In this document: piece after piece, positions 1 through 33,535 of the stretch
How positions within the stretch are numbered: the first letter of the stretch is position 1
Layout: each line of letters begins with the position of its first letter
NCBI RefSeq assembly: GCF_011174775.1
Contig: NZ_JAANHS010000021.1
Span: forward strand, 1-33,535
Source: Rhodobacter calidifons
GTDB taxonomy: Bacteria; Pseudomonadota; Alphaproteobacteria; Rhodobacterales; Rhodobacteraceae
DNA length: 33,535 nt
Direction of reading: 5' to 3'
Notes under the pieces: model-generated
Databases searched by the model: none
Seen by the model: only the letters and a program-made list of their open reading frames with translations
What the model was told of the DNA's origin: nothing
Made by a program: the position numbers and the translations under genes

Positions 1-30
1 CGATCGCAGCACAAAGCCCTCGGGAACAGA

Positions 31-107
<77 letters not shown>

Positions 108-124
108 AAAATAATTGCGATAAC

Positions 125-158
125 AAACGCTTAAGAGCCGCCCTTCGGGGCGGCGTTT
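125..158 (+). terminator. Hairpin terminator after tRNA-fMet
   Basis: GCCGCCC (137-143) pairs with GGGCGGC (148-154) around a TTCG loop. An outer AAACGC (125-130) can pair with GCGTTT (153-158) in an alternative extended stem. It lies 30 nt after the tRNA, with only a short T run. Confidence 0.6.
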
Positions 159-456
159 GCATTTGCAAAACCCGTGGAAGCACTGTGGAAGCAACAGGGC
201 GCGAAGTCCTTCATACTACTTCGAATTCCTCTTCCTACCGCGACAGTCGGCGACTTACGGAGTGCCTCGAAAAAGGTTCTTCTGTGCGAACGCTCACCGG
301 CTTAGGCAACTTTCCAGCCGAAGGAGGACGTGGCATCCAGCGATGACCGTGGCGCCTCAATCTGTCATGCACTAAGCTATACTGCAAACCACCAACATTG
401 CGGAGGCCGAGGAAGGCTAGTTTACCGCAGTCTTACCCCACGAGGAGAAGTATTCC
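159..456. other. Intergenic stretch, no gene seen
   Basis: No convincing gene lies between the tRNA terminator and the LOV gene. The open frame at 157-375 lacks a ribosome binding site and its composition is not protein-like. The motif GTGGAAGCA occurs twice around 174-192. A TATACT at 378-383 could be a -10 element, but no -35 partner is evident at the right spacing. The promoter of the LOV gene is presumably here. Confidence 0.4.
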
Positions 457-834
457 GTGTCCAAACAAGATCTTGATGAGACCTTCCTAAGGTCCCTCTT
501 GGAGGGAGACGAGGTGGAAATGAGCGTGGTTTTTTCTGACCCATCTCTTCCGGACAACCCGATGATCTTCGTGAGCGACGAGTTCGAGGAACAGACGGGT
601 TATAGACCTGATGAAGCCCTTGGGCGAAACTGTCGTTTCCTACAGGGCGCAGATACCAATCCCCACGCCATCGAAGCGATCCGGCAAGGCCTGAAGGCGG
701 AGACGCGGTTCACCATCGATATCCTGCATTACCGCAAAGATGGATCGGAATTTCTTAACCGGCTGCGCATCCGTCCGATTTATGATGGCGACGGACGTTT
801 GATGTTCTTTGCTGGCGCACAGAACCCGGTTTGA
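457..834 (+). CDS. Short LOV-domain blue-light photoreceptor
   Basis: A 125-aa protein that is one LOV domain with no attached output domain. The flavin-binding signature GRNCRFLQG is at residues 56-64, so Cys59 should form the photoadduct with FMN in blue light. Asn101 and Gln122 sit at positions used for flavin contact. At the first of the two usual Asn positions (normally in an N-Y motif) this protein has His91. It resembles the 'short LOV' proteins of roseobacters and pseudomonads (Dinoroseobacter DsLOV type, about 138 aa), which signal through dimer changes rather than a fused kinase. The start is GTG at 457, with GAGGAG nine bases upstream. It is cytosolic, and its partner cannot be read from the sequence. 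Nearby light-related genes (RegA, rhodopsin) lie 7-9 kb away. Confidence 0.9.
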   Translation: MSKQDLDETFLRSLLEGDEVEMSVVFSDPSLPDNPMIFVSDEFEEQTGYRPDEALGRNCRFLQGADTNPHAIEAIRQGLKAETRFTIDILHYRKDGSEFLNRLRIRPIYDGDGRLMFFAGAQNPV

Positions 835-995
835 TGGAGGACACGCCCACGTTTGCGCACTATGCCTGACTAATGGTCGGTTTGTTTTGAGTGGGAAACA
901 CATAGGCTGAACCGCAATAACGTTATGCGTAATGTTCCAGACATTCACTCTTTTTCAAAGCGGGGCTTGTTTTCAGAAGGTTATGAAATTGATTT

Positions 996-1008
996 ACCGA
1001 CAGTCGGT
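996..1008. promoter_or_regulatory. 13-bp palindrome, TetR-operator-like
   Basis: ACCGAC-A-GTCGGT is a perfect inverted repeat between the convergent LOV and fasciclin genes. The shape resembles TetR-family operators, but no TetR gene is in the window and no gene starts next to it. It may be a remnant or chance. Confidence 0.25.
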
Positions 1009-1028
1009 CTGACACTGCGACGAAAGAT

Positions 1029-1048
1029 GCCCGGCGCGAGCGCCGGGC
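1029..1048 (-). terminator. Hairpin terminator of the fasciclin gene
   Basis: GCCCGGCG (1029-1036) pairs perfectly with CGCCGGGC (1041-1048) around a 4-nt loop, 25 nt beyond the fasciclin stop codon. On the minus strand it is followed by ATCTTTCG, a weak T tract. Confidence 0.65.
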
Positions 1049-1073
1049 AATGATCAACTTGTTTTTCGTGCAA

Positions 1074-1499
1074 TCACTCGGTTGGCATCAGTACGGCATC
1101 GATGACGTGGATCACGCCGTTGGTACAGTCGATGTCTGCCGCAACGACTGTGGCACCGTTGACGGTCACGCCCGTGGTAGCGTCGACGTGGAGTGCCTGA
1201 CCATTGACGGTGGCGGGCTCGAGCTTTTTGCCTGCGATATCCGCCGCCATGACTTTGCCTGCCATCACGTGGTAGGTCAGGATCGCGGTCAGCTTGGTTT
1301 TATTCTCAGGCTTGACCAGTTCTTCGACCGTACCGGCTGGCAGTTTGGCGAAAGCATCGTCGTTGGGCGCGAAGACAGTGAAGGGGCCTTCGCCTTTCAG
1401 TGTGGCACCAAGGTCAGCAGCGGTCACAGCCGCAACCAAAGTTTTGAACGTGCCTGCGGCGACGGCGGTGTCTACGATGTCGTGAAGGGTGTTTGACAT
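1074..1499 (-). CDS. Fasciclin (FAS1) domain protein
   Basis: A 141-aa protein made of a single FAS1/beta-Ig-H3 domain. The H1 motif [11 protein letters not shown] is at 40-50, the conserved Tyr-His pair at 76-77, and the H2-like segment [13 protein letters not shown] closes the domain. FAS1 domains generally mediate adhesion or surface interactions and are usually exported. This one has no recognisable signal peptide, so its location is unclear. The start is supported by AGGAAG upstream of the ATG at 1499. It is monocistronic, converges with the LOV gene and has a hairpin terminator behind it. The molecular role in bacteria is poorly defined, and none is assigned. Confidence 0.9.
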
Positions 1500-1792
1500 T
1501 AGAATGGCTTCCTATTTTGAAGAAAATGCAAAAAGACAACTGTCGACGGGCTCACAATCGATGAGAGCCGCGCATGCAATGGTCCGAGTGTGAAGACACG
1601 AAGCCGGGCTCAAACTTTACAAAGCGCCCTTCCTCGATTGAAAGGTAGCGCTGCATTGGATCAATGCAACTGGTGGATCTGTCGGGCGGCGGAAAGACTT
1701 TTGCTGCCTGCCGCAAGATCGGCAATCCTCGCGAACAGGAAGGATGAAGCAGCCGAACAAGTGCTTGTCGACGCAAGTCGCAGCGTCATGTT

Positions 1793-2209
1793 TCAGGAGC
1801 CACCCGCCGTCCTGCCTTTGCCCCGCCATGCCAGCGACTGCTGGTTTAGCACGTTCAGGTCGGTCCTTTCCGCGATTATCTGATCGCAAAGCTGCACTGC
1901 CTCCGCGGCCTGCGCTTGGCTGAGGTGCTTGTACGCCGGGCGGGCGATGTGGTCATACCACACCCCGCTGCAAATTGTGTCGAGTACGATCCGCTGAAAG
2001 CAGTGATCGTTTCGAACCGGCCATTGCCGTTTGCTGGTTTGCGCGAGTGCGGGCATGACCGTGCGGGTCAGATGCAGATACTGCTCGACGGGTGTGAGGT
2101 GGATCGGTGGCGGCAAATCGAAACTGCGCTGCATCTTGTCTTCCGGTGATGGGATGGGCTTAGGCCGATCGGGTATTGTTAGCAGAACCAAATCCACTTC
2201 GCGTCGCAT
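1793..2209 (-). CDS. Conserved hypothetical protein
   Basis: A 138-aa protein not assigned to a named family. The C-terminal half has a run of His, Cys and Trp residues (RNDHCFQRI, GVWYDH, SLAWRGK) and a helical AAEAVQLCDQII stretch, which looks like a real globular alphaproteobacterial protein rather than a chance frame. I chose the ATG at 2209 because AGGGTGG lies just upstream; an upstream GTG at 2218 would add three residues. A short open frame ends at 2220, directly before it on the same strand, and could be co-transcribed. No signal peptide or membrane segment is seen. Confidence 0.55.
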   Translation of the reverse strand: MRREVDLVLLTIPDRPKPIPSPEDKMQRSFDLPPPIHLTPVEQYLHLTRTVMPALAQTSKRQWPVRNDHCFQRIVLDTICSGVWYDHIARPAYKHLSQAQAAEAVQLCDQIIAERTDLNVLNQQSLAWRGKGRTAGGS

Positions 2210-2219
2210 GCCGTCCACC

Positions 2220-2366
2220 CTAAAAACGGAACACGAGCTTACGACCGCAATCGAGATATGGCTTCATGGCTGTGAAATCCAACTGTCCCTCAAGCAGGTG
2301 TTCAACGGTGACAAAACTGCACAGCGCCACTCGGCCGCGCAACAAGGCCGATGCCTCATGCTGCAT
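2220..2366 (-). CDS. Possible 48-aa small protein
   Basis: This short minus-strand frame begins at an ATG preceded by GAGG with six-base spacing and ends eleven bases before the next start on that strand. The peptide is balanced in composition (segment LCSFVTVEHLLEG, ending in KLVFRF). That favours translation, but I recognise no family. It may equally be a non-coding leader between divergent genes. Confidence 0.3.
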   Translation of the reverse strand: MQHEASALLRGRVALCSFVTVEHLLEGQLDFTAMKPYLDCGRKLVFRF

Positions 2367-2426
2367 GAACGGCCTCGATAGCACGGGTGCTTGACTTCTT
2401 GATGCGGCAAAGACACCTCCAGGCCT

Positions 2427-2639
2427 ATGAAAAGCAAAATCCTCGACCCTGCGACACTTGGTGAAATCATCGAGATGGCGCTTAGCGATCATGCCAGCTT
2501 CGATCAGATCCGCACTTTGCGCGGGCTGGGGCCAGACGAGGTAAAGGCACTGATGCGACAAAACCTGAAATCCGGCAGCTATCGCACCTGGCGCAGACGT
2601 GTGCGCGCCTTTTCCGACCGGCGCGAGGTTTACAAATGA
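2427..2639 (+). CDS. TIGR03643/DUF2805 family small protein
   Basis: A 70-aa basic protein matching the pattern I know as TIGR03643 (DUF2805). It has SDHASFDQIR at 20-29, LGPDEVKALMR in the middle and the Arg-rich tail YRTWRRRVRAF-DRR-VYK. The family is a small helical protein of unknown function, possibly nucleic-acid binding given its charge and helix-turn-helix-like spacing. Its last codon overlaps the start of the next gene by four bases (ATGA-type overlap), so the two are translationally coupled. It diverges from the small genes on the opposite strand. Confidence 0.8.
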   Translation: MKSKILDPATLGEIIEMALSDHASFDQIRTLRGLGPDEVKALMRQNLKSGSYRTWRRRVRAFSDRREVYK

Positions 2640-3205
2640 AGGCTGACCCCCATCCCTGGGCCTGCGATCTGTCGCAACTGTATGCCGAGGTCTGGCGGCG
2701 CCTTACCCGCGGTGTTCACGACCGGCATGCCCCGGCCCGACACCCGACACTGGCAACTGTCAGCCCGGAAGGCAGGCCGCAGGCCAGAACGGTTGTCCTG
2801 CGCGCGGCCGACAAAGCGGCGGGCACGCTGGATATTCATACCGATCTGCGGTCAGCCAAGGTCGGAGATTTGGGCGTCACACCATGGGCAGCGTTGCATG
2901 TGTGGGACGCCTCGGCCCATCTGCAACTGCGGCTGGAGGCTCACGTCACACTTCTGACCGGTCCGGACGTGGCGGCGATCTGGGCGAGCGTGCCCGCAGG
3001 TTCGCGATTGTCTTACGGCAGCACTCCGGCACCCGGCCAGCCCATCGCACAGGCGCTGGATTACACGAAAGCCGCCGACCCGGCGTCCTTTGTCCTCTTG
3101 CGGCTCGCGGTGGCAACTGTAGACGCCTTGCATCTTGGCCCGAACCATCGCCGCGCCCGGTTTGATCGCGACGATGATTGGGCGGGGATGTGGCTTGCAC
3201 CCTGA
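2636..3205 (+). CDS. Pyridoxamine 5'-phosphate oxidase-like FMN-binding protein
   Basis: A 189-aa protein of the PNPOx-like split-barrel flavoprotein superfamily (Alr4036/Pyridox_oxase_2 group). N-terminal HPTLATVSPEGRPQARTVVLR (residues 37-57) is the first barrel strand pair with the FMN-phosphate-binding Arg. HTDLRSAKVGDL near 72-83 is the second conserved block. The C-terminal FDRDDDWAGMWLAP is a family ending (R..DD.W...WL.P). It is shorter than true PdxH and lacks its C-terminal signature, so genuine PNP oxidase activity is doubtful. It is coupled to the TIGR03643 gene by a 4-bp overlap and converges on the FolB-like gene. Confidence 0.8.
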   Translation: MKADPHPWACDLSQLYAEVWRRLTRGVHDRHAPARHPTLATVSPEGRPQARTVVLRAADKAAGTLDIHTDLRSAKVGDLGVTPWAALHVWDASAHLQLRLEAHVTLLTGPDVAAIWASVPAGSRLSYGSTPAPGQPIAQALDYTKAADPASFVLLRLAVATVDALHLGPNHRRARFDRDDDWAGMWLAP

Positions 3206-3250
3206 GATTCGCAACGCTTGAAACCGCGGCTTTCACAGCGACTGCACGCT

Positions 3251-3718
3251 TCAGGCTATGGCGTTGCGCAGCGCGGCCATCGCTTCGCCATCAACGATCA
3301 AGCGCACCCCAAGCGTGCCGGTCCCGGACAGAACCGGTCGCTTGCGCAGGCAGATGTCCAACGCCTCGATCAGGGGATACCCGGCGCAGGCTTCGACGAT
3401 GCAAGTTACCAGCCGCTCTTGAGTCTCATAGTGGTGGGCACGCGCCAGCGTGTCGATGTGCCGGATCAACGGATCATAGTCGAACACAAGCGCCATCTCA
3501 TCCCGCGGAACCATCACCAGATGCGGCGCAATCGTCAGGGTAAGATCCAGCAGATGTGCATCTGGTACTACATCATCCGGACCGTAAGTCCCGATCCGCA
3601 CAGCGATCTGCAGGTCTTTCAGTTCGACGTAACTCTGTGATGGCAAGGCCAAGCCTTCGTTTTCTGTTCGGGGTGCAGGAACGGCCGGGCAAGGCCGCGT
3701 CACCCGCACGGAAATCAT
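3251..3718 (-). CDS. Dihydroneopterin aldolase-family (FolB-like) protein
   Basis: A 155-aa T-fold protein. VELKDLQIAVRIGTYGPDD at about 31-49 matches the start of FolB/FolX proteins, followed by a strand (LLDLTLTIAP), a FDYDPLIRHIDTLA helix, and an ERLVTCIVEACAGYP segment containing the family Glu. FolB cleaves 7,8-dihydroneopterin in folate synthesis; FolX epimerises its triphosphate. The protein also fits the divergent 'second FolB' type found outside folate operons. The gene lies two bases after the stop of a small upstream gene, so the pair is an operon. Genuine aldolase activity is uncertain. Confidence 0.75.
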   Translation of the reverse strand: MISVRVTRPCPAVPAPRTENEGLALPSQSYVELKDLQIAVRIGTYGPDDVVPDAHLLDLTLTIAPHLVMVPRDEMALVFDYDPLIRHIDTLARAHHYETQERLVTCIVEACAGYPLIEALDICLRKRPVLSGTGTLGVRLIVDGEAMAALRNAIA

Positions 3719-3720
3719 AC

Positions 3721-3930
3721 TTACGCGTCATCATCCAGTGCTGCCTCGCCCGCAGCGGTTAGGCCCAGCTTCAGAAGCTGCTGTGTCAGCAGGGCTTTGT
3801 AGCGCCTCTGGCGTCTACGGGCCTTCGCACCGGACGCGCGCCAACCCTCCCGCTTGTCCTGCACAAGCTCTTCTAGATCGGCGGCAACCGTTATCTTTCC
3901 TGCGTCAGATGGTGACGTTCGCTTGGACAT
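3721..3930 (-). CDS. Small basic hypothetical protein
   Basis: A 69-aa protein when started at the ATG at 3930. An upstream ATG at 3975 would add 15 residues of poor quality (MRRACRMAAGFYSLV). The middle is strongly basic (AKARRRQRRYKALL) and predicted helical, and the end is acidic (AALDDDA). No family is recognised. The stop codon is two bases from the FolB-like start, so the two genes are almost certainly co-transcribed. Confidence 0.55.
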   Translation of the reverse strand: MSKRTSPSDAGKITVAADLEELVQDKREGWRASGAKARRRQRRYKALLTQQLLKLGLTAAGEAALDDDA

Positions 3931-4110
3931 CACCAAGCTATAGAAGCCCGCTGCCATGCGGCAAGCACGGCGCACCCGATATCAGAGATGGCGAAAGCCG
4001 TCGTGTTCGATCGCCACACCGAACCAAGGGCTGTTTTGCCACATCCTTTGAAGATGAAACCGAGGTGATACCGCCTATATTATTGTTACGCAGAAATGAA
4101 ATGAAGCGCC

Positions 4111-4755
4111 ATGAAACACAGTCACGACTTCACACCTGACACCCTGAACATCCACCACGCGCCGGTCGGCATGAATGATCGAATTGCACTCGGTGTGGTC
4201 AAGACGATGCGGGTTTTCGCGGATCGGTTCTTCGCAAAACGCTATGGGCACCGCGCCGTGGTGCTTGAAACCGTCGCCGCAGTTCCGGGGATGGTTGGCG
4301 GCCTGCTGCAGCACCTTCGCGCGATCCGGCACATTCGCGACGATCAGGGCTGGATCAAGGAATTGATCGAAGAGGCGGACAACGAGCGCATGCACCTGAT
4401 GACGTTCATCCAGATTGCGCAGCCAAGTCGGCTGGAGCGGACGCTCATCATGGTGGCGCAGGCCGTGTTCTATAACCTGTATTTCTTCCTGTACCTGCTG
4501 GCCCCCAAGACGGCTCATCGGGTGGTCGGTTACCTCGAGGAAGAGGCGGTGATCAGTTACACCCATTACCTCGAAGAGATCGACTCCGGTCGGGTTGAAA
4601 ACGTACCGGCACCGCAGATTGCTCTAAAGTACTGGAACTTGCCGTCAACTGCGCGGCTGCGCGATGTGGTGATCGTCGTGCGCGCAGATGAGGCACATCA
4701 CCGCGACACCAACCATCACTTCGCCAACCAGATCGCCAAAGGCGCACATTCCTGA
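4111..4755 (+). CDS. aox: Alternative oxidase (cyanide-insensitive quinol oxidase)
   Basis: A 214-aa di-iron alternative oxidase that oxidises ubiquinol and reduces O2 to water without pumping protons. The family ligand motifs are present in order: LETVAAVPG (Glu53), [11 protein letters not shown] (Glu92, His95), [13 protein letters not shown] (a Glu in 143-145), and [12 protein letters not shown] (Glu194, His197). Two hydrophobic helices near 50-65 and 112-130 would hold it as an interfacial protein on the cytoplasmic face of the inner membrane. The length is normal for bacterial forms, which lack the plant regulatory N-terminus. A cysteine desulfurase gene follows 95 bases downstream in the same direction. 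Confidence 0.95.
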
Positions 4756-4850
4756 GCTGAGTGCGCAGGTGGGGCTGTCTGAATGCGATCGGGCGACCCC
4801 AGCGATCAAGGCGGAGTCGCTGGTCACAGAAATTCAAAGGAATTGCAGCA

Positions 4851-6071
4851 ATGCTTGATGTGGAAATGATCCGCCGGGACTTTCCGATTCTGTCGCGGCA
4901 GGTCAATGGCAAGCCATTGGTCTATCTAGACAACGGCGCTTCGGCCCAGAAGCCGCAGGTCGTTATTGATGCCATCTCAACCGCCTATTCGCAGGAATAC
5001 GCCAATGTGCATCGCGGTCTGCATTACCTTTCCAATCTGGCGACCGACAATTACGAACGCGTGCGCGGCATTGTTGCGCGCTTTCTGGGCGCGGCCAGCG
5101 AGGATGAGATCGTCTTCAACTCGGGTGCGACCGAAGGCATCAACATGGTCGCCTATGGCTGGGCAATGCCCCGCATGCAGGCAGGCGATGAGATCATCCT
5201 CAGTATCATGGAACACCACGCCAATATCGTGCCGTGGCATTTCCTGCGCGAACGTCACGGCGTGGTGATCAAATGGGTCGATGTGGACAGCACGGGCGCG
5301 CTGGACCCGGTAAAGGTGCTGGAGGCGATCACGCCGCGTACCAGGCTGATCGCCGTCACGCACTGCTCCAATGTTCTGGGCACCGTCGTAGACGTGGCGG
5401 CGATTTGTGCGGGAGCACGGTCGCGCGGCGTGCCGGTTCTGATTGATGGCAGCCAGGCGGCTGTCCACCTGCCGATCAAAGTCCAGGAAATCGGCTGCGA
5501 TTTTTACGCGGTGACTGGCCACAAATTGTACGGCCCTTCGGGGTCAGGCGCGATCTATGTCCGCCGGGACCGGATGGCCGAGATGCGGCCCTTCATGGGT
5601 GGTGGCGACATGATCCGCGAGGTTATGCGCGATCACGTCACCTACAACGATGCACCGATGAAATTCGAAGCTGGCACACCTGGCATCGTGCAGACCATCG
5701 GTCTGGGCGTGGCATTGGAGTACATGATGGAACTCGGGATGGCCAACATCGCCGCGCATGAGAACCGGCTGCGCGACTATGCCCGTACGCGGCTTGACGG
5801 TTTGAATTGGATCACGGTGCAAGGCACCACGCCCGACAAAGCCCCAATTTTCTCTTTCTCGATGCAGGGCGCGGCGCATCCGCATGACATATCGACCATC
5901 CTCGACAAGAAGGGAGTCGCTGTGCGTGCAGGCCAGCACTGCGCCGGGCCGCTGATGGCGCACTTGGGGTTGAATGCCACCTGCCGCGCCTCGTTCGCTG
6001 TGTACAACACAAGTGCCGAGGTTGACGTGTTGATAGATGCGCTGGAGCTGGCGCATGACTTGCTTGCCTGA
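4851..6071 (+). CDS. sufS: SufS-type cysteine desulfurase
   Basis: A 406-aa PLP-dependent group II cysteine desulfurase that removes sulfur from cysteine to form a persulfide for Fe-S cluster assembly. The start at 4851 is preceded by AAAGGA and gives the family-typical MLDVEMIRRDFPIL beginning. The PLP lysine is in VTGHKLYGP (Lys225), and the persulfide Cys364 lies in RAGQHCAGP, close to the Lys226/Cys364 numbering of E. coli SufS. VYLDNGASAQKP near 30-41 and SIMEHHANIVPW near 120-131 are further family blocks. No sufBCDE genes are in the window, so this copy stands alone behind the alternative oxidase. Confidence 0.93.
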   Translation: MLDVEMIRRDFPILSRQVNGKPLVYLDNGASAQKPQVVIDAISTAYSQEYANVHRGLHYLSNLATDNYERVRGIVARFLGAASEDEIVFNSGATEGINMVAYGWAMPRMQAGDEIILSIMEHHANIVPWHFLRERHGVVIKWVDVDSTGALDPVKVLEAITPRTRLIAVTHCSNVLGTVVDVAAICAGARSRGVPVLIDGSQAAVHLPIKVQEIGCDFYAVTGHKLYGPSGSGAIYVRRDRMAEMRPFMGGGDMIREVMRDHVTYNDAPMKFEAGTPGIVQTIGLGVALEYMMELGMANIAAHENRLRDYARTRLDGLNWITVQGTTPDKAPIFSFSMQGAAHPHDISTILDKKGVAVRAGQHCAGPLMAHLGLNATCRASFAVYNTSAEVDVLIDALELAHDLLA

Positions 6072-6091
6072 CCGCCGTCGAACGACCCTGA

Positions 6092-6724
6092 TCAGTTGAC
6101 CAGTACTGGCGATGCGCCGATGAAGCTGCGATCCTCGATTTGCTTGACGAGGAAATCCGCGACATTCGCGCGCGCGATGACCCCGTTTCGCCATTCAGCT
6201 GGTTCGCGAAGCACCTTGTATCTCCCTGTTCGCGCACCATTCAAAAGCACGCCAGGCCGCGCAATCGTCCAATCTAGGCCGCTTTGCTTGATGAGCTTCT
6301 CCTGACGGCTCTTGTCGTCATAGGCGCGACCAAACACAATCTTGAACGGAATTCTTTGCAACGGGGCAATACTTGCTTGGCTATCCCCGGCTCCAAAGCC
6401 CGTGATGCAAATCAGGCGGTTGACGCTCTTGTCTTTCATGGCCGCGATCAGAACACGCGTCGCCTCAGAGAACAGATGCACGGGCTTGAACAAATCGCCC
6501 AAACCGACGCCGAGCGTTACGATGACCACATCAATTCCGGTAAGTGCAGCCTCTACATCTTGCTGATTCAAGGCGTTACCCTGCACCTTTTCCAATTTCG
6601 CATCAGACTGGTTTATTGATGTTGCGGATCGTGCCAAAGCGCGCACGTCATATCCTGCGGCAAGCGCTTGACGTGTGGTTTCAAGACCAATGCCTTTGCT
6701 GGCGCCAATGATCAATATCCTCAT
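6092..6724 (-). CDS. NAD(P)-binding atypical SDR protein
   Basis: A 210-aa Rossmann-fold protein with N-terminal MRILIIGASKGIG (glycine motif at residues 7-13). A second strand ends in ARS, and GNALNQQDVEAAL and VIVTLGVG follow in the pattern of NmrA-like/atypical short-chain dehydrogenases. The later DWTIARPGVL is the substrate-side motif of this 'NAD(P)H-binding' group. It lacks the YxxxK pair of classical SDRs, so it may be a reductase with an unusual active site or a redox sensor. It converges with sufS with only 20 bases between stops. Confidence 0.8.
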   Translation of the reverse strand: MRILIIGASKGIGLETTRQALAAGYDVRALARSATSINQSDAKLEKVQGNALNQQDVEAALTGIDVVIVTLGVGLGDLFKPVHLFSEATRVLIAAMKDKSVNRLICITGFGAGDSQASIAPLQRIPFKIVFGRAYDDKSRQEKLIKQSGLDWTIARPGVLLNGARTGRYKVLREPAEWRNGVIARANVADFLVKQIEDRSFIGASPVLVN

Positions 6725-6881
6725 GTTGTATTACCCCGCTTCTGTGTGGTAATCGAATATTTCGCCAGAATTTCGCATAGTTTTCCATCGGATATAATAG
6801 AAATACATAGCCACACGCTCTTTTCTAAGGGGCCTGCGCTAACCATCTTCAATTTAAACTTGTGACCGGTAAGTGGGAAAA

Positions 6882-7190
6882 TCAATCATGTTCTCCATCA
6901 GAGCGACGCCCCGCACCGCGCATGAAGAGTTTAGGACGCTTTGCAGCAACTGTAAAAGTTGCAACGGTGACGGCCGCTGCTGCAATGAGGACGGAGTGTC
7001 CAAGGATGCTTGCAGCCAGAAACGTATAACTTCCGATCGCGACCGAAAAACTAACTGCCCACATCAAGCCCAACACCTGCAGCACATAGTGTCGGACGCT
7101 GACATCAGGAATATGCCGCAGCGGGCTTACGTTGTGGTCAAACACAAAGTTCCACGCGTAGATGATGGAGGATTTTACGTTTGTAATCAT
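6882..7190 (-). CDS. Small membrane protein
   Basis: A 102-aa protein started at the ATG at 7190, which has AAGGA nine bases upstream; an in-frame ATG 45 bases earlier has poorer support. Two hydrophobic segments, around residues 38-55 (QVLGLMWAVSFSVAIGSY) and 60-80 (ASILGHSVLIAAAAVTVA), predict two transmembrane helices. A soluble N-terminus contains the motif PLRHIPD, and the C-terminus is basic. I recognise it only as a conserved Rhodobacterales-type hypothetical protein. It diverges from regA. Confidence 0.6.
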   Translation of the reverse strand: MITNVKSSIIYAWNFVFDHNVSPLRHIPDVSVRHYVLQVLGLMWAVSFSVAIGSYTFLAASILGHSVLIAAAAVTVATFTVAAKRPKLFMRGAGRRSDGEHD

Positions 7191-7524
7191 GGCATTGGTT
7201 CCTTCTCTGGCTGACAAGACATAACCGCAGGCCACGCATACTCTGCACTCATGTAAAAAGATAGCGTTGAGGCGCCGCGGTTCCAGCCGGGTGGATCAAG
7301 TTAGGCACAGGTTGGGGCGATAATGAAGGCACCGTCCAACGGTCGGTAGCCATCTCTCAAAACCAGATTCTTCGAAGCTCCCCGCTCAGACTTGCGTTCT
7401 TCCCGTTTGGGTAAGCTCTTATCGCATTTGTTCAGTGTCCGGCCTTCTCCCTTAGATCGACCCGGTGATGTTTGACCGCATCGCGTGTCACGCTACCTTC
7501 GTGACAAGAAAAGGAATGAATAAA
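7191..7524. other. Divergent intergenic region upstream of regA
   Basis: These 334 bases separate the small membrane protein from regA and must hold both promoters. I see no clear -35/-10 pair, operator or hairpin of note. In-frame ATGs at 7468 and 7516 could extend RegA, but they lack the well-spaced AAGGA of the 7525 start. Confidence 0.3.
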
Positions 7525-8079
7525 ATGTTGAACTCGCTCACGACAGACAGTCAAGCTGATCGGACGTTGCTTTTGGTCGATGACGATGAGGCATTCGTAA
7601 AGCGTCTTGCGCGGGCGATGGAAAAGCGTGGGTTTCTGCCTGAGACCGCGCAGTCCGTGGCAGCTGGCCGTGGTATCGCCCTGTCCCGCCCGCCGGCCTG
7701 TGCGGTCGTTGACCTTCGGCTGGAGGATGGAAGCGGCCTTGATGTCGTCGAGGCTTTGCGGGAGCGTCGCCCGGACTGTCGCATCGTGGTGTTGACCGGG
7801 TACGGTGCAATTGCAACGGCGGTGGCGGCCGTAAAAATCGGTGCCACCGATTATCTTGCAAAACCCGCAGACGCCGACGACGTGACAAACGCCCTCTTGT
7901 CCCGGACAAACACGCGGCCCCCGGCCCCGAAAAATCCGATGTCTGCCGACAGGGTGCGGTGGGAACACATCCAACGCATCTATGAGTTGTGTGATTGCAA
8001 CGTTTCGGAAACGGCACGTCGGTTGACGATGCATCGGCGGACTCTGCAGCGGATCCTGGCGAAACGCAGTCCTGTGTGA
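7525..8079 (+). CDS. regA: RegA/PrrA/ActR-type redox response regulator
   Basis: A 184-aa response regulator, identical in length to Rhodobacter RegA. The receiver domain has the acidic pocket VDDDE (Asp19-21), the phosphoacceptor Asp63 in VVDLRLEDGSGLD, and TGYGAIATAV plus DYLAKPAD for the Thr and Lys positions. A Pro-rich linker leads to NPMSADRVRWEHIQRIYELC and a Fis-type helix-turn-helix (NVSETARRLTMHRRTLQRIL). In Rhodobacter, RegA with kinase RegB controls photosystem, respiratory oxidase, CO2 and nitrogen genes by redox state. The start at 7525 has AAGGA nine bases upstream. The usual neighbours regB and senC are absent from the window. Confidence 0.96.
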   Translation: MLNSLTTDSQADRTLLLVDDDEAFVKRLARAMEKRGFLPETAQSVAAGRGIALSRPPACAVVDLRLEDGSGLDVVEALRERRPDCRIVVLTGYGAIATAVAAVKIGATDYLAKPADADDVTNALLSRTNTRPPAPKNPMSADRVRWEHIQRIYELCDCNVSETARRLTMHRRTLQRILAKRSPV

Positions 8080-8282
8080 GAAAGGCATAATCACTCGGCA
8101 CATGGTCCCCGACGGCCTCCCCCACAAAGATAGTGTCTCGGCCCAGTCTGACCGCGCCCTGCTACGAGCGGTTACAGACTGATGTGGGTGTCAAACGCAC
8201 CGAGGCGCGACGTTTCTTTCTGCAATCCGCAGGTAGTGACTGCACTTAACCCGGGCTGCGCCCATAACATTGAGACCTCGTG

Positions 8283-8687
8283 ATGCTTGTAGCCGCTCTT
8301 CTTGCGACCTCGCTGCTCTTCGGCGGCATGGTTCTGTACTCCTTCGGTTTTGCCGCCTTCTTGTTCACGGCGCTACCCGCCAATGTCGCGGGCCCGACGA
8401 TCCGCCGGGCCTTCCCACATTTCTACTTGTTTGTGATGCTCAGTGCCGCCGCAGCGGCAGGCCTCGTCTGGGCCCACGACGCGTTGGCCGCCGGGCTTCT
8501 GGCGCTAATTGTGGTAACAACGATTCCCGCCCGCCAGGTTCTGATGCCCGCCATCAACCGCGCGACGGATGCAGGCGCAAAATCCCGGTTCAAATGGCTG
8601 CACGGTCTATCGGTTGCCATTACGCTGGTGCATATCGGGCTTGCGGGCGTTGTGCTGACACGGTTTCTCACGACGGTCCTGACATGA
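8283..8687 (+). CDS. DUF4149-type membrane protein
   Basis: A 134-aa integral membrane protein with about four hydrophobic helices (near residues 3-30, 47-62, 66-82 and 108-130). The FPHFY block after the first loop and MPAINRATDAG...FKWLHGLSV before the last helix match what I know of DUF4149. Function is unknown. A GTG lies directly before the ATG at 8283 and could add one residue. Its stop overlaps the start of the DUF427 remnant (ATGA), so the two were once a coupled pair. Confidence 0.65.
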   Translation: MLVAALLATSLLFGGMVLYSFGFAAFLFTALPANVAGPTIRRAFPHFYLFVMLSAAAAAGLVWAHDALAAGLLALIVVTTIPARQVLMPAINRATDAGAKSRFKWLHGLSVAITLVHIGLAGVVLTRFLTTVLT

Positions 8688-8893
8688 CCGAACTTCCACC
8701 TGAGAATGTTCAATTGTACCCCCGCCCTCCTTCTATAGAAACCGTCGAACAGTGCATTATCATTCAGTTGGGTTGCGCGGTAATTGCTGATATGGTGCGA
8801 GCTTACCGCGTGCTGGAGACGCACCACGCGCCGACCTATTATTTTCCACCCGAGGGTGTCCACTCAACACGAAAAACTTTGAGGGTAACGTAA
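8684..8893 (+). pseudogene. Truncated DUF427 protein
   Basis: The frame gives 69 residues beginning MTELPPENVQLYPRPP and containing VIADMVRAYRVLETHHAPTYYFPPEGV. This is the first half of the DUF427 family (usually over 100 residues). After PPEGV the sequence becomes unrelated (HSTRKTLRVT) and stops. Just beyond, another frame reads VKGAPGTLHW around 8888-8919, faintly like the expected CEWKG-A-YW second block. The gene therefore looks broken by a small frameshift and is decaying. Its start overlaps the DUF4149 stop by four bases. A functional half-length variant cannot be excluded. Confidence 0.6.
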
Positions 8894-9037
8894 AGGGCGC
8901 ACCTGGCACCCTGCACTGGTAGATCGGTTTTTTCTATTTTCTTATTAAGCTGGATTTATTTCGATCTTTTGGAACGCAGCTTTGGTGAGCCCAACAATTG
9001 GACTTCTATGTTCTGTAAACTTGTCTGACCCAATAAG

Positions 9038-9055
9038 TGTAAATCAACTGCGACA
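9038..9055. promoter_or_regulatory. TGT-N12-ACA site upstream of rhodopsin gene
   Basis: TGT at 9038-9040 and ACA at 9053-9055 are separated by exactly 12 bases, the core of the PpsR/CrtJ (photosystem repressor) consensus. The preferred inner bases (CA...TG) are not present. One such match is expected by chance every few kilobases, so support is weak. The surrounding 8894-9136 stretch has no gene and should contain the rhodopsin promoter. Confidence 0.25.
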
Positions 9056-9136
9056 TTCTGTCTGCCCCCATGTCGAACGAACCGAAATGCCCTACCTCCC
9101 TCTCACAGCGTGTTTAAGATGCCGATGGAGCAAAAC

Positions 9137-9913
9137 ATGGAAAACATCTCGGTGGGGCAATACGACCTCATATACAATGCTTTCTCATTTGCGTTTGCCA
9201 CTCTTGCTGCAGCAACCATCTTTTTTTGGTTGGGCCGCAGTCAGGTGGCACCGCAATATAAGACGGCAATGACAATCACGGGTCTTGTGACGTTCATTGC
9301 TGCTTACCACTACTTTCGAATCTTCGAAAGCTGGGAGGCAGCCTTTAACGTGGCCGACGGAACCATCACTGCGACCGGATACGCGTTCAACCGGGCTTAC
9401 CGTTACGTTGACTGGCTCTTGACAGTGCCATTGCTATTGGTCGAACTGATTCTCGTCATGGGTCTGAGCCGTTCAGAAACGGTATCGCGCGCGACAAGGC
9501 TCGGACTGCTGGCCGCTCTGATGATCGTGCTCGGTTACCCGGGCGAAGTGGCCACCACGAATGGTGCACGCTGGCTCTGGGGGAGCTTGTCGATGATCCC
9601 GTTCCTGTGGATCGTCTACGAACTGTTCGTCGGCCTTTCCAAAAGCATCGCTGCACAGCCCGAGGATGCACGCGGCTTGGTCAGCACAGCACGATATGTG
9701 GTGGTCGGAAGCTGGGCATTTTACCCGATCGTGTATTTTGCCGGAGCGGTGGGCCTCGACGGTGGCGCGGCGGCAACCGTGGTCGAAGTGGGTTACACGG
9801 TCGCGGACATCACCGCCAAAGCGGTGTTCGGTGTGCTGATCTTCCTGATCGCGCAGCGCAAGAGTGTGGCTTACTTCGCCAGTCTGCGGTCCGCAGGTCA
9901 GCCTGCTGAGTGA
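9137..9913 (+). CDS. Xanthorhodopsin-clade light-driven proton pump
   Basis: A 258-aa seven-helix microbial rhodopsin of the inner membrane that exports protons on light absorption. Helix C reads RYVDWLLTVPLLLVE, giving the DTE set Asp92 (acceptor), Thr96 and Glu103 (donor). Leu100 is at the position where Leu gives green and Gln blue absorption in proteorhodopsins. His58 in AAYHYFRIF matches the acceptor-linked His. Lys228 in DITAKAVFG binds retinal. The layout follows xanthorhodopsin (HYFRI-SWEAA, LGYPGEV, LWG-LS-IPF). Gly149 in WLWGSL aligns with XR Gly156, which opens the carotenoid-antenna groove. I chose the start at 9137, preceded by GGAG; ATGs at 9110, 9119 and 9125 are alternatives. 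A terminator follows, then the retinal operon. Confidence 0.97.
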   Translation: MENISVGQYDLIYNAFSFAFATLAAATIFFWLGRSQVAPQYKTAMTITGLVTFIAAYHYFRIFESWEAAFNVADGTITATGYAFNRAYRYVDWLLTVPLLLVELILVMGLSRSETVSRATRLGLLAALMIVLGYPGEVATTNGARWLWGSLSMIPFLWIVYELFVGLSKSIAAQPEDARGLVSTARYVVVGSWAFYPIVYFAGAVGLDGGAAATVVEVGYTVADITAKAVFGVLIFLIAQRKSVAYFASLRSAGQPAE

Positions 9914-9920
9914 ACCAATT

Positions 9921-9954
9921 GGCTGCCCGCGATCTAGCGGGCAGCCTTTTCTCT
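9921..9954 (+). terminator. Rho-independent terminator after rhodopsin gene
   Basis: GGCTGCCCGC (9921-9930) and GCGGGCAGCC (9937-9946) form a perfect 10-bp stem with a 6-nt loop, followed directly by TTTTCTCT. It begins 7 bases after the stop codon and separates the rhodopsin message from crtE. Confidence 0.92.
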
Positions 9955-9986
9955 CCAACATCTTCAGCTGTTGACGGGAGTTGGTC

Positions 9987-10823
9987 ATGCCGATGCGGAT
10001 CCATTCTAATATTAGCGTGGTTGAGCATGTCATGCGCGATCTTCTTCTGGGCGGGCCTGTCGCACTCGCTGCAAAGTACCATCTCGACGGCGGGGGCAGC
10101 AGAGCGCGGGCCATTCTCGCCTTGGATGCCGCTTCGGCGCTCAATCTTGACGATACTGCGGCAACCTCCTGCGCCTGCGCCGCCGAGTTGCTGCACAACG
10201 CATCGCTCGTGCACGATGATCTTCAGGAGCAAGATGCAACCCGGCGGGGACGACCAGCTCTTTGGCGGAAGTTTGACGCTGCGACAGCCATTTGCGCGGG
10301 CGATCTCATGATATCGGCCGCATTCGCGAGTCTTGCAGCCCACCCAGATCTGCGCCGTGCGTTGATCCTCACACACGAAGCGGTTGCGAAAACAGCGCAT
10401 GGGCAAGTCGATGATGCGCTCGCCCGAACGGCGACATTAGCCGATTACCACATGCTGGTCGGGGCAAAAACCGGCCCTTTGCTGGCGTTGCCGGTTCGAC
10501 TTGCTCTGTGTGCTGCCGGCGCGCCGGGCGATGAAATTGCAGCGGATATCGGACGAAAGCTGTCAGTGGCCTACCAGGTACTGGATGACCTGACCGATGT
10601 TGACGACGACCGCGCGGCAGGCCGGGTGAACATCTGCGTATTGTTTGAAGCAAGCGGGCACTCGCGCCCAACCGCCGCGATGATTGCGCGAGGTGAGGCG
10701 CAGAGTGCGCTGCAAACAGCGCGAAACTTGGCAGATCGTCTGCCAAACAATGTTGGGATTGCTTTTTGTAACCTCGCTGACCGTCTGGACAGCGCCTTGA
10801 TGGAGCTTGCAGATGCCGCGTGA
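9987..10823 (+). CDS. crtE: Geranylgeranyl diphosphate synthase (polyprenyl synthetase)
   Basis: A 278-aa trans-prenyltransferase that makes the C20 precursor of carotenoids. The first Asp-rich motif is DDLQEQD (residues 77-83, DDx4D form), followed by the Arg pair in ATRRGRPA. The second is DDLTD (200-204). Both bind Mg-diphosphate. The start at 9987 has GGGAG six bases upstream. The FARM spacing and position as first gene of a carotenoid operon favour CrtE over FPP synthase. Its 3' end overlaps crtI by 11 bases. It starts only 73 bases after the rhodopsin stop, so transcription comes from a promoter in the tight gap or from terminator read-through. Confidence 0.92.
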   Translation: MPMRIHSNISVVEHVMRDLLLGGPVALAAKYHLDGGGSRARAILALDAASALNLDDTAATSCACAAELLHNASLVHDDLQEQDATRRGRPALWRKFDAATAICAGDLMISAAFASLAAHPDLRRALILTHEAVAKTAHGQVDDALARTATLADYHMLVGAKTGPLLALPVRLALCAAGAPGDEIAADIGRKLSVAYQVLDDLTDVDDDRAAGRVNICVLFEASGHSRPTAAMIARGEAQSALQTARNLADRLPNNVGIAFCNLADRLDSALMELADAA

Positions 10824-12321
10824 TACCATGAATGAAACGCAGCCCCGGGCAATCGTTGCTGGCGCTGGCTTTGGTGGAATTGCCGCAGCGTTGCGCCTGC
10901 GCGCGCGCGGCTACAACGTGCATCTGATCGACAGGTGCGCGCGTCTCGGCGGGCGTGGACAGGTTTTCGAGCACGAGGGCTTTCGCCACGATGCCGGGCC
11001 CACAGTTTTGACGGCACCCCACCTGTTTGAAGAGTTGTTCGCGCTTTTTGGCAAGCGCATGGACGACTACATCGAGTTGGTCGAGCCCGATCCATGGTAC
11101 CGGTTCCACTTCCACGATGGGGAAACCTTTGACTACGGTCCGACCGAGGCCGCCACCGAAGCTGAGATTGCGCGACTGTCCCCGCGCGACGTAGATGGCT
11201 ATCGCCGCCTTGGCGCGTGGTCGAAGAAAATATACGACATCGGGTTCGAGCGGCTTTCCACGACACCGTTCCACTCCATCGGTTTCATGCTGCGTCAGAT
11301 CCCCCATCTTGTGCGGCTACGATCCTATGAAAGCGTCTGGTCGATGGTCGGCCGCTTCATCAAGGATGATCGCCTGCGCAGGGCGTTTTCAATCCAGCCG
11401 CTGCTGGTGGGCGGCAATCCGTTTGAAACCACCGCAATCTACGGGATGATCAATCATCTCGAACGCACCCACGGCATCTGGTTTCCCAAAGGCGGGACAG
11501 GCGCGCTTGTCGATGCGCTGGAAAAGCTGATGCTGGAGGAAGGTATCCAGATCACTCTCAACACCACCATCGAACGGATAAAGCTGGACGGCGATCGCGC
11601 GACGGGCGTGGTCCTGGAAGGCGGGCGAGAGCTGGATGCAGGGGTGGTCGTGTCGAACATGGACCCGATGCATGTCTACCGGACCATGTTGCCGAAATCG
11701 GTGCAATCGCCCGTGGCAAGGATCAGGGCAAAGAATGCGCGGCTTTCCATGGGCCTCTACGTCCTTTTCTTTGGCGCGAACCGCACCTGGCCGGAAGTGG
11801 CACACCACACCGTCTGGTTCGGTGAACGCTACAAGGAATTGCTGAGCGATATTTTCCGTCGCAAGGTGCTGGCCGAAGACTTTTCCCTTTATGTGCATCG
11901 CCCCACCGCGACAGACCCCAGCTTTGCCCCGCAAGGCAAGGACAGTTTCTATGTCCTGTGCCCGGTCCCCAACCTTGCCGGAGGCCAGGATTGGTCGATA
12001 GAGGGGCCAAAACTGCGTGACCGCATCGTGGCCGCACTGGATGCGTCGATGCTTCCGGGATTGTCCGGGGCGATCACGGCCGAATTCGCGATGACCCCGG
12101 AGGATTTCAAATCCGATTACCTGTCGGTCGATGGCGCTGGTTTCTCACTGTCGCCATTCTTCTCGCAATCGGCGTGGTTCCGGTTTCACAATCTGGGTGA
12201 GGGGGTGCAAAACCTTTACTTCGTGGGGGCTGGCACCCATCCGGGGGCAGGACTGCCCGGCGTCGTGTCATCCGCCAAGGTTCTCGATACAGTGATACCG
12301 GCGGCGGCGGCGTTCGCATGA
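10813..12321 (+). CDS. crtI: Phytoene desaturase
   Basis: A 502-aa FAD-dependent desaturase that introduces double bonds into phytoene to give lycopene (bacterial CrtI type). An N-terminal dinucleotide motif GAGFGGIAAALRLRARGY precedes LGGRGQVFE and HDAGPTVLT, the amine-oxidase-like FAD contacts. The C-terminal block LYFVGAGTHPGAGLPGV is the CrtI signature. The start at 10813 (GGAG seven bases upstream) overlaps crtE; an ATG at 10828 is possible. The lycopene product is inferred from the presence of a lycopene cyclase downstream. It shares ATGA with crtB. It probably associates with the membrane. Confidence 0.95.
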   Translation: MPRDTMNETQPRAIVAGAGFGGIAAALRLRARGYNVHLIDRCARLGGRGQVFEHEGFRHDAGPTVLTAPHLFEELFALFGKRMDDYIELVEPDPWYRFHFHDGETFDYGPTEAATEAEIARLSPRDVDGYRRLGAWSKKIYDIGFERLSTTPFHSIGFMLRQIPHLVRLRSYESVWSMVGRFIKDDRLRRAFSIQPLLVGGNPFETTAIYGMINHLERTHGIWFPKGGTGALVDALEKLMLEEGIQITLNTTIERIKLDGDRATGVVLEGGRELDAGVVVSNMDPMHVYRTMLPKSVQSPVARIRAKNARLSMGLYVLFFGANRTWPEVAHHTVWFGERYKELLSDIFRRKVLAEDFSLYVHRPTATDPSFAPQGKDSFYVLCPVPNLAGGQDWSIEGPKLRDRIVAALDASMLPGLSGAITAEFAMTPEDFKSDYLSVDGAGFSLSPFFSQSAWFRFHNLGEGVQNLYFVGAGTHPGAGLPGVVSSAKVLDTVIPAAAAFA

Positions 12322-13169
12322 CACCCGAGGCGATGCTGTCCCATCACGCTCGCAGTTTTGCGCCTGCCGCTCGATTGTTGTCGCGCAAGGATCACGCACA
12401 GGTGGCGCGGCTTTATGCCTTGTGCCGCACGGTGGACGATCTTGCCGATACTATCGGCGGGCCGGAAGTCCATGCACGGCTTTCGGCAATGGCAGCAGAC
12501 CTGCGGGCCGGAAGAGGATCGGACCCTCTTGCCGCGGAAGCGCTGGTACTCTTTGCCGGACGGCCGGCGGGGTTGGCCGCCTATGTGCGATTGGTCGAGA
12601 CGGTGGCAGAGGATACCGGCGCTACCTGCATTCCAAACGATGCTGCGCTTGAAAGCTACTGCACCGGGGTTGCTGGAACGGTCGGCGTGATGGTCTGCGC
12701 CCTTTTCGATGTGGCACCCCGCTGGCATGCCCGCGCCGCCGATCTGGGCAAGGCCATGCAGCTGACCAATATATGCCGCGATGTGTTCGACGATGCGGCG
12801 GCAGGGCGCCGATATCTGCCGTACACCTTGTGTCCGCACACACCTGGCGACATCGCTGCAGAAACGCCCGAAGCCCGCAATAACGTGCGCATCGCGGTCG
12901 CCGAGTTGCTTACTCGTGCAGACGTGCTTTACGCCGTAGGGCGGACGGGTTTGCCCGCGCTTCCTTTGCGGCTGCGTCTTGCGGTGTCGGCCGCGACGGC
13001 AATGTACGCTGGAATCGGATCAGAGCTGCGCGCGCGGGCCTGCGACCCAGCACAGGGGCGCGTTTACGTTCCGACGCGGCGCAAGCTGCTGCTGGTTTCG
13101 CAGGGTCTGCTGACCGATCTCCTCCCACGCTTCGGGACCGACTCAGGACAGTCTCATGCCCCGTCCTGA
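12318..13169 (+). CDS. crtB: Phytoene synthase
   Basis: A 283-aa squalene/phytoene-synthase-fold enzyme that condenses two geranylgeranyl diphosphates into phytoene. The first Asp motif is in RLYALCRTVDDLAD (Asp40, 41, 44). The second is in QLTNICRDVFDDAAAGRRYLP, with the family Arg-Tyr-Leu-Pro ending. The start overlaps the crtI stop by four bases and the end overlaps crtY by 14. The length is normal for bacterial CrtB. Confidence 0.94.
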   Translation: MTPEAMLSHHARSFAPAARLLSRKDHAQVARLYALCRTVDDLADTIGGPEVHARLSAMAADLRAGRGSDPLAAEALVLFAGRPAGLAAYVRLVETVAEDTGATCIPNDAALESYCTGVAGTVGVMVCALFDVAPRWHARAADLGKAMQLTNICRDVFDDAAAGRRYLPYTLCPHTPGDIAAETPEARNNVRIAVAELLTRADVLYAVGRTGLPALPLRLRLAVSAATAMYAGIGSELRARACDPAQGRVYVPTRRKLLLVSQGLLTDLLPRFGTDSGQSHAPS

Positions 13170-14265
13170 CGTCGATATCGCCATCCTTGGTGGCGGCTGC
13201 GCGGGTCTGAGCCTCGCGGTTCGACTTGCGAGAGTCGGGCGTGATCTGTGTGTGATCGAGCCGCGAACAAGCTACAGCGACGATCGCGCGTGGAGCTTTT
13301 GGCGCACCGCTCCAGATCCATTCGAGGATTGTGTGCGCGCATCCTGGGCGCATTGGGATGTCAGCGGACCGGGCGGCACGGTGCGGCGCGGTTCATCCCG
13401 GATGCAATACCAGAATGTTGCCGCGGGTCCATTTTATGATCGGGCGCAATCTGTAATTGCTGACAATCCAACGGCAGCACTGTCGCTCGGAACTTCTGCA
13501 AGCAGCATCCGTCGATTGGCCAGTGGTTGGCAGATCGAAACGGACGCGGGCACACTCACGGCAAACCATGTGGTCGACACCCGACCGCCAAGACGTGCTC
13601 CAAGCTATGGCCAGTTCTTCCTTGGATGGGAAATTCGCACGGAACGGGCGGTTTTCGATCCCGATCGCGTGCATCTCATGCAGTTTCGCAAGGCGCGCAG
13701 CCGCGGCGTCGATTTCGTCTACACACTGCCGTTCGCCCGGGATCGTGCTCTTGTCGAGGTGACGTCCTTCGCGCCGGAAAACCCTGGGCCAGACGTTTTC
13801 AAAGCCTGGCTCGATGCCGAAATCGCAGCCCTGGACCCGGGGCGTTTCGAGGTGCTGCGCGAGGAGGCTGGTGCGCTTCCAATGCATGTCGGATTTGCCG
13901 ATCCACGCGAGTTGGGTGTGATCGGCATGGGGCTGAGCGGAGGTGCCGCGCGCCCCTCCACCGGCTATGCGTTCACGCGTATTCAGGCACAGGCCGACCA
14001 TGTGTTCCATGCCTTGCAGCGCGGAACGTCGCCGCACCCACGGCTGGACGGCTCCGCCACCCGTTTCATGGACCGCGTGTTCTTGCAGGTTCTGCAAACA
14101 ATGCCGGAACGCGGTCCGGCATTGTTCGAGACGCTGTTTCGCAACGCGCCGCCCGACCGGCTGGAACGGTTTCTTTCGGGCTCGACACGGGCGGTCGACA
14201 GATTGTCCGTCATGAGATCCTTGCCGACTTTGCCATTTCTTCGGGCAGCGCTGGTTCCAGCATGA
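13156..14265 (+). CDS. crtY: Lycopene beta-cyclase (CrtY type)
   Basis: A 369-aa flavoprotein that closes both ends of lycopene to give beta-carotene. The N-terminal VDIAILGGGCAGLSLAVRL is the FAD dinucleotide motif, and YSDDRAWSFW at about 40-49 and VVDTRPP near 138-144 are CrtY blocks. GMGLSGGAARPSTGYAF around 256-272 is the C-terminal signature. AGGA seven bases before the ATG at 13156 supports the start inside crtB. It shares ATGA with blh. Beta-carotene is the substrate of the next enzyme. Confidence 0.93.
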   Translation: MPRPDVDIAILGGGCAGLSLAVRLARVGRDLCVIEPRTSYSDDRAWSFWRTAPDPFEDCVRASWAHWDVSGPGGTVRRGSSRMQYQNVAAGPFYDRAQSVIADNPTAALSLGTSASSIRRLASGWQIETDAGTLTANHVVDTRPPRRAPSYGQFFLGWEIRTERAVFDPDRVHLMQFRKARSRGVDFVYTLPFARDRALVEVTSFAPENPGPDVFKAWLDAEIAALDPGRFEVLREEAGALPMHVGFADPRELGVIGMGLSGGAARPSTGYAFTRIQAQADHVFHALQRGTSPHPRLDGSATRFMDRVFLQVLQTMPERGPALFETLFRNAPPDRLERFLSGSTRAVDRLSVMRSLPTLPFLRAALVPA

Positions 14266-15167
14266 TTGCATCACCGCGTTGGCAGGCCGTGCTGTTTGGC
14301 GCGGTCTCGGTTCTCGCCCTCGGATTTCAAATCACGATCCAACCCGACCTGATCCTGCAGCTTCTGCTTCTGGCGCCCCTGGTTGCCATCCTCGGACTGC
14401 CGCATGGCGCTCTTGACTTGCCCATTGCCGAGGCTGTCTGGCCCCTTGATGGGTTGCGTGGCAAGCTGCGGTTTGTGGTCATCTATCTGGGTCTCGCCGC
14501 AGGCGTGATCGTGACTTGGCTGTTGGCCCCCGGCTTTGCCCTCGTCGCCTTTTTGACGTATTCGGTTCTGCATTTTTCGGATGATTGGTCAAAGGCCGCA
14601 TCGCCACTGCGATGGACCGGCGGTGTTGCCACAATCGGCGCGCCCGCATTGTTTTATCCAGAAGAGGTGACAATACTTTTTGCCTACCTTGCGCCGCCTT
14701 CTGCCGCCCAATTCAGCGCAACTGCGACAGCGATTGCAGGTTCCGTCGGGTTTTGCGTCTTCATCGGGGCAATGCTGTTGAAGCCGGATACGCGTGGGCA
14801 AGCCGCGGTCGAGCAGGCCATCCTGTGGGGCATCGGGGCGTTGTTGCCCCCCCTTGTTTTTTTCGGAGTTTATTTTTGCGGTTTGCATTCGATCAGGCAC
14901 TTCAACGCAACAATCCAATCCCTGCCACAAACGCGGCGCGCACTCGGAATTGCAGCGTTCCTCTCTGGTCTCATTATCCTTGCGGCCATATTTTTTGTGC
15001 AGAATCAGACAGTCGGAAGTTCAGGCCCGCTCCCAAAAGATATCGTTCAGGCGATCTTCATCGGTCTTGCAGCCCTTACGGTACCGCACATGATCCTGAT
15101 AGGTCGCTTCAATAGTTTATCTGGTGGACGGGGTAATTTGAAGACGCGCCAAAGTAGCGGCAGGTAG
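14262..15167 (+). CDS. blh: Beta-carotene 15,15'-dioxygenase (Brp/Blh family)
   Basis: A 301-aa integral membrane iron dioxygenase that splits beta-carotene into two retinal molecules, the chromophore of the rhodopsin upstream. About eight hydrophobic helices are visible. The iron-binding histidines characteristic of Blh are His48 (GLPHGALDLP), His104 (SVLHFSDDW), His209 and His213 (GLHSIRHF), and His276 (TVPHMIL). The start at 14262 shares ATGA with crtY and gives the family start. It ends the operon; its last codons lie in a strong inverted repeat. Confidence 0.95.
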   Translation: MIASPRWQAVLFGAVSVLALGFQITIQPDLILQLLLLAPLVAILGLPHGALDLPIAEAVWPLDGLRGKLRFVVIYLGLAAGVIVTWLLAPGFALVAFLTYSVLHFSDDWSKAASPLRWTGGVATIGAPALFYPEEVTILFAYLAPPSAAQFSATATAIAGSVGFCVFIGAMLLKPDTRGQAAVEQAILWGIGALLPPLVFFGVYFCGLHSIRHFNATIQSLPQTRRALGIAAFLSGLIILAAIFFVQNQTVGSSGPLPKDIVQAIFIGLAALTVPHMILIGRFNSLSGGRGNLKTRQSSGR

Positions 15168-15181
15168 CAGTTTGGCGCGTC
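15143..15181. repeat. 11-bp inverted repeat over the blh stop codon
   Basis: GACGCGCCAAA (15143-15153) and TTTGGCGCGTC (15171-15181) are perfectly complementary around a 17-nt loop that contains the blh stop codon. No T tract follows on either strand, so it is more likely an mRNA 3'-end structure or Rho-associated hairpin than a classical terminator. Confidence 0.7.
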
Positions 15182-15265
15182 GTGGGTCCCCGCCAGCTGC
15201 AGGACGTGGACCAGTTCCGGTGCTAGAGAGCGTGTAGGATCGCACGTTGTCGAGCGCAGGGTCGG

Positions 15266-15979
15266 TCATGCATGGCCACCGGTAGCTGGTTTTTGCGCAA
15301 TCCCCATGTAAAGGATGGCGGCCAAAGGCAGGGGGCCGAAGGTCAGGTCGCCCCGCCGATTGATGCCACGCGGGCCAAGGCCAGTAATGGGGCCCGGCAC
15401 CAGCCCTGCACCTTGCAGCGCCACGCGCAATTCAGCCGGTTTGATGAACATCGCCGGGTCATGCGTGCCGCGCGGCAAAAGGCGCAACACATCCTCTGCG
15501 ATGGTGATGGTGGCCAGCCGGGCAAGGGGGTTGCGGTTAATCGTGTCGAACAGGAACAACCCGCCGGGGCGCAGGGTGCGTGCTACCTCAGACAAAACCT
15601 TGTTCAGGTCGGCCACATGCTCCAGCACATCGACGCACACCACAGCGTCAAAACTCGCGTCGTCATAGGGCAGGGCCTCACCCCCCCCCACATCGTAGCC
15701 GATGCTCAGTTTGCCTTCGCGGGCATGGTCGCGGGCGGCGTCGATCGCCTCGGCGGCGGGGTCGATGCCGGTGACGTCAGCGCCCCGTCGCGCAAGCGCC
15801 TCGGCCATGAAGCCCCCGGCGCAACCAAGGTCGAGAACGGTTTTGCCCGCCCAGTCGATCTGGCGGTCGAACCAGGCCAGCCGCCCAGGGACAAGGTTCT
15901 TCAGCGTGCGGACCCAGCGGATGTCATCGGACCACCAGCGGTCGGCCACCTTGTCGTAGATCGTCAGGTCATTGCGCAT
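15266..15979 (-). CDS. UbiG-like SAM-dependent methyltransferase
   Basis: A 237-aa class I methyltransferase. Motif I VLDLGCAGGFMAE is at 48-60, the acidic ribose-binding step at VTGIDPA, and CVDVLEHV is motif IV. The start YDKVADRWW resembles UbiG, the O-methyltransferase of ubiquinone synthesis, but the following WWSDDIRWVRTLKNLVPGRL differs from the usual GxxxxLHxxNPxRL block. It may be a paralogue acting on another quinone- or isoprenoid-like phenol. The ATG at 15979 has AAGGA eight bases upstream and overlaps the upstream gene by 11 bases. It converges on the crt operon. Confidence 0.75.
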   Translation of the reverse strand: MRNDLTIYDKVADRWWSDDIRWVRTLKNLVPGRLAWFDRQIDWAGKTVLDLGCAGGFMAEALARRGADVTGIDPAAEAIDAARDHAREGKLSIGYDVGGGEALPYDDASFDAVVCVDVLEHVADLNKVLSEVARTLRPGGLFLFDTINRNPLARLATITIAEDVLRLLPRGTHDPAMFIKPAELRVALQGAGLVPGPITGLGPRGINRRGDLTFGPLPLAAILYMGIAQKPATGGHA

Positions 15980-16784
15980 TGGGGCGGTCCTTGGGCAAGC
16001 GGGGCAGGGCATAAGGCACGTCAGCGCGATACCGCGCGAAGCGGTCACCGTAGCGCTGGGCAAAGCGGCGTTCCTTCAGGCGTGGGGCAAGCAGGCAATA
16101 GGCGGTGAAGCTGATCGCCAGCATCAGCTGGTCTGGCGTCCAGACCGGCACGGTCCACAGTGTCAGGGCAAAGGCCACATAGATCGGCTGGCGGATCAGG
16201 CGGAACAGCCCCTGCGTTGGCATATCGGGAAATACTGGCCGAATGCGCGCCATGAGCGACATCCACCCCAATGCACCGGACTGAACCTCGGCTCCGGCGT
16301 CGAAGCTGGCTTTCAACAGGATCAGCCAGCTTGCGCCATAGGCCGCCGTGACCACCCAGAACACCGCCCCATCCGCCTGCCACCAGACGATGCCCGACGG
16401 CGTCCATAGTGCGAATAGCGCCAGAAGCTGGGCCGAAGCGATGATGGCATAGGTGGTTGTGGCCAGCGTCTGGCCATGCCGTCCGGGGACCAGCCGGGCC
16501 AGCAAGCGCCCGCCGGGGCCGGTCAAAAGCAGTGAATGGGCCAACGGAAACTGCACGATCAGGGCGGCATTGGCCAGCGCCGCCCATGGCCAGGGCACGG
16601 CGCCGAGACTTTCGCTCAGGCCAAAGAACATCGCTACAATCATTGCCAGCACGCCCGCGGCAAACAGCGTGTGGCAGAGCGCCCCAAGGCCGAGCGCGAG
16701 AGCGATCCGCCCGGCACCGCTAGGCGGGCGCAGGGCGGCGCGGATCAAGGTTACCAGCCGAGCGACGCGGGGATCTGTCAACAT
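15969..16784 (-). CDS. Membrane methyltransferase-like protein (NnrU/MddA/ICMT group)
   Basis: A 271-aa protein with about six hydrophobic segments. The C-terminal part GLFRLIRQPIYVAF...TPDQLMLA...APRLKERRFAQRYGDRFARYRADVP follows the pattern of integral membrane methyltransferases (isoprenylcysteine carboxyl methyltransferase, phospholipid methyltransferases, methanethiol methylase MddA and NnrU). Those use SAM at the membrane face through the RQP-Y and EERF-like motifs. The substrate cannot be read; pairing with a UbiG-like enzyme suggests a lipid or quinone. The start at 16784 overlaps the upstream small gene by seven bases. Confidence 0.65.
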   Translation of the reverse strand: MLTDPRVARLVTLIRAALRPPSGAGRIALALGLGALCHTLFAAGVLAMIVAMFFGLSESLGAVPWPWAALANAALIVQFPLAHSLLLTGPGGRLLARLVPGRHGQTLATTTYAIIASAQLLALFALWTPSGIVWWQADGAVFWVVTAAYGASWLILLKASFDAGAEVQSGALGWMSLMARIRPVFPDMPTQGLFRLIRQPIYVAFALTLWTVPVWTPDQLMLAISFTAYCLLAPRLKERRFAQRYGDRFARYRADVPYALPRLPKDRPNAQ

Positions 16785-16969
16785 CGTCGGCCCCGCGCCA
16801 GAATGTCGTCGGCGATAGCGGTGCCGCTGTCCCACGTGGCCTCGACCCGTGCGCCAAAGCACCAGCCGCCGACACGAAACAAGGCTGCGTCTGCGCTACG
16901 CAGGAAGGGCAGGCCAAGCGCCGGTGTCACACGTGCATCACGCCGGAGGAGGGCGACGGCCTGCGTCAC
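16778..16969 (-). CDS. Small hypothetical protein in methyltransferase operon
   Basis: A 63-aa protein of unknown function. The start is GTG at 16969, overlapping the stop of the DCC-family gene (GTGA), and its own end overlaps the next gene's start. That coupling on both sides is the main support for it being real. The sequence (LPFLRSADAALFRVGGWCFGARVEATWDSG) is globular-looking and contains two Cys, but no domain is recognised. Confidence 0.55.
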   Translation of the reverse strand: MTQAVALLRRDARVTPALGLPFLRSADAALFRVGGWCFGARVEATWDSGTAIADDILARGRRC

Positions 16970-17370
16970 GTCTTCGTTCGTGACAGGGAACGGTTCGACT
17001 TTTTGCGCAGTCGAAGCCGATGCCAGCGGTAGATTGCAAGGGCGAGGACAAAATCATAGGCCGCACAGGCGACCTGTCTGATCCCCGGCAAGCCTACGAC
17101 CCTAGCCAGCCAGCGATACTTTGGCATTTGTGCCCACAGCACCAGAAACGCCGGAATCCCCGATGTCAGCGAGCCCTCATGCAGCACGTAAAGGCGCCGA
17201 GCGGCAGTATCAGCATCCAACCCCCATTGATCCCTTGCGTCGGTGTTCAGATCGTCGAACCGGATCGGCAGGTCGTTTGCAACTGCATATCGCGCATAGT
17301 TCTGTATCTCAAAGTTACAGATCGGACAGGTGGCGTTGAAGAGAACCGAGGTTTTGGGGCTGTTTTCCAT
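16966..17370 (-). CDS. DCC-family (DUF393) thiol-disulfide oxidoreductase
   Basis: A 134-aa thioredoxin-fold protein of the DCC1-like family. The signature near the start is VLFNATCPICNFEI (Cys15 and Cys18), the CxxC of this group, followed by the RFDDLN strand and a LYVLHEG-SLTSGIPAFL block with the conserved Gly. A Leu-rich C-terminal half (LARVVGLPG, VLALAIYRWHRLR) is typical. The start at 17370 puts the CxxC at the family-typical distance, but neither it nor the upstream ATG at 17421 has a clear ribosome binding site. It is the first gene of the four-gene minus-strand operon. Confidence 0.75.
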   Translation of the reverse strand: MENSPKTSVLFNATCPICNFEIQNYARYAVANDLPIRFDDLNTDARDQWGLDADTAARRLYVLHEGSLTSGIPAFLVLWAQMPKYRWLARVVGLPGIRQVACAAYDFVLALAIYRWHRLRLRKKSNRSLSRTKT

Positions 17371-17754
17371 GTAGGAGAAATAGAACAACGGAGCGTGAAA
17401 TCCATCATTCACCGTTGTCATCTTTCAACGCTGGAGAAAGATTGGTTTGGCGTTCTCTGGGCGATCTGACTTCTGTTTGACCACACAGGCCGGCTCGTGG
17501 ACGGAACTATCGGTGGTTGGGATGTGCTGATCTTCAGCAGGTTTTCCAATCCAAGGCGCGCATGTCCCTCGCCGTGGTGTCGATTGACAACCCTGCCCCT
17601 CTTGACGCATGTCTACATCATCGCAGAGTTGCGCCCGGAGAGAAATCTCGCGGGCGCTTTTTAGTTTGTGGCGTTGGGACGGCGCGCAGCAGGCCAGCCA
17701 GGAAGAGCTGCTGTCCTTTGGTTGAAGCGGCGCTGATCCTGACAACGGCTACCC
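17371..17754. other. Host/prophage boundary region
   Basis: No supported gene is seen in these bases; frames on both strands look like chance. The stretch contains an orphan terminator-like hairpin (17631-17664) and TTGACA/TTGACG hexamers at about 17584 and 17602. Base composition rises sharply in GC on its right side, so the prophage edge is probably close by. No integrase, tRNA or attachment repeat could be identified. Confidence 0.35.
17631..17664 (+). terminator. Orphan rho-independent terminator
   Basis: GCGCCCG (17631-17637) pairs with CGGGCGC (17651-17657), with inner GAGA/TCTC, then TTTTTAG. It is oriented for plus-strand transcription, yet no plus-strand protein gene ends just before it. 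It could end a small RNA. Confidence 0.7.
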
Positions 17755-18432
17755 TCAAATCTCCCGCGCGAACCAGCGGATGCGGCCGATGATGCGGATC
17801 TCTTCGGCTGTGCGTTCATACTCGGGATAGAGCTTGTTGTCCGAAATCACCCGCACGGCGGGCGGGTCGCTGTTCGGGATATGCTCGAGCCGCTTGGCGA
17901 CCAGCCCCATCCCATCGTCGAGCACGAAGATGCCGGGTGGGTTGGGCAGCTGGCGCGTTATGTCGACCAGCACCGCGTCGCCGCCAAGCAGGGTCGGTGC
18001 CATGCTGTCGCCTTCGACGTGCATGATCCTGAGCTGCGCGGGGCTGGCTTTCAGCTTGTGGCGGATCCACGACTGGCGGAAGTGGTAGGCGCGGCCGGGC
18101 GTATCGCCATCCTCGGTCACCACCGCGCCGCCCCCCATGGCGGGGCGAGGCGCGGCATGGGCAATCGCCACGAAGGCATCGTCGGGGTTTTCGACGAAGG
18201 GGGAGGGGCCTTCGACCTCGCCGATACCGTGGATCAGCCAGTCGCGATCCACCTTCAGCACCCGGGCAATATCAGCAAGCCGGTCGATGCCGGGGCGCGA
18301 GGATCGCCCGCGCAGGATGTCATAGACGAAGGAGCGGTTGACCCCTGCCATTTCTGCGACATGGGCCGGTGCCAGGCCAAGCTGATCTGAGCGGGCCCGC
18401 AGACGGTCGGCCAAGGTGTGGTTCTCTCTCAT
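17755..18432 (-). CDS. Phage repressor, XRE HTH plus S24 peptidase domain
   Basis: A 225-aa CI/LexA-like repressor. The N-terminal helix-turn-helix (LADRLRARSDQLGLAPAHVAEMAGVNRSFVYDILRG, residues 7-42) binds operators. The C-terminal S24 domain carries Ser143 in HVEGDSMAPTL and Lys180 in GLVAKRLE, the dyad for RecA-stimulated self-cleavage after DNA damage. It should keep the prophage silent and be inactivated in the SOS response. The start at 18432 has GGGGAC upstream. It is transcribed away from the early genes, across a region with 10-bp tandem repeats likely to be its operator. Confidence 0.93.
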   Translation of the reverse strand: MRENHTLADRLRARSDQLGLAPAHVAEMAGVNRSFVYDILRGRSSRPGIDRLADIARVLKVDRDWLIHGIGEVEGPSPFVENPDDAFVAIAHAAPRPAMGGGAVVTEDGDTPGRAYHFRQSWIRHKLKASPAQLRIMHVEGDSMAPTLLGGDAVLVDITRQLPNPPGIFVLDDGMGLVAKRLEHIPNSDPPAVRVISDNKLYPEYERTAEEIRIIGRIRWFAREI

Positions 18433-18451
18433 GTTGTCCCCAGCGCCATGT

Positions 18452-18486
18452 GGATAAGATAGGATAAGACAGGATTGAGTTGGGAT
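18452..18486. promoter_or_regulatory. Tandem 10-bp repeats, likely repressor operator
   Basis: GGATAAGATA (18452), GGATAAGACA (18462), GGATTGAGTT (18472) and GGGATCG (18482) follow each other at exactly 10-base steps between the divergent repressor and early gene. One repeat per DNA turn puts all copies on the same face, as expected for cooperative binding. On the minus strand TATCTT or TATCCT within the repeats could serve as -10 elements. Confidence 0.55.
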
Positions 18487-18540
18487 CGTCAAGCGGCTAG
18501 AACAAAAGCCAAACACTTTGCATCGGAATCGGGGGCCAGG

Positions 18541-19224
18541 ATGGAGATCGAGAAGGCATATTTCACCCTGGCGGAGGTGCTTGACCGCTGGTCATTGCCC
18601 GAGGCCGACGTCGCCTATCTGGCCGAGAATGACCAGCTGCGACTGTCGATCCGGATCCTCAACCTGCCGATCGAGTTCGGTGATTTCGAGGAAACGGACG
18701 ACGGCAGATGCTACTCGATCCCCTGTGAACGGTCCTCGTTCAACGGGCTTCTCGATCTGCATGTCCAGGATGTCTTCCAGCTTTTCCGTATCGGCGAGGT
18801 CAGCGTTACCCGGTTCCGGACCGCAAAGGCGGACTACGCCTGCTTCTACGGATCGCGCGAAAGCCTGACAATCCGCAAGCCAGATTTGATGCTAAGGCGC
18901 GAAGAACGCGACCGTTTCGAGGCGGCGACAGGCTTCGGCGGTGCCTCGGGCATGAAGCTAGCGGGCGGATTTCACGCCTCTGCCGACTATCAGAATGTCC
19001 GCTGCCATGGCCGGGAGTTCCGGCTGGGTCCGATCCAGGCACAGGTCGTGCGGATCCTGCATGCGGCGGCCAAGCAGGGCGATCCGTGGCAGAGCGGCAA
19101 GGCGGTGCTTTCGCAGGCGGGGTCGCGCAGCCTCAAGATGGCCGACGTCTTCAAGTCCAAGAAGGACTGGCCGCTGCTCATCGAGTCGAACGGCCGTGGG
19201 GCCTATCGCCTCGCGGGCCTCTGA
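18541..19224 (+). CDS. Phage early protein of unknown function, possible C-terminal winged helix
   Basis: A 227-aa protein not assigned to a family. Residues 1-130 form an acidic, mixed alpha/beta region (KAYFTLAEVLDRWSLPEADVAYLAENDQ at the start resembles a small HTH). The last 60 residues (REFRLGPIQAQVVRILHAAAKQGDPW...ADVFKSKKDWPLLI...GRGAYRL) look like a winged-helix domain with a beta-hairpin wing. Position opposite the repressor is the cro/early regulator position. The ATG at 18541 is the family-plausible start, with a weak AGG before it; an in-frame start at 18475 would run into the operator repeats. A DNA-binding regulator is the best guess. Confidence 0.6.
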   Translation: MEIEKAYFTLAEVLDRWSLPEADVAYLAENDQLRLSIRILNLPIEFGDFEETDDGRCYSIPCERSSFNGLLDLHVQDVFQLFRIGEVSVTRFRTAKADYACFYGSRESLTIRKPDLMLRREERDRFEAATGFGGASGMKLAGGFHASADYQNVRCHGREFRLGPIQAQVVRILHAAAKQGDPWQSGKAVLSQAGSRSLKMADVFKSKKDWPLLIESNGRGAYRLAGL

Positions 19225-19262
19225 GTCGGACCCTCCGCGCGTCCCAGTTTGCTCCCCGCTGT

Positions 19263-19378
19263 GGGATGCACCGGGGGATGGAGGGGGATGGCGATCCCAC
19301 CGTCATACGTTTCATCCCATGATTGAAACGGTCCGGCTGATCCCCCGCCATATCCCACTCTGATCCCGACGACATCCC
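19263..19378. repeat. Phased array of nine GGGAT motifs
   Basis: GGGAT starts at 19263, 19275 and 19285 on the plus strand. Its complement ATCCC starts at 19294, 19314, 19340, 19352, 19363 and 19374. Many steps are 10-12 bases. Three direct copies followed by six inverted copies in 116 bases is far above chance. It may be a second operator or a replication-origin iteron set; the core resembles the repeats at 18452-18486. Confidence 0.55.
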
Positions 19379-19426
19379 CGCATCGCGCCGTGCATCTTCC
19401 TCCCAACGACACACCGGGAGAGGACG

Positions 19427-19630
19427 ATGCAGACCAGAACCTGCCTGAACCAGACCGAACTTGCCGCGCGCTGGAGCATTTCGGCGCGCACCCTTGAACG
19501 CTGGCGCTGGACCGGCGAGGGCCCGGCCTTCCTGAAGATCGGGGGCCGTGTGGTCTATCGGCTCGAGGATGTGCTGGCCTATGACCAGGCCCGCCAGCGG
19601 CGCAGCACTGCGGATCGGGGCGCGGCATGA
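19427..19630 (+). CDS. Small HTH protein, excisionase/MerR-like
   Basis: A 67-aa DNA-binding protein with a single winged helix-turn-helix: NQTELAARWSISARTLERWRWTGEGPAFLKIGG at residues 8-40 and VVYRLEDVLAYD after it. This is the helix_turn_helix_17 pattern seen in phage excisionases and small regulators. GGGAGAGGA just before the ATG is a strong ribosome binding site. It follows the GGGAT array directly, so the array may be its promoter or binding region. ATGA overlap couples it to the next gene. No integrase partner is present in the window. Confidence 0.8.
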   Translation: MQTRTCLNQTELAARWSISARTLERWRWTGEGPAFLKIGGRVVYRLEDVLAYDQARQRRSTADRGAA

Positions 19631-19992
19631 TGGCCCGGCATTCCACCATCCGTGCCACCGGCGTCGTGTCGATCTTCGGCGCAGCCGGACCTGCCCTTGA
19701 TGAGGTCGGGCTTTCGGCCTGGATCGCGCAGGCCGCACCCGGCGAGACGCTGGTCTACCATCGCGGCTTTCTCGCGGTCGATGCGACCTCGGTGATCTCG
19801 AAACTGCCCGCTGAACAGCAGCGCACCCTTCGCCTGGTGGCATCGGCCGCGTTGCGCGCCGCCGAGCAGGGCCTCGTCCACCTCGTCCAGGCCCGGATCG
19901 GCCCCGACCAGTTCGCCTACATCGCCATCGCCCGGACCAGACCGCGCCAGGCCGGTCCCTCCCTTTCGGTGCGCCTCCTCGAGGCCGCCTGA
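19627..19992 (+). CDS. Phage hypothetical protein
   Basis: A 121-aa protein, translationally coupled to the HTH gene by a 4-bp overlap. It has a first half with strands and turns (WIAQAAPGETLVYHRGFLAVD), then a helix (PAEQQRTLRLVASAALRAAEQGLVHLVQARI) and a C-terminal strand FAYIAIARTR. It resembles small proteins of Rhodobacterales prophages in this position, but no function is known to me. No membrane segment or metal-binding motif is seen. Confidence 0.6.
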   Translation: MMARHSTIRATGVVSIFGAAGPALDEVGLSAWIAQAAPGETLVYHRGFLAVDATSVISKLPAEQQRTLRLVASAALRAAEQGLVHLVQARIGPDQFAYIAIARTRPRQAGPSLSVRLLEAA

Positions 19993-20019
19993 CCCCATTC
20001 CCCTATCACGGAGACCCCC

Positions 20020-20508
20020 ATGACGTTCCCGCAGAACACCCCCAGCATCGATCAGCTGATCAACCTGCCCGCTGGCGAGATCGCCCAGCTGCCTGTCGAG
20101 CTTCTCGCTGCCCTGCAGCGCGAGATCGACGCCGCGGCGAAGCAGATGAAGGCCGTCACTGCGCGCTTTTCCACCGCGCTTGAGGTCCGCTATGCCACCC
20201 GCGCCGCCGAGGCCCGCCGCGCCTGCGGCAAGGACAACGGAACCGTGCGCCTGGTCGATGGTGATTTCACCGTGGTCGCGGACCTCCCGAAGCGGGTCGA
20301 GTGGGACCAGGCCAAGCTCGCCGCCATGGTCGAGCGCATCCGCGCCGCGGGCGAGGATCCGGCCGAATACGTCGAGATCAGCTTCAAGGTGCCCGAGCGC
20401 GCCTACTCCGCCTGGCCCGAGGCGATCCGACAGGGCTTCGAGCCCGCCCGCACCGTCAAGACCGGCACGCTGAAGATCGACCTGCTGCCGCAGGAGGATC
20501 GCGCGTGA
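20020..20508 (+). CDS. Phage hypothetical protein before AAA ATPase
   Basis: A 162-aa protein. Residues 20-60 are helical and charged (LLAALQREIDAAAKQMKAVTARFSTALE) and may form a coiled coil. The middle has DFTVVADLPKRVEWDQAKLAAMVERI, and the end PARTVKTGTLKIDLLPQEDRA. Phages with Sak4-like ATPases often have such a gene directly upstream; the function is unknown to me. The end overlaps the ATPase start (GTGA) and encodes its AGGAGG ribosome binding site. Confidence 0.6.
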   Translation: MTFPQNTPSIDQLINLPAGEIAQLPVELLAALQREIDAAAKQMKAVTARFSTALEVRYATRAAEARRACGKDNGTVRLVDGDFTVVADLPKRVEWDQAKLAAMVERIRAAGEDPAEYVEISFKVPERAYSAWPEAIRQGFEPARTVKTGTLKIDLLPQEDRA

Positions 20509-21374
20509 GCCTGCCCATCATCACCGCCGACCAGCGGCTGGCCGAGCCGCGCGGCATCAAGGGTTGCATCTTTGGAAAGTCCGGCATCGGCAAGACCAGC
20601 CTTCTCTGGACGCTCGACCCCGCCCGTACGCTGTTCATCGACCTCGAGGCGGGCGATCTGGCCATCGAGGGCTGGCCCGACGACAGCATCCGGCCGCGCA
20701 CATGGGCCGAGTGCCGGGATTTTGCGGTCTTCATCGGCGGACCGAACCCGGCCTTGCGCGACGAGCAGCCCTACAGCCCCGCGCATGATGCCGCCATCTG
20801 CCAGAAGTTCGGCGATCCCGCCGCGCTCGATCGCTACGACACGATTTTCGTCGACTCGATCACCGTGGCGGGGCGGCTCTGCTTCCAATGGTGCAAGGGC
20901 CAGCCGGAAGCGGTGTCGGAGAAGACCGGCAAGCCTGACGTCCGCGGCGCCTACGGGCTGCACGGGCGCGAGATGATCGCATGGCTGACCCACCTCCAGC
21001 ACACCCGGGGGCGCAACGTCTGGTTCGTGGGGATCCTCGACGAGAAGTTCGACGACTTCAACCGGCGCATCTTCCAGCCACAGATCGATGGATCGAAGAC
21101 CGGGCTCGAGCTGCCGGGGATCGTCGACGAGGTGATCACCATGGCCGAGTTGAAGGCTGATGGTGGTGATCCCTACCGCGCCTTCGTCTGCCACACCATC
21201 AACCCTTGGGGTTTCCCGGCCAAGGACCGCTCCGGTCGTCTTGGCCCGGTGGAAGAGCCGCATCTTGGCCGCCTGATGGACAAGATCCGCGCCCTCGGCA
21301 CGCCCGCGCCAAGGCGCCTGACCTTCACGCCGCCCGCTGAAGGCGCGGCTGATCACCCCCATCCGCAATCCTGA
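20505..21374 (+). CDS. Phage AAA ATPase (AAA_24, Sak4-like recombination protein)
   Basis: A 289-aa RecA-fold ATPase. Walker A is GKSGIGKTS (residues 24-32), the first acidic strand LFIDLEAGD (43-51) and Walker B DTIFVDSIT (112-120). This is the phage nucleotide-binding family PF13479, related to Sak4 annealases that work with a phage single-strand-binding protein in recombination. The start is GTG at 20505, with a perfect AGGAGG seven bases upstream, overlapping the previous stop. The protein next downstream is a candidate SSB and a helicase follows, so these three form the replication/recombination set. Confidence 0.8.
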   Translation: MSLPIITADQRLAEPRGIKGCIFGKSGIGKTSLLWTLDPARTLFIDLEAGDLAIEGWPDDSIRPRTWAECRDFAVFIGGPNPALRDEQPYSPAHDAAICQKFGDPAALDRYDTIFVDSITVAGRLCFQWCKGQPEAVSEKTGKPDVRGAYGLHGREMIAWLTHLQHTRGRNVWFVGILDEKFDDFNRRIFQPQIDGSKTGLELPGIVDEVITMAELKADGGDPYRAFVCHTINPWGFPAKDRSGRLGPVEEPHLGRLMDKIRALGTPAPRRLTFTPPAEGAADHPHPQS

Positions 21375-21393
21375 CCCGCAAAGGAGACACCCC

Positions 21394-21993
21394 ATGGGTT
21401 CCTGGAACGACTTCAACGACGCCCAGTCCAACACAAACCTCATCCCCAAGGGCACGCTGGCCAAGGTCCGCCTGACCATCCGGCCGGGCGGCTTCGACGA
21501 TCCCTCGCAAGGCTGGACCGGGGGCTATGCCACCCGTGGCTCGACTGGCGCGGTGTACCTGAACGGCGAGTTCACCGTCACCGAGGGCCAGTATGCCCGG
21601 CGCAAGATCTTCACGCTGATCGGGCTCTACAGCCCGAAGGGCCCGGATTGGGCTAACATGGGCCGCAGCATGATCCGCGGCATGTTGAACTCGGCGCGCG
21701 GGATTTCCGACAAGGACCAGTCGCCGCAGGCGCAGTCTGCGCGCCGGATCAACGGGCTCGGGGATCTCGACGGGATCGAGTTCCTGGCTCGGATCGACGT
21801 CGGCACCGATGCGACCGGCGACGACAAGAACGAAATCCGCAGCGCGGTAACGCCGGACCATCGGGATTATGCCCAGAACATGGGGTTGGCGGTGCAACCC
21901 GGCTATCACCCGCCCGCGCAACCCGCGCCGCAGCAGTCGGTCCAGCAGCAGCCCGCGTCGCCGGTGCCCGGTCGTCCCTCTTGGGCGCAGTGA
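21394..21993 (+). CDS. Possible phage single-strand-DNA-binding protein (DUF669-like)
   Basis: A 199-aa protein with a beta-rich first half (NLIPKGTLAKVRLTIRPGGFDD, AVYLNGEFTVTEGQYARRKIF). It resembles the DUF669-type proteins that accompany phage AAA ATPases and helicases and are thought to act like single-strand-binding proteins. The last 50 residues are low-complexity Pro/Gln (QPAPQQSVQQQ), a flexible tail as in SSBs, ending in SWAQ. AAGGAGA before the ATG supports the start. The assignment rests on context as much as on sequence. Confidence 0.5.
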   Translation: MGSWNDFNDAQSNTNLIPKGTLAKVRLTIRPGGFDDPSQGWTGGYATRGSTGAVYLNGEFTVTEGQYARRKIFTLIGLYSPKGPDWANMGRSMIRGMLNSARGISDKDQSPQAQSARRINGLGDLDGIEFLARIDVGTDATGDDKNEIRSAVTPDHRDYAQNMGLAVQPGYHPPAQPAPQQSVQQQPASPVPGRPSWAQ

Positions 21994-22004
21994 GGGCCTG
22001 ATCC

Positions 22005-23030
22005 ATGCGCCTTCGCCCCCGTCAGAGCCTGTTCGTGGAGCGCAGCCTCGCTGCGCTCTGCGATCACGGCAACACCCTCAGCATCGCGTCGACGGGCTTC
22101 GGAAAGACCATCGCCCTGTCGGCGGTTGTCGCCAAGTCCCTTGAGGGCAATGATGCCAAGGCATGCGTCTTTGCGCATCGCGACGAGTTGACCGCGCAAA
22201 ACCGGGCGAAGTTCGGCCGGGTCGCACCTGAAATCACCACCTCCGTCGTCGATGCCGAGGCCAAGAGCTGGGCCGGACGGGCGACCTTCGCCATGGTGCC
22301 GACCCTCTCGCGGCCGGCCAATCTGGCGGCGATGCCCGCGCTCGACCTTCTGGTCATCGACGAGGCGCATCACGCAGTGGCCGACAGCTATCGCCGGATC
22401 ATCGACCATGTCCGGGGCGCCAATCCTGCCTGCCGGATCTTCGGCGTCACGGCGACGCCCAACCGGGGCGACCGCAAGGGGCTGCGCGAGATCTTCGACA
22501 ATGTCGGCGACCAGGTGAAGCTGGGCGAACTGATCGCCTCGGGCCACCTCGTCCCGTCACGCACCTTCGTCATCGACGTGGGCGTGCAGGACCAGCTGCG
22601 TGCCGTGCGCAAGAGCGCTGCCGACTACGACATGACCGAAGTCGCGCAGATCATGAACCGCGCGCCGGTGACCGACGAAGTGGTCCGCCATTGGCAGGAC
22701 AAGGCGAGCGAGCGGCCGACCGTGGTCTTCTGTTCCACGGTCGCCCATGCCGAAAACGTCGCGGCCGCCTTCAACGCCGCAGGGGTTGCCGACACCTCGC
22801 TGATCACGCAGGCGATCGACGGCACACCTTGCGAGCTGGTCTTTGCCTGGAGCCTCGGCGCCAACGCCAGCTTCACCTCCACGGCGCACGCCGTGTACCT
22901 GCCGCGCCCTCGCATCGAGATCCCGGGCCCGCAGGGCATCCAGGCCACCTTCGACTGGCAGGCGGCCAAGGCCACCAGCCCCGCCCGGATGTGCACCGCC
23001 GTCCTCGTCAACACCGTCGCCACCTATTGA
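22005..23030 (+). CDS. Chimeric ORF: truncated DEAD/DEAH helicase fused to tail tube C-terminus
   Basis: A 341-aa open frame made of two unrelated parts. Residues 1 to about 263 are a superfamily 2 helicase: Walker A ASTGFGKT (28-35), DEAH box (119-122), TAT (149-151), and the start of the second RecA domain with VVFCSTVAHAENVAAAF (240-256). Motifs V and VI are missing. From about residue 264 (near base 22,791) the sequence becomes the end of a siphophage/GTA major tail tube protein: AWSLGANASFTSTAHAVYLPRP, PGPQGIQATFDWQAAKATSP, LVNTVATY. Tail assembly genes follow directly. An in-frame deletion between replication and tail modules is the simplest reading. The product probably has neither helicase nor tube function. 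Confidence 0.85.
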   Translation: MRLRPRQSLFVERSLAALCDHGNTLSIASTGFGKTIALSAVVAKSLEGNDAKACVFAHRDELTAQNRAKFGRVAPEITTSVVDAEAKSWAGRATFAMVPTLSRPANLAAMPALDLLVIDEAHHAVADSYRRIIDHVRGANPACRIFGVTATPNRGDRKGLREIFDNVGDQVKLGELIASGHLVPSRTFVIDVGVQDQLRAVRKSAADYDMTEVAQIMNRAPVTDEVVRHWQDKASERPTVVFCSTVAHAENVAAAFNAAGVADTSLITQAIDGTPCELVFAWSLGANASFTSTAHAVYLPRPRIEIPGPQGIQATFDWQAAKATSPARMCTAVLVNTVATY

Positions 23031-23041
23031 GAAGGCCTGCC

Positions 23042-23706
23042 ATGCTGACCCTCGACCTTTCGAACGCGCCGCAATGGTGCGACCTCATCCCCGGCGTGCG
23101 TGTCCGGCTTCGTCCGCTGACTACGGCGCTGATGGTGTCCGCCCGCGGCGATCCCGCGATTGCCGATCTGCCCGAGGGGGCCGCGACCGAGGAAGCCGCG
23201 CTCGCCATGGCCAAGGCGCTGGCGCGGCGCGCGATCATCGGCTGGGAAGGGATCGGCGATGCCGCTGGCCATCCCATCGATCCAAGGCCCGAGGCCATCG
23301 ACGCGCTTCTCGACATCTGGCCTGCCTTCGAGGCGTTCCAGACCCTCTACGTCGCCAAGGCGCTCCTGCTGGAAGCGGAAAAAAAAGTCTCTGCGCCCTT
23401 GCCGACTGGTCGCTCAGTGGGGGCGAAGGCTACTGCGCGGCCTGTGCAGGACCCTGTCCCGACTGCCCCGCACGGCTGAACCAGCCGCTGACGCTTGAGG
23501 GCGCGCAGGTCTGGGACCTGGCGCAGCGCCGTGGCGGGCAGATGCGCGTCCTCCCCGGCGCGGTGATCGGCTGGGACATGAGCGCAGCGCTGGCCTTGGG
23601 CTCGGCCCTCGGCATCTGCCCGCCCGCCATCGCCGAACTGCTGCCGGCCCTCGAGGCGGTGATGGTCCGCCGCGTCAACGAGCAGATCGCGGCCAACCGC
23701 GACTGA
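23042..23706 (+). CDS. Tail assembly chaperone with -1 frameshift (G/GT-type)
   Basis: Frame 0 runs from 23042 to the stop at 23479 (145 aa; MLTLDLSNAPQWCDLIPG...KALLLEAEKK...). At the A run 23379-23386 the codons GAA-AAA-AAA-GTC offer the heptamer A-AAA-AAA. A -1 slip continues as SLCALADWSLSGGEGYCAACAGPCPDC and on to the stop at 23706, giving a 221-aa protein. This matches tail assembly chaperones (lambda G/GT; the adjacent g10 region in GTAs), where the rare extended form loads the tape measure protein. The extension carries four or more Cys that could bind zinc. The downstream frame has no early start codon, which supports frameshifting. Sequencing error in the A8 run is the alternative. 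Confidence 0.7.
23379..23387 (+). other. Slippery A8-G tract
   Basis: Eight A residues followed by G inside the chaperone gene. In frame 0 they read (G)AA-AAA-AAA-G, an ideal X-XXY-YYZ heptamer for -1 slippage. The only comparably long A run in the surrounding GC-rich prophage sequence is this one. Confidence 0.65.
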
Positions 23707-23728
23707 CCCAATCTGGAGCCCCGATCCC

Positions 23729-26200
23729 ATGGCCGAAAAACGCGTCTCCGTCCGGCTCGCCGCCGTGGGCGGCCGCCAGGTGCGCGCCGAACTGGAAGGG
23801 ATCGGCGAGGCCGGGGCGCGCGGGTTCGGCCGTCTCTCCACCGAGATGGAACTGGCCAACACGCGCCTTGCTGGATTTGCCCGCAAGGCAGGGATCGCGC
23901 TGGCAGCCGTCACCGCAGCAGCCGCGGCGGCTGGGGTGGCAATGGTCCGATCGGGGCTCGCCAACATCGACGCGCAGGCGAAGCTTGCGCAGTCGATGCG
24001 CACCACCGTCGAAAGCATCCAGACCCTGACCTGGGCCGGGGAACTGGCCGGGGTCTCGATGGGCCAGATCGAGCAGGCAACGCAGCGCCTGACCAATCGC
24101 CTGTCGGAAGCGGCCAGTGGTTCCGGCGCGGCGGTCGGCGCGCTGCGGCGCCTGAACCTGACGGCGGCCGAGCTGCAGGCCCTGCCGCTCGACCAGCGTA
24201 TCGTGGCGATCCAGGACGCGCTGACCCGCTATGTCCCCGAGGCCGAACGTGCGGCGGTCGCTTCGGACCTCTTCGGCGACCGGGCGGCGCTTGCCTTCCT
24301 GCGGATCGACAGCGCGACCCTGCGGGATGCGGCGCGCGACGTGCAGGATTTCGGGGTGGCGATCAGCGCGGCGGATGCGGCGCAGATCGAGCGGACGGGC
24401 GATGCCATCGCGCGGCTGAGCCTGATCTGGACCGGCCTCGTCAACCGCCTGACCGTCGCCGTCGCCCCTGCGCTGGAAACGGTGGCCACCAGGCTCGCCG
24501 ACATGGCGCGGGCTACGGGGCCCATCGGGCAGGCGATCACCATGCTCTTCGAGAACCTCGGCCGCCTCGCCACCTATACGATCACCTTCGCCACCGTCAT
24601 GGCCGGGCGCTGGGTGGCCGGGATGGCGGCCGCCGCCCTCTCCGTGCGCGGCCTCGCCACGGCGCTCATGTTCCTGCGCGGGGCGCTCATCCGCACGGGC
24701 ATCGGGGCGCTGATCGTCGGTGCGGGCGAGCTGGTCTACCAGTTCTCGGAACTGGTGGCCCGAGTGGGCGGGGTCGGCGAGGCGTTCCGCCTGCTGGGCG
24801 ATCTGGCCCGCGAGGTCTGGTCCCGCATCGGCCTGTCGCTGGACGCGGCCCTCGCCCGCATGGCGGCCGGATGGGAAGGGCTGAAGGCGACGGGTCTTTC
24901 GGCGCTCGAAGGCACGATTGCAGGCGTCGTCAGCTTCGGCGACCGGACGGCGGCAATCTTCCAAGGAGCATACGACGCGGCGGTGGCGATCTGGGGCAGC
25001 CTGCCCGGCGCCATCGCTGACTTCGCTTTTCAAGCCGCAAACGGGCTGATCTCGGGCGTCGAGGCAATGCTGAACGGCGTCGGCACCCGGATCAACAGCT
25101 TCATCGAGACGCTGAACGCGGCGCTGTCTCTGCTGCCGGAATGGGCCATCGGCGAGGGCGGTGTCCGGATCGGCATCCTCGATCCGGTGGAACTGGGCCG
25201 CATCGGCAATCCCTTCGAGGGGGCCGCGACCGCAGCCGGTGCAGCTGCCGCGGACGCCTTCTCGGCCGCGCTGGCCAAGACCTATCTCGAACCGCCTGAC
25301 CTCGGCCTCGGGGCCATGGCCGACGATGCCCGCGCCCGGGCTGATGGATATCGCGAGGCCGCGCGGATGCTTGCCGATGCCGCCGGTCGGCCGCTGGCCA
25401 GCTGGCAGGCGCTGAAGGATGCTGTGAGCGGCACGGGGACGGAAGCCGAGACAGCGCTGGCGGATGCGGCTGGCGCGGCCGATGCCCTCACGTCCGAGCT
25501 GAACGATACCGCCACCGCCGCCGATACCGCGGGCGGGGCCGCGCGCGACGCGGGAGCAGCAGCGGCCGAGGGCGCGGACACCGCGCTGACCGGCTGGCAG
25601 GCCGTCACCGCCGCCCTCGCCGACTACGCAGCCAAGGCGCGCGATATCGGCAGCACGTTGGTCGGGGCCTTCACCTCGGCCGAGAACGCCATCGGTGACT
25701 TCGTGAAGACCGGCAAGCTCGACTTCCGCGATCTGGTCACGTCGATGATCGCCGACCTCGCCAAGCTCGCCGTCCGCCGCTTCATCCTCGGCCCCATTGC
25801 GAACGCGCTGGCTGGCGCGATTGGCGGCGCGGGCGTTCGCGGGGCTTACGCGGCCCCACTGGGGCCACGGTCCCCGCTCACCTTCGCGAACATCCTGCAT
25901 GCGGGCGGCATGGTTGGTGCACAAGGTCCCGGCCGAATGGTCCCGGCCTTGGCCTTCGCGGGCGCCCCCCGAATGCACAGCGGCGGCTGGGCCGGGCTGC
26001 GGCCCGACGAGGTACCCGCGATCCTGCAACGCGGCGAGCGGGTGCTCTCCCGGCGCGAGGCGGCAGGGTACGGCCAAGCGGGCGCCTCCACCGTCAATGT
26101 CACGATCAACGCCCGCGACGCCGAGAGCTTTCGCCAGTCGCGCACGCAGGTTGCCAGCGACATCGCCCGCGCCGTGTCGCTGGGTCGGCGCGGCATGTGA
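23729..26200 (+). CDS. Phage tail tape measure protein
   Basis: An 823-aa Ala-rich protein that sets tail length and passes through the tail tube during DNA entry. The start (KRVSVRLAAVGGRQVRAELEGIGEAGARGFGRL) is the usual TMP beginning, followed by a hydrophobic helix near 52-70. Further hydrophobic segments near 285-345 are probable membrane-active parts. The C-terminal third has coiled Ala/Asp/Thr repeats and ends with the lambda-type C-terminal domain (GSTLVGAFTSAENAIGDFVKTGKLDFRDLVTSMIADLAK and IANALAG). Length is within the range for siphophages. The frame is intact. Confidence 0.92.
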   Translation: MAEKRVSVRLAAVGGRQVRAELEGIGEAGARGFGRLSTEMELANTRLAGFARKAGIALAAVTAAAAAAGVAMVRSGLANIDAQAKLAQSMRTTVESIQTLTWAGELAGVSMGQIEQATQRLTNRLSEAASGSGAAVGALRRLNLTAAELQALPLDQRIVAIQDALTRYVPEAERAAVASDLFGDRAALAFLRIDSATLRDAARDVQDFGVAISAADAAQIERTGDAIARLSLIWTGLVNRLTVAVAPALETVATRLADMARATGPIGQAITMLFENLGRLATYTITFATVMAGRWVAGMAAAALSVRGLATALMFLRGALIRTGIGALIVGAGELVYQFSELVARVGGVGEAFRLLGDLAREVWSRIGLSLDAALARMAAGWEGLKATGLSALEGTIAGVVSFGDRTAAIFQGAYDAAVAIWGSLPGAIADFAFQAANGLISGVEAMLNGVGTRINSFIETLNAALSLLPEWAIGEGGVRIGILDPVELGRIGNPFEGAATAAGAAAADAFSAALAKTYLEPPDLGLGAMADDARARADGYREAARMLADAAGRPLASWQALKDAVSGTGTEAETALADAAGAADALTSELNDTATAADTAGGAARDAGAAAAEGADTALTGWQAVTAALADYAAKARDIGSTLVGAFTSAENAIGDFVKTGKLDFRDLVTSMIADLAKLAVRRFILGPIANALAGAIGGAGVRGAYAAPLGPRSPLTFANILHAGGMVGAQGPGRMVPALAFAGAPRMHSGGWAGLRPDEVPAILQRGERVLSRREAAGYGQAGASTVNVTINARDAESFRQSRTQVASDIARAVSLGRRGM

Positions 26201-26209
26201 GGACCAGCC

Positions 26210-26836
26210 ATGGCATTTCACGAGGTTCGGTTTCCGGACAACATCAGCCGTGGCGCGCGCGGCGGCCCGGAGCGGCGCACGCAGATCGTCGAACTAACGA
26301 GTGGTGCCGAAGAGCGAAATGCGAGCTGGGCAAACAGCCGCCGCCGCTACGATGTCGCCTACGGCATCCGCCGCGCCGACGATCTGGCGGCGGTGGTCGC
26401 CTTCTTCGAGGCCCGCAATGGCCGCCTCCACGGCTTCCGCTTCAAGGATTGGGCCGACTTCAAATCCTGCCTGCCATCACAGACACCGGGCCCGACCAAC
26501 CAGCCCATCGGCACCGGCGATGGGGCGGCCACGCTGTTTCATCTGACCAAGCGCTACACCTCCGGCGCGCAGTCCTGGAGCCGCACCATCGCCAAGCCCG
26601 TCGCCGGGACCGTCACCATCGCCCTGAACGGCACGCCGCAGGCCACAGGCTGGTCGGTTTCGACCGCGACCGGCCTCGTCACCTTCGCCACCGCCCCCGC
26701 CGCGGGCGTGGCGATCACTGCGGGCTTCGAATTCGACGTTCCCGTCCGCTTCGACACCGACATGCTCGACGTCACCCTCGACCTCGAGCGGCTGGGGTCG
26801 ATCACATCCATCCCGCTCTTGGAGATCCGGCGATGA
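26210..26836 (+). CDS. DUF2460/TIGR02217 distal tail protein (GTA gp12-like)
   Basis: A 208-aa protein. The N-terminus MAFHEVRFPDNISRGARGGPERRT and the block RRRYDVAYGIRRADDLAAVVAFFEARNGRLHGFRFKDWAD are the signature of the DUF2460 family, the distal tail/hub component in GTAs and related phages. The end LERLGSITSIPLLEIRR is also typical. It lies directly behind the tape measure gene with 9 bases between, and its stop overlaps the holin start (ATGA). Confidence 0.9.
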   Translation: MAFHEVRFPDNISRGARGGPERRTQIVELTSGAEERNASWANSRRRYDVAYGIRRADDLAAVVAFFEARNGRLHGFRFKDWADFKSCLPSQTPGPTNQPIGTGDGAATLFHLTKRYTSGAQSWSRTIAKPVAGTVTIALNGTPQATGWSVSTATGLVTFATAPAAGVAITAGFEFDVPVRFDTDMLDVTLDLERLGSITSIPLLEIRR

Positions 26837-27182
26837 ACGAAGAAACCGGCTTCATCGCCGCGGCATTGCGCGATCTGGCGACCTCCACCGCTGTCATCCT
26901 TGCCGCCTGGGGCGCTCTGGGCGGGGCCACCAACGCCCTGACCACACGGATGCGGCTGCGCAGCGCGCTGCGCCACATCTGCTCGGCGGGCTGATCGCGG
27001 CTGGGATGGGCAGCCTGTCGATGGCGCTCGTCACCCGTTGGCTCGGCCTGCCGCCCGAAGCCATTCCAGCCGGAGGTGCTGCGGGTTCGGCCGCCTATCT
27101 GGTCGGCGTCTTCGGCCCCGCCTTCATCGAGGTCGTCCTCGCCCGGCTGCGCAGCGGCAAGGGGGGCACCCCCGATGCATGA
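26833..27182 (+). pseudogene. Phage holin-like gene with a one-base frameshift
   Basis: Frame 0 starts at 26833 (MNEETGFIAAALRDLATSTAVILAAWGALGGATNALTTR) and stops at 26994. From about 26,980 a -1 frame continues as LLGGLIAAGMGSLSMALVTRW...GAAGSAAYLVGVFGPAFIEVVLARLRSG to a stop at 27182. Joined, they make a protein of about 116 aa with three hydrophobic segments, fitting a phage holin. The simplest cause is loss of one C in CATC-CTGCTC near 26,978. No slippery heptamer is present, so programmed frameshifting is unlikely. Position before a small membrane protein and endolysin supports the holin reading. Sequencing error is possible. Confidence 0.65.
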
Positions 27183-27309
27183 ACTTCTCCGCCTTGCGCG
27201 CGCCATCCGCTGCGACGCAGCCGATCCCGAACAAGCCTTCAGCCACCGCCTGCGCATCGGCCTTCTGGTCGCCGCCCTGATCCTCATCCTTTCCTCCATC
27301 TTCGGGTGA
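27175..27309 (+). CDS. Small phage membrane protein
   Basis: A 44-aa protein with a charged first half (MHELLRLARAIRCDAADPEQAF) and a C-terminal hydrophobic helix LRIGLLVAALILILSSIFG. It overlaps the end of the holin-like frame by eight bases and lies 4 bases before the endolysin. It may be a holin partner or spanin-like peptide; no lipobox is seen. Confidence 0.55.
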   Translation: MHELLRLARAIRCDAADPEQAFSHRLRIGLLVAALILILSSIFG

Positions 27310-27313
27310 TCCC

Positions 27314-27964
27314 ATGCACATGACCGACCGGGGCCTGCTGGCCCTGATCCGGCACGAAGGCGTCGTGCCCGGACCCTATCTGGATGTGAAGGACATCTGG
27401 ACCTTCGGCATCGGCCACACCGCCGCCGCCGGTCCGCCCGATCCGGCGCAGATGCCGCGCGGCATGCCTGCCGATCTCGATGCCGGCATCCGCGAGGCCT
27501 TCCGGCTCTTCCGCACCGACCTCGCCGCCTACGAGTCCGAGGTGCTGCGCGCCGTAAAAGTACCGCTCGAACCCCATGAGTTCGATGCGCTGGTTTCCTT
27601 CCACTACAACACAGGCGGCATCGCCAAGGCCGCCCTGACACGCCACCTGAACGTAGGCAACCGCGCAGCCGCCGCGCAGGGGTTCATGGGCTGGCTCCGA
27701 CCGGCCGCAATCCGCACCCGGCGCGAGGCTGAACGCGATCTGTTCCGCGACGGCCGCTACCCGACAGGCACCATCCCGGTCTGGGCGGTCGACCGCAACG
27801 GCAGGGTGGATTTCTTGCGACCGCTCCGTCGCCTCAGCGAGAGCGAGGCGCTGGCTTTGCTCCGCCCGACCGGCACGCCGACGCCGCCACCAGCCCAACC
27901 CACGACCACGCCCAGCTGGTGGCAGCGACTTGCCAACCTCTTCACGCGAAAGGAAACGACATGA
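27314..27964 (+). CDS. Endolysin, GH24 muramidase
   Basis: A 216-aa T4-lysozyme-type muramidase that cuts peptidoglycan glycan strands at host lysis. The catalytic triad follows the E-8aa-D-5aa-T rule: Glu15 (RHEG), Asp24 (YLDVKD), Thr30 (WTFGIGHT). FDALVSFHYNTGG near 90-102 and RTRREAERDLFRDG near 134-147 are further GH24 blocks. The C-terminal 60 residues form a Pro/Thr-rich linker and a Trp-rich basic tail (TPSWWQRLANLFTRKE). No signal-anchor helix is evident, so export depends on a holin. A second ATG lies two codons in. Confidence 0.9.
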   Translation: MHMTDRGLLALIRHEGVVPGPYLDVKDIWTFGIGHTAAAGPPDPAQMPRGMPADLDAGIREAFRLFRTDLAAYESEVLRAVKVPLEPHEFDALVSFHYNTGGIAKAALTRHLNVGNRAAAAQGFMGWLRPAAIRTRREAERDLFRDGRYPTGTIPVWAVDRNGRVDFLRPLRRLSESEALALLRPTGTPTPPPAQPTTTPSWWQRLANLFTRKETT

Positions 27965-28170
27965 ACTGGACCTTCGCACGCGGCCTCGTCTGTCTCGCCT
28001 GCCTCGTTGCCTCCGGCCTCGCCATGGCCGGGCTTGCGGATTTCGATCTGGTGACGGGCAACTTCGATCTGCGCCCGTTCAACCTTTATGCTCTGACCGG
28101 CGCGGCGGGCGGTGTCGTGTCCTCGGCGCTGGCCTCGGTCGCCCTGTGGCGCGGCTGGGGGCGGAAGTGA
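27961..28170 (+). CDS. Small two-helix phage membrane protein
   Basis: A 69-aa protein with hydrophobic segments at about residues 8-26 (LVCLACLVASGLAMAGLAD) and 42-62 (TGAAGGVVSSALASVALW). The start shares ATGA with the endolysin stop and the end overlaps the DUF2163 GTG start. It could be an antiholin or a second holin; I do not recognise a family. The first helix could also act as a signal peptide. Confidence 0.6.
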   Translation: MNWTFARGLVCLACLVASGLAMAGLADFDLVTGNFDLRPFNLYALTGAAGGVVSSALASVALWRGWGRK

Positions 28171-29051
28171 AGGCGCTCCCGCCCACACTTCAGGCGCATC
28201 TCGACGAGGGCACCACCACTCTGGCCTGGTGCTGGCGCATCACTCGCGCCGATGGTGTGACCTTCGGCTTCACCGACCACGACCGGACGCTCAACTTCGA
28301 CGGAACCGAGTTCGAACCCGAAAGCGGTCTGACCGCCTCCGAGGTCCGGTCGGGGTCGGACCTGTCCGTCGATGCGCAGGATGCCCAAGGCGTGCTGTCC
28401 TCCGACCGGATCACCGAGACCGACATCCTCGACGGCAGATGGGACAATGCGGCGGTCGAAGTTTGGCGGGTGAACTGGTCGGCCCCAGCGCAGCGTGTGC
28501 TCCTTCGGCGCGGGGCCATCGGCCAGATCCGGCGAGGGCGGCTGGCATTCGTCGCCGAGGTGCGGTCGCTTGCCCATATCCTCGGCCAGACCGTGGGGCG
28601 GACGTTCCAGGCCAGCTGCGACGCCGCGCTGGGCGATGCGCGCTGCGGCGTGAACCTCGAGGCCCCGGCCTTCAAGGGGACCGGCGCGGTGATCGATGTG
28701 CTGCGCGACCGTGCCTTCACGGCCGCCGGCCTCGGCACCTTCTCCGCCGGCTGGTTTGCCTTCGGGCTGGTGGAATGGTCGACCGGCGCGAATGCAGGGC
28801 GGCGGGTCGAGGTGCTGTCGCATGACCTTGTCGACGGCATTGCTATCCTGACTCTGCTGGAAGCCCCAGTGCGCCCGATCACGGCGTCGGATACCTTCGT
28901 GGTCCGCGCGGGCTGCGACAAGCGTATCGCGACCTGCGTTGCGAAGTTCGCCAATGTCGCGAACTTCCGAGGCTTCCCGCACATCCCGGGGCAGGACGCG
29001 GTCCTTCGCTATGCGACGAAGGATGGCGGACACGAGGGGGCGGTGCTGTGA
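28167..29051 (+). CDS. DUF2163 tail hub protein (GTA gp13-like)
   Basis: A 294-aa protein started at GTG 28167, which overlaps the previous stop. The blocks TTLAWCWRITRADGVTFGFTDHDR near 15-38 and GLTASEVRSGSDLSVDAQDAQGVL near 52-75 are DUF2163. CDAALGDARCGVNL and CDKRIATC...F-NVANFRGFPHIPGQD carry the conserved Cys of the C-terminal domain. In the Rhodobacter GTA this protein forms part of the baseplate hub. Its end overlaps the NlpC/P60 gene by four bases. Confidence 0.92.
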   Translation: MKALPPTLQAHLDEGTTTLAWCWRITRADGVTFGFTDHDRTLNFDGTEFEPESGLTASEVRSGSDLSVDAQDAQGVLSSDRITETDILDGRWDNAAVEVWRVNWSAPAQRVLLRRGAIGQIRRGRLAFVAEVRSLAHILGQTVGRTFQASCDAALGDARCGVNLEAPAFKGTGAVIDVLRDRAFTAAGLGTFSAGWFAFGLVEWSTGANAGRRVEVLSHDLVDGIAILTLLEAPVRPITASDTFVVRAGCDKRIATCVAKFANVANFRGFPHIPGQDAVLRYATKDGGHEGAVL

Positions 29052-29482
29052 AAGCTGCCGATCCCGTCCACGTCATCGCCATCGCGCGGTCCTGGTTGGG
29101 CACGCCCTATCACGACCAGGCAAGCCTCCGCGGTGTCGGCTGCGACTGCCTCGGTCTGGCGCGCGGCGTCTGGCGTGAAGTGGTCGGCCCCGAGCCATTC
29201 CCTATCCCGCCCTACAGCCGTGACTGGGGCGAGACCGGCCCGCGCGAGGTTCTGGCGGATGGGGCGCGGGCGATGATGCCGGAACTTGATCCATCCGAGG
29301 CTGGCCCCGGCACGTTGATCCTCTTCCGCATGATGCCCCGCGCCATCGCCAAGCATGTGGGCATCCTCACCGGCCCCGACACCTTCCTCCACGCCTATGA
29401 ACGTCTCGGCGTGATCGAGGAACCGCTGACCCCCGCGTGGGCGCGCAAGATCGCCTTCGCCTTTCTGTTTCCCCAACGCTGA
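29048..29482 (+). CDS. NlpC/P60 tail-tip peptidase (GTA gp14-like)
   Basis: A 144-aa NlpC/P60 cysteine peptidase that helps the tail tip open the cell-wall peptide network. The catalytic Cys34 is in RGVGCDCLGLARGVW, His102 is in AKHVGILTG, and FLHAYE supplies a second His (115). The start is GTG at 29048, inside the DUF2163 stop. The length is normal for the GTA/phage form. The frame is intact. Confidence 0.92.
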   Translation: MKAADPVHVIAIARSWLGTPYHDQASLRGVGCDCLGLARGVWREVVGPEPFPIPPYSRDWGETGPREVLADGARAMMPELDPSEAGPGTLILFRMMPRAIAKHVGILTGPDTFLHAYERLGVIEEPLTPAWARKIAFAFLFPQR

Positions 29483-29491
29483 GAGAACCCC

Positions 29492-32400
29492 ATGGCGACC
29501 CTCGTCCTCGGTGCCGTCGGTTCCGCCATCGGTGGGGCTTTCGGCGGCGCCATCCTCGGCTTTTCCGGGGCCGCCATCGGTGGCTTCATCGGGTCGACCA
29601 TCGGTTCGGTCGTCGACAGCTGGATCGTTTCGTCGCTGGCGCCCGCGCAGAAGATCGAGGGCCAGCGCCTCGACAGCTTGCGCATCACGTCGGCGACTGA
29701 GGGGGCGATCATCCCGCGCCTCTACGGGCGCATGCGCATCGGCGGCAACATCATCTGGGCCACGGATTTCCGCGAGGAGACGAAGACCACGACGCAGGGC
29801 GGCGGCAAGGGTGGTGGTGGCGGCAAGGTCAAGACGACCGAGTATCTCTACTATGCGTCCTTCGCGGTCGCCTTGTGCGAAGGCCCGATCACCGGCATCG
29901 GCCGCATCTGGGCCGACGGCAAGCCCCTCGACATGACCGGCATCACCTGGCGCTGGTATCGAGGCAATGAGACCCAGACGCCTGACCCGTTCATCGCGGC
30001 GAAGATGGGCGCAGCCAACACCCCCGCCTATCGCGGCACGGCCTATGTCGTCTTCGAGGAACTGCCGCTCTCGACCTACGGCAACCGCCTGCCGCAACTG
30101 AGCTTTGAGGTGTTCCGGCCGCTTGCCGACCCCGACACTGCCGAGGGGCTGGTGAAGGCCGTGACCATGATCCCGGCCTCGGGGGAGTTCACCTATGCCA
30201 CCGAAGCTGTGCGCAAGACCGTGGGCGCCACGACCACGGTGTTCGGCCAGACCACTGGCGGAACTTCCTCGGCCGAGAACCTGAACGCGCTGCCCGACGA
30301 GGCCGACATCGTCGTGGCGCTGGACCGCCTACAAGCCATGGCCCCGGCCGTCGAGAGTGTCAGTCTGGTCGTCGCCTGGTTCGGCAATGACCTGCGCGCG
30401 GGCAACTGCACGATCAAGCCGGGCGTCGAGGTCGCAACCAAGGTCACCAGCCCGAAGATCTGGACGGTCAATGGGGTGTCCCGCGTTGCGGCCCATCTCG
30501 TCAGCCGCGACGTCGAAGATCGGCCGGTCTATGGCGGAACGCCTGCCGACTTTGCGGTTGTGCAGGCGATCCGAGAGATGAAGGCGCGCGGGCTGCGCGT
30601 CACCTTCTATCCCTTCCTGCTGATGGACGTCCCGCCCGGGAACAGCCTGCCGAACCCCTATTCGAACAGTGCCGCGACGCCCGGTCAGCCGTCATTCCCC
30701 TGGCGCGGGCGTATCACCTGCTCCCCGGCGGCAGGCTATGCCGGGAGCGCAGACAAGACCGCTGCCGCGGCGACGCAGGTGTCCAACTTCTTCGGCGCCG
30801 CAAACCCGGCGCAGTTTGCGATCTCGGGCGACACCGTTACATGGACCGGTCCCTCGGGCGACTGGGGCCTGCGCCGCATGATCCTGCACTACGCCCACCT
30901 TTGTGCGGTGGCAGGTGGGGTTGATGCCTTCCTGATCGGTTCGGAGATGCGCGGGCTGACCACGATCCGGTCGAGCGCGAACACCTATCCGACCGTCACC
31001 GCCTTCAAGGCGCTGGCGGCCGACGTAAAGGCAATCCTCGGGCCGGGCACCAGTGTCGGTTACGCCTCTGACTGGTCGGAATACTCCGGTCACCAGCCCG
31101 GCGACGGCAGCGGCGACGTCCATTTCCACCTCGACCCGCTCTGGTCGGATGCCAACATCGATTTCATCGGCATCGACAACTACATGCCGCTCTCCGACTG
31201 GCGCGACGGCTTCGATCATGCCGATGCCCTCGAAGGCTGGCCCGCGATCCATGACCGGGGCTATCTGCAGGCGAACATCGCGGGCGGCGAGGGCTTCGAC
31301 TGGTTCTATGCCTCCGAGGCCGACCGGTCGGCGCAGATCCGGACGCCCATCGCGGATGGCAGCGCGGGCAAGCCCTGGGTGTTCCGCTACAAGGACCTGC
31401 GCGCCTGGTGGTCCGAGCCGCATTTCAACCGTCCGGGTGGGGTGGAGAGCGGCACGCCGACGGAGTGGGTGCCGCAGTCGAAACCCGTCTGGTTCACCGA
31501 ACTGGGCTGTCCGGCCATCGACCGGGGGACCAACCAGCCGAACGTCTTCTTCGACCCGAAGTCCTCGGAGAGCTTCACCCCGTATTTCTCGCGCGGCTGG
31601 CGCGACGACGCAATCCAGCGGGCCTATCTTGAGGCGACGTATCTCTGGTGGGGTCAGGGCACGAACAACCCGACGTCCGCGGTCTATGGCGGCCGGATGG
31701 TGCATGTTCCGGAATGCGCCGCCTGGACCTGGGACGCGCGACCCTATCCTTTCTTTCCGGAACTGACCGGGATCTGGACGGACGGGCCGAACTGGCGGCT
31801 CGGCCACTGGCTGACCGGGCGGCTCGGGGCTGTGTCACTGGCGGCCCTCGTGCGCCATCTCTGCCTGCGCGCCGGGCTGGCGGAGAGCCTCATCGACGTT
31901 TCCGGCCTCTGGGGCGCGGTCGAGGGCTATGTGATCGGCGCTCTCGAAAGCCCTCGCGCGTCGATTTCCACGCTGGCCCGACATTTCGGCTTCGATGCGA
32001 TCGAAACGGAGGGGGTGATCCGCTTTGTCATGCGCGGTCGGGCGTCCGTCACCACGCTGGCCATCGACGATCTGGTTGCCAGCCGCGAGGGCGAGGCCTT
32101 CGAACTGACCCGCGGCCAGGAGACCGAACTGCCCCAGGCGCTGAAGTGGCAGGTCGCGCGCACCGACGAGGACTATGACGCGGCCCTCGTCGAGGCACGC
32201 AGCATCACCGTCGACACCACCCGCATTGCGTCCGAGTCCTTCCCCACGGCGATCCCGCCGAGGGTGAGGCGGGTGCGCCACGGGTTCGAGCACCCGCCGA
32301 ACGAACGCCGCTGCCGCCGCACTGATGGAGGCGTGGATCGGCCGGGAAAGCGCCACCTTCCGCCTGCCGCCCTCGCGGCTGGCGCTCGACCCCGCCGACG

Positions 32401-33535
32401 TGATCCGGCTCGCGCATGACGGCCGCGAAGTGGAATTCCGCCTGGTCTCTGTCGCCGATGCCGAGGCGCGGGGCGTCGAGGCGGTGCGTCAGGACCGCGC
32501 CGCCTATGACCTGCCGCCCGGCGATTCCCGGCCCGCGAGCATTGCAAGCCCTGTCGTGTTCGGCACGCCGGAAGTGGTGATGCTGGACCGGCCGCAAATC
32601 AGCGAGGACCAGCCCGCCCATCGCCCCCTGATCGCCGCCCATGCCAGCCCCTGGCCGGGCCAGATCGCCGTCTTCCGCAGCGCCTCGACGGACGGGTTCA
32701 ACCTCCTGACGACCTTCGGGAGCCGTGCTCAGATCGGCACGCTGGCCTTCGATTTGTTTCCCGGGCCAACCTCCCGTTTCGATCTGGGCAACGCGCTGGT
32801 GGTCGATCTCCTGTCCGGAACGCTGGAAAGCGTGACCGACGTCGCGCTGTTCGGCGGGGCGAATGCATTGGCCGTGGAGACAGCGGCCGGGGTCTGGGAG
32901 ATCGTCCAGGCTGGCCAAGCCGAACTGATCGCACCGGGCCGCTATCGCCTGACACGCCTGTTGCGTGGCCAGCGCGGCACGGAACATGCGATGGGCAACC
33001 CGGCGCCAGCCGGGGCGCGGGTCGTGGTGCTGGATTCAACGCTGGCCTCACTCCCCATTGCCGAGGCCGATCTCGGACTGCCGTGGAACTGGCGTGTGGG
33101 CCCGGCCGCGCGTGCCTTCAGTGACGCGAGCTATGCCGCGCTGGGCTTCACCCCGTCCGGGCGCGGTCTTGTCCCCTTCGCGCCGGTCCATGTCGAACAA
33201 CCATGGCGCACCGCCCGCAGCCCGGGCGATCTGACCATCAGCTGGACACGGCGATCCCGCGCGCTGGTCGCCGATGCCTGGGAACAGGTCGAGGTGCCGC
33301 TGGCGGAGGGTGAGCAGGGACCCTGGCCCCAGTGGGGCCAGGCAAGCCCTGCGAACGAAAGCTACGACATCCAGATCCTCGACGGTGCAGCCATCAAGCG
33401 GACGCTGAAGAGCAGCACGACCTCCGTCCTCTATACCGCCGCGCAGCAGGCCGCCGACTGGGGTGCGCCGCTCGGGCCCGGCCAGACGCTGGCGCTCCGC
33501 ATCTACCAGCTCTCGAACCGCCTCGGCCGCGGCAC
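29492..33535 (+). pseudogene. Tail tip/host-specificity protein (GTA gp15-like), frameshifted and cut by window end
   Basis: The first frame runs 29492-32419. It has a Gly-rich hydrophobic N-terminus (GAVGSAIGGAFGGAILGF), LYGRMRIGGNIIWATDF, then a GTA TIM-barrel domain (DAFLIGSEMRGLT, SDANIDFIGIDNYMPLSDWRDG, KPVWFTELGCPAIDRGTNQPN) and a phage-tail domain. After about 32,310 this frame becomes junk and stops, while a frame shifted by one base continues as ALMEAWIGRESATFRLPPSRLALDPADV and stays open to the last base. A 39-bp insertion-like segment lies just upstream. The protein would sit at the tail tip and recognise the host surface. Broken in vivo or a sequencing error; the real 3' end lies outside the window. 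Confidence 0.85.
32254..32300. repeat. 39-bp insertion-like segment with inverted repeat
   Basis: CCCGCCGA occurs at 32254-32261 and again at 32293-32300, exactly 39 bases apart. Between them GGCGGGTGC (32268-32276) pairs with GCACCCGCC (32290-32298) around a 13-nt loop. Removing one repeat unit joins IPP directly to NERRCR in frame, a more family-like sequence. It looks like a small palindromic insertion or a duplication. Confidence 0.45.

Follow-up and report, generated by a model that had tools for sequence, protein, structure and literature searches.

A helicase-tail tube chimeric frame in a prophage of Rhodobacter calidifons and its probable origin by deletion

One of the questions raised by the genome of Rhodobacter calidifons is why a phage helicase should pass, within one reading frame, into the end of a tail tube protein. 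What has been lost between the two, how did their ends come to meet, and is the resulting protein of any use to the prophage that carries it? These questions are asked here of a 33,535-nucleotide stretch of DNA, referred to at its full length as the window, which is contig C13 of a genome (G000) assembled into 59 contigs and which ends, with the contig, at position 33535. The best account of the chimera is that it represents ordinary prophage decay, with nothing that points to a working fusion protein.

Two partial genes in one frame

The stretch from 22005 to 23030 (plus strand) is a single open reading frame of 341 codons without an internal stop, and two profiles divide it at residues 261/262, much as a preliminary description of the DNA had proposed in calling it an in-frame fusion of a helicase to a tail tube protein. 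In hmmscan searches the phrog_16 DNA helicase profile matches residues 1-261 (E 2.2e-48, profile positions 271-517 of 986) and the phrog_290 minor tail protein profile matches residues 262-340 (E 5.5e-10, positions 256-335 of 411). Pfam ResIII is found at residues 1-154 (E 8e-19), and Phage_tube_2 (PF18906) at residues 262-320 with a score of 19.6 bits, below the 27-bit cut-off, just the end of the domain (profile positions 215-266 of 266) being present; the tail piece searched alone scores 23.3 bits. The complete Phage_tube_2 domain, of about 266 positions, is not contained in the chimera. With regard to the helicase, the first RecA-like domain of an SF2 enzyme is there, with TGFGKT at residue 30, DEAH at 119 and TATPNR at 149, which we take to be the Walker A, DEAH and TATP motifs; helicase motifs I, II and III and the start of domain 2 had been correctly described as retained, within residues 1-261. 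The second RecA-like domain, with motifs V and VI, is missing, and no Helicase_C match is listed for the 341-residue protein in the Pfam search.

From profiles and alignment, the frame is made up of the first 261 codons of an SF2-type phage helicase (22005-22787, plus strand), reaching from the first RecA-like domain into the beginning of the second, and of the last 80 codons and stop of a tail tube gene (22788-23030, plus strand), equivalent to codons 233-312 of that gene in the related G033 prophage introduced below. Separate searches of the two halves gave helicase relatives for the one and tail tube records for the other, as predicted. Among the matches listed, the helicase part (residues 1-262) is 95% identical in the six nearest loci, and the tube part is at most 95% identical in relatives. 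As a lone query the tail piece matched 15 phage records, 11 of them from Rhodobacter phages in which the match is annotated as a tail tube protein (61-65% identity). The chimera is without 232 of the 312 tube residues and most of helicase domain 2; it presumably has neither helicase nor tube activity, and an automatic label of helicase or of tail protein would be wrong for 22005-23030.

The point at which one gene gives way to the other was placed by DNA alignment to three related prophages, those of Pseudotabrizicola algicola ETT8 (G033), Tabrizicola rongguiensis J26 (G037) and Cereibacter ovatus JA234 (G034). It lies at 22787/22788, 3-4 bases from the 22,791 originally suggested. The left-hand match ends at 22787 in all three, and the right-hand match begins at 22786 in G033 and G037 and at 22788 in G034, the TT of the putative deletion junction (22786-22787, plus strand) fitting both sides in the former two and the helicase side only in the latter. 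The bases common to both sides of the junction number 0-2, and by simple arithmetic chance suffices fairly often for two. Within 60 bases on either side, the two breakpoints share no word of more than 6 bases. Beyond the 0-2 bases at the junction, the microhomology which it had been proposed to look for did not materialise, and recombination at a repeat is rejected.

On the early side, window 17753-22787 aligns to 9108-14158 of G033 contig C29 at 90.3% identity, and on the tail side 22786-27866 aligns to 35486-40591 of the same contig at 82.1%. The corresponding values are 91.1% and 84.7% for G037, and 89.9% and, over the first 1,150 aligned bases of the tail side, 89.8% for G034. Both flanks are collinear with, and in the same orientation as, one prophage in each of the three genomes, and the genes concerned are whole there. 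The early side is closer to G033 and G037 (90-91%) than is the tail side (82-85%), and the ancestor of the prophage may have been a mosaic, unlike any of the three relatives exactly. More widely, the helicase and tube halves occur as separate open frames on one strand in eight contigs from seven genomes (G006, G031, G033 twice, G034, G036, G037 and G038), lying 19.7-25.7 kb apart between matches, a count restricted to pairs whose helicase part is at least 75% identical and leaving aside those with a helicase match of about 30%.

The missing block and related prophages in the same genome

What, then, lies between the two genes in an intact prophage? The breakpoints are separated by 21,329 (G033), 21,797 (G037) and 21,618 (G034) bases, about twice the figure of over 10 kb put forward in the preliminary description, whose proposal of a deletion is otherwise borne out by the collinearity and the clean breakpoint. 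In G033 the replication part of the block consists of helicase residues 262-563 (most of Helicase_C), a primase/helicase and a RuvC-like resolvase, and the block also holds a ParB-methyltransferase, a C5 methyltransferase and an HNH gene. Its head part comprises small and large terminase (GpA type), portal, protease-capsid fusion and head decoration genes, and its tail part the tail terminator and codons 1-232, three quarters, of the tube gene. The head genes that had been described as missing (terminase, portal and protease-capsid) do lie between the same two points in all three relatives, but the loss extends to replication genes, namely the primase/helicase and RuvC-like resolvase.

The helicase is whole, at 563 codons, in G033, G034 and G037. 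The G033 protein has Helicase_C at residues 232-329 (E 4.1e-15), and beyond the cut it carries NVAVLTEGWDHP, which we read as motif V, and QMVGRGLR (residue 322), presumably motif VI, in keeping with the claim that these two motifs had gone from the chimera. In G034 and G037 the helicase, primase, RuvC, both methyltransferase, terminase, portal, protease-capsid, decoration, terminator and tube genes are all without stops. A DprA-like gene (PF02481, E 1.5e-57) precedes the tail terminator in the G033 prophage (C29 32634-34230; locus L113 7635-9228); it matched nothing in the stretches from G034 or G037, and the gene after it has no Pfam or PHROGs match. The two are possibly a cargo or defence pair.

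Related phage DNA is also present in the same genome as the chimera, on contigs C2, C9, C12, C14, C17, C20, C24, C26, C27 and C30, and these sequences suggest that several prophages of one kind reside there. On C9 the related terminase, portal, protease-capsid and terminator genes show no stop wherever they align, and C2 has head genes too, its protease-capsid match being in two pieces. The prediction that no capsids could be made is consequently sound for the prophage of the window but not for the genome, given the related head genes of C9. A portal search of the genome gave one match, on C4. A second copy of the missing block was considered as well: head genes are found on C9 and C2, and the replication part was not found. 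The C-terminal part of the helicase has its sole match in the genome on C9, at 38% identity, and the lost primase/helicase has none. The identical primase query was matched in all seven of the other genomes searched, at 73-97% identity apart from the source genome and two weak 29% matches; a stop interrupts the G011 match and one of those in G005. The first 700 or so bases of a tube gene were not found in the genome (40 of 391 candidates scored, and contigs compared), even though the prophages of C2 and C9 would each be expected to have them. C2 and C9 both run out where the tail terminator gene ends, C14 and C17 both begin 1.4 kb further on, and the piece between was not found in the genome; because of this gap in the assembly, absence of short pieces is weak evidence.

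Two of these contigs have arrangements of their own. At 7582/7583 of C27 (L148) a tail terminator gene gives way after its first 172 bases directly to the GTA-TIM tail gene, which may represent a second internal deletion, or a join, in another related prophage. On C30 (L149) a reversed piece of the GTA-TIM gene and a head-tail gene are 3.4 kb apart; G033 shows no such order.

What remains of the prophage

The phage genes of the window are collinear with those of the relatives from about 17,583, the match to G033, G034 and G037 starting at 17580-17584, and the block, with its repressor, sits in DNA that is taken to be that of the host from translations and from the end of the match to relatives. 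In this left flank, at 9110-14265, an apparent rhodopsin gene is followed by carotenoid genes, as seen in translations only. At the left edge itself (17583-17672, plus strand), a segment conserved in four genomes shows, by eye, two TTGACA-like boxes and, after them, a hairpin and T run; it may represent an attenuator or a small RNA. A promoter and terminator scan of 17400-23800 gave no promoters and two terminator-like sites, not above shuffled sequences, and listed neither kind of site at 17583-17672.

A CI-like repressor with HTH and Peptidase_S24 domains lies at 17755-18516 (minus strand; phrog_4 E 4.1e-38, PF00717 E 7.5e-12). The other genes described here are on the plus strand. Ahead of the chimera there is a Sak4-like ssDNA annealing ATPase (20514-21374; phrog_124 E 2.1e-40, PF13479 E 4.7e-46) between two early genes of unknown function, phrog_2480 (20020-20508; E 3.1e-30) and phrog_2300 (21394-21993; E 3.1e-42). 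Behind it are a tail assembly chaperone (23042-23479; phrog_313 E 1.5e-15), a tape measure protein that is full length against G033 (23729-26200; phrog_8462 E 4.4e-202), a DUF2460 tail protein (26210-26836; PF09343 E 1.2e-91) and an endolysin of the Phage_lysozyme family (27314-27964; PF00959 E 9.9e-22). The frames of the repressor, Sak4-like gene, chaperone, tape measure, DUF2460 protein and lysozyme are open, as is that of a homologue of a 144-aa G033 tail gene (29048-29482; 87.5% identity over 144 aa), at whose place the record of Rhodobacter phage RcDormio names a peptidase. The last gene contains a second lesion. The GTA-TIM tail gene, one frame of 1323 codons in G033 and full length without stops in G034, G037 and contig C14 of the same genome, is divided between a front part (29492-32419; PF13547 E 3.6e-156), whose frame is lost near 32.3 kb, and a back part in another frame (32325-33535, by alignment to G033) that is cut by the contig end; sequencing error may be an alternative source of this split.

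In terms of capability, it had been suggested that the prophage could still make some tail and lysis proteins. The lysozyme frame and several tail frames are open, but no tail would be expected from them because most of the tube gene, the tail terminator and the GTA-TIM gene are lost or broken. With terminase, portal and capsid genes absent as well, the remnant has the character of a defective prophage, and alone it should neither replicate, package nor build a tail, to judge from its gene content. The kept repressor frame could still confer immunity. No integrase or transposase was found among the genes scanned in 17583-33535 or in G033 C29 8990-48258; a survey of Rhodobacteraceae prophages (PMC8224337) reports that 8 of 50 better-quality prophages were without integration genes.

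Origin of the chimera and comparison with known systems

How might two genes from distant parts of a phage genome have come together? The ancestor would have been a temperate phage whose tail was GTA-like and which had integrated into the genome of an alphaproteobacterium; many of the relatives are Rhodobacteraceae. Illegitimate recombination would then have linked helicase codon 261 to tail tube codon 233, removing 21-22 kb, and the gene ends would have met in frame by accident to give the 341-codon chimera. We put the probability that a single deletion of 21-22 kb within the prophage explains the chimera at about 0.92, on the basis of the established anatomy, breakpoint and absent block, the replication part of which is not found elsewhere in the assembly. 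The block was probably removed in one event rather than several, as had been proposed from the outset, and end-joining would be a mechanism consistent with the 0-2 shared bases. The deletion looks young because the remaining pieces have hardly changed, and it would be recent relative to the split from the three relatives.

Were the junction instead to join two different phages, through non-homologous recombination between prophages, this would sit well with the coexistence of several related phages in the genome and with a tail side that has diverged further from G033 and G037 than the early side has. However, in each of three genomes a single prophage has both sides in this order and orientation, and the reciprocal product was not found (40 of 212 candidates scored, together with the searches of the genome for the helicase C-part and primase), which leaves a hybrid origin quite unlikely. 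A related concern is that two prophages of a polylysogenic genome were misjoined at 22,787 during assembly, given that at least ten other contigs carry related phage DNA, several of them ending inside it, and that C27 likewise has an odd internal join. Against this, three contig-end pairs overlap by exactly 77 bases, and the end of C20 overlaps C13 from 33387 by exactly 77 bases, as expected of a k=77 de Bruijn assembly, in which a join within a contig requires reads that span it. Furthermore, the 180 bases around the junction share no word longer than 14 bases with the ten other contigs compared (C2, C9, C12 and C14 in part), the two head ends (C2 and C9) face two tail starts (C14 and C17), at one gap, leaving the C13 tail headless, and the lost primase was not found in the genome. 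The identical junction is carried by IMG/VR record L237, letter-for-letter the same as window 19427-33533, which is probably the same assembly and hence no independent proof. A misjoin is very improbable for a junction inside a contig, though one that rests on one assembly.

Could the 341-residue fusion be a selected, working protein? The frame is kept across the junction, and dN/dS against relatives is low (0.08-0.09 for the helicase half, 0.06-0.09 for the tube half). Yet a random deletion leaves the frame intact one time in three, and its openness is thus not evidence of selection. The low dN/dS mostly reflects time preceding the deletion, and on the helicase half pairs that involve the window come out, if anything, above pairs among the relatives (0.04-0.06; tube half 0.04-0.12), although these values are pairwise only, computed for both halves and for nine further genes or parts of genes, and the rise is small and without a significance test. 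A working fusion would also have to dispense with the missing parts of both proteins, and no homologue among those listed has it. In a survey of the genus, 17 of 32 genomes gave matches, the R. calidifons genome included, and residues 1-341 were found in one frame in that genome only. The best 80 of at least 488 confirmed relatives among genome contigs do not match beyond residue 285, nor do the best 80 of at least 597 among viral contigs beyond residue 286, and none of 1113 matching annotated phage records or 184 matching plasmid records covers 80% of the 341-residue query. A conserved fusion, the finding which the preliminary description had held would speak against its reading, is rejected on these listed matches, and a literature search found no report of a helicase-tail tube fusion gene at a deletion junction in a prophage. 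That the fusion was selected has, all in all, a negligible chance of being right. A different form of usefulness would attach to the remnant as a whole, its early and late genes now forming a single stretch, kept for repressor immunity, for its Sak4-like recombinase, or for helper-dependent exchange or complementation with related prophages, for which the open head-gene set of C9 would be a possible source; the odds against this are long.

An in-prophage deletion has little importance alone, gene loss being common in prophage decay, but it provides a tidy example in which three relatives allow the breakpoint to be located to within two bases and what remains is hardly changed. The nearest known systems are the G033 prophage (C29, about 8,990-48,260) and its counterparts on G037 C10 and G034 C14, which have the same gene order flanking the junction and 80-91% DNA identity to the window in long aligned pieces; they differ in that helicase, primase, head, tube and large tail genes are whole, and in having 21.3-21.8 kb more. 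RcDormio and other R. capsulatus phages have a similar late-gene order, from terminase to the GTA-TIM protein, but in the RcDormio record the tube gene is whole and no helicase of the chimera's kind is named. Mosaics formed between lambdoid phages and E. coli prophage remnants are attributed mainly to homology-driven Rad52-like recombinases by De Paepe et al. (2014, PMC3945230); such a recombinational use of the remnant is possible, given several related prophages in the genome. Incomplete prophages are described by Khan et al. (2020, PMC7744054) as preferentially losing replication, packaging and release genes. The gene loss seen here fits those cryptic or defective prophages in kind, but, unlike in that general pattern, the lysozyme gene has been kept. 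Compared with cryptic prophages generally, what sets this one apart is that the exact junction has been caught, with neighbouring genes still near their whole-phage versions.
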